The translations under genes were made by a program, and so were the position numbers. A model generated the notes under the pieces. It saw nothing but the letters and a program-made list of their open reading frames with translations. It searched no databases and was not told the origin of the DNA. From assembly GCF_014696615.1 (NCBI RefSeq), contig NZ_JACJQJ010000034.1, positions 1 through 64,000 on the forward strand: DNA of 64,000 nt. Direction: 5' to 3'. Within the stretch, counting starts at the first letter, position 1, and each line of letters opens with the position of its first letter. Positions 1 to 64,000 of the stretch are shown one piece after another. This stretch comes from Nostoc linckia FACHB-104 (GTDB taxonomy: Bacteria; Cyanobacteriota; Cyanobacteriia; Cyanobacteriales; Nostocaceae).

Positions 1-101
1 GCCTATTTTATTAAACCAGATTTTCGCCAAGCTTACTGCTTTAGGACGTATTCATAACGTTTCTACAGGCGTTGAACCCTCGTAAATTGGCAGAGGTATT
101 G
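1..101 (+). pseudogene. Degenerate gene-end fragment, copy 1 of a duplicated segment
   Basis: This stretch aligns along its whole length with 3151-3251 at roughly 80% identity by eye. In copy 2 one frame reads as protein containing PDFAKLTSLG and TGVEPSYIGNS. Here the same frame is broken by a one-base shift near base 27 and by a stop after TGVEPS. It therefore looks like the 3' end of a gene that exists elsewhere, present twice and decayed in this copy. The parent family was not recognised. Confidence 0.6.
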
Positions 102-104
102 TTT

Positions 105-1244
105 ATGCAAGATTATTCAGTGGGGATTCGCTCTCTAGCATTGAGCTTTCCCAACACTATATTGACGAATGATTATTACCGCCAGAAATACCCACAGATA
201 GTTTCTCAATCGGAACAAAAGAGTTTGGCAAGGCTGTTTTCACTGGCTGACTCCACCCCCAGCAACGAATTTGACCAGGAAATGCTGCCTTATCTGCAAG
301 ACCCCTTTCGGGGTGCTGTTGAGCGGCGGATACTAGCTCCAGGTGAGTCATCGCTAACCTTAGAGTATCGTGCAGCACGAGACGCTTTGGAGGCTGGAAA
401 GTTCTCTATAGAAGATATTGATTTGGCGATCGTTACCTCTTTCGGTACTGAAGAAGTTGTAGCTGGTAATGCGGCTTTGCTGGTCAATCAACTGGGCTTA
501 CATTGTCCCGCTTGGAATCTTAATTCCATGTGTTCCAGTGGGATAGTTGCACTGCAAACAGCTAGTACGTTAGTACGGGCCAAAGAGTACCGCAATATTT
601 TGGTAGTTACCTCCTGTACATATTCTCGTCTTCTGGATGAAAGAGATACTCTCTCGTGGATAACTGGTGATGGTGCTGGCGTTTTTGTAGTTAGTGAACT
701 GAAAGCTAACCAAGGAATTCTCGGCAGTAAAATCGTTCATTCAGCAGAGACTTGTGGCGCATTTCACACTGAAATTGCAGAAGATTCTCAAGGCAAGCTG
801 CGATTATTTATGAAGACGGGCAAGGGAGCAAATCGAGTAATTAGCAACACTGCTGCTGATTTTGTGCAGAGATGCTGTGAGGGTGCTGCTGCTAATGCTA
901 ACGTGACAATAGACGAAATCGACTTCTTTATTTTCAATACACCAACTGCCTGGTTTACCAAATTTGGCGCTCGGATACTAGGCATTAACCCAGAACGCAC
1001 AATCAATCTCTACCCTCAGTATGGAAACATTGGGCCTGTACTTCCCCTAGCTAATCTGTATCATGCCGCCCTATCAGGTAAGATTCATGAAAATGATTTG
1101 GTTCTCGTCTATTCGTTTGGCGCATCAGCAAATGCCACTGCAACCGTGATGCGCTGGGGTGATGTAGCTTTAGGCCCTACTGATTTTTTACAAAAAAGCA
1201 GTCATTGCGATCGCTTGCTTCAGTGTACAAACTCTACATTTTAG
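105..1244 (+). CDS. KASIII-like 3-oxoacyl-ACP synthase family protein
   Basis: The product is a thiolase-fold condensing enzyme of the FabH/KASIII type, which in this family condenses or transfers an acyl starter unit in fatty acid or polyketide synthesis. The nucleophile motif NLNSMCSSGIVAL (Cys143, 379-residue numbering) and the C-terminal YGNIGPVL (Asn) are visible. The usual second-half His is not obvious: the region reads FIFNTPTAW, so it may be an acyltransferase or a specialised starter enzyme rather than a housekeeping FabH. The ATG at 105 has AGAGG about 8 bases upstream and was preferred to a TTG at 72, which lies in the gene-fragment repeat. The last codons (HCDRLLQCTNSTF) run into DNA resembling the promoter region of the STAND gene at 15.6 kb, so the natural 3' end may have been replaced. 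Confidence 0.75.
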   Translation: MQDYSVGIRSLALSFPNTILTNDYYRQKYPQIVSQSEQKSLARLFSLADSTPSNEFDQEMLPYLQDPFRGAVERRILAPGESSLTLEYRAARDALEAGKFSIEDIDLAIVTSFGTEEVVAGNAALLVNQLGLHCPAWNLNSMCSSGIVALQTASTLVRAKEYRNILVVTSCTYSRLLDERDTLSWITGDGAGVFVVSELKANQGILGSKIVHSAETCGAFHTEIAEDSQGKLRLFMKTGKGANRVISNTAADFVQRCCEGAAANANVTIDEIDFFIFNTPTAWFTKFGARILGINPERTINLYPQYGNIGPVLPLANLYHAALSGKIHENDLVLVYSFGASANATATVMRWGDVALGPTDFLQKSSHCDRLLQCTNSTF

Positions 1245-1477
1245 GGAACTTTACCGTAACTTTTCTGTATCGACAACCTTTGTCAATGGTTCTAAGCTGA
1301 CAAAAAGTTCTTCTTACTCCCTTATCGAGCAAAAGATACATACCTTAAATTAGGTGTTTGCATACTTTTTTTGGGAGCCGATATTTTTTTGTTTAACTTC
1401 ATAGCTATTTGGCAAAATAGCGGTGGTATTGGTGAATTTTTGGTCTTCTTTTGTATTCTTATAAGGTTGTATTTCTC

Positions 1478-2953
1478 ATGGAAACATTAGCTTATACTCA
1501 CGCTGCTGTTGATTACGAAGAATTCAATTCATCCTCTGAACTCAGTGTTTTTAGGAATATAAAAATTAAAGCACTCAAAGCAGTGAAATCTATTGCGATC
1601 GCGGCGGGAGGTATTACAGCAAGTGTAGTGGTAGGGACGGTGTCGCTCGCGTCAACGAACCCGATAAGGGAAAGTGCAGTCACAAACGGAGCCAGGGTTG
1701 TACCCTTGCATACAGGCTTCGTGTCGGATGATACGAAGGGGAGCGTAAGTTATCTGCCCATCACATCACTAGACAAAGCAGTCCTACCGAGACAAGGACA
1801 CATGAGCAATATAAAGAGAAAAGAGACCACCAAAGCACAGGCAGAGAAAACCGAGAACATGCAGGATAGCTCATCGGGCAAGAGAGGGTACGGAAAGTTG
1901 ACATTGGTGAATGATACGCCTATAGGGAGGGTCATATATTTAATGGCACCGTGGGAGGACCAGCCAACGAGATACGCGTACATGGCGGCATGTACGAAGC
2001 GAGCAATGAAAAATGACTACACAAATGGATGGCGTTACACTATGGATAAGAAGACATTTGAGAAAATAAGTGAAGTCAAGGATGGAATACTCATTGCGCG
2101 TGCGAGTATGCTCAGTACCAAGGGGTTGGCGCGCTGCCGAACAAGAGATGAGAGAGATAAAAAGAGAAGGGAAGTTGAAAAGGTAGCCAAATGGCGGATG
2201 GACAATTACACTGACTTGCGCGAAGTCACGAATCTAGAGGACGCGCTCGAAGCAAGTCGCAAAGGCTATCTGGCGACGGTGAACGTAGCGGAGTATATGC
2301 CGCAATTCAGAAATGTGGTGAAAAAGGCGTTAACAAAAGGGACACAAGTTCCATTGGACGATATTAGGAATCATATGAATAAGCTGAAGATGATGTTTCC
2401 GGATCTTAGTGATGGGTTAGATAAGATGCTAGAAGATCTGGTGAAAATATGTAAAAATCAAATGTGCGAAGTACAGGATGTTAACGCGGCTATGGGAATG
2501 TTAGGACAAAGAGTGCAGCACGCATTTGAACAGTTAACGGATCTGACTCTGGCAGTGTTAGGAAAGAGGAGAGAGAGAGGAGATGGAGCAGAAGAGGCGA
2601 CAAAAAAATTCAAGGAATGGTTAGTAAATTGGGGGTACGCGGATGATTTCGACGAGGCAGTACTACAAGGATACTTGAAAAAGTATCTGAATGGAGAATG
2701 CAGCTTGCATCAGATTGCGGATGCACTAATGCAGATAAAAACGCAAACGAGCATGCTGCATAGTGCATTGAGAACAATAGAATGGTCTAAGCACCCAATG
2801 ATAGGAGAAGGCGGAAGAGCGGAGGGGAAATATGCGCCTACACTATATGCAGAAAAGGGGAGCACGCGAGAACTGAACTTGCCTCCGTGTAACGAGTGGG
2901 CAGCGAAATCGCCCTATGACCTAGTAGTGAGGTTAAGACCTGGGAAGCAGTAG
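1478..2953 (+). CDS. Unrecognised 491-aa protein, chimeric composition
   Basis: No family was recognised. The first about 55 codons look local: AT-rich, with a GCGATCGC site and one hydrophobic segment (SIAIAAGGITASVVVGTVSL). From about 1630 onward the base and codon use changes sharply (many AGA, AGG, ACG, GAG and GGG codons). The product becomes a charged helical protein with Lys/Arg/Glu-rich stretches (DERDKKRREVEK) and several Cys, and shows no transmembrane segment. The ATG at 1478 has TAAGG about 10 bases upstream; a TTG at 1451 is the alternative. The frame stays open for nearly 1.5 kb, which argues that it is or recently was coding. The composition step suggests a foreign gene joined behind a resident N-terminus, but this is inference. 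Confidence 0.5.
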   Translation: METLAYTHAAVDYEEFNSSSELSVFRNIKIKALKAVKSIAIAAGGITASVVVGTVSLASTNPIRESAVTNGARVVPLHTGFVSDDTKGSVSYLPITSLDKAVLPRQGHMSNIKRKETTKAQAEKTENMQDSSSGKRGYGKLTLVNDTPIGRVIYLMAPWEDQPTRYAYMAACTKRAMKNDYTNGWRYTMDKKTFEKISEVKDGILIARASMLSTKGLARCRTRDERDKKRREVEKVAKWRMDNYTDLREVTNLEDALEASRKGYLATVNVAEYMPQFRNVVKKALTKGTQVPLDDIRNHMNKLKMMFPDLSDGLDKMLEDLVKICKNQMCEVQDVNAAMGMLGQRVQHAFEQLTDLTLAVLGKRRERGDGAEEATKKFKEWLVNWGYADDFDEAVLQGYLKKYLNGECSLHQIADALMQIKTQTSMLHSALRTIEWSKHPMIGEGGRAEGKYAPTLYAEKGSTRELNLPPCNEWAAKSPYDLVVRLRPGKQ

Positions 2954-3049
2954 CAATCAGGCAGAGTGTTGTGATTTGAATCATATTTTGACGTGCGATT
3001 CGTTCAGCCGAAACTGGGAAAAACCCTTGGGATGGCTGGCTTCTCCGAA

Positions 3050-3069
3050 GTAACTAAATAATTAGTTAC
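3050..3069. repeat. AT-rich hairpin GTAACTAA-ATAA-TTAGTTAC
   Basis: An 8-bp perfect stem with a 4-base loop lies between the foreign ORF and the gene fragment. No T tract follows, so terminator function is doubtful. Confidence 0.4.
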
Positions 3070-3150
3070 CTGCACTTAAATCCTTTGGAGATGACAATTT
3101 AATAATCATATAGGTGAAGGAAAGTAAGAAGCGAAAACCTAAATCCCTGC

Positions 3151-3251
3151 GCCTATTTTATTAACCCAGATTTTGCCAAACTGACATCTTTAGGTAGTAT
3201 TCATCCCGGTCCTACAGGTGTCGAACCCTCGTATATTGGCAACAGTATTGA
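3151..3251 (+). pseudogene. Gene-end fragment, copy 2 of the duplicated segment
   Basis: This is a direct repeat of 1-101. One frame reads through the repeat (AYFINPDFAKL, then TGVEPSYIGNSIEM) and on to a stop near 3302, inside the convergent caspase gene's 3' end. No start codon or upstream part is present, so it is a remnant. The two copies bracket the KASIII-like gene and the foreign ORF. The rest of 2954-3272 holds nothing else recognisable apart from the hairpin at 3050. Confidence 0.6.
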
Positions 3252-3272
3252 AATGATACAAGCTATTTTCCC

Positions 3273-6200
3273 TCATCGGTTTATATCCTTATACTGTATG
3301 TAATTCTGAATACGGCTACTAGCGGTTTCTATCAACTTGTCAAGATTTAAGTTGTAAGTCTGTATTCTACGTTCGCTATGTAAAGAATCATTTTTATGAG
3401 TAACCATAGCAATTTGGTGCCCATTGGAACTAAAAGCAGCAGCCTCAACGCGTTTATACAATGCTAGTTTTTCCAATGCTTTAATGCTATGTCTGGTATT
3501 TTCATCAATACTCCAGAGCATTATGTAACCCAACTGGTTGATTGCAGCTATTATTTTGTCTTCATTGTAAAATCTTAAAGCATAAATCTTAACGTCAGGG
3601 TGAGTCGGTTTACACACTGAGTGTTCAATCAAATCATTATAGACAGCACCTCCTTCAACAGGGAGTGAAAAAATTGATTGAAAATCTTCTAGATGCCAAA
3701 GTTTGACGGTGCCGTCCTCACTACCTGAAGCCAAAAACTTACCGTCATCACTAAAAGTAATTGCTGTAATGTTACCGTGCTGCCCGCCCAATGTTATCCA
3801 TAACTTTGCATTAAAAGTATTTCGGTCTCTATTGAGTCGCCAAAGGCTTATAGAGTTATCATCACTTGTTGTCATAAATATATCGTTTTGAAGGCTGAAA
3901 GTTAGGCTATTAATTACCTGCTCATGCCTAACAATAAAACTAGACTGCATTGTCCCATTTCTAATATACAGCTTGACCTCAATCTCTTCATTTCTAGCTA
4001 CTACTACTACGGTATCCTCACTGTTCAATTGAACATCACAAAGTTCACTTTCAATAGTATTTTCATTATCAATCGGTATATTCAATAGTTCTCCGCTTGA
4101 TCGCCAAAACAATAACTTCCCGTGTGTATCTACCGTGGTAACGATTCTATTATCGTGGCTAAAGCGAACCTTCTGTACGTTTGTTGTCGTGTATCCTTCA
4201 AATCTATCTCTAAGAGACCAAAACTTGACTGTTTCATCATCGCTGCAAGAAAGCAATTGGGAACCGTTGTATGTGAAGCTAATTCTATTGATGTTACCTT
4301 TATGTCCCACTAACTTATATAAACGAGGGACATCATTATAACGATCTTTGGTTAAAGCATCCCAAATATTGATAATCCCATTGGTATGAGATGATGCCAC
4401 TAACTTGTTATCAGGGCTGAAAGCAACAGCGTTTATACTTCCATCTTTCGTTTCTCTAATTTCTTTGAAATTATTATTCTTATCCACAGACCAGATGCGA
4501 AGTCTCCCATCTTTACCGACTGAAACTAAAGTTGTGCCATCAGGGCTAAACTTAATTTCTGTAATTGTGCCTTCATGATATGCATCAAATTCATCAAAAT
4601 CCGAGATCCTAATATCTTTACTTGATTCCCCTTGTGAAGCCTGACCGTCAGGAACATGATACTCCTTAATTACTATAGTAGTTTTATTGTTTTTTTTATC
4701 ACTGGAAACAAATGCAATCCGTTGATCTTTTGGGCTAAAAGCTACAGCATCAATATTATGTTCATGAGCGATAGTTGCCAAATATTGACCTCCCCGTTCC
4801 CAAAATATTATGTTTCTATCAAATCCAACAGAAACCAAAAAATTTCCATTAGGGCTAAACTTTATACAATGAACTATACCGATATGTTTGTTTGTATCAC
4901 ATTGAGTTGTATGAAAAGCACACCAGCCATTAGGTTTTCTCCTATAGAACTTAATCAGTCCTTCATTTCCGCTAGTAACAAGAATATCCCCATCTGGGCT
5001 AAAAGCTAAATCGTAAAACCCCTCTTTATTTTGCTCACAATTTATTAGATTTCCCTGCCAATCCCAGAAACAAATCTTGTCAGAATTGCCAGATATAGTA
5101 GCAATGACTTGCGCTTTTTGATTACAACTAAAATTCTTGATTTGAGATCCTATATCAATACTATTAATCTCTCCACATTCACTCAACAGCTGGTTAAATG
5201 TAATTAAGAAATCGAGTTCTTTAAACTTAGTAATTTCTACCTTGTTCAACTTATTATTCTGTAAAACTTTTCCAGCTTCAATCATCTTGACTATTGCATC
5301 AAGCCTATCGTTTGCAGTAAAGAGCCTTTGTGAAAGTTCAGTATAAAGCTCCAAATCTTTTTCTAATTTTTCTCTTGCTTGTATTTCACGGTACTCTACG
5401 CAAGCATTCATGAAATCTAGCTCTAGCTTGTTTAGCCAATTATTTTCACCTTTAGCTATCTTTTCTAACAATTGAATACGAGGGTCTTCTTTCCAGAGAA
5501 ATTGATCCGCGTCTTGAGCAGAGTCTTTAGCATTCTTCCAATCAAGGGTAGGTGCAGCCAGACGCTTTTGTAGCACTAAATTTTCTTGCTCTACCGTGAG
5601 CCATTCCTTTAATAAACTCCATTCACGTATTAGAACATCATGAGCTGGTTCAATATATTTTTCTTCATATTTTTGTTCTTGATGGTTCGTGCCTCTTACA
5701 AATAGGCGAGCATTCACGAAGCGATTAGTTACTAATTTGCAGATTTCGTTGCTTTTGTCATCAGCATATACCAATTCAGCGTCTACAACTGCTCGCTTAG
5801 TTGGTACACCGCCATCAAGAGAAACCATCCGCAGCATCACCCAACGTAGCATTGTTTGGCGAGCTTGCACTTCTGAAGAATCTATCTTGACTGCTTGACC
5901 GTTTTTATCAAAGTCACATTTTAAATTATCGTATTCTTCAGTTGCTTTACGTGTGAGAGCTTTGCTAACATTCCCCAGTTTGTCATAATCTTCCCATCTT
6001 AGCGTTCGATCATTTCGCGCTTTTTCAACATACTTGCAGTAAAGCTCACTGAGGGTGAAAGATAAAAGCGGTAAGACTCCTGACGTATCGCCAATGTCAT
6101 CAAGCAAATGATTAACTAAGCTTTTACCATTCTTATCTTCAAAATACAATACTTGTGCCAATGCGGGTTGTTCGATCACCTCTCGCAACTGCTCACGCCC

Positions 6201-8033
6201 CATTGCAGCTAGGGAAAAGCAAGCTTTTTTCCAATATTCTTGAAGTTGTTCGGAGTTCTCGAAGTCGTGCCTAAAATCATCCCGTAGCGTCAAAACAAGC
6301 CGAAGTTTCTTGGGACAGGATTTCAATGCTGCCTGTAATGCGTTTAAAAATTTGTTTCTGTCCTCCTGATTACATTGAGTGATTAATTCTTCAAACTGAT
6401 CGATAACCAACAGTATCTTTTTATCTTGAGAACATTTTTTGATAAATTTACCGAACTTTTCGCCATTTTTTTGCCATTCTTCACTCCAATCCTGAATTTT
6501 TTTGCTGCACTCTTTATAGAAACTATTCAGTTGCTCTTGTTCTTCTGAATTTAGTAGTTGCTTTTGTTCGACGGAATCACTAGCTCGTCTAAGCTCTTCA
6601 AAATTATCTAAGACTAACCTGCTGCGGCTGAGTCCTGTTTTCCGCAAATTTTCAAGAGTTTTTTGTTCTATTTGCTCTCCACACAGTTCTTTTAAACGCT
6701 CAAAGTTCTTGATAATGAGTAATAGCTTTTCTTCTGGAGCAGTTATCCGCCACTGGGCAAACAAATTGTTTAAATTATTGTCGTTTGGATCTTTTTTACG
6801 TGCCTGACGCAACACAGCATCTAGCTGTTTTAAAGGCTCAAAATCCGGATCACTATCCTCTAAGGTAAGGGATAACACTGCTCTTGCCAGTGCTTTAAAA
6901 GGTGTAGATCCTGGTCGAATTGGTTCAAGTATGCGCCATTGTGTTGGATTCTCACGCAGTTTTGCAATCAAACCTGCTTTGACTAAGCTAGATTTTCCCG
7001 CTCCAGAAATGCCTAAAACAACAGTCAGTAGATGATCTTTAGAATCGATCCGCTCATATAGAATGTCTATCTCTTTACTGCGCCCAAAAAATAATCGGCT
7101 GTGGGCTTCTTCAAATGATTCTAAACCTCGATAGGGATTGTTATCTTTGTTGAGATTTATGGCTTCAGGCAGTTTGGAGGAATCGAACTCTCCGGTTTGA
7201 AAAAAGAACTCTCCCTTATCAAGTTTCGGTAAACACCAACTACGAGATATTTGAGGCTTACTCTGGTTTTGTGTCAGTTCACGTAATTTTTCACTTAAAT
7301 GCAGATTAAGCTCTGTAACAGTTGTAATTCCATCCTTGGTATAATCTGCATCTCCTTTTTCTAAAGCCTTCAAAAGTAATCCCGCAAAAGGAGAATGCTC
7401 AGACTTCTCAAATGTACCTCGATCATCTTCGAGATTACGTACAGTTTCAAGTATATCTAAAGCTTTCTGATCGTAGGCAGCTGAGGTAATGACTTGTCCA
7501 ACACAGTCTTGATAGCGTTCGTAGCGTTCTTTGGAAAGCTCTTCTGGACTGGAGCCAAGATCCCTCGTGCCAAAACGAAATGCCCCTGCATAGCAACAAT
7601 CTAGGATAATTAGCAAATGATGACACCCAAGTTGGGTTAGTACATCATGAATTTTCTTCATCGACAGGTAGTTGTCATGCTTGCTTTTGTGTGCATTTTG
7701 TGGCAATAAGTAACCTGCTTCGCCATCTTCTCCTTGTGGAGCAGTACCATGCCCTGCAAAATAAAACAGCAATCTTACGCGCTTATTTTGACCTTGCTTA
7801 ATTTTATCAGGCAATTCGGTTTTCAAGTAATTCCAAATATTGTTCGATGTTGCATCTTTGTCGATGAAAAGTTGAACTTGATAACCGTGCTTTTTCTCTA
7901 AAATATCAGCGAGTCTTTCAGCATCTAATTTTGCTGTTTTCAGTTCAGGGATGCCGTTCTCATATTTATTAATACCGATAACAACAGCAAGGTCGTCATC
8001 GAATGGGCGAAGATTTGGCGAAGATTCAGACAT
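3273..8033 (-). CDS. Caspase-like peptidase - P-loop NTPase - WD40 protein
   Basis: This 1586-aa STAND-type multidomain protein has three parts. (1) A C14 caspase/metacaspase-like domain at residues 12-270 with the catalytic dyad in YFAGHGT (His95) and LDCCYAG (Cys147 by family position). (2) An NTPase domain beginning YRGLESFEEAHSRLFFGR, with Walker A GISGAGKS (341-348) and Walker B KILLVIDQFEEL (about 539-550). (3) C-terminal WD40 repeats from about residue 1000 (FSPDG and KFWSL-type signatures). In this architecture the WD40 part is thought to sense a ligand, the NTPase to oligomerise, and the caspase domain to be the effector. Such proteins are linked to regulated cell death or antiphage defence. 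The ATG at 8033 lies 28 bases after the upstream caspase-hydrolase gene, so the two probably share a transcript. Cytoplasmic: no signal or membrane segment is seen. Confidence 0.85.
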   Translation of the reverse strand: MSESSPNLRPFDDDLAVVIGINKYENGIPELKTAKLDAERLADILEKKHGYQVQLFIDKDATSNNIWNYLKTELPDKIKQGQNKRVRLLFYFAGHGTAPQGEDGEAGYLLPQNAHKSKHDNYLSMKKIHDVLTQLGCHHLLIILDCCYAGAFRFGTRDLGSSPEELSKERYERYQDCVGQVITSAAYDQKALDILETVRNLEDDRGTFEKSEHSPFAGLLLKALEKGDADYTKDGITTVTELNLHLSEKLRELTQNQSKPQISRSWCLPKLDKGEFFFQTGEFDSSKLPEAINLNKDNNPYRGLESFEEAHSRLFFGRSKEIDILYERIDSKDHLLTVVLGISGAGKSSLVKAGLIAKLRENPTQWRILEPIRPGSTPFKALARAVLSLTLEDSDPDFEPLKQLDAVLRQARKKDPNDNNLNNLFAQWRITAPEEKLLLIIKNFERLKELCGEQIEQKTLENLRKTGLSRSRLVLDNFEELRRASDSVEQKQLLNSEEQEQLNSFYKECSKKIQDWSEEWQKNGEKFGKFIKKCSQDKKILLVIDQFEELITQCNQEDRNKFLNALQAALKSCPKKLRLVLTLRDDFRHDFENSEQLQEYWKKACFSLAAMGREQLREVIEQPALAQVLYFEDKNGKSLVNHLLDDIGDTSGVLPLLSFTLSELYCKYVEKARNDRTLRWEDYDKLGNVSKALTRKATEEYDNLKCDFDKNGQAVKIDSSEVQARQTMLRWVMLRMVSLDGGVPTKRAVVDAELVYADDKSNEICKLVTNRFVNARLFVRGTNHQEQKYEEKYIEPAHDVLIREWSLLKEWLTVEQENLVLQKRLAAPTLDWKNAKDSAQDADQFLWKEDPRIQLLEKIAKGENNWLNKLELDFMNACVEYREIQAREKLEKDLELYTELSQRLFTANDRLDAIVKMIEAGKVLQNNKLNKVEITKFKELDFLITFNQLLSECGEINSIDIGSQIKNFSCNQKAQVIATISGNSDKICFWDWQGNLINCEQNKEGFYDLAFSPDGDILVTSGNEGLIKFYRRKPNGWCAFHTTQCDTNKHIGIVHCIKFSPNGNFLVSVGFDRNIIFWERGGQYLATIAHEHNIDAVAFSPKDQRIAFVSSDKKNNKTTIVIKEYHVPDGQASQGESSKDIRISDFDEFDAYHEGTITEIKFSPDGTTLVSVGKDGRLRIWSVDKNNNFKEIRETKDGSINAVAFSPDNKLVASSHTNGIINIWDALTKDRYNDVPRLYKLVGHKGNINRISFTYNGSQLLSCSDDETVKFWSLRDRFEGYTTTNVQKVRFSHDNRIVTTVDTHGKLLFWRSSGELLNIPIDNENTIESELCDVQLNSEDTVVVVARNEEIEVKLYIRNGTMQSSFIVRHEQVINSLTFSLQNDIFMTTSDDNSISLWRLNRDRNTFNAKLWITLGGQHGNITAITFSDDGKFLASGSEDGTVKLWHLEDFQSIFSLPVEGGAVYNDLIEHSVCKPTHPDVKIYALRFYNEDKIIAAINQLGYIMLWSIDENTRHSIKALEKLALYKRVEAAAFSSNGHQIAMVTHKNDSLHSERRIQTYNLNLDKLIETASSRIQNYIQYKDINR

Positions 8034-8061
8034 GATGCTATTTTCCTGTAATTGCTATACG

Positions 8062-11000
8062 TTATTGACTCAATGCTTGACTAACTGCTAGGGAAAGTGC
8101 GTTCAACCCTTCTTGATTTGTAAAGTAGACCAAGTGATCGCAGCCAACTTCGTAAATCTGGGGTTGGGGCGATCGCCCTTCTGGAATCTGCTTGATACTG
8201 TAAACTGTGGCAAAAATGTCGTTGTCTTGTCCAAAAAACGGTAGCGCCACTGCATCACTCATCAACTTCTGCATCAAGTTCACGGCTTTTGGAATAATCG
8301 AGGTATTGCCTGCCAGGATGGTGTAGGGAACCCCCGGATCGGGACTAGCGGCTAATGACTTGAGTAATTCCGATCCCGGCTGCATCTGATCTAGCGTGGT
8401 ATCAATTGTTTCAATCGCCGCCACCAAACTTCCTATGACTTTCACAGGCCAAGCAACGGCAGTCAGGCTATTGAGTACAAGTGCCAAAGCAGCAGTACCC
8501 CAGGCTTGAACTGTAGGCCAAGGTGATCCCCCATTTGGAGTTCCTAACATGATTAGATGGCTGGCGATCGCATTACCGCCTTCCCGTTCGATAAACCAGC
8601 GTGCCACCAGTCCGCCGATTGAGTGCGCCACAATGTGAAGAACTTTGCCGTGATTGCCATCAAGTCCAACTTCTGCAAGTTTATCCTTCAAGCTGCGTGC
8701 ATGGGTCTCAATGGATGTATTCAAGCTTTCATAGTCAAAAGAAAGTACCAAGTCATACTGATCCCCCAACGCTTGTTGCTGTCCGTTCACTGTAATTTGA
8801 GCATTGCGGAGACTGGGTAGCATACTCTCGGTATCACCAATAAAGCCGTGAATGTAAAGTACAATGTGCTTGGCTTTGGCGACTCTTTCCTTAACATTCT
8901 TTTGCTCCCCGTCATAGACAACCGTTCCATCAGGGCTGACGTTAACCGCTGCCAAAATCGGGTAGGGAAACTCTAACCCTAGCTTTTCGCTGACTACTTT
9001 TTGAAAGAAAATGCGAATTGCTCCGGTCAGGTTGCGCTCTCCTTGGCTCACGGGTTCTGGCAATCTTTCTAGCGAGATCTCAGTTTTACCTGCCCTCGTC
9101 TGTCCCAATCCTAAGGGCAGAAAGAATTCGCCGTCATGGGCGATCGCTAACACCCGCTCTCCTTCATCCAGGGTTGTATCGACCGATAGCTTTAGGGGTT
9201 GTTGGCGAGTTACTGTGGCGATCGTCTCTGCATCCACATGACTGAGTTCCAAAGCACTTAATCCTGGATCGCTGCCACGACTAATCGTAAACTGAAACGG
9301 CTGAGTTACCGTAGACTCTTCCCGCAAGATGAGTGGCAAGATTCGGCTGCCCAAATCTCGCGTAGATTGCGTGATAGTAGTTAGTCTTGCCTGAGCCTTT
9401 AAGCTGGTATGCGGTTGTAGCGTCACCCCAGAACCCAAAGAAATCCCCTCTCCTGTGATGTCGTTAGGAATGACTGTTGCATTTAACGGTCGCACTGTCG
9501 TAATGCTAACCTGGCTACTCACCCAGTCGTCGTAAAGTTCTTCTTCCTCAGGAATCGCTGCAAAATCACGCGATTGCACCCGCCGCATCAAACGGTTCAA
9601 TGTTCCTTGACCTCGATGAACAACTCGTGCATCACGGGAAGGGGGTAAGTCTAACTTTCCTTGTTCGAGCAATGTGGCATCAAATTCAGCTGTACTGACA
9701 ATCAGTTTCAGCAGATCTTTCTTTTCGGTGATTCCTTGCTCCCACAGTTCTTTCGGCACCTTGGCATAGATTAGCTTTCCCCCTAATGCCCAAGTTTCTT
9801 CTCCTGAAGCGAGCCAGACTCCACCACCATCAAACAAACTTGCATCCACCGCATACTGATCGGTCAAATCCAGAAGCGCACAGTAGAGGGATTCATTGCT
9901 GGTATTTTTGAGCTTAACCCTGAAAGTAGGTTGTTCCCACTTACCATTTTTCAATTGATACTCTAGGCGAATCTGAGCCTCTTGTAGTTCTTGCTCCCCT
10001 TGGAACAGAGACATTTGTACTGCACCAGGTTGAATGCGGCTCTTGGCAGGATTGGACAGTTCAGCGATATTTGTCCAACGAGCCATATGCTCCAATCGCT
10101 GAATCGCTTGCATGGCACTCGCGTCACTATAACCCTGAATTTGAGCAACCAGTGGGCGCTCGTCTGCGGGTCGGGAAATCAGATATTGCCTGTCACGAGC
10201 CAGTAACTTAAATTCTGCTGCTTCAACCGTAGTAACTTCCGCAACGTAAAGTGATGGCTGCCCCGAATTGATTTTTTGCAAAGCAGTGCGAGCTAATTCA
10301 ATTCCTTCTGCATCCCCAGCCATCAAAATGCCTTTGGGTGGTAAAGGCAGACTGATGATAACTGCTTTATAAGTTGTTTCTGGATTTAATTTCTCGATGT
10401 CCTCGCTCCCAACTGTACTAAGTTGTGGCAGGACATTCTTAACTTCAGCAGAGCCAATGGCTGCTGACAATTGACGCAGTTGTTCGGGAGAAGTCTCAAA
10501 GGGAAACAATGCCAGTAATGTGGTTTTTCCTCCGGTGGGTTGAGGAATTCCATGCACTGCGCCACCATCGATCGCCCAACCACGATCTTTGTGATAGCTA
10601 ACGGTGAAGTAGGGAGTGGCGGGGGCGATCGCGCCTCCCAAAAACGGCTGGTCTAGATCTTTGAGATTGGTAGCTTCAATTTGAGGCGATTGATCCGTCA
10701 GTTTTGAGCGCACTAAGGCATTGGTACGTTTAAACAAATCGCGATAAGTCAGGCTGCCATTGGCTTTTTGCAACGTATCCAGCAAGAAGTAGGAGAACGC
10801 CCCCCGATGCTGCCCCTCTCCGTTGTATTCTTTAGCTAGTTCGCTGTCGCGGCAAGCAGATAGGACAATGTGTTTGCCTTTCGGTAATGTCCAGCCACTG
10901 GGATTTACCTCTGGATTAGGAGAAGCAGCCGACAAGTTTTTGATGTCTTCCTCGGGGAAGATAAAACTTTTGAGGGGGCGTTTACGGCGATCAATGGAAC

Positions 11001-11505
11001 TTTTACGAACAGCTGTGTCTGTGACTAAATCGCCACGAGTCCCTGTCCCCGAATGGCAACAGTCCAGAATGATAACAATGTGAGGATTTTTTTGGTCAAC
11101 CTTAGCAATTAGCGTTGCCAGTTCCTTATCAGCTAAACCCCAACCATCTTCGCAGTTTTGAGAATCATAATCATAACAAACCAGGATTTCATCCATGCGA
11201 TCTGGTTCCAATTCCCAAAACGCTTCAGGGGAGTCTTGCTGTCCGCCATGTCCAGCAAAGTAAAACAAGGCAACATCCTCACTGTCCGCTTGGCACAGGT
11301 GGTCACCGAATCCCTTAATAACAGCTTCACGAGTGGCTTCTTCGTTGAGCAGAGTGTGGAGGTGGAGCTGATAACCATCTGTCGCAACTCGCCCTTCCAG
11401 ATACGCTTTAATTGCAAAGATGTCGTTGACACAACCCTTTAACGGACGGACTGGGCTAATGTAGTCATCAATGCCAACGAGAAGCGCATAGAGATTACGA
11501 GTCAT
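8062..11505 (-). CDS. Caspase-like peptidase fused to alpha/beta hydrolase
   Basis: The 1147-aa product starts with a C14 caspase-like domain. LYALLVGIDDY is strand 1; His86 lies in FYFAGHGG and Cys150 in ILDCCHSGT. A long central region without recognised motifs follows. The C-terminus is a PGAP1/lipase-like alpha/beta hydrolase: HIVLYIHGF oxyanion segment, nucleophile elbow VAHSIGG (Ser962), a probable Asp in FGQDNDIF and His in GCDHLVYF (about 1124). A protease and a lipase-like effector on one chain suggests a toxic or signalling output. The gene is first in a leftward two-gene operon with the caspase-NTPase-WD40 protein. Three TAAAAGTTC repeats lie about 150 bases upstream of its start. 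No secretion signal is visible. The domain assignments are clear; the physiological role is inferred. Confidence 0.8.
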   Translation of the reverse strand: MTRNLYALLVGIDDYISPVRPLKGCVNDIFAIKAYLEGRVATDGYQLHLHTLLNEEATREAVIKGFGDHLCQADSEDVALFYFAGHGGQQDSPEAFWELEPDRMDEILVCYDYDSQNCEDGWGLADKELATLIAKVDQKNPHIVIILDCCHSGTGTRGDLVTDTAVRKSSIDRRKRPLKSFIFPEEDIKNLSAASPNPEVNPSGWTLPKGKHIVLSACRDSELAKEYNGEGQHRGAFSYFLLDTLQKANGSLTYRDLFKRTNALVRSKLTDQSPQIEATNLKDLDQPFLGGAIAPATPYFTVSYHKDRGWAIDGGAVHGIPQPTGGKTTLLALFPFETSPEQLRQLSAAIGSAEVKNVLPQLSTVGSEDIEKLNPETTYKAVIISLPLPPKGILMAGDAEGIELARTALQKINSGQPSLYVAEVTTVEAAEFKLLARDRQYLISRPADERPLVAQIQGYSDASAMQAIQRLEHMARWTNIAELSNPAKSRIQPGAVQMSLFQGEQELQEAQIRLEYQLKNGKWEQPTFRVKLKNTSNESLYCALLDLTDQYAVDASLFDGGGVWLASGEETWALGGKLIYAKVPKELWEQGITEKKDLLKLIVSTAEFDATLLEQGKLDLPPSRDARVVHRGQGTLNRLMRRVQSRDFAAIPEEEELYDDWVSSQVSITTVRPLNATVIPNDITGEGISLGSGVTLQPHTSLKAQARLTTITQSTRDLGSRILPLILREESTVTQPFQFTISRGSDPGLSALELSHVDAETIATVTRQQPLKLSVDTTLDEGERVLAIAHDGEFFLPLGLGQTRAGKTEISLERLPEPVSQGERNLTGAIRIFFQKVVSEKLGLEFPYPILAAVNVSPDGTVVYDGEQKNVKERVAKAKHIVLYIHGFIGDTESMLPSLRNAQITVNGQQQALGDQYDLVLSFDYESLNTSIETHARSLKDKLAEVGLDGNHGKVLHIVAHSIGGLVARWFIEREGGNAIASHLIMLGTPNGGSPWPTVQAWGTAALALVLNSLTAVAWPVKVIGSLVAAIETIDTTLDQMQPGSELLKSLAASPDPGVPYTILAGNTSIIPKAVNLMQKLMSDAVALPFFGQDNDIFATVYSIKQIPEGRSPQPQIYEVGCDHLVYFTNQEGLNALSLAVSQALSQ

Positions 11506-11985
11506 AATTACCTCGAAGTTGAAGGGGGCAGAAGCAGTTTAGGGAGTTAGATAGTGCATTACACTTAGTTAACGCACCTTTGACAGTATTTTAAATTGTT
11601 AGAAGATTCCCTATTAATACTAGTGTTTTACTAAAGCTTGATGTCTGCAATATCTAAAAGTTCTTAAAAGTTCACTAAAAGTTCAGGTATTGTTACCTCC
11701 ACTTCCCCTATCCCAGCAACCTAAAGACTGAAGATAACTATCTTGAGTCTAGAAAAAAAGCTAAATCTTGTTACTAGCTTTTTGTTAGGTTTTAAACCTA
11801 TCAAGACGTAAAGCCGAAATATATGAACTCACGTCAACCAGTAGAATGAAAAAGCTCATTGCCACCAGATATCGCTAAAACTCGTGAGCTTATAATAGTA
11901 AATTCGCAATCAGAAAATTTTGATCTCAACAAAGCATTTGCATCTTTTTTTTACTTGGCTGCATTTACTTCTGTTAATAAGAAGG
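11506..11985. promoter_or_regulatory. Upstream region of caspase operon with three TAAAAGTTC direct repeats
   Basis: No convincing gene lies in these 480 bases. TAAAAGTTC occurs at 11655-11663, 11665-11673 and 11676-11684, that is at 10-11 bp spacing on one DNA face. This is an operator-like array in front of the leftward caspase operon (start 11505). The remainder is AT-rich and contains the 3' flank of the next leftward gene. Confidence 0.4.
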
Positions 11986-14900
11986 TTATCGTAGTTTTTG
12001 CGATCGCCCATTGTTGCCAATATACTGTTCAGTTTCAATCGCCCCTAGAGTTTTCAGAGTGGTAAGCGTGGCCTCAGTTAACCCAGTAACACCAGCAATC
12101 TTCATACCTTCGTAAAGTCTTTTACTTCTCAAACTTCTGATACATTCACCTGTCAAGATATTCCAAATCTTCAGCGTCTCATCTTCACCACTACTAATAA
12201 GAGTATGCCCCTCAGGACTAAAGGTAACTGATAAAACGGCTTGAGTGGGTTGCTGTAAAGTTTTGAGGCATTCACCAGTTTTTACATTCCATAACTTTAC
12301 AGTTTTATCCATACTACCACTGCTGAGAATTTTACCATCGGGACGAAAGGCGAGCGATCGCACCCACCCTGTATGTCCTGGCAATGTTTTCAAGCATTTA
12401 CCAGTCTTGACTTCCCATAACTTGACTACCTGATCTCCGCTACCACTACTCAGGATTTGTCCGTTGGGGCTAAAGGCAATTGACCACACCCAACCTCTAT
12501 GTCCTGGCAAAGTTTGTAGGCATTTACCAGTATTGATTTGCCATATCTTTACTGTATGGTCATGACCACCACTAGCTAAAGTTCGCCCATCAGGACTGAA
12601 GGCCACTGACAAAACTCCGTGGTTTTGTTCATGTAAAGTTTTGAGGCATTGACCAGTTTCGACATCCCATAATTTTACTGTATGGTCATGACTACCACTA
12701 GCCAAAGTCCGACCATCAGGACTAAAAGCAATTGCCCAAATCCAATTCGAGTGTCCTGGCAAAGTTTGCCGACATTTACGAGTTTCAATATCCCAAATCT
12801 TGATCGTTTTGTCTTCACTGCCACTGGCGACAATACAAGCGTCAGGACTCCATGCCACTGACTTGACTTCATTACTATGTCCAATAAGTGTTGCGAAGCA
12901 TTCGCCAGTGTTAATGTCCCACAATTTCACCGTTTTATCACTACTACTAACCAGCATTTGACCGTTAGGACTGAGGGCAATTGACCAGATGCCATTACCA
13001 TATCCCTGCATAGTTTTTAAACACTGACCAGTAGCAACTTCCCACAGTTTCAAAGTTTGGTCATTACTACCACTTGCCAAGATTTGACCATCAGGACTAA
13101 ACATCACTGCTCGGATCATACTATTGTGCCCTAGCAAGGTTTTCAGGCACTCACCACTACTGACATTCCAAAGCTTCACTTTCTGATCCCAACTACCACT
13201 TACCAGGGTTTGTCCGTCTGGACTGAATGCAAGTGACATCACCCAATCAGAGTGTCCCTGCAAGGTCATCAGACATTCACCAGTTTTCAAATCCCATAAC
13301 TTTATTGCTCCATCGCCACTACCGCTAGCAAGTCTGCAACCATCTGGACTGATAGCAACTGACCAAATCCCTTCATTATGTTCTGGCAAAGTTCTTAAAC
13401 ATTTACCAGTACTGACATCCCACAGCTTCAGTGTTCTGTCCACGCTACCACTAACTAATACTTTGTTGTCAGGGCTTAAAACTACTCCTCTTACCATATT
13501 TTGATGTCCTGACAAAGTTTTCCCACACTGACCAGTATTCACATCCCATATTTTTACAGTCTTGTCATCACTACTACTAATTAATAGTTTCCCGTCTGAA
13601 GTAAACACGAGTGACCAAATTCCCTGTTCATGTCCCTGCAAGGTATTGAGACATTGACCAGTTGTGACATGCCAAAGCTTGATTGTTTGGTCTTCACTGC
13701 CACTAGCCAGGATACTACTGTCATGATTAAAGGCAATTGCTGACACCCAATCAGTATGGCCTTTAAAGATTTTTAGCTGTTTCCAATCACTAACTTGGTA
13801 CAAGCGAATATCACTATTCATATCTCCAATAGCTAAAAATTTTCCATTGGGACTGAATGCTAATGATAAAACTCCACCAAAAGTTTCTGCAAACAAAGAC
13901 TGCATCAGGGAAGCGTGGTTAAAATTCACATTATGTAAATTCACATATCGTAGGTCTGCTTGCCTAACAGCCAAATGCGAAAAATCATAGTTACTCAGAT
14001 TGGTTCCCAGATAACAAAGCATATTTAGAATGTTTCCGGCTGCATAATTTTGCTCTTCTGAGAATATTTCTCGCAGCTTTAATAAAATTTTGTTTAGTTG
14101 ATTTTCTAAGATTTGCTGATTTCTGAATATAGTTAATAGACCATCAATAACTGGTTTGAGTATCAAACGAACTTGAATATCTCTAATATAATCTTTCACC
14201 GTAGCTTTTATTAAAGCATGACTTCTGAATAAATCTAGGTTTTGAGTTTTAATTTCTGTCCAAATATTTTGAACAAATTCATTAGTGATGTATTCCATAA
14301 CTACAGATTGTAAAGTAAATAAATTAGAGCTTTTCTCAACCAGGGAGCGTCTTACCAAAGACTCGAGAGCTTCTAATAATTGTTGTGGGAGTATCAGTGA
14401 TACGATATCACTTTGCAATTCTGTGAATGAAACTGGCTGCCGATTAACTGCTAACCAATACATGATATTTTTTTCTAAATCTGACAACCGCGAAAATTGT
14501 TGGTCTAAAATTTCGCGTATATTACCAAAAACAGAAGTATTTTGGTTTAAAAAATCAGAGATATTGCCATTAAAAACATCTAAAATTGTCGTGCCAACTA
14601 TCTTTAAAGCCAAGGCGTTACCTTGATATAGCTCTACTACTGCTTTTAATTCTGTCTCGGAGCCACATACTCCTTTAATTTCAAAGATTTTTTGCCCATC
14701 TACTACATTTAAACCACCCAGTTGTAATGAGCGAACTGGTAGCGCTTTTCCTTCCAGAAGGGCTAAGTCTTGTGGTTTTTCCCGTGAAGTTAGCACCAGG
14801 CAACTAATATGGGTAAGTTCTCCAATTTGTTTGATAAGTTGAGCATATTCTTCATAACCTTCTCGATAGGTTCCTACAATAGTGCCACTTTGTAAAATTG

Positions 14901-15606
14901 TCTCAGCATTATCGAGGATGAGAAGACAACGATATTGACGCAAATAATCAATTAATTTTGAGATTCTGCCGCCTATGGTGTTTGGGCAATCGGTTGCTAA
15001 AACCTGACCTGCGGACAAAAATTGAATTAAGTTAGCTAATAAGTCAAAAAGAGGTGGAGCATTGTAGAGCGATCGCCAAATTAAGTAATCAAACTGTTCC
15101 TCAACTTGTTGAGCTAGTTTAGCAGCCAGAGAGGTTTTGCCAATTCCCCCCATTCCCAACAGTGCTACTAATCGACAACGCTCTTCGATCACCCATTGGT
15201 TGAGTGTGTTGAGTTCTGCTGTACGTCCATAAAACACGGAGACATCAATCGCTTCTCCCCAGTCTGCTCGATTTGGAATTTGGGATTTTGGATTTTGAGT
15301 GGAATTCTCCAGAGTTTCCCCTGTTGTATTTACCTTGCCAGATTTCCGCCATCGGCGCTCTAGAGCAGATTGAAAGTTTTTCTTAGTGACTTTCTCTTCT
15401 ATTACTTCACTCAGCAGTTTCCAAAGTTCGGGGCCAACATGTTGTTTTATATATGCGACAGAGTAGCAAGCTGCTGAAGCAATTTGTTCGTATGTTTGAT
15501 GTTCCCAAGAGCCTTTGAGGATAGCAATTTCTACTTGACTCAGCCGTCTTCCTACCTTGACGAACACAGCCTCATCAGCAACTTCTAGCGCTTCCTCAAA
15601 GTTCAT
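11986..15606 (-). CDS. HTH - NB-ARC - WD40 STAND protein with 14 WD repeats
   Basis: The 1206-aa product has an N-terminal HTH-like region (about 1-85, resembling the N-terminal domain of vWA-MoxR-associated STAND proteins). An NB-ARC NTPase follows (FYGRTAELNTL, Walker A GMGGIGKT at 151-158, Walker B CLLILDNAE), then a helical linker. From about residue 590 there are fourteen WD40 repeats of about 42 aa with GH...AFSPDG...ASGS.D.TVKLWD signatures, enough for two seven-bladed propellers. STAND proteins of this build act as ATP-dependent molecular switches in signalling or immunity. The gene has its own upstream region with two exact 11-bp repeats and lies in tandem behind the caspase operon. 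The repeats are very similar to each other, so unequal recombination could change blade number. Target and effector are unknown. Confidence 0.8.
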   Translation of the reverse strand: MNFEEALEVADEAVFVKVGRRLSQVEIAILKGSWEHQTYEQIASAACYSVAYIKQHVGPELWKLLSEVIEEKVTKKNFQSALERRWRKSGKVNTTGETLENSTQNPKSQIPNRADWGEAIDVSVFYGRTAELNTLNQWVIEERCRLVALLGMGGIGKTSLAAKLAQQVEEQFDYLIWRSLYNAPPLFDLLANLIQFLSAGQVLATDCPNTIGGRISKLIDYLRQYRCLLILDNAETILQSGTIVGTYREGYEEYAQLIKQIGELTHISCLVLTSREKPQDLALLEGKALPVRSLQLGGLNVVDGQKIFEIKGVCGSETELKAVVELYQGNALALKIVGTTILDVFNGNISDFLNQNTSVFGNIREILDQQFSRLSDLEKNIMYWLAVNRQPVSFTELQSDIVSLILPQQLLEALESLVRRSLVEKSSNLFTLQSVVMEYITNEFVQNIWTEIKTQNLDLFRSHALIKATVKDYIRDIQVRLILKPVIDGLLTIFRNQQILENQLNKILLKLREIFSEEQNYAAGNILNMLCYLGTNLSNYDFSHLAVRQADLRYVNLHNVNFNHASLMQSLFAETFGGVLSLAFSPNGKFLAIGDMNSDIRLYQVSDWKQLKIFKGHTDWVSAIAFNHDSSILASGSEDQTIKLWHVTTGQCLNTLQGHEQGIWSLVFTSDGKLLISSSDDKTVKIWDVNTGQCGKTLSGHQNMVRGVVLSPDNKVLVSGSVDRTLKLWDVSTGKCLRTLPEHNEGIWSVAISPDGCRLASGSGDGAIKLWDLKTGECLMTLQGHSDWVMSLAFSPDGQTLVSGSWDQKVKLWNVSSGECLKTLLGHNSMIRAVMFSPDGQILASGSNDQTLKLWEVATGQCLKTMQGYGNGIWSIALSPNGQMLVSSSDKTVKLWDINTGECFATLIGHSNEVKSVAWSPDACIVASGSEDKTIKIWDIETRKCRQTLPGHSNWIWAIAFSPDGRTLASGSHDHTVKLWDVETGQCLKTLHEQNHGVLSVAFSPDGRTLASGGHDHTVKIWQINTGKCLQTLPGHRGWVWSIAFSPNGQILSSGSGDQVVKLWEVKTGKCLKTLPGHTGWVRSLAFRPDGKILSSGSMDKTVKLWNVKTGECLKTLQQPTQAVLSVTFSPEGHTLISSGEDETLKIWNILTGECIRSLRSKRLYEGMKIAGVTGLTEATLTTLKTLGAIETEQYIGNNGRSQKLR

Positions 15607-15652
15607 AGGCTAATATGTAAATTCTATACAAACTCTACCATAAAAGTAATTT

Positions 15653-15684
15653 TACCGGAACTTCACCGGAACTTTACTGTATCG
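15653..15684 (-). promoter_or_regulatory. Tandem 11-bp repeats upstream of STAND gene
   Basis: TACCGGAACTT (15653-15663) is followed directly by CACCGGAACTT (15664-15674) and TACTGTATCG, about 50 bases upstream of the leftward start at 15606. A related block (GGGAACTT, TACCGTAACTT, CTGTATCG) lies at 1245-1271. The helical spacing suggests binding of a regulator. Confidence 0.4.
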
Positions 15685-16026
15685 CTAATTTATGGCGATC
15701 ATTCTAAACTGAGTAGGAGTAGCAAGTAAAACTTCTTATTAGTAATAATATTTACATTCAAAAGTTTATGGAAATTGCAATACTAAAACATTTTTCCAAT
15801 TTTTCTAATCTCTACGTGTGCCATTTTTCGAGACATAATGTATATTATTTTACGAATAAAATTAAGTTGTTCTGCTGACAGGGGAACTGTATTCAATGAG
15901 ACACCCTATTTTTAATTTTACATTCTTCATTTAGCCTATACCCAGTGATTAGTCCTCACAAGATGGGCGCACCAACGGTATATCAGTTCCCAGTGGAGAA
16001 GCACAACAGAAGTTACTATGGGAAGC

Positions 16027-16231
16027 CGTTTGTTTGTTCTTTGGCAATCATGGGGAATAGAACCTACGGCAATTTTAGGACATTTTTTATGGTGTTGATT
16101 TGTGGAAAAATTGCACGACGAATGCATTTTAGCTAATTACTCATCCTGGCGATCACTTCTTTATGCAAACAGATCCAAGCTTTGTCGTTGATATGATCAG
16201 AAGACAATTTAACGGTAGTGTGAGGATCTAG
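16027..16231 (+). pseudogene. Relic of a polyketide synthase-type gene (acyltransferase and thioesterase-like pieces)
   Basis: The frame at 16027-16095 reads LWQSWGIEPTAILGH, which matches the segment before the active-site Ser of polyketide synthase acyltransferase domains (normally GHSxGE). Here GHF and then a stop follow. The frame at 16142-16231 reads HPGDHFFMQTDPSFVVD, resembling the catalytic-His end of thioesterase or alpha/beta hydrolase domains, ending at TAG. Neither piece has a start and the frames do not join, so this is a decayed remnant. The flanks 15685-16026 and 16232-16566 are AT-rich with no further gene seen. Confidence 0.4.
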
Positions 16232-16566
16232 GTGGGGATAATTGACCAATTACCCATATATATTTACAAAACGGCACAGCAATTGCGTTTTTAGTTTATT
16301 ATCCAATCCCAAGCAAATGCGATTTTTTAATTAGATACTTAAACAAAATTAGTTACATAAATTCAAATGATTAAATTCTTTACCAGCCTAGAAACTCAGC
16401 AGAAATTTAGACTCATGATTGGTATTTATGTCATACTGAGAACCAGAAGAAAAGCTCGCTTAGAAATATTATCTAAGAAACTATTTTATACCTTTTCCAC
16501 TTCAAATGCTATGACTATTTGATTGATCTGGTGCGTTATTAGAAATTAACTTCATGAGACATATTT

Positions 16567-17859
16567 ATGTTCAAACAAAACTTTAATATGCATATTTTTT
16601 GGTGGTTTTTGGTTTCCAGCGTCAATATTTTACTTTTAATTATTTTTTACGAAACGATATATTTAAATGACATTTCAATAGCAATTTTTAGTGTCAGCAA
16701 TATACTAGTAGCTGTTTTAGTCCGTAATGAACTGATTTTGCATTTATTGTATCGTTTGGCAGTATGGACTTCGGTAAAGATTGTTTATGGCAAATACTAT
16801 CTCAATAGTGGCGTTCATTACATCGGTGGGGTTCACGCCTCATGTGCTACTTGGGGTTTCCTCTGGCTAATTGTTGATGTATTCCAGCAATTGGGAAACC
16901 CAAGCGATCCTCTATCAATGGCTACAGAAAGCGATCCTATATCAATCGTTACATCCAGTATATTGTTAACACTTTTATTTATTATTATCCTCACCGCTAT
17001 TCCCCCATTCCGCCATAAGTTCCATGACACTTTTGAAATAAGCCATCGCTATCTGGGATGGACTTGTTTGAGTATTCTCGTCTTGCATCAAATTAGATTT
17101 CAATTTATTATCGTTCTCAACCAAGCTTATCCTCTAGAAACTTTATTAACTAATCCAGTTTTACTCATGATCGCGCTGATGATTTTCAGCATATTTTTGC
17201 CTTGGATAAGTGTGCAGTGTTTTGATAATTTTAGGATGGATTGTCCATCTGTTGGGGTTTTAGTTGTGACTCTTCCAGGAAGGGCTGACGTAGGGACATT
17301 TGCTAGAATTAGTCTAGATGGTATTGAATGGCATTCCTTTTCTATTGCAGGAACGAGTTTCAGCAAAGAAACGGCCGAATCAGAAATTCATCTAATAATC
17401 GGCGCAGTAGGTGACTGGACTAAAAATTTGATTCGGCAAGTTGAAAAAGGAAATTTGCCCAAACGATTATGGGTTCGTCGAGTCAAGCCTCCTGGTTTTA
17501 TGTTCTCAATTAACGCTTATTCACGAGTAGTTGTAATCGCAACTGGAGCAGGAATTGCACCAGTTATACCTCATGTGATAGAAAATAGTCACAAACTTTG
17601 TATTGTGTGGATCGCTAACGAACACAAACAAACTTACGGCGAAAAGCTTTGGTCTTTGCTTGACTCTCATCCTCGTTGCAATATTTTCGATACAGGAATG
17701 CATGGTAGACCAAATGTAGAGCAGCTAGCTCTTGTCGCCGTTCGAGATTTTAGGGCGCAAGCTGTGTTTTGTGTATCCAACAAAGTGGTTACTGAAAAGG
17801 TGGTCAAGGCTTGTTTGGGGAAAGGTATTCCAGCTTATGGAGCTAGCTGGGATTCTTGA
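16567..17859 (+). CDS. Ferric-reductase-like transmembrane oxidoreductase
   Basis: The 430-aa product has an N-terminal half with about five to six membrane helices carrying His residues in GVHYIGGVHAS, FRHKFHDTFEISHRYLGW and LVLHQIRFQF, as in haem-binding ferric-reductase/NOX-like domains. The C-terminal half is a flavin/nicotinamide-binding module (VVIATGAGIAPVIPH). It resembles the TmpA-like membrane oxidoreductases found in fungi and as parts of NRPS-like proteins. The expected role is transmembrane electron transfer; the substrate is not predictable. An HlyD-type adaptor gene follows at 18077 in the same direction after a 217-base gap. Confidence 0.6.
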   Translation: MFKQNFNMHIFWWFLVSSVNILLLIIFYETIYLNDISIAIFSVSNILVAVLVRNELILHLLYRLAVWTSVKIVYGKYYLNSGVHYIGGVHASCATWGFLWLIVDVFQQLGNPSDPLSMATESDPISIVTSSILLTLLFIIILTAIPPFRHKFHDTFEISHRYLGWTCLSILVLHQIRFQFIIVLNQAYPLETLLTNPVLLMIALMIFSIFLPWISVQCFDNFRMDCPSVGVLVVTLPGRADVGTFARISLDGIEWHSFSIAGTSFSKETAESEIHLIIGAVGDWTKNLIRQVEKGNLPKRLWVRRVKPPGFMFSINAYSRVVVIATGAGIAPVIPHVIENSHKLCIVWIANEHKQTYGEKLWSLLDSHPRCNIFDTGMHGRPNVEQLALVAVRDFRAQAVFCVSNKVVTEKVVKACLGKGIPAYGASWDS

Positions 17860-18076
17860 GGCTGCCGAAAAGCGAGTTTGTTGCTTAAGGAATGAGATTA
17901 CGTCCTGTACTTGTTTGGACGCTGGTTTACTAAATATCCTAAATAGTATGCACGAAAACTAACTAAAATTTAAAGCAATCACGGATTTATAAGCAACAAA
18001 AGTTTGACACAACTTATTTGGTAGTAGTGCTAATTAGAATAATGCTTCCGATACAGAAAATAGTTTCTTTTGTTTC

Positions 18077-19318
18077 ATGAAATTAATTAAAACAGCTTCA
18101 GGAAAAATTATCCTTTCGATTCTAGTCCTTAGCTGTCTGTCTGTTATTGGAGTTAGGCTGAGACACAGCTTCTCTCAAATTCGCAGTGTACAAGCCTATG
18201 TTAATGGTGAAATCATTTTTGTGCGGGCATCCATTCCAGGCGAGCTAGAGTTGAAAAGCGAGAAAATTAAGTTGAGCAACCAAATTGAGAAAGGTACACA
18301 AATCGGTACTATTAAATCTACTGTCGAAAATCCACGAGTATCAGTCCTCAAAATTGAAAATCAGCAATTGAAAACTCGCCTACAAGATGCTCAACAGCAA
18401 CTCTCTGGGGTAAAACAGCAAATTCAAAATCGAACTAAATTGATGAACTTTTTTAGACAACAAACTGTTACCCAGAAAATGCTTCAAACCAAATACGCCG
18501 ATCAACAGATAAAACAACTTGAAGAGGAAATCGCTGGGGAACAAGTCAGAAAAAAAGTAGCGCTTGCTGACGCTCACCGCCTTGCTAGTTTAGCAAAGGA
18601 GGGGGCAGAAACCATTTCCAGATCTGAAAACAAAATTGCAGAAGCGCAGCAAGCCGAAGCTGTAGTAAAGGAAGCTCAATCAAGAATTGAGCTAGCCAAA
18701 CTCAACTTAGAAGCAACGAAAGCCGGACTTCAGCTAGAAGGAACTCGCACCTTAAGCTATCCTGAAACTCGCGTTCTCGAACTTGATGTAGAGTTAACAG
18801 ACCTAAAGGAACAAGAAAGAATCCTCTCTAAACAAATCCAGAGTATTCAGTCACAGTTATCCATTACCAGTAAAGAATTGCTCCTTCAACAAAATGTCTT
18901 AGTTATAGCACCAACAACAGGCGTGATCTGGTCAATTGATTCCAAGCCCCAGGAAATAGTCGAAGCTAATAAATCGATTATTCAGGTACTCAACTGTCAA
19001 AATCTTTGGGTAGAGGCGTTCATAAATGAGACTGACGCGTCGAAACTTGTCGTTGGACAAGAAGCCCAAATCAACCTTAATAACTCAAGTAATGTTCAAT
19101 GGAAAGGACGAGTAGAGACAATCAGAGCAGGTACAGGTCGTTTTGAAGTTGGGCAATATGTTGTAGAACCACCACCAGAAATTACCCGCCGTCAACTACC
19201 AGTACGGGTAGCGGCAGTACGAATCAAAGTTGATTGGCAAAAAACCCCTAGATTTGACGATTTTTGTTTGGCAGGCAGGAGTGTAAACGTTCGCTTTGTG
19301 GATTCGCGCATAAGATGA
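18077..19318 (+). CDS. HlyD-family membrane fusion (periplasmic adaptor) protein
   Basis: The 413-aa product has one N-terminal membrane anchor (about residues 9-25), a split lipoyl-type domain (VNGEIIFVRASIPGELE ... VLVIAPTTGVIWSI), and long coiled-coil hairpin helices (about 95-260, rich in Gln/Glu/Lys). A beta-barrel region follows (LWVEAFINETDASKLVVGQ). Such adaptors link an inner-membrane ABC, RND or MFS exporter to the outer membrane. No exporter partner is next to it. The last about seven codons (VDSRIR and stop) are encoded by the left end of the transposon-like element at 19297, so the original C-terminus was probably replaced on insertion. Confidence 0.75.
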   Translation: MKLIKTASGKIILSILVLSCLSVIGVRLRHSFSQIRSVQAYVNGEIIFVRASIPGELELKSEKIKLSNQIEKGTQIGTIKSTVENPRVSVLKIENQQLKTRLQDAQQQLSGVKQQIQNRTKLMNFFRQQTVTQKMLQTKYADQQIKQLEEEIAGEQVRKKVALADAHRLASLAKEGAETISRSENKIAEAQQAEAVVKEAQSRIELAKLNLEATKAGLQLEGTRTLSYPETRVLELDVELTDLKEQERILSKQIQSIQSQLSITSKELLLQQNVLVIAPTTGVIWSIDSKPQEIVEANKSIIQVLNCQNLWVEAFINETDASKLVVGQEAQINLNNSSNVQWKGRVETIRAGTGRFEVGQYVVEPPPEITRRQLPVRVAAVRIKVDWQKTPRFDDFCLAGRSVNVRFVDSRIR

Positions 19319-19765
19319 AATTTAAACTACGAATTTATAAGGTTTCCAGCCTCTCTAATTCGTGCATAAAGTGAAATCGACTGTAGGGTAAAGGTTTGAG
19401 ACAAGTAGCCAATTCGCGCATAAAGTGAAATTTTACATTTAATCACGGCAATTCGTAGTGTTTATGCCAATACTAGTGAAAATTTATACTTAATTTTCAA
19501 TGTTATGTAGGAAAACTGCTTGATTATGGCACGAAGTGAGCGATCGCTCGAATGCTGGAGAGCAAGCTCATCGCACTTTAAAAGTACGCTTTTAAAAGCA
19601 TTTGGGCTATAGTTAAATCAAAGTCGGAAAATTTCAATTTATCTGCGAATTCGCTACCTGTTTCAATCCGTTACGCCACAAGCAATTTCACTTTATGCGC
19701 GAATCTCGTCGTTTCAAACCCCTATAACTTCGTTGTTCAAATTTCATCTTATCTGCGAACCCACA
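19297..19765. mobile_element. 469-bp non-autonomous element with Tn7/Mu-like ends
   Basis: The termini are inverted: the left begins TGTGGATTCGCGCATAAG, and the right, read inward, begins TGTGGGTTCGCAGATAAG. Both continue GATGAAATTT. Each end holds three copies of a site close to ATTCGCGCATAAAGTGAAAT: left copies start near 19302, 19357 and 19411; right copies (inverted) end near 19650, 19705 and 19761. Spacing is 54-56 bp on both sides. TGT...ACA ends with several transposase sites per end are the hallmark of Tn7/Tn5053/Mu-type DDE transposons. The roughly 190-bp core holds no ORF, so the element would need a transposase in trans. No clean 5-bp target duplication was found. Confidence 0.6.
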
Positions 19766-20239
19766 CCCACGCTAAGTTATTACTAGAGCGATCGCTCTTA
19801 AGGCAGGGCGTAACCCATTGCGCCCATATTCTCTTAGCATTACTCTCCTAATTGTTCAACTTTTTTATTTAATTGCCTGAGCAACTTTTGTAAACTATCT
19901 TTGCACTTAGTCAGAGCTATAGTTGCATTGTGCCTATAATAAATTAAGGCTAACTATAGCTATAAATACAGGTCATAGCACTTACAAAGTGTGTATCGCT
20001 TTTCTGACGCATTAAGAGCGATAGTAAAGACAACCAAAATTTATCGGCAGCGCAATAGGTTCTATTTTCGTTGCCAACATGCTCCATCTAAGATCGCATG
20101 TTGGTGGAAGTGTTGTATATCAGGGGAGAAGGTATTAATCGGAGTTTTTATCGTACAAAAGATAAGAGTACCTTATTTTGTGTTGTAGTGTTGTACTACG
20201 GTGTAATTTAAACCATAATATGAGCAAACAGTTTAGTTA
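19766..20239. other. Intergenic region
   Basis: The 474 bases are AT-rich. They include a HIP1-centred hairpin AGAGCGATCGCTCT near 19785 and a GGGCG...CGCCC stem just after it. A short reading frame at 19991-20188 has no ribosome-binding site and no recognisable protein character. It probably holds the promoter of the 20240 gene. Confidence 0.4.
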
Positions 20240-20626
20240 ATGGTTTCCAGCGTGGCAAAACTCACCATTGAAATACCAGATGAACTAGTCGGGCGTTTAG
20301 AACCTTTGCAAAGTCGGTTACCTGAATTGCTTTGGCGATTGTTGGATAGCGATCCCAAACAAACAACTGAGCAGTCAAAAGTTAATATAGGAACTGTAGA
20401 AATTGCCGAAGTTTATCTGGAAGTGCTGGATTTCTTAATTAAGCGTCCAACGCCAGAAGAAATTGTTGAGTTTAAAGTTTCGCCACATGCACAAATGCGG
20501 CTGCAAGTATTATTAGAAAAGAACCGTTCTGGTTCACTCACTCCAATAGAAATAGCAGAATTAGATGTGTACGAGCAATTAGAACATATGATGATTTTAC
20601 TCAAGGCGCGAGCTAGGGAAAAGTAA
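20240..20626 (+). CDS. Small conserved-type protein paired with HNH nuclease
   Basis: The 128-aa product is acidic and helical, beginning MVSSVAKLTIEIPDELVGRL, which looks like a beta strand followed by a helix as in small DNA-binding or antitoxin proteins. The C-terminal part (SGSLTPIEIAELDVYEQLEHM) is helical. It ends 9 bases before the HNH gene, so the two are very likely cotranscribed. Function is unknown; an accessory or antitoxin-like partner of the nuclease is possible but unproven. Confidence 0.55.
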   Translation: MVSSVAKLTIEIPDELVGRLEPLQSRLPELLWRLLDSDPKQTTEQSKVNIGTVEIAEVYLEVLDFLIKRPTPEEIVEFKVSPHAQMRLQVLLEKNRSGSLTPIEIAELDVYEQLEHMMILLKARAREK

Positions 20627-20635
20627 TCAAATAAG

Positions 20636-21049
20636 ATGACATCTAATTCAATTTCTACAGAACTTAGGAAGCTGGTCATAAGTAGAGCTTCAGGACGCTG
20701 TGAATATTGTTTAATCCATCAGGATTATTCAATTTATACACATGAAGTAGATCATATTATTGCTGTGAAACATGGAGGAGAAACTGCGGCTGAAAATTTA
20801 GCGCTTTCATGCCTATCATGCAATCGTCATAAAGGTTCTGATTTCGCTACTATCGATGCAGCTACAGGAGAAATTGTCCCATTATTTAACCCACGTCGTC
20901 AAATTTGGGATGAACATTTCTATTTTGATAAAGCGAGAATTGAGGGAAAAACTCAGATTGGAAAAGCTACTGCAAAATTACTTCAGTTCAATATTCCCAA
21001 TCGTGTGCTGCAAAGGCAAGTATTAATGAGCCAACAACAATATCCGTAA
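20636..21049 (+). CDS. HNH endonuclease
   Basis: The 137-aa product shows a complete HNH fold: zinc knuckle CEYC (22-25) and CLSC (59-62), the catalytic HEVDHIIAVKHGG (His36, Asp39, His40), Asn54, and NRHKG after the second knuckle. Such stand-alone HNH enzymes cut DNA or RNA in defence, mobility or repair. It follows the small 20240 gene by 9 bases. The C-terminal 60 residues are beyond the core fold and unrecognised. Substrate unknown. Confidence 0.8.
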   Translation: MTSNSISTELRKLVISRASGRCEYCLIHQDYSIYTHEVDHIIAVKHGGETAAENLALSCLSCNRHKGSDFATIDAATGEIVPLFNPRRQIWDEHFYFDKARIEGKTQIGKATAKLLQFNIPNRVLQRQVLMSQQQYP

Positions 21050-21214
21050 GTATTGATTGCATACCTGATTGAGTAGGAAAATTAGATTCAATTAATTGTT
21101 GTTGCAGTAGAGCATTGAGTAAAGCTAATTTATCGGGAGCATTATTTTCAGTCAAGTTACAACATTATTCAAAGTTAAGAACTAACACTATTCTTTTAAT
21201 TAATTGAATAAAAA

Positions 21215-22240
21215 ATGATAGAGAGCGCAGAATTTTTACCACCGATTAAATTAATTCCGATTGAAGATGCCACAGTTAATAGAGAGTCAGGAAGTAGTAA
21301 AAGGAATACTATAAAAACTCCGCCAACTGATATTCGGTGGGTGAAAGTATTAGAATTCTTACGCAGCAACAATCTTGCATCCAACAGCCGCAAGCTTTAT
21401 GAACGCGAACTCAAGCGATTTTTGGGATGGACGCAGTTGCACTATCATGAACTGCGATCGCGTCATATAGGTTTGTACAAACAATACTTGATGGAAGAAG
21501 TCAGCACTGATGCAGGTAAACCACTTTCCAAAAGCAGTATTAATGCAGGACTTGCTGCTATCAAGAGTTTTTTCAAATGGTTGAGTCTCACCTACCCAGA
21601 GATGATGACTACAAATCCCACACAGGGGGTCAAGTTGGAAAAAGTACCTCTGCCACCTGCTCAAAGTTTAACAGCAGAACAGATGGAATCAGTGTGGTCA
21701 GCTTTGGAATATTTAGGCGAAACAAAGGTTCGGGATACTGCACTGGTTCATATTCTTATTCATGGACTCCGCGCTGGGGAAGTAGTGAATTTAAATGTCG
21801 GATCATTTGATGGTAAGCTGCTGTTCTTACCTGACACAAAGACCGCCCAACCTCGCTTGGTACCTTTAAGAAAAGAAAGTAGAGAGGTACTGGTAGAGTA
21901 TTTGCAATGGCGAGAGGCGCAGGGAGAAGTTTTAACTAGCCTTAGTCCACTGATGATTTCGCATCATCCATCATATCTTGGAGAACGCCTTTCTTATCAC
22001 GGTATTTACTTTGCTGTGGAGAAAATTGGGGAATTAGCAAGCATTGAAGACTTGCATCCTCATCAATTCCGTCATACTTATGCTACTGATTTGTTGTTAC
22101 TAGGTGTAGACCCAACTCATGCCCGGAAACTGACGGGACATACTAGCGAGAAAGCTTTTCGACGGTATACACTTCGCAGTGAGCAAGAAGCGGCAATCTC
22201 TGCTTACTATCGTGCCATAGGTGAAGAGGAAGCAGAGTAG
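21215..22240 (+). CDS. Tyrosine recombinase (XerC/D-like)
   Basis: The 341-aa product has an N-terminal SAM-like core-binding domain (about 40-135) and a C-terminal catalytic domain. The catalytic set is visible: Arg186 in ILIHGLRAGE, His283 and Arg286 in HPHQFRHTYA, His309 in KLTGHTS, and nucleophile Tyr318 in RRYTLR. It is expected to resolve plasmid multimers or to integrate or excise an element. Two small genes follow at 3- and 2-base gaps, making a three-gene operon. A second, unrelated recombinase lies 3 kb away on the other strand. Confidence 0.88.
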   Translation: MIESAEFLPPIKLIPIEDATVNRESGSSKRNTIKTPPTDIRWVKVLEFLRSNNLASNSRKLYERELKRFLGWTQLHYHELRSRHIGLYKQYLMEEVSTDAGKPLSKSSINAGLAAIKSFFKWLSLTYPEMMTTNPTQGVKLEKVPLPPAQSLTAEQMESVWSALEYLGETKVRDTALVHILIHGLRAGEVVNLNVGSFDGKLLFLPDTKTAQPRLVPLRKESREVLVEYLQWREAQGEVLTSLSPLMISHHPSYLGERLSYHGIYFAVEKIGELASIEDLHPHQFRHTYATDLLLLGVDPTHARKLTGHTSEKAFRRYTLRSEQEAAISAYYRAIGEEEAE

Positions 22241-22243
22241 GAG

Positions 22244-22708
22244 ATGCCCAAACCATTAAATCCTAAGTGTCAGTTGTGCGCTAAGTTACCGACTGCTAAA
22301 GCAAAGATGTTGCATGGAACCCAAGGAGATGGATGCTGGAATCCAAAGGTCTGCCATAATCGCCGCTCATTTTACCGTAGCCGAACTCAAGAGAATAAGA
22401 GCATTGATTCGATCATAGTCGAACCACCTGCCACGTATTTTGCTGTACTGTATTTATACAAGGAGCCAGGAGATAAACCATTACATGCCTTGGGTGCTGA
22501 ACTATGGTTGGGGCAAAAACCCATTTGTCGTCTGGAACCAATTCACTGCTTTGGGCTGACTGCTGGCAAGATACGCACCTATACAGATAAGGTGTTGCAG
22601 GCTTTTGCTAAAGAATATGGTGTCTCGCTGTATCAATATAAGGATATGTTTGAGATTAGCCCCAACCACTGTCCAGTGCGTCCTTGTCCGCTACATCCGG
22701 AATCATAA
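22244..22708 (+). CDS. Hypothetical protein with Cys-rich N-terminus
   Basis: Three bases after the recombinase stop. The 154-aa product begins with possible zinc ligands (CQLC at about 9-12, then C...C within GCWNPKVCHNRRSFYRSR), followed by a compact alpha/beta region (TYFAVLYLYKEPGDKP). It is basic at the N-terminus, compatible with nucleic acid binding. Tight coupling to the recombinase suggests an accessory role. No family was recognised. Confidence 0.6.
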   Translation: MPKPLNPKCQLCAKLPTAKAKMLHGTQGDGCWNPKVCHNRRSFYRSRTQENKSIDSIIVEPPATYFAVLYLYKEPGDKPLHALGAELWLGQKPICRLEPIHCFGLTAGKIRTYTDKVLQAFAKEYGVSLYQYKDMFEISPNHCPVRPCPLHPES

Positions 22709-22710
22709 AG

Positions 22711-23391
22711 ATGACTACATACCGTCAATTAACGATTTGGGATTTGCTTGATGAAATTTCAGTTGCACCACCAAACTCTTCACTTGCTCCGGTGTGGCAA
22801 TGTTTGGATACAGAACTCCCAGATTTATCTGTGGAAGCACAGTTAGAAACTGCTGCTGTTGCGTTTAATCAAATTGCAGATATCCTCAAATCTCGTGCGG
22901 TAATGCTGTTGCAGGATGTGCGCGAGCGCAATAGCCCAGAGGGGCCGATTGTCTGCACTGATATCTTTGCTGGGTTGGTGCGAACGACAATGCACCTTGA
23001 TTTGGATGATTTGATTGAACCAACACTAGCGCAGACTTTCAAACCACATGGCCCGCATCAGTTTTCAAATACTAGCTCTCAAGGTGATTCAGTAGTAGCA
23101 CCTGTGGAGAAAGAGAAAGTTTTAGAAATGTTGGAGGAAGTCAGGACTGTAGAAGATGTTCACAAGCTGGCGGGTGATGAAGATGTACACAAATGGCAAA
23201 CTGCGATCGCTCGCTACCTTGCAAATAATAAAGATGAAATTTCGCTTCCTCAACTGCAACGTGCTTTAAAAATGCCGATGGTAGAGGTATGGTTGGGATT
23301 GCTGCTGGGTGGGTTTAATTTAGAGCAGCGTGGTGATTTTTATCAGAATCAGAATATTTGGGTAATAAAAAACGATAGCCAAAATAAATGA
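22711..23391 (+). CDS. Hypothetical protein, third gene of recombinase operon
   Basis: The ATG at 22711 (MTTYRQLTIWDLLDE) lies 2 bases after the previous stop and was preferred to a TTG at 22684, which would overlap. The 226-aa product is acidic and mostly helical, with no membrane segment. A repeated EDVHKLAGDEDVHKW motif occurs near residue 155. Function unknown; its position implies it works with the tyrosine recombinase and the Cys-rich protein. Confidence 0.55.
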   Translation: MTTYRQLTIWDLLDEISVAPPNSSLAPVWQCLDTELPDLSVEAQLETAAVAFNQIADILKSRAVMLLQDVRERNSPEGPIVCTDIFAGLVRTTMHLDLDDLIEPTLAQTFKPHGPHQFSNTSSQGDSVVAPVEKEKVLEMLEEVRTVEDVHKLAGDEDVHKWQTAIARYLANNKDEISLPQLQRALKMPMVEVWLGLLLGGFNLEQRGDFYQNQNIWVIKNDSQNK

Positions 23392-23447
23392 AATATTTTG
23401 AATGTGGGCAGATTATTACCTGGTTAATGTGGAAATTTTATTTAAGC

Positions 23448-23900
23448 TCAAGTAGTTAAAGTATTATCGTTTGCCACTTCTAAAAATTCTTGTAGTGTCC
23501 GCAAAGTTCGTTTGGTCGAATCAATGAATACTAATTTGATGCGAGCTTCAACCGCAACTAATGGATTGCCTTCTTTGATGATTTCAATTGATTGCCAAAA
23601 ATTTGCTTGGTAGTTAGATGCTTTCTTGTCTGACTCTAACTTGGTATTAATCATTACATTTTCCAGGATAATTTCTTTACGATAATTAACTTCAATCCGA
23701 GCAACAACCGGAAGAATTTTCTGTTTGCCCTGTAAGTTATGTTGTTTTAGCCAATGCCAACGCCCAGTTTCTAAATACTCTAAAACAGTAGCATTGTTAA
23801 CATGACCGAAACTATCTAGATCATTCGGACGTACCTGTAGTTGCAAGGAAACCAGTTCAAAATTCATTAATTCAAACTCTCTTAATTTGGATTTATTCAA
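23448..23900 (-). CDS. Acyl-CoA thioesterase, hot-dog fold (4HBT type)
   Basis: The 150-aa product carries the hot-dog thioesterase signature RPNDLDSFGHVNNATVLEYL, with the Asp, Gly-His-Val-Asn-Asn and Glu typical of 4-hydroxybenzoyl-CoA thioesterase/YbgC-like enzymes. These hydrolyse acyl-CoA or acyl-ACP in the cytoplasm. Length is normal for the family. A second ATG 11 codons in (MNFELVS) is an alternative start. It stands alone on this strand, between recombinase-associated genes and a hypothetical gene. Confidence 0.8.
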   Translation of the reverse strand: MNKSKLREFELMNFELVSLQLQVRPNDLDSFGHVNNATVLEYLETGRWHWLKQHNLQGKQKILPVVARIEVNYRKEIILENVMINTKLESDKKASNYQANFWQSIEIIKEGNPLVAVEARIKLVFIDSTKRTLRTLQEFLEVANDNTLTT

Positions 23901-23988
23901 TTGGTTAAAATACTATTAGGCTATATCTGGATATTTTTCGGATAAAATCACTACAACAGTGAAAACTTAAGAATACAGGAATCAGAAT

Positions 23989-24567
23989 TCAGGAGCCAGA
24001 AGGGTTAAATAATGAGGAGAAATATTTGCGGGAAAAAGAACTCAGTAGCCAGAATTCTGAATTCAGAATGACTAGTGGGGCGATTTCAAAAAAATTTTTT
24101 CTAGTTAATTTCCAAGCAAGACACCATCCTGCCTGATGAGCATCATCTGTAACATCCTCAATAACTATCAACCCATCTAATCCGATGTAGTAAGGTAAAG
24201 GACTAGCAGTAATCCAGCCATATGCTATTGCTTCAGAATCTCGTTCTTCAAAGGTAAAAACATCTAAACCTTCTTCTAAAAAGTAATATGGCAAATAACA
24301 ACAAGGATACTCTCTAATAGTGGTTCTTTCTACAGAATATTTTTCCCACTTAAATTCAAATCCCTGTATTCGTCGATAATTATTCTCTAGCCAGTTATAA
24401 AGTCTTTTGCCGATTTCAAAAGCTTGAGGTTTACTGATACAGGCAAGCTTTGGAGTAAACATTTCACCATTAAAATGAACTGTAATATCCCAAAGTTCTT
24501 CCTCTTCAGTAAAATCTATATCCTCATCAACCTCGATAATTCCAGCTTTATATAAGTAAGCCGGCAT
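23989..24567 (-). CDS. Hypothetical protein, 192 aa
   Basis: No family recognised. The protein is acidic at the N-terminus (EVDEDIDFTEEEELWD) and rich in aromatic residues, with no clear signal peptide or membrane helix. The C-terminal codons fall in DNA containing short repeated words (GAATTCTGAATTCAG, AGGAGCCAGAAG), so the end of the protein may have been altered by repeat insertion. Confidence 0.5.
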   Translation of the reverse strand: MPAYLYKAGIIEVDEDIDFTEEEELWDITVHFNGEMFTPKLACISKPQAFEIGKRLYNWLENNYRRIQGFEFKWEKYSVERTTIREYPCCYLPYYFLEEGLDVFTFEERDSEAIAYGWITASPLPYYIGLDGLIVIEDVTDDAHQAGWCLAWKLTRKNFFEIAPLVILNSEFWLLSSFSRKYFSSLFNPSGS

Positions 24568-24681
24568 AACTCTTTTCTCCTATAATACTAATTTTTCACT
24601 TCTGGGCAACAATTCCTTTCCTCAAAAACCCAACTCCTACGCGGTAACCTGTCTGTACTAAAGTATATAAGTAGTGTAGAC

Positions 24682-25263
24682 ATGGCTTCTATGGAACGCG
24701 AATCAATTAACTTCAAACTTCCCAAAACCTTAACTAAAGCACTCCGCACTGCCGCACGAGAACGTCATACCACTGCTACTGATTTAGTGATCCAGGGTTT
24801 GTATCATGTCCTGGGGCCAACTCCTGGTACAGAAGTGAGTGTAGAAACTCGTCTACACAATCTAGAAGCCCAATTGAGTGCGCTCGCTAATGGGCAAGAA
24901 GTTGGTATAGAATCTGGTGTAGAAAATAGCTTACAGCAAAGACTTTCACTGTTAGATCAAAAAACCGAAGCCATTGCCCAACGCTTAGCAAAAATAGAAG
25001 GAGCAATTTCTGTCCTCTCTGGGCGCTCATATCCTAGCGCTAAGCGCAAATCAAATAATTACCACCCACCACAACTAGAACTTCAACCATTACCAGCCCA
25101 AAACTTAGCCTCAAGACTAGGTTTAACAGCGTCATATCTTGTAGACCACTTTGAAAAACTTTCCACCAAAGATTTCATCAGTTGGACTCGTAACCGCGAC
25201 CCAAGAAGCATTGGTTGGGAGTTCCACCCAGAAGATGGTCTTTACCATCCAGTACCACAATAG
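24682..25263 (+). CDS. Ribbon-helix-helix protein with coiled coil
   Basis: The 193-aa product has an N-terminal ribbon-helix-helix domain (INFKLPKTLTKALRTAARER, then a second helix ATDLVIQGLYHVL). A coiled-coil segment follows at about 58-115 (LEAQLSAL, LDQKTEAIAQRLAKIEGA), then a basic linker. The C-terminal domain (LASRLGLTASYLVDHFEKL ... WTRNRDPRSIGWEFHPEDGLYHP) looks DNA- or partner-binding. A plasmid regulator is the best guess. An in-frame ATG three codons downstream is an alternative start. It ends 1 base before the convergent recombinase gene. Confidence 0.65.
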   Translation: MASMERESINFKLPKTLTKALRTAARERHTTATDLVIQGLYHVLGPTPGTEVSVETRLHNLEAQLSALANGQEVGIESGVENSLQQRLSLLDQKTEAIAQRLAKIEGAISVLSGRSYPSAKRKSNNYHPPQLELQPLPAQNLASRLGLTASYLVDHFEKLSTKDFISWTRNRDPRSIGWEFHPEDGLYHPVPQ

Positions 25264-25264
25264 T

Positions 25265-26194
25265 TTACAAATCCATCAACTTCAAAGCGCTGCTATCACT
25301 CGGTCTAGCCTTGAGATAGCGGTCAGTCACCGCCAAGTTGGCATGACCCAAAGTTTCCTTCACCAGCACTGGGTTAGTTCCTCGCTCAATCGCATGAGAA
25401 CCATGAGCATGACGCAACCAGTGAACTGAAACCTTTTCACTCAGCCCAGCAGCTTCTGCTATCTCCTTAATAATTGGATGTAGATTTTGACGGTCGAGAT
25501 GCCCTCCCTTCTGACTCGCAAACACTGGATCTGTCGCGAGTGCATTTCCCTTAAACTCCATCAATTCCGCCCATAGCTTCGACTTAATCAGAATAGTCCG
25601 GTTTTTGCTGCCCTTGGCCTTACGAACATAAACCTGACCGCTGTCTCCGCGCGAACTTAAATCTCCCCAAGTTAACTGACACAACTCATTAGCCCGTAAC
25701 CCCGCCTGATACAACAGCTTGATAATCAACAAATTCCGACGCGCCGTGTATTGCCTTTTCGGTGTCTTCACTTGTTCCAATTTTTTCTGCGCCATCCGCA
25801 CCAACAACTTAATATCTGCCTCATCCAAATAGCGTTCATTGATTGCGTCTGGCATTTCATTGAGCTTGAGCGCCATACCAACATTGAAAGGTAAATAACC
25901 AATTTTATGAGCAAAAGAAATCAAACTTTTAGCCGCCGCCAAATACATCCTTCTGGTACTTTCTGCTTGACCCTGAAATTGAGTTGCGTATTCCACCAAA
26001 TCTTCATAGGTTACCTTGTTGAGAGGTTTCCCCAAAAACACCAGAAATCGCTTCGTATAACGCTGGTAAGCCTGTACAGATGACTCTGCCTTCCCTTCCA
26101 ACCATAAAGCAATCAACTTCGCCTCCCCCTGCCTGGGAGATAGAGTAGCGATCGCCTGACGATAGTTGTTTACATGCACCAGCGACAGAGCCAT
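25265..26194 (-). CDS. Tyrosine recombinase / phage integrase family
   Basis: The 309-aa product has a core-binding N-domain and the catalytic residues Arg167 (LLYQAGLRANEL), a probable beta-hairpin Lys (KAKGSKN, near 195), His258 and Arg261 (VHWLRHAHGSH), His284 (TLGHANL) and Tyr293 (DRYL). The box LRHAHGSHAIERG is typical of integrases rather than of XerC/D. It may have mobilised this segment or act as a plasmid resolvase. A palindrome TGCTAAGT-TATAT-ACTTAGCA lies about 160 bases upstream of its start. Confidence 0.88.
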   Translation of the reverse strand: MALSLVHVNNYRQAIATLSPRQGEAKLIALWLEGKAESSVQAYQRYTKRFLVFLGKPLNKVTYEDLVEYATQFQGQAESTRRMYLAAAKSLISFAHKIGYLPFNVGMALKLNEMPDAINERYLDEADIKLLVRMAQKKLEQVKTPKRQYTARRNLLIIKLLYQAGLRANELCQLTWGDLSSRGDSGQVYVRKAKGSKNRTILIKSKLWAELMEFKGNALATDPVFASQKGGHLDRQNLHPIIKEIAEAAGLSEKVSVHWLRHAHGSHAIERGTNPVLVKETLGHANLAVTDRYLKARPSDSSALKLMDL

Positions 26195-26571
26195 TTGTTT
26201 TACTCACTTTTTAATCAGACACAACAGAAGTTTTGTCTGCTTTTATAAGGTCTGATTTTTATTTTCTCCTAATACAGGTACTTGGGATACATCTATCTTA
26301 TTTATTAAGTAATGTTAAAGCAGCACTTACTTAGGTATTTAATGCTTTAAATGCTAAGTTATATACTTAGCAGACATTAGTGCATCAAAAACCATTAGAT
26401 ATAGAGCATATTTTGAAGTACGGGGAGACTCCTCGGAACTTAAACGCCCAAAACAACGGAAGGAGACATCACCAAGCACTCCCGTGCAAACGTGGTAAGC
26501 CTGGAAACCTAGCAATAGGGATATTAAGATATTGCTATCTTAAGAATCTGCTTCACTCAGTGAGCAGAGTG
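26195..26571. other. Intergenic region with palindrome and hairpins
   Basis: This 377-base region holds the palindrome at 26352-26372 (8-bp arms, TATAT centre), an AT-rich stretch likely to contain the integrase promoter, a GGAGACTCC inverted repeat near 26410, and a hairpin TTAAGAT-ATTGCT-ATCTTAA at 26524-26543 beyond the 3' end of the leftward Rep gene. A 69-codon frame at 26380 looks non-coding. The 26385-26525 segment, with purine-rich paired words, could be a structured RNA, but no known family was recognised. Confidence 0.35.
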
Positions 26572-29500
26572 TCAACCTTCCATCGGTAAAACTTCCTCAT
26601 CTAGCAAGGCATAAAATTCTGGAACAGCAGCATAAAGTTGCCGCAGTTCATGAGGATATCTTGCTTGGCACTCCAACACAGTCTCCCAGCGCAAAACTCC
26701 ACTCCATCGCTTGAGAATGACTTTAATTGCGTCCACTCCTTGAGCAACAACAGAACGAAGCATTTCCACACAATGGAGTAGGGAAATGGGGTCAGTAGGA
26801 GGTGGGTCAAAATCCGTAGTAACCCCCCCCTGATCAGGGGAGTTAGCTATACATTTATGGGGGGGGGTGGATACGGGCTGTTGTTTTCGCTCTACAGCAG
26901 ATTGGGGCTGCATGATCGCCTGTAATGAAGTGGGAGTTTTGCCAACAGAACTTGTATTCGACTCTTTGAAGGTACGCCCTTGTTGACGGTGAGCAATTAC
27001 ATGAAAAGCAAATTCTAATTCCTCTAGTGAAAGTGAGTAAATTTTCACTTGTTGACCGCGTGGCCCCTGTTTGCGGCAGGATAACTTGAGTCCCAGCTGC
27101 TCAACTAAAATAGCTAGTAACCAAATGGGTTCGCAGTCAGAGGGGACGGTAAAACCAAGAATTGCTTTAATATGAGCAGCACAATGTGAGGCAATCTCCC
27201 TCATATTCAGTAAGTCTGGGTCGGTTGCCGTCATCTCGCCCCCGGCTATCAATCGTTGAAGAATGTGATGTAAACCCAAATTGAAGCGGGCCAGCCAACG
27301 CGCCGAGTAATTCCCCCAGTCGATGCATAAAGGTAATTTTTCGCGTTCGGTGCGGTCTTTATCTGTGACAATTTTTGGTGGTGCTGGATATTGCCTCCCT
27401 GTTTTAGGGTCAACAATTGAATCGAAAGGTTGTTCTAAAATTGCTTCTAAGTCGGCAAGCGCACCAATTAGCCGACCACCCGCATCTTTTTCAACGAGTT
27501 GGGGGGTGACCTCCATACCGTAAGCTGACCGAATACGATACTTCTCGCACTCAAAAACTGCTTCTGGTGGCAAGTAATCTTTGCTCTTACGCTGACGATA
27601 CTCAGTTGCTGTAATATCATTAGCCCTGGTAACAGCCAGATGATAAGCAGTATCCAAAACCGCCGCAGATTTTTTCAAATTTTCCAGGGAAAGCAGATCG
27701 TCATTACTCCCTACTGAGATAAATATATTGCCCATCTCTGACAGCAGCGAGCGCAAATCATCACGCAGATTATTGATAGACTGGTTGCGGTTGGCCAAAA
27801 TTTGGCAGTAAGCCTCTAGCGCCCAATCTTTCTCTGCACCCCGCTTACCAGTTTGACGGTCAATTCGCAACAAAAAAGCCGTCATTTCGTTTGTTTGCAG
27901 TAAGCGTTCTTTAATTTTGGCGGCGTTAGTGTCTTTGTAGCCAAAGGGAGGGCGCTTTGCCACCCAAACGTGAAATGGAACTAAGGGACGATAACGATAC
28001 AGCTGTTGGGCGCACTCAGTTGCAGTTTGGGAAACTCCATGAAACGCACCAAAAACCACATCAAAATGATATTGGGCAATGTCTACTCCAGTCCCGAGGC
28101 TGGGAGAGGTTAGTAAAGCATCAAGGTTTTTGACGGCGTTGGTAATATCTTTGATGAAAGCAATGTTTTCTTCAGCACCGGAGTTATCTGAATGAATAGA
28201 CCAGATGCGTAGCTGATTTTTCAAGGCTTGCAGATTTTGCTCGTCAGCGCTATTTTTGTCGTCTTTTGAGCAGATTTGCACTGTGAGTGACTGTTCAAGT
28301 TTTTTAATAAAGCGCTTCGAGTCAGAAACTACCATAATTTTTTGCCCACTCATCAGCGCTGCTGAAATTTGAGCAACTAGAGCGCTGGAATTATTACCTT
28401 CATACCAGTAAATAGTCCGCTCTCCATTTCGCCACTCGTTTTTGATGATGTATGGGACTTCTGGTTGTGGTCGCATTGCTCGAAAGAAGTCGATGGTAAC
28501 GTCGTCCATGTGAGCATCAGCTATGACAACCAGTGGAGCATTGTATACTATATATTCCAGTACTTCGATTATTGCGGCGCGATGTTCCTTGCAAGTGTTA
28601 CTGTGCAAAAGGTGTGTGAGGTATTGGCAAGCTTCATCAATAAAGATGCAGCCGTAGGTGAGGGCTTGAGTGTTGAGCTTATGCAAGCTATCAATAGTAA
28701 TGCTCAAAGCAGTAGCTTGAGCTAAGCCTACATAACCCAATTCTGAGTACATGGCAGTTTCTAAGCGCAGAGCCAGATTTTTCAGCAGGTTAACGCGATG
28801 TCCGTTGTTGAGGAATCTTGCTGTTGGATTTTGGTTACGCCACCAGCGCATGAGTTCAGTTTTACCTGTACCCATATCACTCCACAAAACCACAAGCCCT
28901 GATTGAGGAAAGCGAAAAGATGCTCTGCTCCCAGAAGAATATTGGGCACAGGTGAGAGAATGGCGGTAATTTTCGACTAGGTTTTTGGAGTCAGATAGAT
29001 GGGTTGCTGCACAGCTAACTTCGTGCGACTCAAATTTTGGAGTCATGTCTTGGGGTTGCTGTAAAGCTAATTGTGTCTGACTCCCCTGTTTTAGGGACTG
29101 AGGTGGACAATGAGAATTAACTTTGGGGGTGAACAATTGTGCTTTTGCTTCCTCATCAAAATTGGGAATGTCCAAAGCTTGGGTTAGATATTTGATATTG
29201 ACTGTCACATCTGGTTTATATTTGCTGAGTCCCCATTTTCTAGCACGATAGGAGCGCCGATAATCAGCCAGTGCTTTGGCATCATCAATAATTGCCAACA
29301 GTAGTGCTAAAGCATCCTTACCCCTAGAGACCACAAAATCATCAACACCTTTTTCTGGCCCTGGTAATAACGCCACTTCAGTTGTGCAACCGTATGCCTC
29401 AATTGCTTTAGCCGTGCGAACTGTTGCTTGAAAAACTGACCAGCGGGTCGAAGCTTTTGTTTCATAATCGAAGAGAATAATAAACTTGCGCCCGCTTCCT

Positions 29501-30183
29501 GCCAAGGGTACTAAGTCTGGATGTAAACGTTCATCAAAATCCTGCGATCCCACGCGCCCGTTCCAAATTCCCGGGAGTGCGAGCGCTACAAATCCATGAC
29601 TGAGTAAACAGGCTGCTTTTTTCTCTCCCTCACAAAGAATGATGGGAATTTCTTTATGTAACTGCACCCACTCCCAAAATAAGCGTGGGTTGAGTCGGTC
29701 AAACAGACGTAATGCTAAGGGAGAATGATATCGTTTGATATTGTATCGTCGGGCAACTTGATCCCAAATACTGTTGGGGACATCAAAGTAAGTGACGCGG
29801 TTGGGTGTTTTGGGAGGAGATTCGTATTTGACGGGTTTGTTTTTCTCAAAATCAATGCGGGGATGATCTGGTTTGAAACGTCCCCACTCCATCGGAAGCC
29901 AATTGTTGAGTGGGTCTAGTCCATTTACCCACCATCCCCCCAATGTCGTGTGGGCATATTTTCTTAAGTATCCATCTCGTAATCGCCCATCGTTACGTCT
30001 GGCTGTTTGGGGTAGTGCGTAAAGTAAATATTCATATACTATTGAGCCACTAAGAGAACGAACATTGAGCGCAGTTAATTGGGGGTCAACACCTGAAGCT
30101 GTTACCCATTCAAGCCAATGGTTGTCTGTTAATTGGTCTTGACCATTCGTAACATTGATATTAATTACATTGGGAAGTGTCAT
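26572..30183 (-). CDS. Plasmid replication protein, CyRepA1-like (DUF3854 + helicase)
   Basis: The 1203-aa product has an N-terminal DUF3854 region: TOPRIM-like motifs IILCEGEKKAA (about 181-191), IILFDYET (235-242) and GPEKGVDDF (275-283). A superfamily-type NTPase/helicase follows, with Walker A SDMGTGKT (435-442) and Walker B CIFIDEACQY. This is the layout of the cyanobacterial plasmid initiators named CyRepA, which combine primase-like and helicase-like parts. The C-terminal 200 residues follow a low-complexity linker encoded by C8 and G9 runs. The ATG at 30183 has GGAGG 8 bases upstream, partly inside a hairpin. The N-terminal 300 residues resemble the C-terminal module of the relaxase at 47.3-51.8 kb. 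Confidence 0.75.
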   Translation of the reverse strand: MTLPNVININVTNGQDQLTDNHWLEWVTASGVDPQLTALNVRSLSGSIVYEYLLYALPQTARRNDGRLRDGYLRKYAHTTLGGWWVNGLDPLNNWLPMEWGRFKPDHPRIDFEKNKPVKYESPPKTPNRVTYFDVPNSIWDQVARRYNIKRYHSPLALRLFDRLNPRLFWEWVQLHKEIPIILCEGEKKAACLLSHGFVALALPGIWNGRVGSQDFDERLHPDLVPLAGSGRKFIILFDYETKASTRWSVFQATVRTAKAIEAYGCTTEVALLPGPEKGVDDFVVSRGKDALALLLAIIDDAKALADYRRSYRARKWGLSKYKPDVTVNIKYLTQALDIPNFDEEAKAQLFTPKVNSHCPPQSLKQGSQTQLALQQPQDMTPKFESHEVSCAATHLSDSKNLVENYRHSLTCAQYSSGSRASFRFPQSGLVVLWSDMGTGKTELMRWWRNQNPTARFLNNGHRVNLLKNLALRLETAMYSELGYVGLAQATALSITIDSLHKLNTQALTYGCIFIDEACQYLTHLLHSNTCKEHRAAIIEVLEYIVYNAPLVVIADAHMDDVTIDFFRAMRPQPEVPYIIKNEWRNGERTIYWYEGNNSSALVAQISAALMSGQKIMVVSDSKRFIKKLEQSLTVQICSKDDKNSADEQNLQALKNQLRIWSIHSDNSGAEENIAFIKDITNAVKNLDALLTSPSLGTGVDIAQYHFDVVFGAFHGVSQTATECAQQLYRYRPLVPFHVWVAKRPPFGYKDTNAAKIKERLLQTNEMTAFLLRIDRQTGKRGAEKDWALEAYCQILANRNQSINNLRDDLRSLLSEMGNIFISVGSNDDLLSLENLKKSAAVLDTAYHLAVTRANDITATEYRQRKSKDYLPPEAVFECEKYRIRSAYGMEVTPQLVEKDAGGRLIGALADLEAILEQPFDSIVDPKTGRQYPAPPKIVTDKDRTEREKLPLCIDWGNYSARWLARFNLGLHHILQRLIAGGEMTATDPDLLNMREIASHCAAHIKAILGFTVPSDCEPIWLLAILVEQLGLKLSCRKQGPRGQQVKIYSLSLEELEFAFHVIAHRQQGRTFKESNTSSVGKTPTSLQAIMQPQSAVERKQQPVSTPPHKCIANSPDQGGVTTDFDPPPTDPISLLHCVEMLRSVVAQGVDAIKVILKRWSGVLRWETVLECQARYPHELRQLYAAVPEFYALLDEEVLPMEG

Positions 30184-30219
30184 TATTTCATCCTCCGATG
30201 ATGATTGTGTTCATCGGAG
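30184..30219 (-). promoter_or_regulatory. Hairpin sequestering the rep ribosome-binding site
   Basis: Arms CTCCGATGA (30193-30201) and TCATCGGAG (30211-30219) form a 9-bp perfect stem with a 9-base loop. On the minus strand the 3' arm ends in GGAG of the Shine-Dalgarno GGAGG (complement of 30192-30196), directly before the Rep start at 30183. Folding would hide the ribosome-binding site, which is a known way to limit initiator synthesis. A three-codon frame ATG AAA TAA also overlaps the start. Confidence 0.6.
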
Positions 30220-30899
30220 CTACCCACTGTTTGAGAGGGTGGGGTGTAGATTGTAGTGAAGATTCTTCTCCTACTTCTTACTCTTTCTCAAGCTGAGGTT
30301 GTTCAGATTTGAATTTTGGCTTTTAAAACAAATATCATTGTCCAAAACCTTAAAATTTCATTACATAATTGAAGATATTTCTCAATTATTTTTCGCCAAC
30401 CTAAATACCTACTTTTGAAAGGCCCCCTAACCCTACTCTTTGAGGCGAAAGTAGTGGCGTTAATATCATGTGTTACCAAAAGCTAACAACTTCATCTCAA
30501 CTCAGTTAAGAAAAAGATTTGAGATTTATAAAAAACCAGTTGTGCTCCTTAAAAGGCTGAAATTCTAAGGAACGAAACTTAAGAAGTTAGTTTGGCATTC
30601 TTTGATACCACTTAATTAAAGTTACACTCACTTTACCTCTATGACGCAGACATTGTTACATTGAAATTGCTTTTATATTTGTTACGGTTAGTTGTTAACC
30701 GCATAGCGTATGTCTAGCGTGTGGGCAGCTAACCGATTTCTTTTTGGAGTGACTTGCCAAAATTCCCTAAGGTCAAGGTAATGCTTAGGGCGTTGTCAGT
30801 CAAAAAATCAAAAAATCAGTGCTATGTTTTAGCTCAAGGTCAAACAAAACAGCTTTTAGCTCGAAAAATTGATGATTCACGACATTATCCTCATATAAG
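30220..30899. other. Long non-coding region upstream of rep (candidate leader/origin)
   Basis: About 680 bases without a credible gene. It has GGTTAG...CTAACC inverted words at about 30687-30734 and several AT-rich stretches. Its position next to the Rep gene makes it a candidate replication origin or leader. No clear iteron array was found by eye. Confidence 0.35.
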
Positions 30900-31044
30900 A
30901 GGCATCTAGCCGAAAAATTTCTGCCTAAACTATTTGTGACTAGATGATCTAGCTATCAAAATGTTTTCCACCTACAGTCGGTCTAGAGTTAGGAGAAATT
31001 GTAGCGCTAGATGCCTTTTTTGCTATTTGTCTAAAAAAAGGCAT
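30900..31044. ncRNA. Candidate structured RNA with two competing stems
   Basis: AGGCATCTAGC (30900-30910) pairs perfectly with GCTAGATGCCT (31006-31016), which is followed by a T run. The same ATGCCTTTTTT segment (from 31011) can instead pair with AAAAAAAGGCAT (31033-31044). The two structures exclude each other, as in attenuators or antisense control. It lies about 0.7 kb upstream of the Rep start. Either strand could be transcribed; no known RNA family was recognised. Confidence 0.4.
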
Positions 31045-31277
31045 ACTACTCCATCCCCTATATGCTAATATTGGCAACAGGGGTCGGTCGTAAGGTATCG
31101 TTAGGCTCTAAACAATTTTGGTGTTTTCTTGACCGCCAAGTCCTTCGGACACCAATCCTGTTTTCTAACGACTCCCCTCACATTCTGGTTATCTCAATAT
31201 ATTGCTTTTGTCGGTTTCACCTCCTTCAAACATCGACGAAGACCATTTCTGGGTATCATTGCTTTCGCTAGAGTAAC

Positions 31278-31412
31278 ATGAATTGCTCCTGGACAGTATT
31301 AAAACGGGCTGATATCTTCCGTGTTGCCGATGATGTTGCAAATTTCACCAACCTCTCCCTAAAAGGGACGAGGATTGACCAAACCAATTTGGACAATGTA
31401 AGCGGTGAATAG
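31278..31412 (+). pseudogene. Pentapeptide-repeat-like gene fragment interrupted by the IsrB element
   Basis: The frame starting at ATG 31278 reads RADIFRVADDVANF, then TNLSLKGTRIDQTNLDNV, in the style of pentapeptide-repeat proteins (A-D/N-L-x-x). It stops at 31410, just inside the left end of the IS element. It is probably the remnant of the gene in which the element sits; no continuation was seen after the right end. The preceding 230 bases (31045-31277) show no gene. Confidence 0.35.
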
Positions 31413-31562
31413 CCCATTTGAGTTGCTAGATGTCACAGACTTCCGAGTACTTCCCTAGCCCGGATTCACTCTAAACCTGATTGGTACAGGTGTTGCGTAA
31501 GGGCAAGCCATACTTCTAGCAATGGGCGAAGGGACTAAAACAGTGATTGGGTTATACCAAAA
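31406..31562 (+). ncRNA. Omega RNA (HEARO) of IsrB
   Basis: The 157 bases immediately 5' of isrB show paired segments. GCCCATT (31412-31418) pairs with AATGGGC (31521-31527) and GCTAGA (31425-31430) with TCTAGC (31515-31520), closing a large structure. Inner hairpins include ACCTG...CAGGT near 31480. The position upstream of the nuclease ORF, the GTGA boundary and the length fit HEARO/omega RNAs. In this family the guide is the flanking sequence just 5' of the element (about 31387-31405), transcribed with the scaffold. Confidence 0.65.
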
Positions 31563-32660
31563 ATGCGAATTCCAGTAGTAGATCAAAATCACAAGCCACT
31601 CATGCCGACAACCCCGGGACGAGCCAGGAAATGGGTAGAATCAGGCAAGGCAGTTAAACGCTGGTCAGATAGTGGGCAATTTTATGTCCAACTAACAGGT
31701 GAGCCGTCAGGTAGAGCAACTCAAGACATAGTTATTGGAATCGACCCTGGCAAGTCCTACTCTGGTATCGGTGTGCAGTCAGCGAAATTTACCTTGTACA
31801 CAGCCCATCTCGTCCTGCCATTCAAGACAGTGCGAGAACGGATGGATGCAAGAAGATTGATGCGTCGTGGACGTAGAGGTAGGAAGATCAATCGCAAGGT
31901 TGCTTTTGCTCAACGCGCCCATCGACAAAAACGCTTTAGCAATCGTCGCCAATGCAAGCTTGCACCCTCAATCAGAGCCAATCGCCAGCTTGAACTGAGA
32001 ATAGTTGCCGAGCTATGCAAAATCTATCCAGTCACAGAGACAAGGTACGAGTATGTCCGGGCTGATGTAGATTTAACAAGTGGACGCAAAAAGGCAAAGT
32101 CAGGCAAAGGATTCTCGCCCGTTATGGTGGGTCAGGCGTGGATGTTGGCGCAACTAGCCAAATTTACACCTGTGGTCAAGGTTGAGGGCTACCAAACAGC
32201 CTCAACCCGCAAGCACCTGGGACTGGTCAAGAACAAGTCCGATAAATCCAAGGCAGAATTTAACACTCATACAGTAGATGGAGTTGCCATCGCAGCGACT
32301 CACTTTGTCGAGTATCGACAGTATCACAGAAAAGGAGAGGACGGAGCTCATTGGGTTGGCTCTGTTGCTATTACCCCTGCACAATTTTTCGTAATTCGTC
32401 GCCCTCCCTATTCCAGGCGACAACTGCATTTAATGCTCCCCGCCAAAGGTGGAGTTCGCCGAAAATATGGCGGCACTACCACTGGTCATGGATTCCGTAA
32501 AGGAGATTTAGTCAATTCACCTAAAGGAGTTGGCTATGTCAGCGGGGATACACAAAAACAGATATCTGTCAGCGATGCAAGTTGGAGAAGGCTTGGACAG
32601 ATAGCAGCTAGCAAGATTCAACTAATTCGGCGTTCAAACGGATTGGTAGTTGTTTGCTAG
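31563..32660 (+). CDS. isrB: IsrB: IscB-family RNA-guided RuvC nickase lacking HNH
   Basis: The 365-aa product begins with the PLMP domain (VVDQNHKPLMPTTPGRAR), then RuvC-I IGIDPGKSYSGIGV (Asp61) and an Arg-rich bridge helix (RRLMRRGRRGRKINRK). RuvC-II follows (TRYEYV, Glu163), and RuvC-III NTHTVDGVAIA (His236, Asp239). No HNH domain is inserted between RuvC-II and III, and the length matches IsrB rather than IscB (about 400-500 aa). IsrB proteins nick the non-target DNA strand under guidance of an omega RNA and are related to the ancestor of Cas9. The C-terminal basic domain (GGTTTGHGFRKGDLV) would contact RNA or the target-adjacent motif. The catalytic residues appear intact. Confidence 0.85.
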   Translation: MRIPVVDQNHKPLMPTTPGRARKWVESGKAVKRWSDSGQFYVQLTGEPSGRATQDIVIGIDPGKSYSGIGVQSAKFTLYTAHLVLPFKTVRERMDARRLMRRGRRGRKINRKVAFAQRAHRQKRFSNRRQCKLAPSIRANRQLELRIVAELCKIYPVTETRYEYVRADVDLTSGRKKAKSGKGFSPVMVGQAWMLAQLAKFTPVVKVEGYQTASTRKHLGLVKNKSDKSKAEFNTHTVDGVAIAATHFVEYRQYHRKGEDGAHWVGSVAITPAQFFVIRRPPYSRRQLHLMLPAKGGVRRKYGGTTTGHGFRKGDLVNSPKGVGYVSGDTQKQISVSDASWRRLGQIAASKIQLIRRSNGLVVVC

Positions 32661-32672
32661 ATCCATGTAAAG

Positions 32673-32698
32673 CCGTCCTTCAGCGAAGCGAAGGACGG
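32673..32698 (+). terminator. Right-end hairpin of the IS element
   Basis: CCGTCCTTC (32673-32681) and GAAGGACGG (32690-32698) form a 9-bp perfect stem with loop AGCGAAGC, 12 bases after the isrB stop. Subterminal hairpins like this are typical of IS200/IS605 right ends and may also terminate transcription. Confidence 0.65.
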
Positions 32699-32740
32699 GG
32701 TAAGAGACCCATATTTTCGATGAAAGCCGCCTGGTGACTC

Positions 32741-33649
32741 TTAAGCGAGAATTTCCGACTCCAATACACGCAACAATTTCTCTTCCAAAGTAGTTAAATA
32801 AGGACGGTTCACTTTTCCCAAGGACTCCAAAAATTTTTGCACCGATTCCTCTAAGGTACTGGAATACACTCGACTGATGCGATCGCTAAGAAGTTGCATC
32901 TGCTGACAATCATCAGGTAAGTAATTGAAGGATTTTAAATGCTTCAACCCAATTGTGTACTCTGCATCCCACATTCTCGCGGTACAGCTAAATTCGTTGA
33001 CTTGAGTAACAATTGCCCAACAGCCACCTTTACCTCTAAGTTCTGGATTATCCTTAGTTAGGATTTGGCAGACTTCGCCAACAAAGTAGGTGTTTGGTAC
33101 TTTGGTACGTTCCATGATGCGTTGTACAACATCCTTGACGATTCTACCAGTTGGTACTTTACCCCCTGCTTGTTGTACTGCACTCTGCCATACTTCCCAC
33201 TGTTCCTGCGGTTTTAGCTTTGTAATTGGTCGGACTTGCCCCTCAGTTGTCGGCAGAATTTGTGATTTATTTGTTGTCAAATCTTCATCTGGCAAATTTT
33301 GACAACAAATTGTTGTCAAATTTTCGTAGACATCAGCTGCGGCAATTAAGTAATTTGACTTTTGGCGGCTATGACCAAATCTATCACGGCAATAATCTTC
33401 AAAAGTTTTATGAGTAGAGCGGTATAGCCTGCGATCTCGCAACTCCATCAACGCTTTACCTGCTTCAAAAAATGCTCTTTCTACCTTCCGTTCTAAGTGT
33501 AGACGATCTCGCTGTTCTTCCTCTGTCAGATCAGAAATTTCCACAGATGTTACTGTGATAGTTGCTGAAACTGAATCTGCTTGATGGGAGATATCCTTAT
33601 TGGCCTCTGTTGCAGGTATTTCTGAGTTACTAGAGGATGGTTGGTTCAT
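32741..33649 (-). CDS. Plasmid DNA-binding protein, hypothetical
   Basis: The 302-aa product starts with a disordered Ser/Thr-rich segment. A helical domain follows (LERKVERAFFEAGKALMELRDRRLYRSTHKTFEDYCRDRFGHSRQKSNYLI) of a kind seen in plasmid and phage DNA-binding proteins of the ParB/KorB neighbourhood, with a helix-turn-helix-like part FGHSRQKSNYLIAAADV. The middle carries GKVPTGRIVKDVVQRI and a beta-rich region (GGCWAIVTQVNEFSCTARMW). A role in partition, copy control or transcription is inferred from its place between Rep and an XRE regulator. Leftward, like both neighbours. Confidence 0.55.
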   Translation of the reverse strand: MNQPSSSNSEIPATEANKDISHQADSVSATITVTSVEISDLTEEEQRDRLHLERKVERAFFEAGKALMELRDRRLYRSTHKTFEDYCRDRFGHSRQKSNYLIAAADVYENLTTICCQNLPDEDLTTNKSQILPTTEGQVRPITKLKPQEQWEVWQSAVQQAGGKVPTGRIVKDVVQRIMERTKVPNTYFVGEVCQILTKDNPELRGKGGCWAIVTQVNEFSCTARMWDAEYTIGLKHLKSFNYLPDDCQQMQLLSDRISRVYSSTLEESVQKFLESLGKVNRPYLTTLEEKLLRVLESEILA

Positions 33650-33777
33650 GATTTCCCATCTCTTATAGTTTGAGTAAATTTAAGGTCGATTGCAAATAAA
33701 TCCTCTATTATCTGGATAGTTGCAATAGCTCCAGTAAACAAATTGAAAGTAGCAGTATAGGAAGAAGAACGGTGTAA

Positions 33778-34038
33778 TTAAGCGTTACTCTCGCCAACAA
33801 GAGTTACACCAAAGTCTACACTCAACACTTGTTCGATTTTGCGAAGGTTCTCAATTGAAAGCGCTCCTTTGAGAGTTTCTTTTTCAATGTCGTACCAGTA
33901 AGTGCGCGATACACCAACCTCATCACATATTTGCTCGAGAGACTTACTGCAATTTAATCGAGCTTGCTTGATCCGCTCCCCTAACCCTTCAATTTCAACT
34001 TCTTTAACCTGTCTAATTCGCATTCTGGTATTCATCAC
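33778..34038 (-). CDS. XRE-family helix-turn-helix regulator
   Basis: The 86-aa product is nearly all HTH: GLGERIKQARLNCSKSLEQI, then CDEVGVSRTYWYDIEKETLKGALSIE, as in Cro/CI-type repressors that dimerise on palindromic DNA. It lies 128 bases upstream of the 302-aa DNA-binding gene and may control it. Three related palindromic elements directly before its start (34062-34125) suggest autoregulation. Confidence 0.8.
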   Translation of the reverse strand: MMNTRMRIRQVKEVEIEGLGERIKQARLNCSKSLEQICDEVGVSRTYWYDIEKETLKGALSIENLRKIEQVLSVDFGVTLVGESNA

Positions 34039-34061
34039 ATTATCACTTCCTAGAGTAAGGG

Positions 34062-34125
34062 GTTAACTATTAGTTTTTCTATACACTGTCAGCTATTAGT
34101 TAACACACTATACACTAATAGTGTA
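34062..34125. promoter_or_regulatory. Palindromic operators of the XRE regulator
   Basis: GTTAACTATTAG (34062-34073) and CTATTAGTTAAC (34093-34104) are near-perfect inverted copies. TACACTAATAGTGTA (34111-34125) is a perfect 15-bp palindrome. All share the core CTAATAG or CTATTAG and lie 24-87 bases upstream of the regulator start at 34038. Confidence 0.6.
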
Positions 34126-34994
34126 CTAAATGATGTCATACAAAAAAACATACTGGCTCGACTGTGTACTAATTGAAGACATCAAAACCATAGATTTGGA
34201 CATATTTCACTTTTGATGGGTCAGGAGTTGACTGTTGGTATCTGTGTGGCGAAGTAGTTTATGTATTTTTGATGCACATTTTTCTAAGAAGTTGTTATTT
34301 GTAAACAAATAATAACGAAATGCTGATTTAATACATAGATGTATTATTTAGTCAATCTTTCAAAGTGGTAAAAATCGGTAAATAAATATATAGAAAGTAA
34401 AACAAATTTTGCAAGCCTTGTTTATTCCAGATAAATTGGACTACAGTTTTTTTATTGTTCCTTTGCAAAATAATTATGCTTGTTAGCACAAAAGCTTTAT
34501 TCCTCACTATTGGAATTCATTGAAGCAAAGGACGGTCAGGGTAAAAGCATCTAAGTTAACGAATTTTAGATTGTGGATTAAAGTATTCCAATCTAAAATA
34601 TTTTGGTTGAGGCTCACGAAGAAGTCTGGAATCATTGCATTCTGGTATTTTTTAACTATTGTTAGTTATCAAGGTTAATAACCAAAGTTCATTATCAGCA
34701 TTTATCAAGAAGAACTCAGAAGTCAGGGGTCAGAATTCAGTTAAATATTCTGTACGACTAGCTGATTAGTATAGGTTAAAACCTCGTCCTCTTATGGGCG
34801 AAAAGAAATTCAAACATTCTCGTCTTAAAACTCTACCTATAAAGGGATAGAGCATTCTAAATTCCCAATGTGAATTTTGGCTTCTGATTTCTCAAATAGT
34901 AGAGGTAGTAGAGGAAAACTCCTCGAAATAGTCTCTAATCAAAGGTAGCAGTCTTCAAACAACAGTTAACTAACTTTACTAATAAGACGGCATT
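34126..34994. other. Non-coding region upstream of type IV secretion operon
   Basis: This 869-base AT-rich region has no credible gene. Notable structures are the hairpin TTATTTG-TAAA-CAAATAA at 34295-34312, an 11-bp inverted repeat ATTTTAGATTG / CAATCTAAAAT at 34563-34599 with a 15-base loop, and repeat words AGAAGTCAGGGGTCAG near 34720. It is the likely site of the operon promoter; an oriT here cannot be excluded. Confidence 0.35.
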
Positions 34995-35483
34995 ATGCAA
35001 AGAAAAACACCCCCTGTGGCTTTAGCTTTGCTTAAAAAATCTACATCAGCATCTATGCAAGTAGATAGTAAAGCAAGAATTAATCAAGCTTTAAAAAGCT
35101 TGCTTCAAAGATTATTTCCAGTACGCTGGCAATTAGTTTCAGTAGCAACCACGCTCTCTATTGCCTTGCAATCAAGAGCAGCAAGGGCAGATTCAATATT
35201 TTCTAATGCCCAAAAAGCAATGGAATGCATAATTACTAATGCCTCAGCAGGTGGAGCAATTAGTAATGCAGTTCTGACTAGTCTGCCAATGATTTTATTT
35301 ACCGCCTTGACAATAGTTTTATTTGGTTATTTCTGCTTCTCTGTATATCAAGGAGTTGCGGCTTATGGGCGCGGTGAAGAAGTGAGCAATGTCATTCAGC
35401 AGCCAATTTTCACTTTTATATCTGTGATATTGATTGTAGTATTTCAATCTCTGCTTTTTGGTAATAACGCAGCTTGTAGTTAA
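34995..35483 (+). CDS. VirB2-like pilin precursor
   Basis: The 162-aa product has a long signal region ending ARA-DS (about residue 64), then a short mature protein with two hydrophobic helices (AVLTSLPMILFTALTIVLFGYF and FTFISVILIVVFQSLLF) joined by a polar loop. This is the shape of VirB2/TrbC-type conjugative pilins. It is first in the rightward T4SS operon, directly before the VirB4-like gene. Assignment rests on topology and position, since pilin sequences diverge strongly. Confidence 0.65.
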   Translation: MQRKTPPVALALLKKSTSASMQVDSKARINQALKSLLQRLFPVRWQLVSVATTLSIALQSRAARADSIFSNAQKAMECIITNASAGGAISNAVLTSLPMILFTALTIVLFGYFCFSVYQGVAAYGRGEEVSNVIQQPIFTFISVILIVVFQSLLFGNNAACS

Positions 35484-35530
35484 TTCTGGCTTTGCTTTCA
35501 GACACCCTATGCTATGGCTCTAAAAATCTG

Positions 35531-38200
35531 ATGAAACAAGAGATAATCAAAGTCAATCAGAGCTTAGGTGAAAGTCCCAAATTTGGCCCGTTTACAGGCA
35601 GACAATTTGTAATTTTTGCGGGTGTATTCTGTGTAGTTTTTGGACTTTTGAGCCTACTTTTAGGATTAGATATTTTCTGGGGCTTAGGCTTGGCATTCTG
35701 GGCAAGTTTCTCCATCGCCTTACTCTCAGGAGATAAACCATATCTTTACTGGTCTAAAATTTACCCAATTATTCCTAGATGGACAAGAGGATATGCTACC
35801 TACACTCAGGCACAGCACAAGAAAAAAGTTGGAAAGCGAAAAGTCAAATTGACTCGCTCATCTCAACCCAAAACTCTCAATCCATTTGAAGATTGGTTGG
35901 ATTTAACTACAATAGTCAGACTCAAAAAAGATTCATACATTATTGGAGCCTATTTACTCAGTAAAAAACACTTAACTGAAAGCAGTAATACTCTGCAATT
36001 AATCTTTGGTTATTCCTGCACGGGAATTCATCCTTTATTCAACTCTGCACAAGAGATAGAAGCAGTAGCTAGAGCTTTTGAAAGTGGCTGTAAAGAAGTC
36101 CCATCTGGAGAAAAAATCACATTTAGATGGAGTTCTTTCTGTGATGATAGCGATAGTGCAGAATATTTGATGCAACGCTTGAATAATCCAGCTTCTCTAG
36201 AGTGCGAATTCCTAGACTGGGGAAGACTTGCCCGCACACAAAAGCTTACCAAAGAAAAAGCCAGAAAGAACATCAAACTCAACATTTACTGGTCATTTAC
36301 TATAGCTTCTGAGGCTTTAGAAACTTCAGACCCAGTAGATAAGTTTTTGGTGAAATTAGCTAATTTCTTACAACGCAGATTTACAGATTCTGGCGTGAAT
36401 CAATTAACTCTAAAAAGGTTAACGCAAATATTAACGAAAGCTCTAGAAGCCTCATTAAGATACCAGCAGATTCTTGCAGAGATGGGGTTAAATCCTCAGC
36501 CGAAAACAGATTTTGATTTATGGCAAGAGCTGTGTAAAAATATTGGAGCTAAAGAAGTTATCATTCCGCACACTTTGGTATTCGATGAGCAAGGTATTCG
36601 AGAAGAAATTGATGAAAAGGCTTGTTTTGATAAACCAATCGAAATCATTAATCAACCTCATCTAACTTCTATCATCCTCAACAATGGTGTGCCGTTTGCA
36701 GATAAGCGCTGGATTTGCTTACCAAATGGCGATGACAAGAAGTATGTCGGGGTGATGGTATTAACTCGCAAACCAGAAATCTTTGCTGACACCAAACATC
36801 AAATTCGTTTTTTGTGGGATTTATTTTCGCGCCACAACATTTTTGATGTGGAAATCATCACAGAATTCTCCCCGGCTGACCGAGGAATTACCCGTGCTGC
36901 CCAGCAAATGATTACCAAACGCTCTAGGGCGTTAGATTTAAATGTGCAGCAGAAAAAATCCATTGATGTTTCTGCTCAAATTAATGTAGAAAGGTCGGTA
37001 GAAGCACAACGACAACTGTATACAGGGGATGTGCCACTCAATTTAAGCTTGGTGGTGCTGGTTTATCGAGATACAGCAGAGGAAATAGATGATGCTTGCA
37101 GACTGATTTCTGGCTATATCTCCCAACCAACAGAACTGACCCGTGAAGTAGAATATGCTTGGTTAATCTGGTTGCAGACATTATTAATTAGGCTGGAACC
37201 AATTTTGATGCGTCCGTACAATCGGCGGCAAACTTTCTTTGCTAGTGAAATTCTGGGACTGACCAATATAGTGCAGAATAGTCCCGCAGATACTCAAGGA
37301 TTTGAGTTGATTGCAGATGAAGGAGATTCTCCAGTCAAAATTGACCTTTCAAAAACCAAAAATATCTTGATTCTGGGTACAACCGGCTCAGGTAAGTCTG
37401 TTTTAGTCTCATCCATCATTGCTGAGTGTCAAGCTCAGGATATGAGCGTTTTGATGATTGACCTGCCCAATGATGATGGCACAGGTACGTTTGGCGATTA
37501 CACACCCTATCACAACGGCTTTTATTTTGATATCTCCAAGGAGTCCAATAATTTGGTGCAACCTTTGGACTTATCAAAAATCCCTGTAGAGCAAAGGGAG
37601 GAACGAGCTAAGGCGCACAGGAATGATGTGAACTTGATTGTTTTGCAATTAGTCTTGGGTTCGCAAACTTTTGACGGCTTCTTGTCGCAAACAATCGAGT
37701 CTTTGATTCCCCTGGGGACAAAAGCTTTTTACGATGATCCTGATATTCAAAGACGCTTTGCACTTGCTAAGTCAGAGGGATTGGGTTCTGCGGCTTGGGA
37801 GAATACCCCGACTTTAGCAGATATGGAACATTTCTTTGACAAGCAGCATATCAGTCTAGGATATGAGGATGAGAATGTAGAGCGATCGCTTAATTATATC
37901 CGGCTGCGCTTTCAATATTGGAAAAATAGCAGTATCGGCAATGCCATCTGCCGTCCTTCAACTTTTGATACTGATGCCAAGTTAATTACCTTTGCGCTGA
38001 CGAATTTGCAATCTAGTAAGGATGCAGAGGTGTTTGGGATGTCTGCATATATCGCTGCATCTCGCCAATCGCTCTCAGCACCGAATAGCGCGTTCTTCAT
38101 GGATGAAAGCAGTGTGTTGTTGCGGTTTGCTGCTTTATCGCGGTTAGTAGGACGTAAATGTGCCACGGCGCGAAAATCCGGTTGTCGAGTTACTTGCTAG
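35531..38200 (+). CDS. VirB4-like T4SS ATPase, C-terminally truncated
   Basis: The 889-aa product starts with a VirB3-like pair of membrane helices (FVIFAGVFCVVFGLLSLLLG ... FWASFSIALLSG), followed by VirB4 ATPase regions. Walker A is ILGTTGSGKS near residue 615 and the Walker B region SAFFMDESSVLL near 855. VirB4 powers pilus assembly and DNA transfer at the inner membrane. The ATG at 35531 was preferred to a TTG 39 bases upstream. After TARKSGCRVT the protein stops. Family members normally continue for about 100 residues (TQ-type motif, arginine finger), so the gene appears truncated, and the next reading frame begins inside its last 41 bases. Confidence 0.75.
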   Translation: MKQEIIKVNQSLGESPKFGPFTGRQFVIFAGVFCVVFGLLSLLLGLDIFWGLGLAFWASFSIALLSGDKPYLYWSKIYPIIPRWTRGYATYTQAQHKKKVGKRKVKLTRSSQPKTLNPFEDWLDLTTIVRLKKDSYIIGAYLLSKKHLTESSNTLQLIFGYSCTGIHPLFNSAQEIEAVARAFESGCKEVPSGEKITFRWSSFCDDSDSAEYLMQRLNNPASLECEFLDWGRLARTQKLTKEKARKNIKLNIYWSFTIASEALETSDPVDKFLVKLANFLQRRFTDSGVNQLTLKRLTQILTKALEASLRYQQILAEMGLNPQPKTDFDLWQELCKNIGAKEVIIPHTLVFDEQGIREEIDEKACFDKPIEIINQPHLTSIILNNGVPFADKRWICLPNGDDKKYVGVMVLTRKPEIFADTKHQIRFLWDLFSRHNIFDVEIITEFSPADRGITRAAQQMITKRSRALDLNVQQKKSIDVSAQINVERSVEAQRQLYTGDVPLNLSLVVLVYRDTAEEIDDACRLISGYISQPTELTREVEYAWLIWLQTLLIRLEPILMRPYNRRQTFFASEILGLTNIVQNSPADTQGFELIADEGDSPVKIDLSKTKNILILGTTGSGKSVLVSSIIAECQAQDMSVLMIDLPNDDGTGTFGDYTPYHNGFYFDISKESNNLVQPLDLSKIPVEQREERAKAHRNDVNLIVLQLVLGSQTFDGFLSQTIESLIPLGTKAFYDDPDIQRRFALAKSEGLGSAAWENTPTLADMEHFFDKQHISLGYEDENVERSLNYIRLRFQYWKNSSIGNAICRPSTFDTDAKLITFALTNLQSSKDAEVFGMSAYIAASRQSLSAPNSAFFMDESSVLLRFAALSRLVGRKCATARKSGCRVTC

Positions 38201-38918
38201 TACTTCTTTAATGTTTCGCAATACCGCTATTAATTTAAATGATAAGGTGCTAAGTATTACGCGAAACGGTATTAGTTTAAGAGATGCGATTCGCACTACC
38301 AATATGGATCAGGCTTTTGCTCTTTCAGCCCAAGCACAAATGCAAGAGTGTGAAAAAAAGCCTACAAGTGGCAAGGATAATCAAGGAAACCCAATAAATC
38401 CGCGAGAGATTTGTCAAAAAGAGAAGGCGGATCAGGTGACAAAGCAAGCTCAAGACTATCGAAATAAATATGGATTACCTGCTTATTCAAATAGCTGGAA
38501 TCCATTAGATATTGCTGGTCAAACTATTAACTCAATGGTGCAAGCTTTATCATGGATTATCTTTAGCGGTTTACAAGCAGCGTTTCAATATGTTGTGCAA
38601 GTAGCATTTTTATTGAATGCTTATATTGCACCTATCTTTCTAGTACTTTCGCTTTTTCCTTTTGGCACTAAACCTATCTATGCTTGGGTTGCGGGATGGT
38701 TGGCACTTACTTTAGTACTGATGTCATATTCAATTATTTGCGGGATTGCTGCTAGTTCAATTGTGAATGCAGATAGTAATAATCCTTTGTTTTTACAGTT
38801 AATAGAAGCGATTTTATCTCCGATTTTAGCAATAGCAATAGGTGCTGGTGGAGGAATGGCTGTTTTCTCCGCTTTCTCTAGTAGTGGTAGGTTAATCTCA
38901 GGGAGGGTATTCAGATGA
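38160..38918 (+). CDS. VirB6/TrbL-like membrane protein, probably lacking its N-terminus
   Basis: The C-terminal half has four to five hydrophobic segments (MVQALSWIIFSGLQAAFQYV, LLNAYIAPIFLVLSLF, WVAGWLALTLVLMSYSIICG, IEAILSPILAIAIGAGGGM), as in the polytopic VirB6/TrbL channel components. The frame begins at GTG 38160 overlapping virB4; the first ATG is 38211. Neither has a good ribosome-binding site. As virB4 seems to lack its 3' end at the same place, a deletion probably joined the two genes and removed this one's 5' end. Confidence 0.6.
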   Translation: MPRRENPVVELLASTSLMFRNTAINLNDKVLSITRNGISLRDAIRTTNMDQAFALSAQAQMQECEKKPTSGKDNQGNPINPREICQKEKADQVTKQAQDYRNKYGLPAYSNSWNPLDIAGQTINSMVQALSWIIFSGLQAAFQYVVQVAFLLNAYIAPIFLVLSLFPFGTKPIYAWVAGWLALTLVLMSYSIICGIAASSIVNADSNNPLFLQLIEAILSPILAIAIGAGGGMAVFSAFSSSGRLISGRVFR

Positions 38919-39631
38919 GATTACTGGATAAGAAAGAGATTAATTTTACTCCTTTGGTATCTATAGGACAAACTGTTATTTTAATATTTTTATTTTTAAT
39001 TACTCTCGCTAATTCCAGTAGATTGGGAAAGATTTCTAATAGCAAGCCTACTTTAGTAGAACTGCAAGATGGAACTTCTATTAGAGCAGTTGCGATGGGA
39101 GAAAAAGACCGCACTGACCAAGCTATTATGGATTTTGTGGGGCGAACTATGATGAATTTGATGAGTTGGAATGCTCTTCCTAAATCATCAGACGAAAATA
39201 TTGACCCCAGGAATTTAAAAATTGACCCTGGTATCCAAATAGCTGATAAAAAAGTTACTACAAATACTTGGAATGCAGGATTTGCATTATCAGAAGATTT
39301 TCGGGCTAGTTTCTTACGAGAAATAGCTGCTTTAACGCCATCTGATGTATTTAATGGTGAGACACAATCAGCCCTAGTAGTGCGCTATCTTGCGCCTCCG
39401 CAAAAGTTATCTCCTGGGCAATGGCGTATAGATATGGTTGCCAATTTAGTGGTTTTTAAAGGTAAAGACCAGTCAGGTAAAGGAATTTCTTTTAATAAAA
39501 CTATTTTCGTGAGAGCAGTAGATACGCCACCTTTACCGAATAATCCTTCAACACAACAGTTAGCAGCTTATAACGCCAGAATTGCGGGAATGGAAATTTA
39601 TCGCATCCAAGATGTAGATTTGGGCAGGTGA
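38915..39631 (+). CDS. VirB8/TraE-like T4SS protein
   Basis: The start overlaps the previous stop (ATGA), indicating translational coupling. The 238-aa product has one N-terminal membrane helix (TVILIFLFLITLAN) and a periplasmic domain with TDQAIMDFVGRTMMNLMSWN and a beta-rich C-terminal part (QWRIDMVANLVVFKGKD), as in VirB8-type assembly factors. Between the VirB6-like and VirB10-like genes, the expected place. Confidence 0.6.
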   Translation: MRLLDKKEINFTPLVSIGQTVILIFLFLITLANSSRLGKISNSKPTLVELQDGTSIRAVAMGEKDRTDQAIMDFVGRTMMNLMSWNALPKSSDENIDPRNLKIDPGIQIADKKVTTNTWNAGFALSEDFRASFLREIAALTPSDVFNGETQSALVVRYLAPPQKLSPGQWRIDMVANLVVFKGKDQSGKGISFNKTIFVRAVDTPPLPNNPSTQQLAAYNARIAGMEIYRIQDVDLGR

Positions 39632-39635
39632 TGTT

Positions 39636-41162
39636 ATGTCGAGTCAGGTTATTGAAAATTCAAATTCTTCAGCTACTACCGAAACTAATAATCGTAGCCA
39701 AGAATTTGCTCAGATGAATGGTGCAGAGATTGAAAAAAAGTCATCATCGATAGAAGTAACGCTCTCTGAGGAACCAAAGGAACCAGAAGAAGTTGTCACA
39801 ACTCGCCCGATAGCGGGACATCCTTTGTTGAAAGGCTTGACAGTTTCTGGTGGAGTTTTGCTATTAGTTCTGATTTTTTGGGGGATGATTGGCACATTGA
39901 CAGGAGCTTTAAATGAGAAGGGCAATAATCAAACCCAACAGAGTGCAAAAACTAGCCAAGAGATGAAACAAGACAAGGAGGAGGAGGAGGACGGAAATCT
40001 CAAAACAGCTATGGCTATCACTACCCAAAAAGGTGAATTGCAATCTATTAGTAAAAAAGGTAATGGAGATGTATCACCTACGCCATCACCGACAACTACC
40101 CCGACAGCTACTGTTACTGTTAAGACTCAGCCAAGAATAACGCGATCGCCAACAACTTATCAAGCACCGCCACCACCTATTCCAGTTACCAGACCTAGTA
40201 CAAGCTATAAAGCTACTCCCCAACCTCCAGTTAGACAGCTTGCTTCTGTAACTACCCCTGCACCACAACCTAAACCCGTAAAATCTAACGTTGGCAATAC
40301 CAACCCATTACCAAAGGTTAAAACTACACCCAAAGACCCGATGCAGGAATGGTTAGCAGTGGCCAATATCGGCAATTATGCTTCTAGCGATTCTAGCAGT
40401 GGAGAATCAAACAATGAGGTGACAGATTTAAAAAATGCTGGCGTGGAAGGAGGTACAGGAGTTAGGACAGCCAATGTTTCTAGCAATCAAGAAATACCGC
40501 AATCACCACAGACTAACTATGATGGCAAGCGAGTATTGGTTGGAACTCGTGCAACAGGTGTAATGGAAACTCCCATTGCTTGGGTGGGTAGTGGCGTAAA
40601 TAATCAGCAGCAAGCACAGAATTGTTTGATTAAACTATCGGAACCTCTCAAAGCATTTGATGGTAAAGAAGTTTTACCCAAGGGGTCTTATATTGTTGCT
40701 ATCCTCAATCCTACTAACTCCGAAATAGCTCAGATGACAGCAGTTTCTGCACTCATTAACATTGATGGTCAGACACAAGAAAGACAACTGCCACCAAATT
40801 CTATTTTGATATTAGGTAAAAACGGTAATTTACTAAAGGCTGAATCTCGTAAAGGTGGCAGTAATTTAGGAAATTCTCTCATGGCATCTCTGCTAGGAGG
40901 TTTATCTAAGGCTGCTGAAATTCAAAATCGAGCTAATTCCGAGACAACAATTAGCTCATTAGGTACGACTACTACAACTACAAGTAATAGTGAGAAAGAT
41001 TTAGTAGCTGGTTTTGCCCAAGGAAGTATTAACGAGATTTTGGGGAGGATGAAAAACTCTAATGAGCAGCAATTACAAGGGCTACAGCAGCAACAACAAG
41101 TGTTTGTTATTGAAGCAGGTAAGCAAGTACAAGTTTTTGTGAATCAATCTATTTTGATATGA
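39636..41162 (+). CDS. VirB10/TrbI-like T4SS core protein
   Basis: The 508-aa product has a cytoplasmic N-tail, one membrane helix (LTVSGGVLLLVLIFWGMIG, about 68-86), a long Pro/Thr-rich periplasmic linker (TPSPTTTPTATVTV) and a C-terminal VirB10-like barrel domain (GTRATGVMETPIAW ... VLPKGSYIVAILNP) ending VFVNQSILI. VirB10 spans both membranes and couples ATP use to channel opening. Starts 4 bases after the VirB8-like gene. A poly-Gln stretch near the C-terminus is unusual. Confidence 0.7.
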   Translation: MSSQVIENSNSSATTETNNRSQEFAQMNGAEIEKKSSSIEVTLSEEPKEPEEVVTTRPIAGHPLLKGLTVSGGVLLLVLIFWGMIGTLTGALNEKGNNQTQQSAKTSQEMKQDKEEEEDGNLKTAMAITTQKGELQSISKKGNGDVSPTPSPTTTPTATVTVKTQPRITRSPTTYQAPPPPIPVTRPSTSYKATPQPPVRQLASVTTPAPQPKPVKSNVGNTNPLPKVKTTPKDPMQEWLAVANIGNYASSDSSSGESNNEVTDLKNAGVEGGTGVRTANVSSNQEIPQSPQTNYDGKRVLVGTRATGVMETPIAWVGSGVNNQQQAQNCLIKLSEPLKAFDGKEVLPKGSYIVAILNPTNSEIAQMTAVSALINIDGQTQERQLPPNSILILGKNGNLLKAESRKGGSNLGNSLMASLLGGLSKAAEIQNRANSETTISSLGTTTTTTSNSEKDLVAGFAQGSINEILGRMKNSNEQQLQGLQQQQQVFVIEAGKQVQVFVNQSILI

Positions 41163-41405
41163 AGTCGGAAGTTGGAGGTCGGAAGTCGGAAGTCGGAAAT
41201 CAGAATGAATTTGATTGTCAATTAATTTATTAAATACTCTCTTGTATTCTTAACAAACTTCTGGTGCTTCGGCTGCGCCGTTTTCATGCCCAAAGGGCTG
41301 TACGGCGGGTTAAAGTCAAGAGCTTTTATCAAGCCGCGAGTTTTGTGGCTCTTTCTAAATCCCCGTTACAAAACTGTACTTCCGACTTCCAACTTCCGAC
41401 TTCTT
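41162..41405. repeat. Inverted clusters of GTCGGAA heptamer repeats (STRR type)
   Basis: GAAGTCGGAAGT-type words repeat at 41162-41200. Their reverse complement (ACTTCCGACTTCC) repeats at 41379-41405, flanking about 180 bases with CG-rich hairpin words (GGCTGCGCC, GCCCAAAGGGC). The left cluster begins at the VirB10 stop codon. A cyanobacterial STRR insertion inside the operon could act as a weak terminator or processing site. Confidence 0.6.
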
Positions 41406-41436
41406 CGATATTTTTCATTAATCAATCTATTATGAT

Positions 41437-42258
41437 ATGAAACGTTTAAGTTTATTACTGATAACTACTTTATTTATCAGTGCTACACCTGGCATATCTT
41501 TAGCATTACCGCCAGCTAGAAATGTATATTCACAAGATGCCCAAGGTCACAACTCCAATGGAATTGATTTAAAAGTTTGGAGTGGTTACGGGCTAACTAT
41601 CAACTTTATCTCTACAGGTGAAACTATTAAGCAGGTTTGGCTAGGAGACCCTTCCCATTTTGCGCTTAGTTCTAATGGCAATTTATGTCAGCGTGGTGCA
41701 TCAAATAATGAAAATTGTGGGACTGGAGGGGCAACAGTTTTATTTTTAAGGCAGATTAAACCGATTGATTTTCCTTCTCTAACTTCTTCTGTTGATGGTA
41801 GTACTGTGATGACCGTGATTACTAATAGTTCTATCGGTCAAAAACAGTACCAATTTAAATTAATTCCAGCTAAAGGTAAGCCAGAGTACACAAGTCTCAT
41901 TATCAAACCTGATTCTGATAGACCAAGACCTCTTTTAGTTGAAAAACCAAACAACAGGAAATTAAACATTCCCACTAATACTGCAAATCGAAATTCGACT
42001 CCAGTAAATAGATTCTCCAACAATAATTCTCCAGTTTTAAATGCTTTATCCTTAAGAAATGATGCCAATTCTATTGCCGTTGGTTTAGCTGTTGCAGTTG
42101 GTAACGGCACAATTAAACCTAAGTCAGGAGAATGGCGGAAAGCACAAGATACTATTCGCTTACTGAGGAAAGGTAAACCGAGAGTAGAGGCTATCAGATT
42201 ATCAGGTATTCCCCAAAATCTATTTAATCAATTAATTCAATGGGGGCAAAGACGGTGA
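41437..42258 (+). CDS. VirB9-like exported T4SS protein
   Basis: The 273-aa product has a signal peptide ([20 protein letters not shown]) and a VirB9/TrbG-type N-domain ([20 protein letters not shown] ... [13 protein letters not shown]). VirB9 forms the outer ring of the core complex with VirB10. The C-terminal half is Asn-rich with a helical end and lacks a clear second VirB9 domain. Its last codons overlap the next gene. Confidence 0.6.
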
Positions 42259-43454
42259 TTATAAATAAAGTTATTTTTTCAACAATTTCTGTTTCTTTAG
42301 TTGCTATTTCACTCTTAGAATTACCAAGTATAGCAATTGCAGAAATCCCAACAGTTACTCATACTTCCGGGAAATATCAACTCAAATCCCCGAATTGGAC
42401 AAAGATAAACTGGAGTAGCTTAAATCCAGTTCAGGAGCCTGGATACATCAATGTCTCAGCAGATATTGCTGCTAAATTAGGCTATAATCCTTCCCGTTCT
42501 TGGTCAGACGGACAGAATATTGATTCTGTGGTTATGTTGGGTGATGTAGATGAAGCTTTTGCACAAAGCCAATTTACTTTAAAACTGATAGATGACATAA
42601 CCACAAATCAGATTGACTCTTTAACATTACAAGATTTTGGGTTGATGAAGTGGCAGACTATCGGTTCATTAGCTCAAGCAATTCCCAAATTGAACAATAT
42701 TAATGTGAGCCAAATTAAACCTATTCAAGACTTACTTCAGAAGTCGGGTATTTCTCCCAATGGTACAATTTCACAAGTTTTATCTGACAACCCAAAAGCA
42801 AGTAATCTTTCACTCGGTAATTTAGATTTAAGTAAGTATCCATTAAGTTCAATTCCTCAATTAACAGAAACAAGAATTAGCAAATTTCTCAACTGGCAGC
42901 AAAGTTTTATTAATCAAGTTCCTGGGTTGAATAAAGTACCTTTTGATAAAATGCCCCAACCAATTAATTCTGGGTTGGATGTAGTTGGTATTGCTTCTGT
43001 GGTTTTAGGTAAATCTGAACGTGGGGATTCTAGGGCAAGAGAAAATTACTTTGTATCAGGTAAGGTAACTCGTTCTAATCAAACTGTTGCTGTTGCTTGT
43101 GGAGTGGGTCAAGAATGTCCTTACTTGGAATTGGGGGATGTTGCGGGGCAACAAGGCAACCTCTATGGTAAGCGTTGGGCTTCTGGTTCCTCACAAAAGG
43201 TAGATGGCGGTTTTGGCATATTGCAACGTGTTAATGGTGGTAAAGAGCCTACAGGGAGGCTGGTCTACGGTTCTGGTTTCAAAGTCGTCCTTACGGGTGT
43301 TAATGAGTCCACAGGTACAGCTAACTTTGGTCTATTTTTTCGTATCTGCGTTAATTTCTTGGCAGGTGGTAAATCTTGTACTCCTTACTTTATCGGCCCA
43401 GTTCCTTGGATGCCTGTTAAAGAGAATGATTTAATCATTCTAGGTAGGGGGTAA
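42240..43454 (+). CDS. Exported protein of the T4SS operon, unknown
   Basis: The 404-aa product has an N-terminal hydrophobic signal ([20 protein letters not shown], cleavage near AIA-EI) and a Ser/Asn-rich exported region. Its C-terminal domain contains [29 protein letters not shown] and IGPVPWMPV, with probable disulphide Cys pairs. The ATG at 42240 overlaps the VirB9-like gene by 19 bases; GTG 42255 is an alternative. It stands between VirB9-like and VirD4, so it is presumably a lineage-specific pilus or channel component. Confidence 0.6.
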
Positions 43455-43456
43455 GA

Positions 43457-45223
43457 ATGACTGAAATATCCAAAACCACTCAACCAGTAGATAACCTTGT
43501 TCCTCAAAACTTTTACAATGCGTTCTTCTCCCCGATGGGTTTGGCATTACTTGTAGGTGTTGGGGCGCTAATGTTAGCGAAAGCAATGGAAGGACGCGGC
43601 GCATCTAACAAGTTAGCACGGGCGCGATGGGCGGGCGCTAGGGAGAAAACAGCAGCTCGTAAGTTGGCTTGCAAACAAATTACTGAGCGTAGACATAACA
43701 GAGTAGCTCTCTACATCGGTACGCCTGTGGGTACGAAATCTCAGGTTGTTGACAACAAACGCATTACCAATATTCCTGAAGATAAAAGCCGACTCTATCT
43801 GCCAGATGTGCAACGGGGAATTTTGGTTTGCGGCGGTGCTGGTTCAGGTAAAACCTTCTCGATGATTAATCCCCTGGTGCGTTCTGCTATCGACCAGGGA
43901 CTACCAATTATTCTCTATGACTTTAAATATGCTCACCAAGAATCGGCTACATCTGCTGCTAAAGGGCAAGCACCCAAATTAGCAGGATATGCAGCTATGC
44001 ATGGGTATGAGGTTTCTATCCTCGCCCCCGGCTTCCCGGAGTCCTGTGTAGCTAATCCCCTAGATTTTCTGCGGAGTGAAACTGATGCAGAGATGGCACG
44101 TCAATTAGCGATCGTTCTCAACCGCAATTTTAAATTATCTTCTGGAGGTGATGTCTCGGACGGTGGTTTCTTCGTTAATGCTGGAGATCAGTTGGCTCAA
44201 GCAATTTTCATGCTGGCTAGGGGTACTGATTTCCCGGATATTATGATGTGCCATGCCATTCTCAGTCTGCCTAAATTAATTGACCGTATTCAACAAGCTT
44301 CTTTGAATCCTTGGGTAAAAGTTGCTTTTGACCAATTTCTTTCTGTGGCTGGTTCTCCAGAAACCGCCGCTAGTATTGTCGGTACTACCAGCGGGTTATT
44401 TACTCGCTTTATGACCCCTTCTACTCTTTCTGGCTTCTGCGGTCAAACAAATATCCCCTTGGATTTGAAAGGGCGGAAGATGGTGGTTTTCGGCATGGAC
44501 AAGGAGAAGCGAGATGTGATTTCTCCTTTATTGGTGTCTATCCTGCACCTTTTATGTTCTCGCAATTTGGCTGGTAAACGCAAAGAACCATTGCTATTGG
44601 CACTAGATGAATTACCAACTTTATATCTACCAGCTTTGGTAGATTGGCTCAATCAAAATAGGGAGGATGGCTTAATTTGTTTACTAGGATTACAAAATTT
44701 ATCACAGCTTGAAAAGTCTTATTCTAGAGAAACTACCAACGCTATCTTTGGCGGTTGTGCTACGAAGGCTTTCTTTAATCCTCAAGATGATGTAGCGGCT
44801 GAACGTTTTAGTAATTTCTTAGGTGATGAACAAATTAAGCATAGAGAACGTTCGCGTAGTTCTGGTGGTAAAGGTGGTGCAAGTACCTCAATTTCTGAAC
44901 AAAATAGTACCCGCAATTTATTTGAAGTGAACCAATTTAATACTTTACCGGAAGGCAGAGCCGTAATTGTCAGTCCTGGGTTTCGCTCTGGTCAAAATGT
45001 AAGTATTCCGTTATTAGAGCAGATTCGGATTCCGCCATCTGATATGAATTTAGAGGCTAAAAGTATTGAGAAATGGTACGAACTCCAACAAAAATTTATT
45101 TCCCAATCTACTCTGCTTATACCATCTGCTCAAGAGCTAGAAAGGCGAAATTTAGCAGCAGAAAGATTATTACCTTTAGTTGAGAAGCAGGCAGAAGCAA
45201 ATCAGAAATTAAAAAATCTTTAG
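43457..45223 (+). CDS. VirD4/TraD-like type IV coupling protein
   Basis: The 588-aa product has one N-terminal membrane helix (MGLALLVGVGALMLA), then the coupling-protein ATPase: Walker A CGGAGSGKTFSM (126-133 core), Walker B PLLLALDELPTL and a following LLGLQNLSQLE motif with Gln. These hexameric pumps bring relaxosome DNA to the secretion channel. The start is 2 bases after the previous stop. The family's single extra-membrane anchor is shorter than usual (one helix seen). Confident assignment. Confidence 0.85.
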   Translation: MTEISKTTQPVDNLVPQNFYNAFFSPMGLALLVGVGALMLAKAMEGRGASNKLARARWAGAREKTAARKLACKQITERRHNRVALYIGTPVGTKSQVVDNKRITNIPEDKSRLYLPDVQRGILVCGGAGSGKTFSMINPLVRSAIDQGLPIILYDFKYAHQESATSAAKGQAPKLAGYAAMHGYEVSILAPGFPESCVANPLDFLRSETDAEMARQLAIVLNRNFKLSSGGDVSDGGFFVNAGDQLAQAIFMLARGTDFPDIMMCHAILSLPKLIDRIQQASLNPWVKVAFDQFLSVAGSPETAASIVGTTSGLFTRFMTPSTLSGFCGQTNIPLDLKGRKMVVFGMDKEKRDVISPLLVSILHLLCSRNLAGKRKEPLLLALDELPTLYLPALVDWLNQNREDGLICLLGLQNLSQLEKSYSRETTNAIFGGCATKAFFNPQDDVAAERFSNFLGDEQIKHRERSRSSGGKGGASTSISEQNSTRNLFEVNQFNTLPEGRAVIVSPGFRSGQNVSIPLLEQIRIPPSDMNLEAKSIEKWYELQQKFISQSTLLIPSAQELERRNLAAERLLPLVEKQAEANQKLKNL

Positions 45224-45230
45224 GAGGTCA

Positions 45231-45635
45231 TTGATGAATAATTTATCTGAATATGAATTGCAATTATTAAGCAAACTGCCGCTTGATATTGCAGCGTTGG
45301 TTAAGAATTACCGTACTGATATTATCAATGCGGCTGAATTTTGGGATGAGCCACCGTTGACAGTAAATCATGTTCCAGAATTTATTGAAATCTACTATGG
45401 CGATGCCGAAAGTCCTCACATCTTCATAGTAAATGGGGAACTCCAAGATTATAACGTTACTAATTTACCTGATAACACTAAATCAATCTCAGTCTTAATT
45501 GATGACCAATGGGCTTATGTCCAAATTGAGGGTCAAGTAATTCTCAACCGTTTAGGAGGTGTGATTTTACCTGATGTTTTAGTTAGCCCATCAAGCCTAA
45601 TCAATTCACTTGTAGGAGTAATAAATCATGGATGA
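45231..45635 (+). CDS. Hypothetical protein of T4SS operon, 134 aa
   Basis: Seven bases after the coupling-protein gene, with AGGAGG just upstream of the ATG at 45234. The product is acidic with a beta-rich C-terminal half (SISVLIDDQWAYVQIEGQV) and no signal or membrane helix. It overlaps the next gene by 8 bases. Function unknown; cytoplasmic and possibly a partner of VirD4 or of the coiled-coil protein that follows. Confidence 0.55.
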   Translation: MMNNLSEYELQLLSKLPLDIAALVKNYRTDIINAAEFWDEPPLTVNHVPEFIEIYYGDAESPHIFIVNGELQDYNVTNLPDNTKSISVLIDDQWAYVQIEGQVILNRLGGVILPDVLVSPSSLINSLVGVINHG

Positions 45636-47001
45636 AATTAAATCTGAAGCTAAACAAGTGCAACATGATTATTTAGAAATCCTTGATGACATTCTGCATA
45701 AGCTGTTAGAGAAGGGTAAGTTTCAAGAGTTAGACATCACTAAAGAATTATCCATTTACGTTGGTAACCAACCCAAGTATAAGGGTCATCCTGATGGCGA
45801 AGTTTCTGTAAATTTGATGACTCCAGAACTGGTAGATAAAATCAATACGGCTATCAACGACCCGCAAAGTTTTAAAGGTTCTGTCCGTATCATGATTGGC
45901 AAGGATAAAGTCTATCATGTTAAGGATGGAAAGGTTTTAAGCGATAAGCTGGGGTTGAATAACCTCCGGAGCCAGAATCAATCCCAGTCTCAACAAAGAA
46001 CTAAAACAGTACAACAATCTTCATCTCTTGAGAATTTACAAAAGCAGGTTGAAGCTTTACAACAGAAAGTTCAATCACAGCAAAGTTTGATTGATAATTT
46101 CGCTACTCAAAAGCAATCAAGTGTTGAAGTTACTCAAAAGTTATCAACTGATTTGATTAGTCTAAAACAAGCTTTTGATGCTCAACAACAGACTATTGAG
46201 CAATTGCAGAAGGGTCTGGAGGCTATTAATAAACACAATCACCCTACTATCAACAATGCTACTCTGAATGATTGGATAAACTCGATTGAAACTAAAGCTA
46301 AGAACACTGCCAAAAATCTTTATGAACAGGTAAAAACTGCTCTTACTCCTAAAGTAGACCAAGTTAAAGTTCAATTACAGACTCAAATTACTAGTTTAAA
46401 AGAGCAGATGAATCAACAAATGGAGTCTTTTCAAGCTGAAATGAGGTCACAACTTGCTGCTGTTAAAAGTGAGTTTGAATCACAAGTGGGTGTAGTTAAG
46501 GATGGTATTGGTGAAGTTAAGCAGTTAGTTAGTGATGAAATTCAGCATGGTATGGAGCGTCATCAAGCGGCTATGGGTGTTGTTGGGAGTAAGGTTTCAC
46601 AGGAAGTTAATACAGTCCACAAACAGATGACTAAAGCTGTTGGCGATTTACATTCGGCTACTAATCATGCTGTGAAGCAGAATGTGGAAAAAGTTACTAA
46701 CACTGTGATGGATATCAAAACTAAGGCTCTTGCTAAGAGCGTGGATTCTATGCTCCATCTTTTTGGTGATTTACATCAAGATGGTTCTCGCAGTTATGAG
46801 AGTAAAAATTACAATTTTTACCAAAATGGCGATAGTATTACTGTTACGGCTAAAGATGGCCGGGCGGTAATGATAGATGGTGATTTGACTGCTCAAGCTA
46901 CAGAGAAAGATGTTGAATCTTTGGAGGTAGTGGAAGAAGTAGTTTCTGATTATTTAAAGCACAGCCCTACCCAATCTCAATCAGCAAAATTGAGAAGATG
47001 A
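45628..47001 (+). CDS. Coiled-coil protein, last gene of T4SS operon
   Basis: The 457-aa product has an N-terminal globular domain (about 1-110; ELSIYVGNQPKYKGHPDGEV, VRIMIGKDKVYHVKDGKVL). A very long coiled-coil and Gln-rich helical rod follows at about 125-380 (heptads such as LQKQVEALQQKVQSQQ), then a C-terminal beta segment (YQNGDSITVTAKDGRAVMID). No membrane or signal segment. It may tether or organise the transfer apparatus; no family recognised. Confidence 0.55.
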   Translation: MDEIKSEAKQVQHDYLEILDDILHKLLEKGKFQELDITKELSIYVGNQPKYKGHPDGEVSVNLMTPELVDKINTAINDPQSFKGSVRIMIGKDKVYHVKDGKVLSDKLGLNNLRSQNQSQSQQRTKTVQQSSSLENLQKQVEALQQKVQSQQSLIDNFATQKQSSVEVTQKLSTDLISLKQAFDAQQQTIEQLQKGLEAINKHNHPTINNATLNDWINSIETKAKNTAKNLYEQVKTALTPKVDQVKVQLQTQITSLKEQMNQQMESFQAEMRSQLAAVKSEFESQVGVVKDGIGEVKQLVSDEIQHGMERHQAAMGVVGSKVSQEVNTVHKQMTKAVGDLHSATNHAVKQNVEKVTNTVMDIKTKALAKSVDSMLHLFGDLHQDGSRSYESKNYNFYQNGDSITVTAKDGRAVMIDGDLTAQATEKDVESLEVVEEVVSDYLKHSPTQSQSAKLRR

Positions 47002-47021
47002 TTGTGCCCTTTTGGTCAGGG

Positions 47022-47312
47022 TATAGGGTGTAGGGGGTAGGGTGTGGGGAATGAAGAGGATGGTTTATTTTGATGTATTAAAATCTAATAATCTTGACCC
47101 TGTTTTGTGACTTTCAAAAAACACTTTCAGGCAAATTATAAGACTTAATTTAATCTTGGACTGAGGCTTTAATTTTCGCCCCGTCAATTTAAATTTATAG
47201 TCAAGGAGTGAAAATTAAAGCCCTATAATCTTTTGAGAGATTGAATTGTCCTACTGCTGACAAAACAGTGTTGAACCCTATACCCTACACCCTACCCCCA
47301 ACACCCTATTAT
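47022..47312. repeat. TAGGGTG-type heptamer repeats in inverted clusters flanking an operon end
   Basis: G-rich words (TATAGGGTGTAGGGGGTAGG) at about 47022-47056 and their complement (CCCTATACCCTACACC) at about 47276-47312 face each other across about 220 bases between the convergent T4SS operon and relaxase gene. They are STRR-type repeats, able to pair or to form G-quadruplexes. Confidence 0.6.
47165..47222. terminator. 13-bp inverted repeat between convergent operons
   Basis: GGCTTTAATTTTC (47165-47177) and GAAAATTAAAGCC (47210-47222) are perfect inverted copies with a 32-base spacer. Between two converging transcripts this could be a bidirectional terminator or processing structure. It lacks a long T run. 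Confidence 0.45.
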
Positions 47313-50300
47313 CTTCTCATTCCCCTCGTATGCTTTGGTGATTGCTCATACTTAGCTGCTGTTTTAGCTATCTTTTCCTGTTCTTTTCGCCATAATTCTT
47401 CTTTAATATTGGTCAATCTCTCTTGTAGTGGCGGCGATTTTAAAACATCAGCAATAGTTTTCATTTCAAGAGTTTTCTGTTCTTTCTCCCAGGTTTCATG
47501 ATTTTGAACCTGGGATTCCCATTGCTGGATTGTTGATTCTAAGTTTTGTTTTCGAGTAAATAATTCTTTAATAGTTCCTATAGTTTCTAATTGTTTATTT
47601 AAAGCCGAGTTATATTTATTACTCAATTTATGAAGTGGGAAATATTCCATTACTCTGATAGATTTCTCTTGAATAGCATGTTCTATCCATAAACTGTCAA
47701 GTTGTTGTTGTAATTGATTAATTTGGCTAGAAATTGCTTGTCTATCAATTGTCGGTGGCAGTTGTGCTAATGAATCTGAGAAATATTCATTAACAGCTTG
47801 TTCTAAGTATAGTAACTCAAGGTTAGTTAGTTCATTGATTGCTTTGCTGAATGATGAAAAAGTAGTTTGCTCCTCTAAACGTTGTTGCAGTCGTTGCTTA
47901 CGTTCTTCAATACTCAATTTCTTGGGTGGTGCAGGTGAAGCATGACGCTGTTGATTATTGTTATCTCGCCAAGCTTTGAGAGTTAATGCTTCAGAATATG
48001 CTTTCTCGTATGCTAGTGGCCCCATTACCGCAATCAAATCATCAACTCCTTTATTAGGGCCTGGCAATGTCACCACACTGACCCTAGCACCCTGTTCCTC
48101 CAATAATCTACCAGTGCGCGAGATGGCAATTTCTATATTTCGTTGAGTTTCAGTCCGCGTCTCGTAGTCAAAGCAGAAACTGATTTCTCGTTCTGGCGTG
48201 GCGAAAACAGCTAACTCATCCATGAGTCTAGCTTTCATCTTTTCCCTGTTCTCATCTTTACTGCGATAACCGGCGTAAATCCCTGGTAGTCCAATGGCAG
48301 GGTGTCCCTGGCTCAACAGACTGGCAGCTTTCTTCGCTCCCTCAGTAATTGTGACTGGGAGATTATGTTTCCAAACACAGTACCAAAATCCCGAAGTGCG
48401 ATCGCACTCGCTTGGTTCTACCCCAAATTTTTCATAGATACACTCTGCAATGTCATCAGGCACATCTAATAAGAAAATACTCAGTTCAGTTTTGGGTGGA
48501 TGTTCATATTTAATGAATTTGCCGGGTTTATCGGCTTTTTGTCTTGGATTATTGGGCTTATAACATCCCCATAACTTACGAGCAGGTTTATCTCCAGGCT
48601 GTAGGTTAGCAAAGGATTTAGGATTAACGCCAGCGTCACACCACCAACCTCCATCTTCAATGTGAGCATATTTGCTGATCATGGCATTGGAGAGTCTACC
48701 TGTGTTAGTGCGTGGCAGTTTGTCGCTGTACATCAGGTATTCCCAAGCTTCATGCTCCCAATCGAGAGTTTGATGCAGACTTTTGAAGTTAATGGCGGCA
48801 ATTTCTGGGTGAATGGCACTGTCTTCTACCAATTCTCGCAAGTGTTGAGAGTCTAGTCTTTCGGGGGCTTCACCCAAATCACCGGGAGTCCAAAATGCTA
48901 CTGTAGGCTGTGCTGTTTTTGGGATTGGTTTTTTAATAACAGGCGATTGAGTAAGAGGCGGAGGAGCGGAGGGGCTGAGGTGCGGAGGTGCTGGGGTGCT
49001 GGGGCGCAGAGGGGAAGAAGTAGGCAGAGAAACTGGGGCGCTCTTGTGTAGAGGGGAAGAATTGGGCAGAGAAACTGGGGCGCTGGGACGCTCTTGAGAA
49101 GAATTTGGCTCTGGTGCAGAGGTGCAGTGGGTCTGAGAAGAGGGTTTACTGTAAAATTGCTCCTCTGCTCCTCCGCTCCTCTGCCCCTCTGCCTCAACCT
49201 CTCGCTCCTCTGCTTCCGGGCTTCTAGCTACAATTACAGCATTTGTAACCTGTTCTCTCTCTAGTGTTGACTGGTGTTGCTTCTCTAATTCTTTCTGGCG
49301 TAGTACAAAGAGAGCATTTTCTTTAGCCTTACTCAACTGTGCCAAGGCTAGTAAATTATCTTTATCTTCCGTGTATAGTTTCAAATCATACCTGGCACGG
49401 CTAACAGCAACATAAAAGCTTTCCTGCCCAATGGTATGGTCAGCAGCTATCAGCACAGAGTCGGCAGTTTTCCCTTGGCTACTATATGTAGTGCTGACAA
49501 TCGCATAATCTAGGTGCTGGGCTTGTTGCAGGTTGACTGATTCGGTTAGACCACTATCTAAATACTCAATTTGAGCTTTATTACCATCAATGGCTTTAAC
49601 GACAAACTCCTGACCGTTACGCCGTCCTAATTGTCTGTCGTTTTTTGTCCAGCGTAGGCGATCGCCCTTGGCAATTTCAATACTTTGTCGTTGGTAAACT
49701 GCTTTGTTAAATCCCGTGTCTACTTCAAGTTGCTTGCCATCAGTAGCCTTTAGTAGCAATCGGTCGGTGTCCTTGCCCACGACTTCATACAGTTTGCCTT
49801 TCTCTAAGCCCCGGCGCTTGTAACTACGGGTGGGCATGACTAGATCCCCCGGTTCAAAGTTGTGGGTGTAGCGCTTCTGCACTGTTGTGAGATCTTTGGC
49901 TTGCAGTTGAGTGATGTTTGTTACATGACCCAAGCTGCCATCAGCTTTTTTATGCTCCCGAATCGCTTGGGTGATTGCTAAACGCTCCTTATTTGTGCCA
50001 GCTAGTACCAGGGTTCGCGCCTGTTGCTCTGCTGTGGCTGTCATGTATTCACGAGCGATCGCCTCAATTTTGTCAGATGCTGTTACAGTCTGGATATAAC
50101 CATTTTCATTGAGGCGTGAAAATCCTTCTTCAATCCTACCAGAAGCAATCAGGTCTACTGCCAGCTTGAGCTTTGGCGCACGTTGCCTATTAGAAGAGTT
50201 TAAATGGCTGGTCTTGATTCCTGCCTGTTGCAGAGATTTGAACGGGTTGCCAGCTTCTACAGCTGATAACTGTTTTGTGTCTCCCACTAACAACACTCTG

Positions 50301-51829
50301 GCTTGCTCTTGGGTTGCGCGTTCTAAAAGGGCAAGGGCATCTTTGGCACTAAGTAACCCTGCTTCGTCTACTACCCAAATTTGATTAAGTTCAATCTCTC
50401 TTGGCGGTTCAGACACCAATAATCTAGCAACTGTCTCAGCTTGAACATCTAACTCTTGACTCAGAACTTTAGCAGCCATCGAACTGGGGGCAAAACCTTT
50501 AATGGTATAGCCAGAAGTGGCGGCGATTTCCTTCAATTCCTTGAGTGCAAAAGTCTTACCAGCACCAGCTACACCCTGCCATGCCATGAATTGGTCTGTT
50601 GTGGTTGCTGCTGTCAGTACCGCTCGACGCTGATCTGGGTTTAAAGCAGTTTTTTCCAAATGGCTTTCAACTACCTCTTGATGGGCAAGTGCGTTAACTT
50701 TACCCTGCCCGGACTGCATCAATTTAATGGTCGCCAATTCTCGGTTAACTGCTGCCAGGGTTGTAAAGTCGCGGGATTCTTGAGACAGACTAAGTAATTC
50801 AGAGTTAGCTTTTACTAGCGGTTCAATAAGGCTTACATCCGTGGCTAGTCCCTGGTTTAGAATGAATTTTTCTAAATCTTCCTGGGTGAAAGCGACGTTT
50901 CTTTCTGAGCAGTGGGCGATCGCCATAGCTAAATTCTCATGGCTGACTAACCTCTGTTGTAGTTCCGGCTGCGTTTCAAGAGCCTGGACAAAGTTAATCC
51001 CCAATGCTGCTGCTTCTTCTCTCCACTTAGCTTTTAACTCTTGGGGGTTGATTTTCTGCTTTAAATTCCGGGTAGCAGTCCAAGCCGCTTCTCGCTCGGC
51101 CCAAGTTGCATTTTCACCTGCTGCATTTAATATTTGCTGTCTGCGTTTGGAGAATTCTTGTAAATCCTGTTCTTTAAACCCTTTAATCTCAAATTGTCCG
51201 TGTTTTCTAGGTTCTACCTGATACCCTAATTTCTCTACCTCTATTGCTAGGTAGTTCTGGTACACCATGCCGAGAAATTTCTTATTTTTGAAAATCTCAT
51301 CGTTGAACAGACTGTACCATTTACCATTTTCTAGCTGCGTCATATTCATGACTAAAGCATGAGTATGCAGATGTGGGTCTAGTTCCCTAGTTTCAATATG
51401 GTCAAACTCCGCGACTACTAGGTTGTTAGTCCTGATAAGTTGCTGTCCCTGTTCAGTTGTGGCTCTGGTGTAGCTATAACGTTGTTCAATGAGTTTAATG
51501 GTTTTTTGTACAGCCAACTGATGGGCAGTAATTAGCCTTTCATCCCCAGCCACCAACGCTTGCAGGCTAACACTTTTCGGTGCGGAGAAGGTAAAGTCGG
51601 TTGCGGCGCGACGTTGAGATGAGTTTAACTTCCTAGCACAGAGGTTTTGGCTGCCGTCAGGCGATCGCCCATTAACAATGTTAGAAAATGTTTCTTGATG
51701 ATCTACTGCTCCTGATAGTCCTAATTTTTTTGCACCCTGAAGAGACCAGCGTGAAGTACCTTCCTGGTAATACCCTTCCATGAAGTAATGTACTGCCTGT
51801 TGTGGTTCTGTATTCTTTCCTGTTAACAC
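47309..51829 (-). CDS. MobF-type relaxase-helicase fused to a DUF3854 Rep-like domain
   Basis: The 1506-aa product has three modules. (1) A TrwC relaxase, with candidate catalytic Tyr20/Tyr21 in FMEGYYQEG and the metal-binding DPHLHTHALVMN (His153, 155, 157). (2) A TraI/RecD-like helicase, with Walker A WQGVAGAGKT (419-426 core), WVVDEAGLL, LVGDTKQLSAV and STTYSSQGKTADSV. (3) After a Pro/Ser-rich linker encoded by heptamer repeats (about 945-1010), a DUF3854 region (about 1030-1330) with VTITEGAKKAASLL, CFDYET and GPNKGVDDL, matching the N-terminus of the CyRepA-like protein; a coiled coil follows. The relaxase nicks oriT and unwinds the transferred strand. The added domain may prime or re-initiate synthesis. 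The start is GTG with GGGGGTGG upstream. Confidence 0.85.
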   Translation of the reverse strand: MLTGKNTEPQQAVHYFMEGYYQEGTSRWSLQGAKKLGLSGAVDHQETFSNIVNGRSPDGSQNLCARKLNSSQRRAATDFTFSAPKSVSLQALVAGDERLITAHQLAVQKTIKLIEQRYSYTRATTEQGQQLIRTNNLVVAEFDHIETRELDPHLHTHALVMNMTQLENGKWYSLFNDEIFKNKKFLGMVYQNYLAIEVEKLGYQVEPRKHGQFEIKGFKEQDLQEFSKRRQQILNAAGENATWAEREAAWTATRNLKQKINPQELKAKWREEAAALGINFVQALETQPELQQRLVSHENLAMAIAHCSERNVAFTQEDLEKFILNQGLATDVSLIEPLVKANSELLSLSQESRDFTTLAAVNRELATIKLMQSGQGKVNALAHQEVVESHLEKTALNPDQRRAVLTAATTTDQFMAWQGVAGAGKTFALKELKEIAATSGYTIKGFAPSSMAAKVLSQELDVQAETVARLLVSEPPREIELNQIWVVDEAGLLSAKDALALLERATQEQARVLLVGDTKQLSAVEAGNPFKSLQQAGIKTSHLNSSNRQRAPKLKLAVDLIASGRIEEGFSRLNENGYIQTVTASDKIEAIAREYMTATAEQQARTLVLAGTNKERLAITQAIREHKKADGSLGHVTNITQLQAKDLTTVQKRYTHNFEPGDLVMPTRSYKRRGLEKGKLYEVVGKDTDRLLLKATDGKQLEVDTGFNKAVYQRQSIEIAKGDRLRWTKNDRQLGRRNGQEFVVKAIDGNKAQIEYLDSGLTESVNLQQAQHLDYAIVSTTYSSQGKTADSVLIAADHTIGQESFYVAVSRARYDLKLYTEDKDNLLALAQLSKAKENALFVLRQKELEKQHQSTLEREQVTNAVIVARSPEAEEREVEAEGQRSGGAEEQFYSKPSSQTHCTSAPEPNSSQERPSAPVSLPNSSPLHKSAPVSLPTSSPLRPSTPAPPHLSPSAPPPLTQSPVIKKPIPKTAQPTVAFWTPGDLGEAPERLDSQHLRELVEDSAIHPEIAAINFKSLHQTLDWEHEAWEYLMYSDKLPRTNTGRLSNAMISKYAHIEDGGWWCDAGVNPKSFANLQPGDKPARKLWGCYKPNNPRQKADKPGKFIKYEHPPKTELSIFLLDVPDDIAECIYEKFGVEPSECDRTSGFWYCVWKHNLPVTITEGAKKAASLLSQGHPAIGLPGIYAGYRSKDENREKMKARLMDELAVFATPEREISFCFDYETRTETQRNIEIAISRTGRLLEEQGARVSVVTLPGPNKGVDDLIAVMGPLAYEKAYSEALTLKAWRDNNNQQRHASPAPPKKLSIEERKQRLQQRLEEQTTFSSFSKAINELTNLELLYLEQAVNEYFSDSLAQLPPTIDRQAISSQINQLQQQLDSLWIEHAIQEKSIRVMEYFPLHKLSNKYNSALNKQLETIGTIKELFTRKQNLESTIQQWESQVQNHETWEKEQKTLEMKTIADVLKSPPLQERLTNIKEELWRKEQEKIAKTAAKYEQSPKHTRGMRR
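48940..49200. repeat. Heptamer (STRR-type) repeats inside the relaxase gene
   Basis: GGAGGAGCGGAGG, GGTGCTGGGG and GCAGAGGGGAAGAA words repeat through about 260 bases. Similar sequence occurs at 51842-51890, 52285-52335 and 56970-57090. In the relaxase it is translated in frame as a Pro/Ser/Leu linker. Confidence 0.7.
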
Positions 51830-51841
51830 TAACCACCCCCA

Positions 51842-51890
51842 CAGCAGAGAAGCGGAGGGGCGGAGGAGCAGAGGAGCAGAGGAGAAAATA
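51842..51890. repeat. Heptamer repeats upstream of relaxase start
   Basis: GCGGAGGAGCAGAGGAGCAG words lie between the relaxase start and the upstream four-helix-bundle gene. They are the same family as inside the relaxase gene. Confidence 0.6.
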
Positions 51891-51893
51891 GTT

Positions 51894-52280
51894 TCAACGT
51901 TTCATTAACCACGGTTCAGGTTTGCTAATCATGTTTACTAAGCCGCCCAAGATTCGGTTGTAAGTTCCATAAAGTTCTCGCGCTATTTCTACATCCAGAT
52001 AGCCACATTTCACAGCAAATTCAATCCATGTTTGCGTTTCAGCCGCTTCTGCTTCACAATCATTTAATTTAGCTACAAATGCTGCTTCATAACGCCGTTT
52101 ACGCCAAGCCTCAGCTAAATTAGCACAGACAGAACGTGAGGAACGACGAATCTGATCAGTTAGGGAATAGCGTTCTTCAACAGGAAACTTTTTAGATACG
52201 TCAAATATTTTCATTGCTGCATCAAAAGCCATCTGGTAAATTTCTAACTCTTTATGATTCTTGATATATTCTCTTGTCAT
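51894..52280 (-). CDS. Four-helix-bundle protein (S23/IVP-like)
   Basis: The 128-aa product matches the small four-helix bundle family found in 23S rRNA intervening sequences and in many mobile elements (HKELEIYQMAFDAAMKIF, FPVEERYSLTDQIRRSSRSV, CANLAEAWRKRRY). Its molecular role is unknown; homologues often accompany retroelements or plasmids. It overlaps the upstream gene's stop by 4 bases and precedes the relaxase by 64 bases of repeat DNA, so the three leftward genes probably form one operon. Confidence 0.8.
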   Translation of the reverse strand: MTREYIKNHKELEIYQMAFDAAMKIFDVSKKFPVEERYSLTDQIRRSSRSVCANLAEAWRKRRYEAAFVAKLNDCEAEAAETQTWIEFAVKCGYLDVEIARELYGTYNRILGGLVNMISKPEPWLMKR

Positions 52281-52768
52281 CTGTTTTGCCCCTCCGCTCC
52301 TCTGCTCCTCCGCTCCCTCTGCTCTCTTCCTCTCCTTTCATAGAATTTCAGGTTTAGCGGTTGGAATAATTCAGGTATTTGGCACAGATCACTGATGACA
52401 AATTCAAGTTCTATATCTGGGGAATTTTTGAGGAAGCTTATTATCTTTTCAAAGTGCTGACCATCAACGCACCAAACTTTGAATGAAGCATAACGGTTGG
52501 GCTTTATCTCATAAAAAAATCTGTCACTCTTTGGTAGCTTTCTAAATACTTCCACAGCATCCGGATGATATTTACAAAAGTTAAAACCTACCCAGTTAAT
52601 CAGTTTAAAATAGGCGATGCGGATGACGACACTACCCCAATCCCTTGTTGTAGAGGATGAACGACTACTCCAGTAAGGGCTGTTCTTCCAGAAACACATC
52701 GACATCATCTGCTGCGCTTGAGTCTTTAAAAGCGCAAGAGTTACTTTCTGTAGTATTGGATAATTCAA
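52277..52768 (-). CDS. Hypothetical protein with repeat-encoded C-terminus
   Basis: The 163-aa product is unrecognised. The core (residues about 50-140: YPILQ..., HPDAVEVFRKLPKSDRFFYE, DIELEFVISDLCQIPELF) looks folded. The last about 20 residues (ERRGREQRERRSRGAEGQ) are encoded by heptamer repeats at 52285-52335, so the natural end was overwritten by repeat insertion. It overlaps the four-helix-bundle gene (ATGA). Confidence 0.45.
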   Translation of the reverse strand: MNYPILQKVTLALLKTQAQQMMSMCFWKNSPYWSSRSSSTTRDWGSVVIRIAYFKLINWVGFNFCKYHPDAVEVFRKLPKSDRFFYEIKPNRYASFKVWCVDGQHFEKIISFLKNSPDIELEFVISDLCQIPELFQPLNLKFYERRGREQRERRSRGAEGQNR

Positions 52769-52881
52769 AACTTAATATTTATTAATACCGCTTTGATACC
52801 TATTTAAATTTTAAATTATTCTCCATTTTTTTGGGCAAAACTTTTTTGCGTACTGTGCGAAAAAACTAATTTGGAAAAGTA

Positions 52882-53063
52882 ACATGGATTTAACATGAAA
52901 CCGACATAAAACTGACATGAATTTACCAAGGATTTAACATAGAAGCTATGTTAAGAAACATAGAGTTACCATGAAAATCACATGAATGTAACTTAGGATT
53001 AACAAGAAAATTACCAGAGTTTACCATAGATTTCACATAAAACTGACATGACACACTGATGTG
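52882..53063 (+). promoter_or_regulatory. parC-like centromere: about 15 ACAT-type sites at 11-bp spacing
   Basis: Sites beginning ACATGA, ACATAA, ACATAG, ACCATG or similar start at 52882, 52893, 52904, 52915, 52925, 52937, 52958, 52968, 52980, 52991, 53002, 53013, 53023, 53035 and 53046. Steps are 10-12 bp, apart from one 21-bp step that contains an inverted copy (CTATGTTA). A CACA-CTGA-TGTG hairpin closes the array. The actin-like gene starts at 53103. Eleven-bp iterons in front of parM are the known layout of ParR-binding centromeres such as R1 parC. Confidence 0.7.
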
Positions 53064-53102
53064 TTTTGTTACCGAGATTTTCATCTACTGAGTCATTAAA
53101 TT

Positions 53103-54221
53103 ATGAACCCATTAACACTGGCAGTAGATCCGGGTGGTTCTTTTCTCAAATGTTTCTACACTTTGGAAAGCTTTAAACCGGAACTTATTTTGATGGAGCC
53201 GGAAGTCGCTACAGTTCCGCTAGAAAGTTTACAAGCTTACGAACAAAGTAAGGTTGGTAGTTCTTCTCCTGAAAATAGTGCTTGGATTGAATATCAGGGA
53301 CACTTTCAAGCTGTTGGCTTTTTAGCTAGGAAACGCTTTAATGCAGATTTACAACTGCAACGTCGTAAGTTTGAACTGGCTTTACCTAAAGTCTTGGCGA
53401 TTGTAGGAGCGATCGCAGATAAACATGATTTACCCAATGATTCTTCTATTAGGTTAGGTATCTTACTTCCCTGGGGAGAGTACCAAGATAGAGCTTTGTT
53501 TGAGGAGTTAATCACTAAAGCACTTGCTGGTTATCGCTTTAAAGGTCATTCTAAATCCTTTGTGTTGGATACTTTCATGTGTCTGCCAGAAGGCGGTGGC
53601 ATCCTTACTAGAGGCCGCGCCCCCGGCTCTAGTATTAAAGACCAGACTGTAGCAGTGATTATGCTGGGATACAGAGATACTTCTATCCTGGTGATTGAAC
53701 GCGGGGAAATGAGCAAAGGTAAAACTGAACCTTTGGGATTTTCCAAAATGATTGAATCTGTGATGGCGCAAACATCTGGCTTAAATTCCCATCAGCTAAC
53801 TGCGGCAATTTGCAAGGCGGGACGGAATATTAATCCCAAAGCGTTAGAGGAGTTGGCTTCTGTGGATGCTGCTTATCAAGAGCATGAGCTAGCCACAATT
53901 AAAACTGCTGTCACTAATGGCAGAAAAGAATACTGGATGATGTTGTCTAATTGGTTGAAGTTGCAAGTTCCTCGTGATGTAGGTGAAGTGATTATTGGTG
54001 GGGGCACAGCTCACTATTTTCGCTCTCAACTGAATAATCTTTTCTCTAACGCTACGGTTAATTGGTGCGAGAATTTAGAATCGCAAATCACCAATAATTT
54101 TTCTCTTGTCACTGCTAAATCCCTGCAATACCGTCTCACAGATGTCTATGGATTATTTTTCTATCTGTGCGGTAGCAGTTTGAAACAGAATCAAGTGCAA
54201 GTAGGTACTGCCAATGGATAA
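53103..54221 (+). CDS. parM: ParM-like actin ATPase for plasmid segregation
   Basis: The 372-aa product has the actin/Hsp70-fold landmarks of ParM/StbA proteins: phosphate-1 LAVDPGGSFLKCFY, phosphate-2-like VAVIMLGYRDTSILVIERG and the adenosine motif EVIIGGGTAHYF. ParM polymers push plasmid copies apart after binding to ParR-parC complexes. It lies 40 bases after the 11-bp iteron array and overlaps the next gene by 8 bases. Length is slightly above R1 ParM (320 aa). The phosphate-2 loop differs from the classic D-x-G-x-T form, so activity details may differ. Confidence 0.78.
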   Translation: MNPLTLAVDPGGSFLKCFYTLESFKPELILMEPEVATVPLESLQAYEQSKVGSSSPENSAWIEYQGHFQAVGFLARKRFNADLQLQRRKFELALPKVLAIVGAIADKHDLPNDSSIRLGILLPWGEYQDRALFEELITKALAGYRFKGHSKSFVLDTFMCLPEGGGILTRGRAPGSSIKDQTVAVIMLGYRDTSILVIERGEMSKGKTEPLGFSKMIESVMAQTSGLNSHQLTAAICKAGRNINPKALEELASVDAAYQEHELATIKTAVTNGRKEYWMMLSNWLKLQVPRDVGEVIIGGGTAHYFRSQLNNLFSNATVNWCENLESQITNNFSLVTAKSLQYRLTDVYGLFFYLCGSSLKQNQVQVGTANG

Positions 54222-54666
54222 CCTGATTGAGTACCGATGTCGAATTGCTATAGAAGCTCAAGAATCCAATGTCGCTCTGGTGAATTTTCTCAAAACTAAG
54301 GAGACTTTAGCTTTTACTGAGAGAGATAAAGTTTTTTCAGCCCTTTCGGCTTATTGGCTACCTTTTGCTATGAGGAATGCCGGATGTTCTCCTTCCGAAT
54401 CAAAGCAGTGTGCTAAGAACGCTATCTATCGGTTGAAGTTGCATATTAGTTATCTGGTTGAAAGTTTTGGTCTAGATAATGAAGATTTTGTCACTCAACC
54501 CGTAAGAGCTACCGAGCCAATTTCACCAGTTAACAAAACACCAAAGGTTGATGTTGATTTGACACCATCAACTGCTAAGGCGAGTTCAGAAGATACGCCT
54601 GAACTTAATTTAGAGCAGTTGATACATCACGAAGATGACAGCACTTTTGAAGGATTATTTAATTAA
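54214..54666 (+). CDS. Candidate ParR adaptor
   Basis: The 150-aa product has a helical N-terminal domain (IEYRCRIAIEAQESNVALVN ... AFTERDKVFSALSAYWLPFA) with basic residues. An acidic, disordered C-tail ends HHEDDSTFEGLFN, a form that could dock on the actin filament as ParR tails do. Start overlaps parM. Size, position and tail fit a ParR adaptor, but no ribbon-helix-helix was recognised, so this rests mainly on context. Confidence 0.5.
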   Translation: MDNLIEYRCRIAIEAQESNVALVNFLKTKETLAFTERDKVFSALSAYWLPFAMRNAGCSPSESKQCAKNAIYRLKLHISYLVESFGLDNEDFVTQPVRATEPISPVNKTPKVDVDLTPSTAKASSEDTPELNLEQLIHHEDDSTFEGLFN

Positions 54667-54677
54667 TAGGGGGTAAT

Positions 54678-55454
54678 ATGCCTTATACCAAAGAGGCGTT
54701 ACAAAATATGTACGCTCTATCAACAGAAGATGTCAATGCATCTCTAGAAATTTGTGGATTACCTGTAGATAAACAGGAGTATGGTGATGAAGAAATTGCG
54801 GCGGTTGATTTTCAACAAGCAGTTGATTTAGTCAAACAACAAAACTCTAATACATCCACTACACCAGAAAATGATGCTCCAGAAGGTAAGAAGAAAAGGA
54901 AGACTAAACCGTTAGATACTACCGAGTTACTTGCTAAAGCTCGTGACAAAGGGGTTAAGCTCACCCTGGTAGAAACTATGCAAGTATTAAAAGCTTGTGG
55001 GCTATCAGAAAAGGAAGAATATTCTCAGTCTGAATGCGATCGCTTTCTAGAAGCTTGCGATTTAATTAAAAAGCAGCACAAATCTGTTGAGGAAGTGGCA
55101 CAACATTTTGGGGTAACTACCGATAGTCCTCCACAATTTGAGGATGTAGATACAAGTGAGCTTCTGCAAGAACTAGGAGAGACTACAGCTTTATTGGGGG
55201 AAGAGGAGCGAGAGTTAATCAGAGAAATGGTGCGACAGAAGGCTAAGGGTGATATGGCTGGGCTGCCTAAGTTGTATTTGCAATCATTAATTGAGGAGAT
55301 GAAATCGTCACAATTTCAACAGGAGTGGCAGCAACTACGAGATGCTTTCAAAGCTAGGATCATGGGAAAAAAGCCAACTTCCCCAGCATTCCCGCATCAG
55401 TTGCCTTTGATGAGCTTGCCACCGACATCGGAGAATGGGTCAACATCCGAATAG
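54678..55454 (+). CDS. Third gene of parM operon; tandem helical domains, -1 frameshift site
   Basis: The 258-aa product contains two related segments (LSTEDVNASLEICGLPVDKQ ... FQQAVDLVKQQ and LVETMQVLKACGLSEKEEY ... FLEACDLIKKQ), suggesting internal duplication. A helix-rich region follows (EEERELIREMVRQKAKGDM). At 55367-55373 the frame reads A AAA AAG, a strong -1 slippery heptamer. The 27 codons after it are Pro/Ser-rich and non-descript (PTSPAFPHQLPLMSLPP). The -1 frame instead stays open to 55864 and encodes a folded-looking tail with a membrane helix. A possible filament- or DNA-binding third component of the segregation cassette. Confidence 0.6.
   Translation: MPYTKEALQNMYALSTEDVNASLEICGLPVDKQEYGDEEIAAVDFQQAVDLVKQQNSNTSTTPENDAPEGKKKRKTKPLDTTELLAKARDKGVKLTLVETMQVLKACGLSEKEEYSQSECDRFLEACDLIKKQHKSVEEVAQHFGVTTDSPPQFEDVDTSELLQELGETTALLGEEERELIREMVRQKAKGDMAGLPKLYLQSLIEEMKSSQFQQEWQQLRDAFKARIMGKKPTSPAFPHQLPLMSLPPTSENGSTSE
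55356..55373 (+). promoter_or_regulatory. dnaX-like programmed -1 frameshift signal
   Basis: The zero frame is ATG GGA AAA AAG CCA, giving slippery A AAA AAG at 55367-55373. A Shine-Dalgarno-like AGGA (55356-55359) lies 7 bases before it, as a stimulatory SD does in E. coli dnaX. The -1 frame has a stop at 55355-55357, just upstream. A downstream CCGACATCGG mini-stem is weak. Confidence 0.55.
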
Positions 55455-55864
55455 CTGATGAAAAGCGTACTATTGAGGTCAAAGCACACAAAATTATTGA
55501 GGAAAAAGCCAAAAAGAGGGCTACAGAAATAGCCTTGACCAAGCTCAATGAATCTCAACAATGGATTGAGGTTGAACAAAAATGCTCTCAACTTAGGAGG
55601 CAGCGCTCACATGAATTGAGAGTAAATTTAATTCATTTTGCTCACTGGTTATGTTCTGGCTGGTCTGGCTGGTTATTTTATTTAATTTGGTTTGCAATCT
55701 TCAGTTCTTTGGGTTTCACTTTAGGTATTAACTTCCCTTCTGTGATTGCTTGTCCCAATACCAACGGTTTTTGCTACCTTTTACGATTGGATAAAACAAA
55801 AGTTGTTATTCCTAGTGATTACATTCAACAAACATCTCCAAAAAAATCCAATCGTCAACGTTAA
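55373..55864 (+). CDS. -1 frame extension with membrane segment
   Basis: This frame has no ATG, GTG or good start before TTG 55535, but reads open from the slippery site. It gives 163 residues beginning ANFPSIPASVAFDELATDIG, a charged helix (HKIIEEKAKKRATEIALTKL), then hydrophobic WLCSGWSGWLFYLIWFAIFS. Joined to the first 232 codons of the upstream gene it would make a membrane-anchored protein of about 395 aa. Otherwise it is the second half of a gene broken by one inserted A. Confidence 0.55.
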   Translation, partial: ANFPSIPASVAFDELATDIGEWVNIRIADEKRTIEVKAHKIIEEKAKKRATEIALTKLNESQQWIEVEQKCSQLRRQRSHELRVNLIHFAHWLCSGWSGWLFYLIWFAIFSSLGFTLGINFPSVIACPNTNGFCYLLRLDKTKVVIPSDYIQQTSPKKSNRQR

Positions 55865-55898
55865 TTAATCTGTAATAATACAGGATTCACAAGTAGGA

Positions 55899-56095
55899 AG
55901 TATGAAGTCGGAAGTCGGAAGTAATACCTCATTCACAAGTCGGAGGTATGAAGTCGGAAGTAGGGAATTTTCACTTCCGAATTCCTAATTCCGCGCTGAC
56001 GAATTCATTTTAATTGTTTGTTTTACAGGAATAAATTAGGGCATCAGACCATTTTTACTTCCGACTTATGACTTCCGAATTACGAGTTAGAGACG
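55899..56095. repeat. GTCGGAAGT heptamer repeats in inverted clusters
   Basis: AAGTCGGAAGTCGGAAGT words at 55899-55965 face complementary ACTTCCGACTT words at 55968-56090. Same family as at 41.2-41.4 kb. They fill most of the gap between the partition cassette and ardA. Confidence 0.65.
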
Positions 56096-56106
56096 GTCAG
56101 TTTTCA

Positions 56107-56145
56107 AATATAAAGAGGGTAGTTAAAAACTACCCTCTTTATATT
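56107..56145. terminator. Bidirectional terminator, 18-bp perfect stem
   Basis: The arms at 56107-56124 and 56128-56145 are perfectly complementary (core GAGGGTAGTT / AACTACCCTC) with a 3-base loop and A/T-rich outer parts on both sides. They lie between the rightward partition genes and the 3' end of leftward ardA; the ardA stop codon overlaps the stem base. Confidence 0.8.
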
Positions 56146-56917
56146 AGTGACGACTAAAAACGTAGACTTTGTTGTAGCTTTCTTCTACTGAATAGTAGAA
56201 GTCAATAAACCAATCACGGGCTATTGCTGCCCAATTGAGGTAGAAGCTAGGAATACCCATGTCTTCTAAGTTTTTAATCAATCCTTGTTGTTCGAGTTGA
56301 TCATAAACAAAGTCTTCTTCACTTTCGTACTCACCCCAGTAATGTTCCTGAAAATCTTCTACGCTAGCTTCACTACTGTCATATTGATAATAAGCTGCAT
56401 AGGCTGCACCATGCTCTGATAAAATTTGGGCTAGTTCGGCTAGTTTTTCTATGCTTTCGTATTCACTAAGATGAATACCATACCAGTTTTGAAAATCATG
56501 TATTGCCCACTCTTCTCTTCGAGACACTTCGTGAACGCAGGCTTCATAATTATGACAGGGCGACCAAGATAACATCCATTCAATGTCTTCTTGAATGTCT
56601 GAGGCATCTTGTGTACAGTCGATCCACATTCCGTGTAATTTACCGTTGTTATATGCAGATAAACAGGCTACATAAATCTGTGGTGCATCATCATCTTGGC
56701 ACTCACGCTCATGCTTGGGGAAAGGAAGTAAACAGCTTGCACCTTCAACTATTGGTAAGGCAACACCTGCTAAATTGATTGCTAAATTTACTGCCCTCTG
56801 TTCTCGAATCGGACAGATTAAAACATTACCCTCAAGATGGCAGTTGTAAACTTGTTGGGCAACTAATTGAGCATCTTGTTCTGAGTGAAATATGAGGGTG
56901 TTAGAAAACAAATTCAT
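56144..56917 (-). CDS. ardA: ArdA-type antirestriction protein
   Basis: The 257-aa product has an N-terminal extension of about 75 residues, then the ArdA body: PQIYVACLSAYNNGKLHGMW, IDCTQDASDIQEDIEWML, EEWAIHDFQNW and the acidic C-terminal part (EHYWGEYESEEDFVYDQL, IPSFYLNW). ArdA mimics DNA and blocks type I restriction enzymes, protecting plasmids on entry to a new host. The protein is very acidic, as expected. It is divergent from a region with heptamer repeats; the N-terminal extension is unusual for the family. Confidence 0.82.
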   Translation of the reverse strand: MNLFSNTLIFHSEQDAQLVAQQVYNCHLEGNVLICPIREQRAVNLAINLAGVALPIVEGASCLLPFPKHERECQDDDAPQIYVACLSAYNNGKLHGMWIDCTQDASDIQEDIEWMLSWSPCHNYEACVHEVSRREEWAIHDFQNWYGIHLSEYESIEKLAELAQILSEHGAAYAAYYQYDSSEASVEDFQEHYWGEYESEEDFVYDQLEQQGLIKNLEDMGIPSFYLNWAAIARDWFIDFYYSVEESYNKVYVFSRH

Positions 56918-56969
56918 ATGTTACAATCGAATGGCACTAAGTTAAGCTGAAGGGTAAGCGGCGTAAGGA

Positions 56970-57090
56970 TTGCAGAGGAGCATGGGTGCTCTTGTGCAGA
57001 GGGGAATTTCTATTTCTTCTGTTCGTATACCTAAAATTTCTTCTTTCTCCCCTGCTCCTCCGCTCCTCTGCACCCCTGCTGCCTCAACGA
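56970..57090. repeat. Heptamer repeats upstream of ardA
   Basis: GCAGAGGAGC and CTCCGCTCCTCTGC words occur in both orientations. They are the same family as the repeats within the relaxase gene. The wider gap 56918-57295 has no credible gene. Confidence 0.55.
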
Positions 57091-57295
57091 TTTTCCCTTT
57101 TCTTAGTGCCATTCTGTTACAATCCTTCTAGTATTGAACTCAGAAGAAGCACCTTTAGATTGGTAGTCGGGGGTGCTTTTTCTGTTGTGTATATAAGAGT
57201 TTTGGATTTGGCGCTATGCTCTTAGGCTTCACGCTGGGCGTTTCGGTTCCGTTGCCGGGAGTCTTTTTGGCGCTCCATTTCCTATCTCTCACTCT

Positions 57296-57383
57296 TTTAT
57301 TGCCCCACATATATGTGGGGCAATAAAGCTTTTTAGCTATTTTTTATGATAAAAATATCTAATATATATCCACATATATGTGG
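57296..57383. promoter_or_regulatory. Two palindromes sharing CCACATATATGTGG
   Basis: A 32-bp perfect palindrome spans 57296-57327 (core TGCCCCACATA / TATGTGGGGCA) and a second, CCACATATATGTGG, spans 57370-57383. Their centres are 65 bp apart. Both precede the small ribbon-helix-helix-like gene at 57423 and are likely operators; the first could also terminate transcription. Confidence 0.65.
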
Positions 57384-57422
57384 GCTTTGCTATTATGGTG
57401 GTAGAGAAGAAGGATAATCACT

Positions 57423-57620
57423 ATGGTAAGAAAGGATATTGCTACTCGCTTTAAATCAAAAGGAGTAGGTGTTAAATGTGATACAAAACCTATATCTGTG
57501 ATGCTTCCAGAAGATTTAGATGCTTATGTGCGTAGCAAGCCCAATCGTTCCGAGTGGTTGCGGCAGGTTATTGCTCTTGCTGTGGCTAAGGAACAAGCGG
57601 AAGCTCAAAAGGAAGATTGA
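57423..57620 (+). CDS. Small ribbon-helix-helix-like regulator
   Basis: The 65-aa product contains KPISVMLPEDLDAYVRSKPN followed by a helix RSEWLRQVIALAVAKEQ, the beta-helix-helix pattern of plasmid copy-control or antitoxin repressors. AGAAGGA lies 8-10 bases before the ATG. Matched palindromes upstream indicate dimer binding and autoregulation. No toxin partner follows. Confidence 0.65.
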   Translation: MVRKDIATRFKSKGVGVKCDTKPISVMLPEDLDAYVRSKPNRSEWLRQVIALAVAKEQAEAQKED

Positions 57621-57642
57621 TTGTAAATTTTACTCAAGAGCG

Positions 57643-57860
57643 ATCGCGTTACTTCCTGTTGTGGTTCCAAGTCATGGCGCTTTCCTGCACAACTCTGGTG
57701 GTTGGTATCAAGTATTTCTGGTAGACAACCAAGGGAATATTGAACCCTAACCATAGTTTTACCGTCGGAGATAAAGACAACTTAATCGGCTTAATAGTAG
57801 AAAGTCCAAGAAGTACCACGCCACTTGCTACAACCGGGGGAACCAAGGGATAGCAATAGC
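57643..57860 (+). pseudogene. Relic of an efflux membrane-fusion protein C-terminus
   Basis: One frame reads VPSHGAFLHNSGGWYQVFLV and DNQGNIEP before a stop. Another continues NHSFTVGDKDNLIGLIVES. Together they resemble the last domain of RND-type adaptors (VP...ALF...G..VFVV.DG...R.V.VG). The parts are separated by a stop and a shift, with no start. The remaining bases to 58104 contain nothing recognised. Confidence 0.3.
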
Positions 57861-58104
57861 TCAAAAAGGTAAACCACAGTCTTGAAATTATCACAAGGCA
57901 ATTTTAGTTACAGAAGTTTACCCCCATCAGAGATTGAGCCGATCAGTTGGTTACTGCTGACCACTTTCAGTAGATCTAAAAGTTCTGCGAGCGCTCTGTG
58001 AAGAATAGCTGTCTAAGTGGTTTTTTATGGAAAATTGGTGATTTTAAATATATAGTGTGAAATGGTTTAGTTGACCTCGTAACAGCAAATCTTGCAGCAG
58101 AATC

Positions 58105-58998
58105 CTAATGGTCAGCACTAGGCGGTGCTAACACAGTATTGATCTGAGTGGGTGGATCATTTAATGAGAGAGTTAAATGAGGTGTAGGGATATGGTGGTC
58201 ACTGCGGGTAGGTGTAACTGCAGTACCAACAGCAAAAAACTCAATTACATGGGAACTCCAAGAATACTGATGCTCATGAATATTCGCGCCGATAATTCCT
58301 TGAGCTTGCAGTTGAGATGCTTCAACTTGCATTCTTTCCATTGCTAATTCGCGTGCATCATATAATGCTTGAGTAAAATTAGTCATCTCCACATTTTTGC
58401 CAATATTTCTAAACCATTGCCCCAAGCCTTGATAAGCAACATGATAGACGCAGTTACCCATGACTAAGCCCAGAGGACGATAGCCAGCCCTCAGCAGTGT
58501 CCAAAAATCTTGACCGGATAGGTCGCTGGTAAAAGGTTTGCCAGCAAAAGTACGATAAGACATTGCGGTATTAGTTGCTTTGACTGCTGTACCAATCGCC
58601 ACAAACTCCGCCATATTCGGTTCCCAAGTCATGTGTTTAGCACTTAGACGCACCCCAACAATACCATCTGCATCTAAGGCTTCAGCTTCTTCCTGCATCC
58701 GACTCATAGCTAATTCCCGAGCATGATACATGGCTTGGGATAGAACAGTCATTTCCATATTTTGGTTAATGTTTGCCCATTGAAAGCCAATGTGATACAT
58801 CGAACAACCAACTACTAACCCTACTGGCTCAAAACCAGCTTCTTTCACTAATAGGAACTCATTTACCGAGAGGTCGCTGGTAAACAAATTACTTTGCTTA
58901 CCACCCTTTTGCATCATTGTTAAGCGTTCGCGAGCGTGTTCTGGTAAATCGGCGGCGATCGCTGGATTATGATGGGGTTGAGGAACTTGGTTTGTCAT
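58105..58998 (-). CDS. Tandem YbjQ/DUF74-like protein
   Basis: The 297-aa product holds two copies of a YbjQ-like (putative heavy-metal-binding) domain. Each has FTSDLS, E/L-AGF/YxPxGLVxG, ARELAMxRMQ and GIxGxxLxxxxxxWxxxxxEFxAxGTAV signatures (about residues 38-145 and 153-255). The fold is known structurally but its function is not. It is last of three leftward genes and a paralogue of its neighbour. No membrane helix is seen. Confidence 0.7.
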   Translation of the reverse strand: MTNQVPQPHHNPAIAADLPEHARERLTMMQKGGKQSNLFTSDLSVNEFLLVKEAGFEPVGLVVGCSMYHIGFQWANINQNMEMTVLSQAMYHARELAMSRMQEEAEALDADGIVGVRLSAKHMTWEPNMAEFVAIGTAVKATNTAMSYRTFAGKPFTSDLSGQDFWTLLRAGYRPLGLVMGNCVYHVAYQGLGQWFRNIGKNVEMTNFTQALYDARELAMERMQVEASQLQAQGIIGANIHEHQYSWSSHVIEFFAVGTAVTPTRSDHHIPTPHLTLSLNDPPTQINTVLAPPSADH

Positions 58999-59006
58999 AA
59001 TTAAAT

Positions 59007-60146
59007 TTACCGTTGAGAAAGTGGATAGAAAATTAGAGTTTTACTAACTGGATTTTCAGGTGGTAATTCATCTTCAACAATGGCAGTGCCAATGGCAACA
59101 AAATTAGTAAGGATGTCGCGGAAGGGGCCATTATTCGCAAAGATGTTGTTGAAAACCGCGAAAATAATATTGATAGTGAAACTAACGAATAAAAATACAA
59201 AACTCACAGCCGCAGCAGTGCCGTGACCAGCGATAACTGAGGCAAAACAAGCAATAAACAGTCCAACAGTAAAAAACCCTAAAAAGCAACCCAAAGGTGA
59301 CTGAGGTTGATAAGTAATAATTTCTTCGCTTTTTTCGATGTGCATTCCGACTGCACCTTTAGCTGACAATTGACTGATTTGTGTTGCAAGTCGCATCATC
59401 GCTAATTCTCTTGCATCTTGAAAGCCTTGAGTAAACTGGGTTAATTCTTGGTTACGCCTACCTTGACCCAATAAAAGATTCCAAGCAGAGTTATTCATTA
59501 AGGCGCGAGTAGTGCGATCGCTATGCACATAATAAGAACAAGCACCAAAAACTAAGCCCTTTGGCCAATAACCAGCTTGACGTAGTTGCCAAAATTCCTG
59601 TCCACTCAAGTCACTGGTAAAAGGTTTATTTGTGGGTGGACGCTTAGGTATCCGAATTGCCGTTCCAATAGCTGTAAATTCCACCATTCCCATACCCCAA
59701 ACTTGACGACGCTGATGGAGACGTACTCCAATAATGCCATGAGCACCTAACATTGCCGCTTCTGCTTGCATTCTACTTACAGCTAATTCTCGTGCTGCTA
59801 GTTGCGCTTGAGTTAACGCTTCTACCTCTCCTGTTTGGTTACGATAGCCCCAAAAATAACCATAAAATCCGACTTGATAAAAGCTAGTTCCCATCACCAA
59901 ACCCACAGGTTCACAACCTGCTTCACGGGTGAGTAAATATTCATTGGTACTTAAATCGCTTGTAAAGAAAGATTTGCCAGACTTTTTATCAATGTCTTTG
60001 TGTTGTTTGAGCCGATGAGTAGGAATGGTAAACCCAGCCTTGGTAACTGAAGAACTCGGTCGAGATATAGAACCTACTCCCGACTTAGTAGCAGTCCAAA
60101 TCTTGTTAGTGAGTTTTGCGAATAATCCCATACATAGCAAGTCCAA
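59007..60146 (-). CDS. Tandem YbjQ/DUF74-like protein with membrane segments
   Basis: The 379-aa product has two YbjQ-like domains (FFTSDLSTNEYLL ... EFTAIGTAI and FTSDLSGQEFWQL ... TNFVAIGTAI). The second is interrupted by about 70 residues with two hydrophobic helices (LGCFLGFFTVGLFIACFASV and AAVSFVFLFVSFTINIIFAV), so it is probably membrane-tethered. It sits 8 bases before its paralogue at 58998, indicating operon and tandem duplication. ATG 60146 is followed closely by an alternative ATG (MGLFAKL). Confidence 0.68.
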   Translation of the reverse strand: MDLLCMGLFAKLTNKIWTATKSGVGSISRPSSSVTKAGFTIPTHRLKQHKDIDKKSGKSFFTSDLSTNEYLLTREAGCEPVGLVMGTSFYQVGFYGYFWGYRNQTGEVEALTQAQLAARELAVSRMQAEAAMLGAHGIIGVRLHQRRQVWGMGMVEFTAIGTAIRIPKRPPTNKPFTSDLSGQEFWQLRQAGYWPKGLVFGACSYYVHSDRTTRALMNNSAWNLLLGQGRRNQELTQFTQGFQDARELAMMRLATQISQLSAKGAVGMHIEKSEEIITYQPQSPLGCFLGFFTVGLFIACFASVIAGHGTAAAVSFVFLFVSFTINIIFAVFNNIFANNGPFRDILTNFVAIGTAIVEDELPPENPVSKTLIFYPLSQR

Positions 60147-60178
60147 TTTTATTTATGTGGGAAATTTATGTAGAGCCG

Positions 60179-60568
60179 TTAGCCCAAAATAAACTTACTT
60201 AAAGCGGCGCGCATCTCGGTATTGCGAGATGATACTTGCACTAATGCTGCTGCTACTGCTTGACTCCATTCTGTAACTGATACTTCAGTGGTTTTAATTT
60301 TGATACCGCCTACTAATTTCATGACTTGCGCTCTGATACTTCCGTAGCGATCGCGGTTGATTTGGTAGTGATAATCATCAAAGCAGAGGGTAACTGCTGT
60401 CACCGCACCTAAACCAAACAATTGACGTTGTACTTGTGTATTTTGAGGCAGAGCGCGTTGTAACTTGAAAGCCAGTAATTTTAAGATATCTGTTGTTTCC
60501 TGCCGTTCAATTGCTAGTGCAGCAGCCAGAATTTCTACTTCTAGCTCTTGGTCGAAATTCGGATTCAT
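60179..60568 (-). CDS. Hypothetical protein, first gene of YbjQ operon
   Basis: The 129-aa product is unrecognised. It is helical at the N-terminus (DQELEVEILAAALAIERQET) with a beta part (VTAVTLCFDDYHYQINRDRYG). It is 32 bases upstream of the YbjQ-like membrane gene and is likely cotranscribed. No signal or membrane segment. Confidence 0.55.
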   Translation of the reverse strand: MNPNFDQELEVEILAAALAIERQETTDILKLLAFKLQRALPQNTQVQRQLFGLGAVTAVTLCFDDYHYQINRDRYGSIRAQVMKLVGGIKIKTTEVSVTEWSQAVAAALVQVSSRNTEMRAALSKFILG

Positions 60569-60636
60569 TAAGTAAGTGTTTTTTCTAAGTGCTATGAAAC
60601 TAATTTAACTCTCTGTTAGTTAAATTGGGGTAATCA

Positions 60637-60805
60637 AACCTGAGTTGGGAATTAGCTCAAACTCTCATTTTTTCATTAGCTAACATCAGTTCGGGTTAAG
60701 GAGGTTTATTCAAGCTTAAATGCCTGAAACAACGCAAGCACGTTGACAGATCCTAGAATCAAGCAACGGCGTAATGAGGGTTTCAGCTTATCCCGAACTC
60801 AGGTT
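60637..60805. repeat. Distant inverted repeat in intergenic region
   Basis: AACCTGAGTT (60637-60646) and AACTCAGGTT (60796-60805) are perfect inverted 10-mers about 150 bases apart, between the YbjQ operon promoter and the DUF62 gene end. They could close a structured RNA or mark a small insertion; no ORF lies inside. Confidence 0.35.
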
Positions 60806-60825
60806 ATTTAGCCAACTACTCCAAG

Positions 60826-61617
60826 CTAGGCAATTCGAGTGACTTGTTGATTCACACGGGGACGGCCAAAGCGCTCCCAAGCACTGCCGCCGCGCAGAAA
60901 TAATTCTATGAAGCGTATTGGCTCTGTCCCAGAGTCAACTGACCAACCAGAACTACCAGGCGCAAAGGCTAAAGTTCCTTCAGGCACCTTGAAACTGCCA
61001 TCAGAATATACTGCATCACTGACCACATCTCCAATGCGGATGACGATTTTGGTTTGAGGCGGCAAGTTAACCGTATGCGCTGCAATAGTAGTTTTGATGT
61101 TGCCATAGCCATCAATCCAAGCAATGCGATCTGGCGGAACATTAGGGATTTGCTCACGCATGAGGCTATCTCCCAGAAGGCTGAAATCTTCACGCATAAT
61201 CGCCGCGGCCGCCACTGGAAATACATCCCGTGAGCGAAACTGCGAACCACCGCGAGAAACATTGACTACTCGCAACTCTTCGGTATATTCTTTGATAAAC
61301 GCGAGAGTGTAACCTGCGTTCACGCCCACTACTTTGACACCGTTAGATAAAAGGGCATAAGTTAGTCCTTCACCTTCATTGTCCCGACGAGCTTCAGGAT
61401 CATCCTGACGAGGTGCACAGTTGTGATAAATCAAGCGTTCACTAGGCCCAGGGTTGAGTCCAAGTTGGGCAATCCAGAACCCCGTTGCCAAGGTACTGAA
61501 TGGTGGCACCGAAAGCAAGTGAATTTGGGCATGGGGAAAAGCCATCAGCAGACGTTGCGTGACTTCAGTAAATGCTGGATCTCCTGTACCGTAGTCTGCA
61601 ATCACACAAATAAACAT
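60826..61617 (-). CDS. DUF62 / SAM hydroxide adenosyltransferase-like protein
   Basis: The 263-aa product resembles the DUF62 family (SAM-dependent hydrolases and halogenases that split S-adenosylmethionine). It starts FICVIADYGTGDPAFTEV (family Asp-x-Gly start) and includes VVGVNAGYTLAFI and the C-terminal barrel WIDGYGNIKTTI ... GTLAFAPGSSGWS. Length fits the family. The specific reaction is not settled by sequence. It stands alone on this strand. Confidence 0.7.
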   Translation of the reverse strand: MFICVIADYGTGDPAFTEVTQRLLMAFPHAQIHLLSVPPFSTLATGFWIAQLGLNPGPSERLIYHNCAPRQDDPEARRDNEGEGLTYALLSNGVKVVGVNAGYTLAFIKEYTEELRVVNVSRGGSQFRSRDVFPVAAAAIMREDFSLLGDSLMREQIPNVPPDRIAWIDGYGNIKTTIAAHTVNLPPQTKIVIRIGDVVSDAVYSDGSFKVPEGTLAFAPGSSGWSVDSGTEPIRFIELFLRGGSAWERFGRPRVNQQVTRIA

Positions 61618-61819
61618 TTTGCCCCTCCTCTTGATGAGTAATCATTGGGAATCAATGCTCAGGCGGTAGTATTCAAACGCATTCCTTAACTTGCCTCATC
61701 AGCAGTCTAAATGTAATCTTGACTCAAGAGCAAGATTTCTGTAATACATTGAAGGTAGTTTACTACCATGAATTTATATACATTCGCTTAGATGCTTTGA
61801 AAACCACCGAGTCAGTTGC

Positions 61820-62115
61820 TTCTCCTACGGAGACGCTGCGCGTAGCTTGCTTCCCCGGAGGGGTACGCTCCAATTCAAAATTATGAATTCAAAATTCAAA
61901 ATTATCACAAGCCCACGGCTTGTGATAAGGATGCCGCATTTCTCGCTGCACTTTCTTCGCAATACATCTTTTTTTTAAAGTGGGCTTGTGTACCACAACT
62001 AAAGTTTTTAACTAGTTTTCCATTTTTGAATTTTGCGGAAAGTTGTGTGCGGGGGTTCCCCCGCCCTTGCAAACTTTCCTTGGCGTAGCCTCTCCCTTTG
62101 GGAGAAGACGAATTT
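61820..62115. repeat. Cyanobacterial interspersed repeats with hairpins
   Basis: At 61820-61869 there is TCTCCTACGGAGA, GCTGCGCGTAGC and CCCCGGAGGGG. At 62050-62065 there is GCGGGGGTTCCCCCGC, and at 62080-62110 GGCGTAGCC with TCTCCCTTTGGGAGA. These words are typical dispersed repeats in Nostocales. A 92-codon minus frame across them (61905-62183) looks like repeat sequence, not a gene. The rest of 61618-62225 holds direct repeats of AATTCAAAATT. Confidence 0.6.
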
Positions 62116-62225
62116 TGAATTGTTTTGTCAATCATTCCTGTGGCAGTATAAGTAGTGACGATTGCCGATAGTAAAGCCGACATTTATGAGTTTTTGAATT
62201 TTTTATTTTTATCACCATAAAAACA

Positions 62226-62738
62226 ATGCTTGATTTAAATAAAATCAAATTAATTGCTGAGTCATATTCCCCACAAGAACTGTTTGCTGCTCTGGTTTGG
62301 CAGCGTCGATTTAATCAGTTTGACGGTGAACAAGTAATAAAAGACCTTTCACAAAATACAGAGTTGTGGGTAAGTTTTCTGTTCACAAAACCAATCTTTG
62401 CACCAGATGAAAATGGTTTAAGTTTTGGTGGTGTAGTTGATACACTGCTGGCAATGGCCAACTATCGCCCAATGCCAGAAACAAGTATCATTCATTTTGT
62501 GGCTTATCCTGCCGATACGCTCTACATCCTTACAGAGAACCAAGACACAAAAGTATCTCAACTTTTAGACTTAGGCAAAAACTGGCAAGCTGACTCAGTA
62601 GAAGTTACTGATGGCACGAGTGAGGAATTTGGTTTGAGACTTCAGCGGCGATTAAAAACTCGATTAGAAGGGGCGTTGTGGGGTAGTGATTTTCAGCAGG
62701 AGCGTGATGCAGTCATTGTTAGTTATTGGTGGGATTGA
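62226..62738 (+). CDS. Hypothetical protein, 170 aa
   Basis: No family recognised. The product is soluble and acidic, with PQELFAALVWQRRFNQFDGE near the start and a C-terminal SDFQQERDAVIVSYWWD. AT-rich start region with ATG 62226. It precedes the 372-aa gene by 61 bases in the same direction. Confidence 0.55.
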   Translation: MLDLNKIKLIAESYSPQELFAALVWQRRFNQFDGEQVIKDLSQNTELWVSFLFTKPIFAPDENGLSFGGVVDTLLAMANYRPMPETSIIHFVAYPADTLYILTENQDTKVSQLLDLGKNWQADSVEVTDGTSEEFGLRLQRRLKTRLEGALWGSDFQQERDAVIVSYWWD

Positions 62739-62799
62739 ATTAAATTAATTTTGCGGTAAGCTTTTGTAATTAATTAGCATCCCAAAATTCAAGAGGACA

Positions 62800-63918
62800 A
62801 TGAGCGAATATCAGTATTACGAGTTTCAAGCATTAGAGCGACCATTAACTACATCAGAACAAACTTATATTAGTAGCCTTTCTAGTCGTGTACAGCTAAC
62901 ATCAAGAAGTGCAATTTTTAATTATAGTTATGGTGACTTTCGAGGCGAACCTCAAAAGCTTCTAGAAAAGTGCTTTGACGTTATGTTGTATATGGCGAAT
63001 TGGGGTACTAGACAATTAGTATTTCGTCTGCCAAAATCGGTGATTGATGCATCAGTTTTTGAGCCTTACTGTCTACCTGAGCAAATTACAGTATCTACAA
63101 CCTCAAGCTATATAATCTTAGATATCAATATTGATGATGAAGAATATCGAACTTGGATAGAAGGTGAAGGATGGTTAACTAGGTTATTGCAGATTCGAGA
63201 TGACATTTTACAGGGAGATTTTAGAGCTTTATACCTTGCTTGGCTAAAAGCTACTTCCATCTCCATCTATGAAGAGCAAGAAGATTTGCTTGAACCACTT
63301 GTACCTGTAAACTTGAATCAACTACCCATCTATTTGGAAGCTTTTATAGAATTTTTTGATATCGATCAGGATCTGATAGCGTTTGCAACAGAAGAAAGTG
63401 TTTCCCAACAAGATGAAGTTGAACCAATAGAAGAATGGATTCGTGCTTTGTCATCAGAGGAGAAAAATGACTTTCTACTCAAAGTAATTAGGGATGAACC
63501 TAATGTTAAGCTTCAGCTTATTAAGAGACTAAGAGCAATATTTAAAACTCCAAAAAATTCTGGTAATGATAAGATTCCTAGACGTTCTTTAGCAGAATTA
63601 TTGGCAGGTGCTCAAGAGGAAAATGAACGCCGCAATAAACAGGAATTCCTGAGAGTACAGCAGGAGAAAATCCGTAAATTAGAAGCACTGGCTTTGAAAA
63701 AAGATAAAGTGTGGTTGGAAGTATACAAGCTAATCGAACTGAAGCAATCAAAACCTTATGAACAAGCAGTTGCATATCTTGTTGATTTGCGAGACTTGGC
63801 GGAACATCAAGGATCGTTAGATGAGTTTCAAGCCAGCATTCAACAAATACAGAAGGATTATAGTAGCCGTTCAGGTTTACTCTCTCGGCTAAAAAAAGCT
63901 GGATTGTTGGCACTTTGA
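62800..63918 (+). CDS. Conserved-type hypothetical protein, 372 aa
   Basis: The N-terminal 150 residues (YYEFQALERPLTTSEQTYIS, FNYSYGDFRGEP, MLYMANWGTRQLVFRLPKS) belong to a pattern seen in many bacteria without known function. The C-terminal part is helical and charged (EEKNDFLLKVIRDEPN, EENERRNKQEFLRVQQEKIR), probably a coiled coil. AGAGGACA lies upstream of the ATG at 62800. No membrane segment. Nothing was seen in the last 80 bases of the window. Confidence 0.6.
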   Translation: MSEYQYYEFQALERPLTTSEQTYISSLSSRVQLTSRSAIFNYSYGDFRGEPQKLLEKCFDVMLYMANWGTRQLVFRLPKSVIDASVFEPYCLPEQITVSTTSSYIILDINIDDEEYRTWIEGEGWLTRLLQIRDDILQGDFRALYLAWLKATSISIYEEQEDLLEPLVPVNLNQLPIYLEAFIEFFDIDQDLIAFATEESVSQQDEVEPIEEWIRALSSEEKNDFLLKVIRDEPNVKLQLIKRLRAIFKTPKNSGNDKIPRRSLAELLAGAQEENERRNKQEFLRVQQEKIRKLEALALKKDKVWLEVYKLIELKQSKPYEQAVAYLVDLRDLAEHQGSLDEFQASIQQIQKDYSSRSGLLSRLKKAGLLAL

Positions 63919-64000
63919 CCAATAAAATCAATGCAGCTTCTTGCTGTTTGAGCTAAAATTCGTATTCTCTTGCAATCCAATAATGCCAGTCAGCGATCGC

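Follow-up and report, generated by a model that had tools for sequence, protein, structure and literature searches.

Organization of the locus

The window, that is, the whole 64,000-nucleotide stretch of a Nostoc linckia FACHB-104 contig that was analysed, carries a VirD4/TraG-type coupling protein gene, and the contig therefore has transfer genes (table 1); a TrbI-like match of 31.7 stays under the Pfam cut-off of 35. The window also contains an ArdA gene. Such genes are typical of the leading regions of plasmids. The original prediction placed an actin-type segregation cassette at 52882–55864, made up of a repeat array, a parM-like gene, an overlapping small gene and a third gene. A fourth small ORF (gene 4) also falls within this span.

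Table 1. Features of the putative partition and transfer region in the window.
Feature	Position	Strand	Basis or remark
VirD4/TraG-type coupling protein	43457..45223	+	Pfam TrwB_AAD_bind 9.8e-25, TraG-D_C 1.4e-24
MobF (TrwC-type) relaxase-helicase with C-terminal DUF3854; backbone flanking the cassette	47309..51829	-	Pfam TrwC E 4.8e-85, DUF3854 E 5.9e-43
Probable oriT nic element, hairpin GCAAAA-CTT-TTTTGC then directly GTACTGTGCG	52835..52859	+	likeness to R388 nic site
Iteron block 1, six 11-bp sites	52877..52942	+	motif fit
Inter-block spacer (one 21-bp step); part of inverted repeat CTATGTTAAGAAACATAG	52943..52952	+	read from sequence
Iteron block 2, nine sites, 10-12-bp steps	52953..53051	+	motif fit
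Box cACTGATGTGTTTTGTTACC...TACTGA; follows arrays of this type, with or without parM	53054..53091	+	by eye
parM-like actin ATPase gene	53103..54221	+	PDB profile match CorM, Cbc-ParM
parR candidate; N-terminal domain of helices, linker of low confidence, tail with short C-terminal helix	54214..54666	+	alignment, AlphaFold2, co-variation
Gene 3, hinge protein	54678..55454	+	N-/C-terminal co-variation; two similar repeats by eye in alignment
Small ORF (gene 4); by eye, a single hydrophobic stretch	55535..55864	+	common to AP018239 backbone
ArdA antirestriction gene	56144..56917	-	Pfam ArdA E 6.6e-40

Do the repeats upstream of the parM-like gene exceed what chance would produce? A motif was fitted to the 420 bases 5′ of this gene, the input being a preferred spacing of 10–12 bases plus doubles, with no motif supplied. 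The fit returned 15 sites at 52877–53051 with the consensus AatTaACATga and steps, in order, of 11, 11, 11, 11, 11, 21, 11, 11, 11, 11, 12, 10, 11 and 11 bp. Nine of the 15 contain an exact ACAT; the other six are variants, for example ACCAT, ACTT and ACAAG. At 128.6 the array score lies far above those of all 100 dinucleotide shuffles fitted identically (mean 65.3, s.d. 5.2, maximum 84.5), which rules out repetition by chance, and recurrences of 4-base words, simply counted, are likewise most frequent at a spacing of 11 (z 6.3). The fit thus bears out the predicted 15 ACAT-like sites at 10–12-bp steps with one 21-bp step, and the distance from the end of the array to the ATG of the ParM-like gene, predicted at about 50 bases, was measured at 51. 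Promoter-like sites in 52700–53200 occur at chance level (3 against 2.2 expected), so that an R1-type promoter between the iteron blocks is unsupported at this array.

Only 17 bases separate the array from the element that precedes it. There a hairpin is followed by a GCGTAYTGT-like nic sequence, the arrangement of a MobF oriT; the corresponding R388 nic oligonucleotide reads GGTGCGTATTGTCT/ATAG (PMC4814116, excerpt). From this likeness the hairpin and GTACTGTGCG are a probable transfer-origin nic element. The prediction that the array is a centromere remains likely, though not as an isolated one, given this neighbour, which was absent from the first reading.

The ParM-like protein and the ParR candidate

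The predicted ParM-like identity is supported by profile matches to CorM (E = 6.2e-22) and Cbc-ParM (E = 1.2e-8) in the PDB; the protein also matches the partition-protein family phrog_691 (5e-9), and a Pfam search of it gave no match. Membership of the NCBIfam family FcmB was rejected at 59 bits against a cut-off of 300. FcmB/FcmC and CorM of filamentous cyanobacteria are the nearest characterized actin relatives that we found; CorM reportedly, and by the title of its PDB entry, has a cell-shape role. We take the DPG at residues 9–11 to be the phosphate-1 (DxG) motif and the GGT at residues 300–302 to be the adenosine motif. Unlike CorM and Cbc-ParM, which keep the canonical catalytic Asp at the phosphate-2 (DxG) position, the plasmid protein has Met187 there. 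Among 81 aligned proteins this position is Met in 77, Val in two, Ile in two and Asp in none, a count partly biased towards Met because loci L032–L100 were fetched by patterns, one of them containing V-x-M-x-G; all 12 BLAST-fetched loci, free of that pattern, have Met as well. With the phosphate-2 Asp missing, the ATPase may be non-canonical.

The small gene overlaps the ParM-like gene by 8 bases, and its product ends in DDSTFEGLFN, so that both the overlap and the acidic tail are as first described. In the AlphaFold2 model (mean pLDDT 70) helices span residues 17–27, 36–55 and 60–84 and a further helix lies at the C-terminus, with no strand assigned. The protein has no Pfam, NCBIfam or PDB sequence-profile match, and Foldseek of the monomer against the PDB returned no match (best E 1.3); a ribbon–helix–helix fold is therefore not established. 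In the alignment of ParR candidates across loci the helical core is kept, and a C-terminal D..F tail is found in many. A helical core followed by such a tail fits the layout of ParR.

Exchange of the cassette on a conserved backbone

If the small protein belongs to the repeats, do the two vary together? We compared 44 loci, the N. linckia window included. Each has a recognizable ParR, an array that outscores its shuffles and a relaxase segment of more than 220 residues; one locus is entered twice, as L014 and L032. The iteron sequence correlates (Spearman) with ParR at 0.64 and with ParM at 0.79, and with the MobF relaxase at 0.17. Given the relaxase, the partial correlation of iterons with ParR is 0.63 (p = 0.001 by label permutation, which ignores shared ancestry). 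Given ParR, that of iterons with the relaxase is 0.06 (p = 0.096), which rules out that the iterons are mere relaxase sites. The co-variation supports a pairing of array and ParR candidate across related plasmids. The predicted spacing pattern recurs beside close parM homologues, the array exceeding all eight of its own shuffles in 41 of 45 MobF-linked cases; no such array was detected in the other four, or in 10 of the 22 homologues that lack a MobF segment. A DNA search of the order with the array itself gave matches in five of 291 genomes (two candidates scored per genome).

Single pairs of plasmids are instructive. Between the window and M. diplosiphon AP018239 (L023), a run of 48 bases spanning the nic element (52815–52862) is identical and the relaxase segments agree at 90%, yet identity falls to about 40% for ParM and to 35% for ParR, and the iteron sequences are unrelated (0.22). 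In Nostoc sp. UHCC 0302 the relaxase segments of two plasmids (L017 and L020) are 99% identical, with ParR at 33% and different iterons. We conclude that different par cassettes replace one another on a conjugation backbone that is itself conserved.

To which side of the exchange does gene 3 belong? Over 40 of these loci its N-terminus correlates with ParM (0.75) and with the iterons (0.74), and its C-terminus with the relaxase (0.75). The DNA at 54994–55870 is 93% identical to that of AP018239, a plasmid with a different par cassette. Gene 3 is a hinge: its N-terminus goes with the cassette and its C-terminus with the conjugation backbone. The earlier view of the third gene as an added cassette component therefore holds for the N-terminus, but not for the C-terminus, which tracks the relaxase and backbone. 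No family match above cut-off was found for it in Pfam and none among PDB sequence profiles, and its structure model is poor (pLDDT 61.5) and uninformative for fold.

We think it likely that the array, parM, parR and gene 3 together form a type II, ParMRC-like partition cassette of the actin type, built into the part of a conjugative MobF plasmid that holds oriT and the leading region. The ParR candidate would bind the two-block array as parC, its C-terminal peptide would cap ParM-like filaments, and the growth of such filaments would pull plasmid copies apart. Gene 3 may tie the partition complex, by its N-terminus, to backbone or relaxosome proteins, by its C-terminus. A swap of the array, parM, parR and the N-terminus of gene 3 would then confer a new partition specificity on the same transfer backbone, and plasmids with swapped cassettes could coexist in one cell.

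Nic sites and arrays across the host's family

A scan of the host's family for the nic site returned 142 places in 66 of 217 genomes; the reversed pattern gave 11. We analysed the 125 that lay within fetched stretches of about 3.5 kb on each side, so that a distant parM would be missed. The 17 left out comprise the window's own site and that of host contig C7 (read separately), one at a contig edge and 14 of variant core; these 14 are likelier chance matches, some in chromosome-sized contigs, and without them the proportion of array-bearing sites is higher. The genomes with nic sites overlap the named plasmids, and the two sets are not independent. A parM lies directly downstream at 35 of the 125 sites, all 35 with MobF within 3 kb; at eight others the stretch encodes a divergent ParM in another place, in four cases along with a ParR-profile match; and at 82 the fetched stretch contains no ParM, although 60 of these have an array. 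At two sites the downstream sequence was too short for the array test. Among the 80 testable sites without parM in the stretch, 68 have no MobF within 3 kb. An array (p ≤ 0.02) follows directly 3′ of nic at 34 of 35 sites with parM, 10 of 12 with MobF and no parM, and 52 of 68 with neither. The layout first invoked, parC–parM–parR, is found at the locus, with direct repeats in two blocks, but most such arrays found in the host's family have no adjacent parM.

Since the array abuts the nic element, the nic-plus-array unit could be acquired by other plasmids without the par genes, and these would probably depend on helper plasmids. The occurrence of origin plus repeats also without actin genes suggests that plasmid inheritance and transfer are coupled.

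Might the coupling be stricter, nic element and array forming a single oriT–centromere unit in which ParR/ParM, by way of gene 3, act as a relaxosome accessory and the array is needed for mobilization, orphan plasmids having to copy the nic and iterons of their helper? We regard this as a real possibility, though one that falls short of an even chance. It accords with the position of the array in all three groups of sites, with the gene 3 hinge and with the iteron classes: when arrays with p ≤ 0.01 and a score of at least 85 were compared (29 with parM, window included, and 63 without), 58 of the 63 fitted a parM-linked class, against 1.6% of column-permuted controls. It could also appeal, by analogy, to R1, whose ParM and ParR stimulate the TraI relaxase (PMC4949242, excerpt), and to R388, where repeats adjoining oriT are bound by StbA, which influences transfer as well as stability (PMC3098194, excerpt). 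But R1 ParR does not bind R1 oriT (PMC4949242, excerpt), the hairpin test found no hairpin at 20 of 104 array-bearing nic sites, and in the regions inspected three arrays lack a preceding nic element, those of HK-01 (full array), UHCC 0870 and NIES-4101 (both truncated). Nor do the iterons track the relaxase, and arrays with and without parM in the same genome do not match significantly in class (mean 0.588 against 0.528, p = 0.079, 26 arrays). For 32 of the 62 orphan arrays, the surrounding 4 kb encode a protein of a family whose one scanned full-length member is a Mob_Pre (MobV) relaxase, and the nic element there thus need not serve a MobF relaxase. Linkage alone is explicable by shared descent.

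Plasmids lacking parMR might instead be partitioned by the ParMR of a resident plasmid, much as SGI1, a satellite with the centromere sites of its helper (parS mimics), uses the partition genes of IncC (PMC10954446, excerpt). In keeping with this analogy and with the shared iteron classes, the six-frame ORFs of five complete orphan plasmids and of the whole of host contig C7 include no homologue of ParM, ParR or gene 3 at E 0.5. A small protein of a ParR-resembling family (one member read) is encoded within 4 kb of nine of the 62 orphan arrays; counting also the eight sites with a divergent ParM in the stretch, some apparent orphans are not true ones. Three orphan plasmids (HK-01 plasmid7, CENA543b and M. 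diplosiphon plasmid10), however, have ParA genes of their own, and the insignificant class match within genomes counts here too. We find such borrowing doubtful. SGI1 is an integrative island with a parABS system, whereas the iterons here are of the actin type and joined to nic, and helper use is something we infer.

Could gene 3, rather than the protein encoded at 54214, bind the array? The correlation of its N-terminus with the iterons remains at 0.62 given ParR, and two of 18 members show weak MerR matches (best E 0.027). ParR, however, keeps an independent correlation with the iterons given the gene 3 N-terminus (0.38, p = 0.002), and the 54214 protein fits ParR in position, size and tail, which makes gene 3 an unlikely binder. 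It is improbable, too, that the repeats have nothing to do with ParMR and serve only as accessory sites of oriT or as replication iterons. They do adjoin the nic element and occur without parM, and an annotated CyRepA1 replication gene precedes one orphan array by 0.6 kb (others follow large genes not compared with CyRepA1), but the iterons are independent of the relaxase given ParR, change together with parMR on near-identical relaxases, and recur as window-type arrays on plasmids typed MOBF, MOBP and MOBV. A function of the ParM/ParR pair in cell shape, like that of FcmB/FcmC, is very improbable, for although CorM is the closest solved relative and FcmB a weak match, that match is far below its cut-off, fcmBC is chromosomal in several genomes checked by its authors (PMC12645912, excerpt), and the present pair lies beside an iteron array on a contig with transfer genes.

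Relation to known systems

How does a cassette of this kind compare with those already described? In the ParMRC systems of R1 and pB171 the repeats come first, then parM and a small parR. The direct repeats upstream of parM are of 11 bp in R1 and 10 bp in pB171 (PMC9426499, excerpt), and those of R1 parC form two sets of five (PMC4949242, excerpt). The N. linckia locus is like them in its direct repeats of about 11 bp, set in two blocks as in R1, followed by parM and a small parR candidate. It is unlike R1 in having 15 iterons rather than ten, and unlike both in the MobF-type nic element beside the array, in a third gene bridging to the conjugation backbone, in Met for the phosphate-2 Asp and in a ParR candidate without detectable family or fold match. 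The R1/pB171 logic originally proposed thus applies to the ParM homology, the gene order and the two-block repeats, and gives way at the half-backbone third gene, the adjoining probable oriT and Met187.

In R388 the stbDRs lie around the stbABC promoter as 9-bp repeats, 2 bp apart (an 11-bp period) and five to each of two sets, and stbABC are the first genes into the recipient (PMC3098194, excerpt). The locus shares with R388 stb a MobF relaxase, an oriT (here a probable one) and repeats of 11-bp period in two sets; it differs in the actin-like ParM downstream, where R388 has StbA and the Walker ATPase StbB. Among the four genes that follow the array, Pfam detected none with the domain of a StbB-like Walker ATPase. 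Among the conjugative plasmids of Clostridium perfringens close relatives differ in parMRC family, and ParR–parC specificity sets compatibility (PMC9426499, excerpt). Closely related backbones with different parMRC are thus common to both cases, but pCW3-type repeats are of 17 bp, and the excerpt mentions neither a link to oriT nor orphan arrays.

No description of a MobF nic site from a cyanobacterium, of an iteron-bearing oriT or of parC arrays in orphan form stood in the titles and abstracts listed, where subscription papers and preprints are poorly covered, nor was any paper found that links at least three of CorM, CorR, cyanobacterium and ParMRC. The adjoining nic element with a swapped par cassette, the gene 3 hinge and the arrays at nic sites without parM go beyond the first reading. 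Together they provide a set of naturally occurring conjugative backbones whose relaxases are nearly identical and whose par cassettes differ, alongside dozens of contigs with the nic-plus-array unit and no parM in reach. Whether segregation is coupled to conjugation, as has been reported for R1 and R388, can here be tested directly by array swaps, and an actin without the phosphate-2 Asp would be a test case for the use of ATP by ParM filaments. The unit is also a candidate signature by which the transfer origins of filamentous cyanobacteria might be recognized in sequence; one survey states that its predictions of mobility drew on conjugation genes only (PMC8600333, excerpt).

Only tentatively would we join all of this into a composite oriT–centromere of Nostocales plasmids, in which one array would serve actin-driven segregation and conjugative mobilization, gene 3 would bridge the ParR/ParM complex to the relaxosome, satellite plasmids would copy the nic and iterons of a single ParR class and so be loaded by helpers of the matching class, the iteron class would act as a barcode of compatibility and mobilization, and ParM would work without its catalytic Asp. 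In one genome (G111) two contigs carry arrays with the same fitted motif, which speaks against strict incompatibility.

The iteron array and its genes

Are the repeats upstream of the ParM-like gene real? A motif fit with a preferred spacing of 10–12 bases, the motif itself being left free, placed 15 sites there at steps of 11, 11, 11, 11, 11, 21, 11, 11, 11, 11, 12, 10, 11 and 11 bases, in two blocks of six and nine (consensus AatTaACATga, with exact ACAT in 9 of 15). The array scored 128.6, whereas 100 dinucleotide shuffles put through the same fit had a mean of 65.3 (s.d. 5.2, maximum 84.5). The repeats are real, and the original prediction of 15 sites at 10–12-bp steps with one 21-bp step holds. 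It had also correctly placed the array some 50 bases before the ParM-like gene (51 bases to the ATG), followed by an overlapping small gene (8 bases) and a third gene (after an 11-base gap).

Features of the cassette and its surroundings
Feature	Position	Strand	Remarks
DUF3854 protein	26572-30183		1203 aa
MobF relaxase	47309-51829	-	Pfam; reads left; DUF3854 at C-terminus
23S rRNA-intervening-sequence protein gene	51894-52280		Between MobF and nic region
Putative nic element	52835-52859		GCAAAACTTTTTTGCGTACTGTGCG; ends 17 bases before first iteron
Iteron array	52877-53051	+	15 sites
Box	53054-53091		ACTGA-N-TRTTTTRTTACY-N-TACTGA; by eye; also downstream of window-type arrays lacking adjacent parM
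ParM-like gene	53103-54221	+	372 residues
ParR candidate gene	54214-54666	+	
Gene 3	54678-55454	+	

The ParM-like protein has no match in a Pfam scan. A profile of its family hits CorM, an actin of solved structure (E 6.2e-22), as well as clostridial Cbc-ParM (E 1.2e-8), which bears out the predicted identity. In the HMMER alignment Met187 stands where CorM and Cbc-ParM have the phosphate-2 aspartate of actins. Among 81 aligned plasmid ParM-like proteins (the window included, one locus counted twice) this position holds 77 Met, 2 Val, 2 Ile and no Asp, the Met count being biased in that one of two genome-locus fetch patterns contains the motif; the 12 loci fetched by BLAST, which is pattern-free, all have Met as well.

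Aligned with 22 relatives, the ParR candidate shares a helical core with a nearly invariant W-x-P-x-A, and many of these proteins carry a C-terminal D..F tail. Its AlphaFold2 model has helices at 17–27, 36–55 and 60–84 and a last helix at 142–148, with residues 97–140 of low confidence. A ribbon-helix-helix fold had been expected, but Foldseek with this model returned nothing at E 0.001 or better. Pfam searches assign gene 3 to no family, and its structure model is poor.

The putative nic region

The nic element forms a six-pair hairpin followed without a gap by GTACTGTGCG. The R388 nic substrate, printed as GCGCACCGAAAGGTGCGTATTGTCT/ATAG in the excerpt of PMC4814116 consulted, has the same arrangement, and TGCGTAYTGT is common to both. 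We read the window element as a putative nic region of oriT. The contig also encodes a VirD4-type coupling protein, a HerA/TraG-type ATPase and a TrbI-like protein (match below the Pfam cut-off), and an ArdA gene lies immediately right of the cassette. In two relatives the MobF–nic interval is occupied by genes similar in size to that of the 23S rRNA-intervening-sequence protein.

Exchange of the cassette

Do the iterons belong to the partition genes or to the relaxase? We compared 12 plasmid and 69 genome loci. A MobF segment is present in 45 of the genome loci; in 41 of these 45 the array exceeded all 8 of its own shuffles, and 38 of the 45 have the nic pattern before parM. Among the 22 testable loci without MobF, 12 have an array. 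The repeat unit varies by clade (ACAT, CCACA, TTGACG, CCTT, GCCA and TTGGGA, which recurs every 10 bp). Across 44 loci, iteron-profile similarity correlates (Spearman) with ParM identity at 0.79, ParR identity at 0.64 and relaxase identity at 0.17; the partial correlation is 0.63 for ParR given relaxase (p=0.001) and 0.06 for relaxase given ParR (p=0.096). The iterons thus appear to belong to ParR/ParM, hardly to the relaxase.

The window and the M. diplosiphon plasmid AP018239 show this most clearly: 48 bases across the nic element are identical and the relaxase segments 90% identical, whereas ParR is 35% identical and the iterons are unrelated. Two plasmids of Nostoc sp. UHCC 0302 have relaxase segments 99% identical and different iterons, and the three nic-linked arrays of genome G476 are all unlike one another.

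Gene 3 divides (40 loci). Its N-terminal part (residues 1–62) tracks ParM (0.75) and iterons (0.74); its C-terminal part (from residue 150) goes with the relaxase (0.75; controlling for ParM 0.73, p=0.002) and shows no such link to the iterons (0.04 given ParR, p=0.22). Consistent with this split, window DNA 54994–55870 shares 93% identity with AP018239, against about 40% for ParM. The exchanged unit therefore comprises the array together with parM, parR and the beginning of gene 3, and gene 3 joins this unit to the conjugation backbone; we infer an adaptor between the two.

Partition and transfer

Anatomy and co-variation make partition of plasmid copies the most likely function: the candidate ParR would bind the array, ParM filaments would attach to the complex, and plasmid copies would be pushed apart by them. 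Gene 3 rather than ParR might be the iteron binder, since its N-terminus still correlates with the iterons once ParR is accounted for (0.62); ParR retains a correlation of 0.38 given gene 3.

A bolder reading couples the cassette to plasmid transfer. There are precedents. In R1, the TraI relaxase is stimulated by ParM and ParR, whose enhancement of conjugative transfer is stated in the paper's title, though R1 ParR does not bind R1 oriT (PMC4949242). Beside the oriT of R388 lie two sets of five 9-bp repeats, spaced by 2, to which StbA binds; StbA affects both stability and transfer (PMC3098194). SGI1 carries parS mimics that exploit the helper's parABS (PMC10954446), and which C. perfringens plasmids are compatible depends on ParR–parC specificity (PMC9426499). 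Among the cyanobacterial genomes studied here, G111 has the same fitted motif on two contigs, so compatibility is not absolute.

Arrays without parM

Window-type arrays also occur on plasmids with no adjacent parM (within the 4–5 kb inspected), one having a ParM gene about 5 kb off. Profile searches, all three of which matched the window as control, found no ParM, ParR or gene 3 homologue in five complete plasmids with such orphan arrays or on the whole of contig C7 of the host genome. The host carries window-type arrays on C7 and C97, and C142 bears an array of a different class; the ParM-like proteins of this genome other than the window's are 28–30% identical.

Searching 217 genomes of the host family for TTNGCGTANTGTGCG gave 142 places in 66 genomes (reversed pattern, 11). 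Among the 125 analysed, parM lies directly downstream at 35 (32 with a periodic array, p<=0.01), elsewhere in the stretch at 8 (7 with an array) and nowhere in it at 82 (60 with an array). Among sites without parM, arrays at p<=0.02 follow 10 of 12 that have MobF and 52 of 68 that lack it as well. Where enough sequence was available, the side upstream of nic carried an array at none of the 35 parM sites and at 11 of the 78 remaining ones. An array accompanies 84 of 93 nic sites with a hairpin and 20 of 30 that lack one (Fisher p=0.007). The original prediction of a segregation cassette was right in outline and overlooked that the cassette is one swappable half of an oriT–centromere region, with many copies lacking par genes.

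Who serves these copies? A parM-linked iteron class is matched (correlation >=0.8) by 58 of 63 arrays without downstream parM (column-permuted controls, 1.6%). With a parM-linked array in the same genome, their class agrees only slightly more often than by chance (0.588 vs 0.528, p=0.079, 26 arrays), which lends no support to the idea that a resident helper is stably used; transient helpers would fit. Upstream of 32 of the 62 orphan arrays, no more than 4 kb away, lies a family whose only scanned full-length member is a Mob_Pre (MobV) relaxase with DUF3991 and Toprim; a shorter member shows just DUF3991 and Toprim. Many orphan units thus adjoin another relaxase type, and a single plasmid may combine two transfer systems; the nic element there may not necessarily serve a MobF helper. 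Proteins of about 106 residues, found most often at +380 to +490 from the nic element, form a family present within 4 kb of 19 of the 62 orphan arrays and are a possible partner of orphan units (no Pfam match in the one member scanned).

The box 3' of arrays is retained even at loci with just 3–4 iterons left (L029, L030). Nic-like elements also occur as opposed pairs 2.3–7.4 kb apart, on host (G000) contig C97 (40836 (-) and 46171 (+)) and in G304 (C10, C13), G308 (C3, C4), G403 (C9), G469 (C5), G419 (C64) and G348 (C1), in some of these pairs a MobF segment lies close to one element, and most pairs have an array at both. Some 0.8 kb separate the orphan array on host contig C142 (10-bp TTGGGA class) from a further VirD4-type coupling protein (~43786 and 44580).
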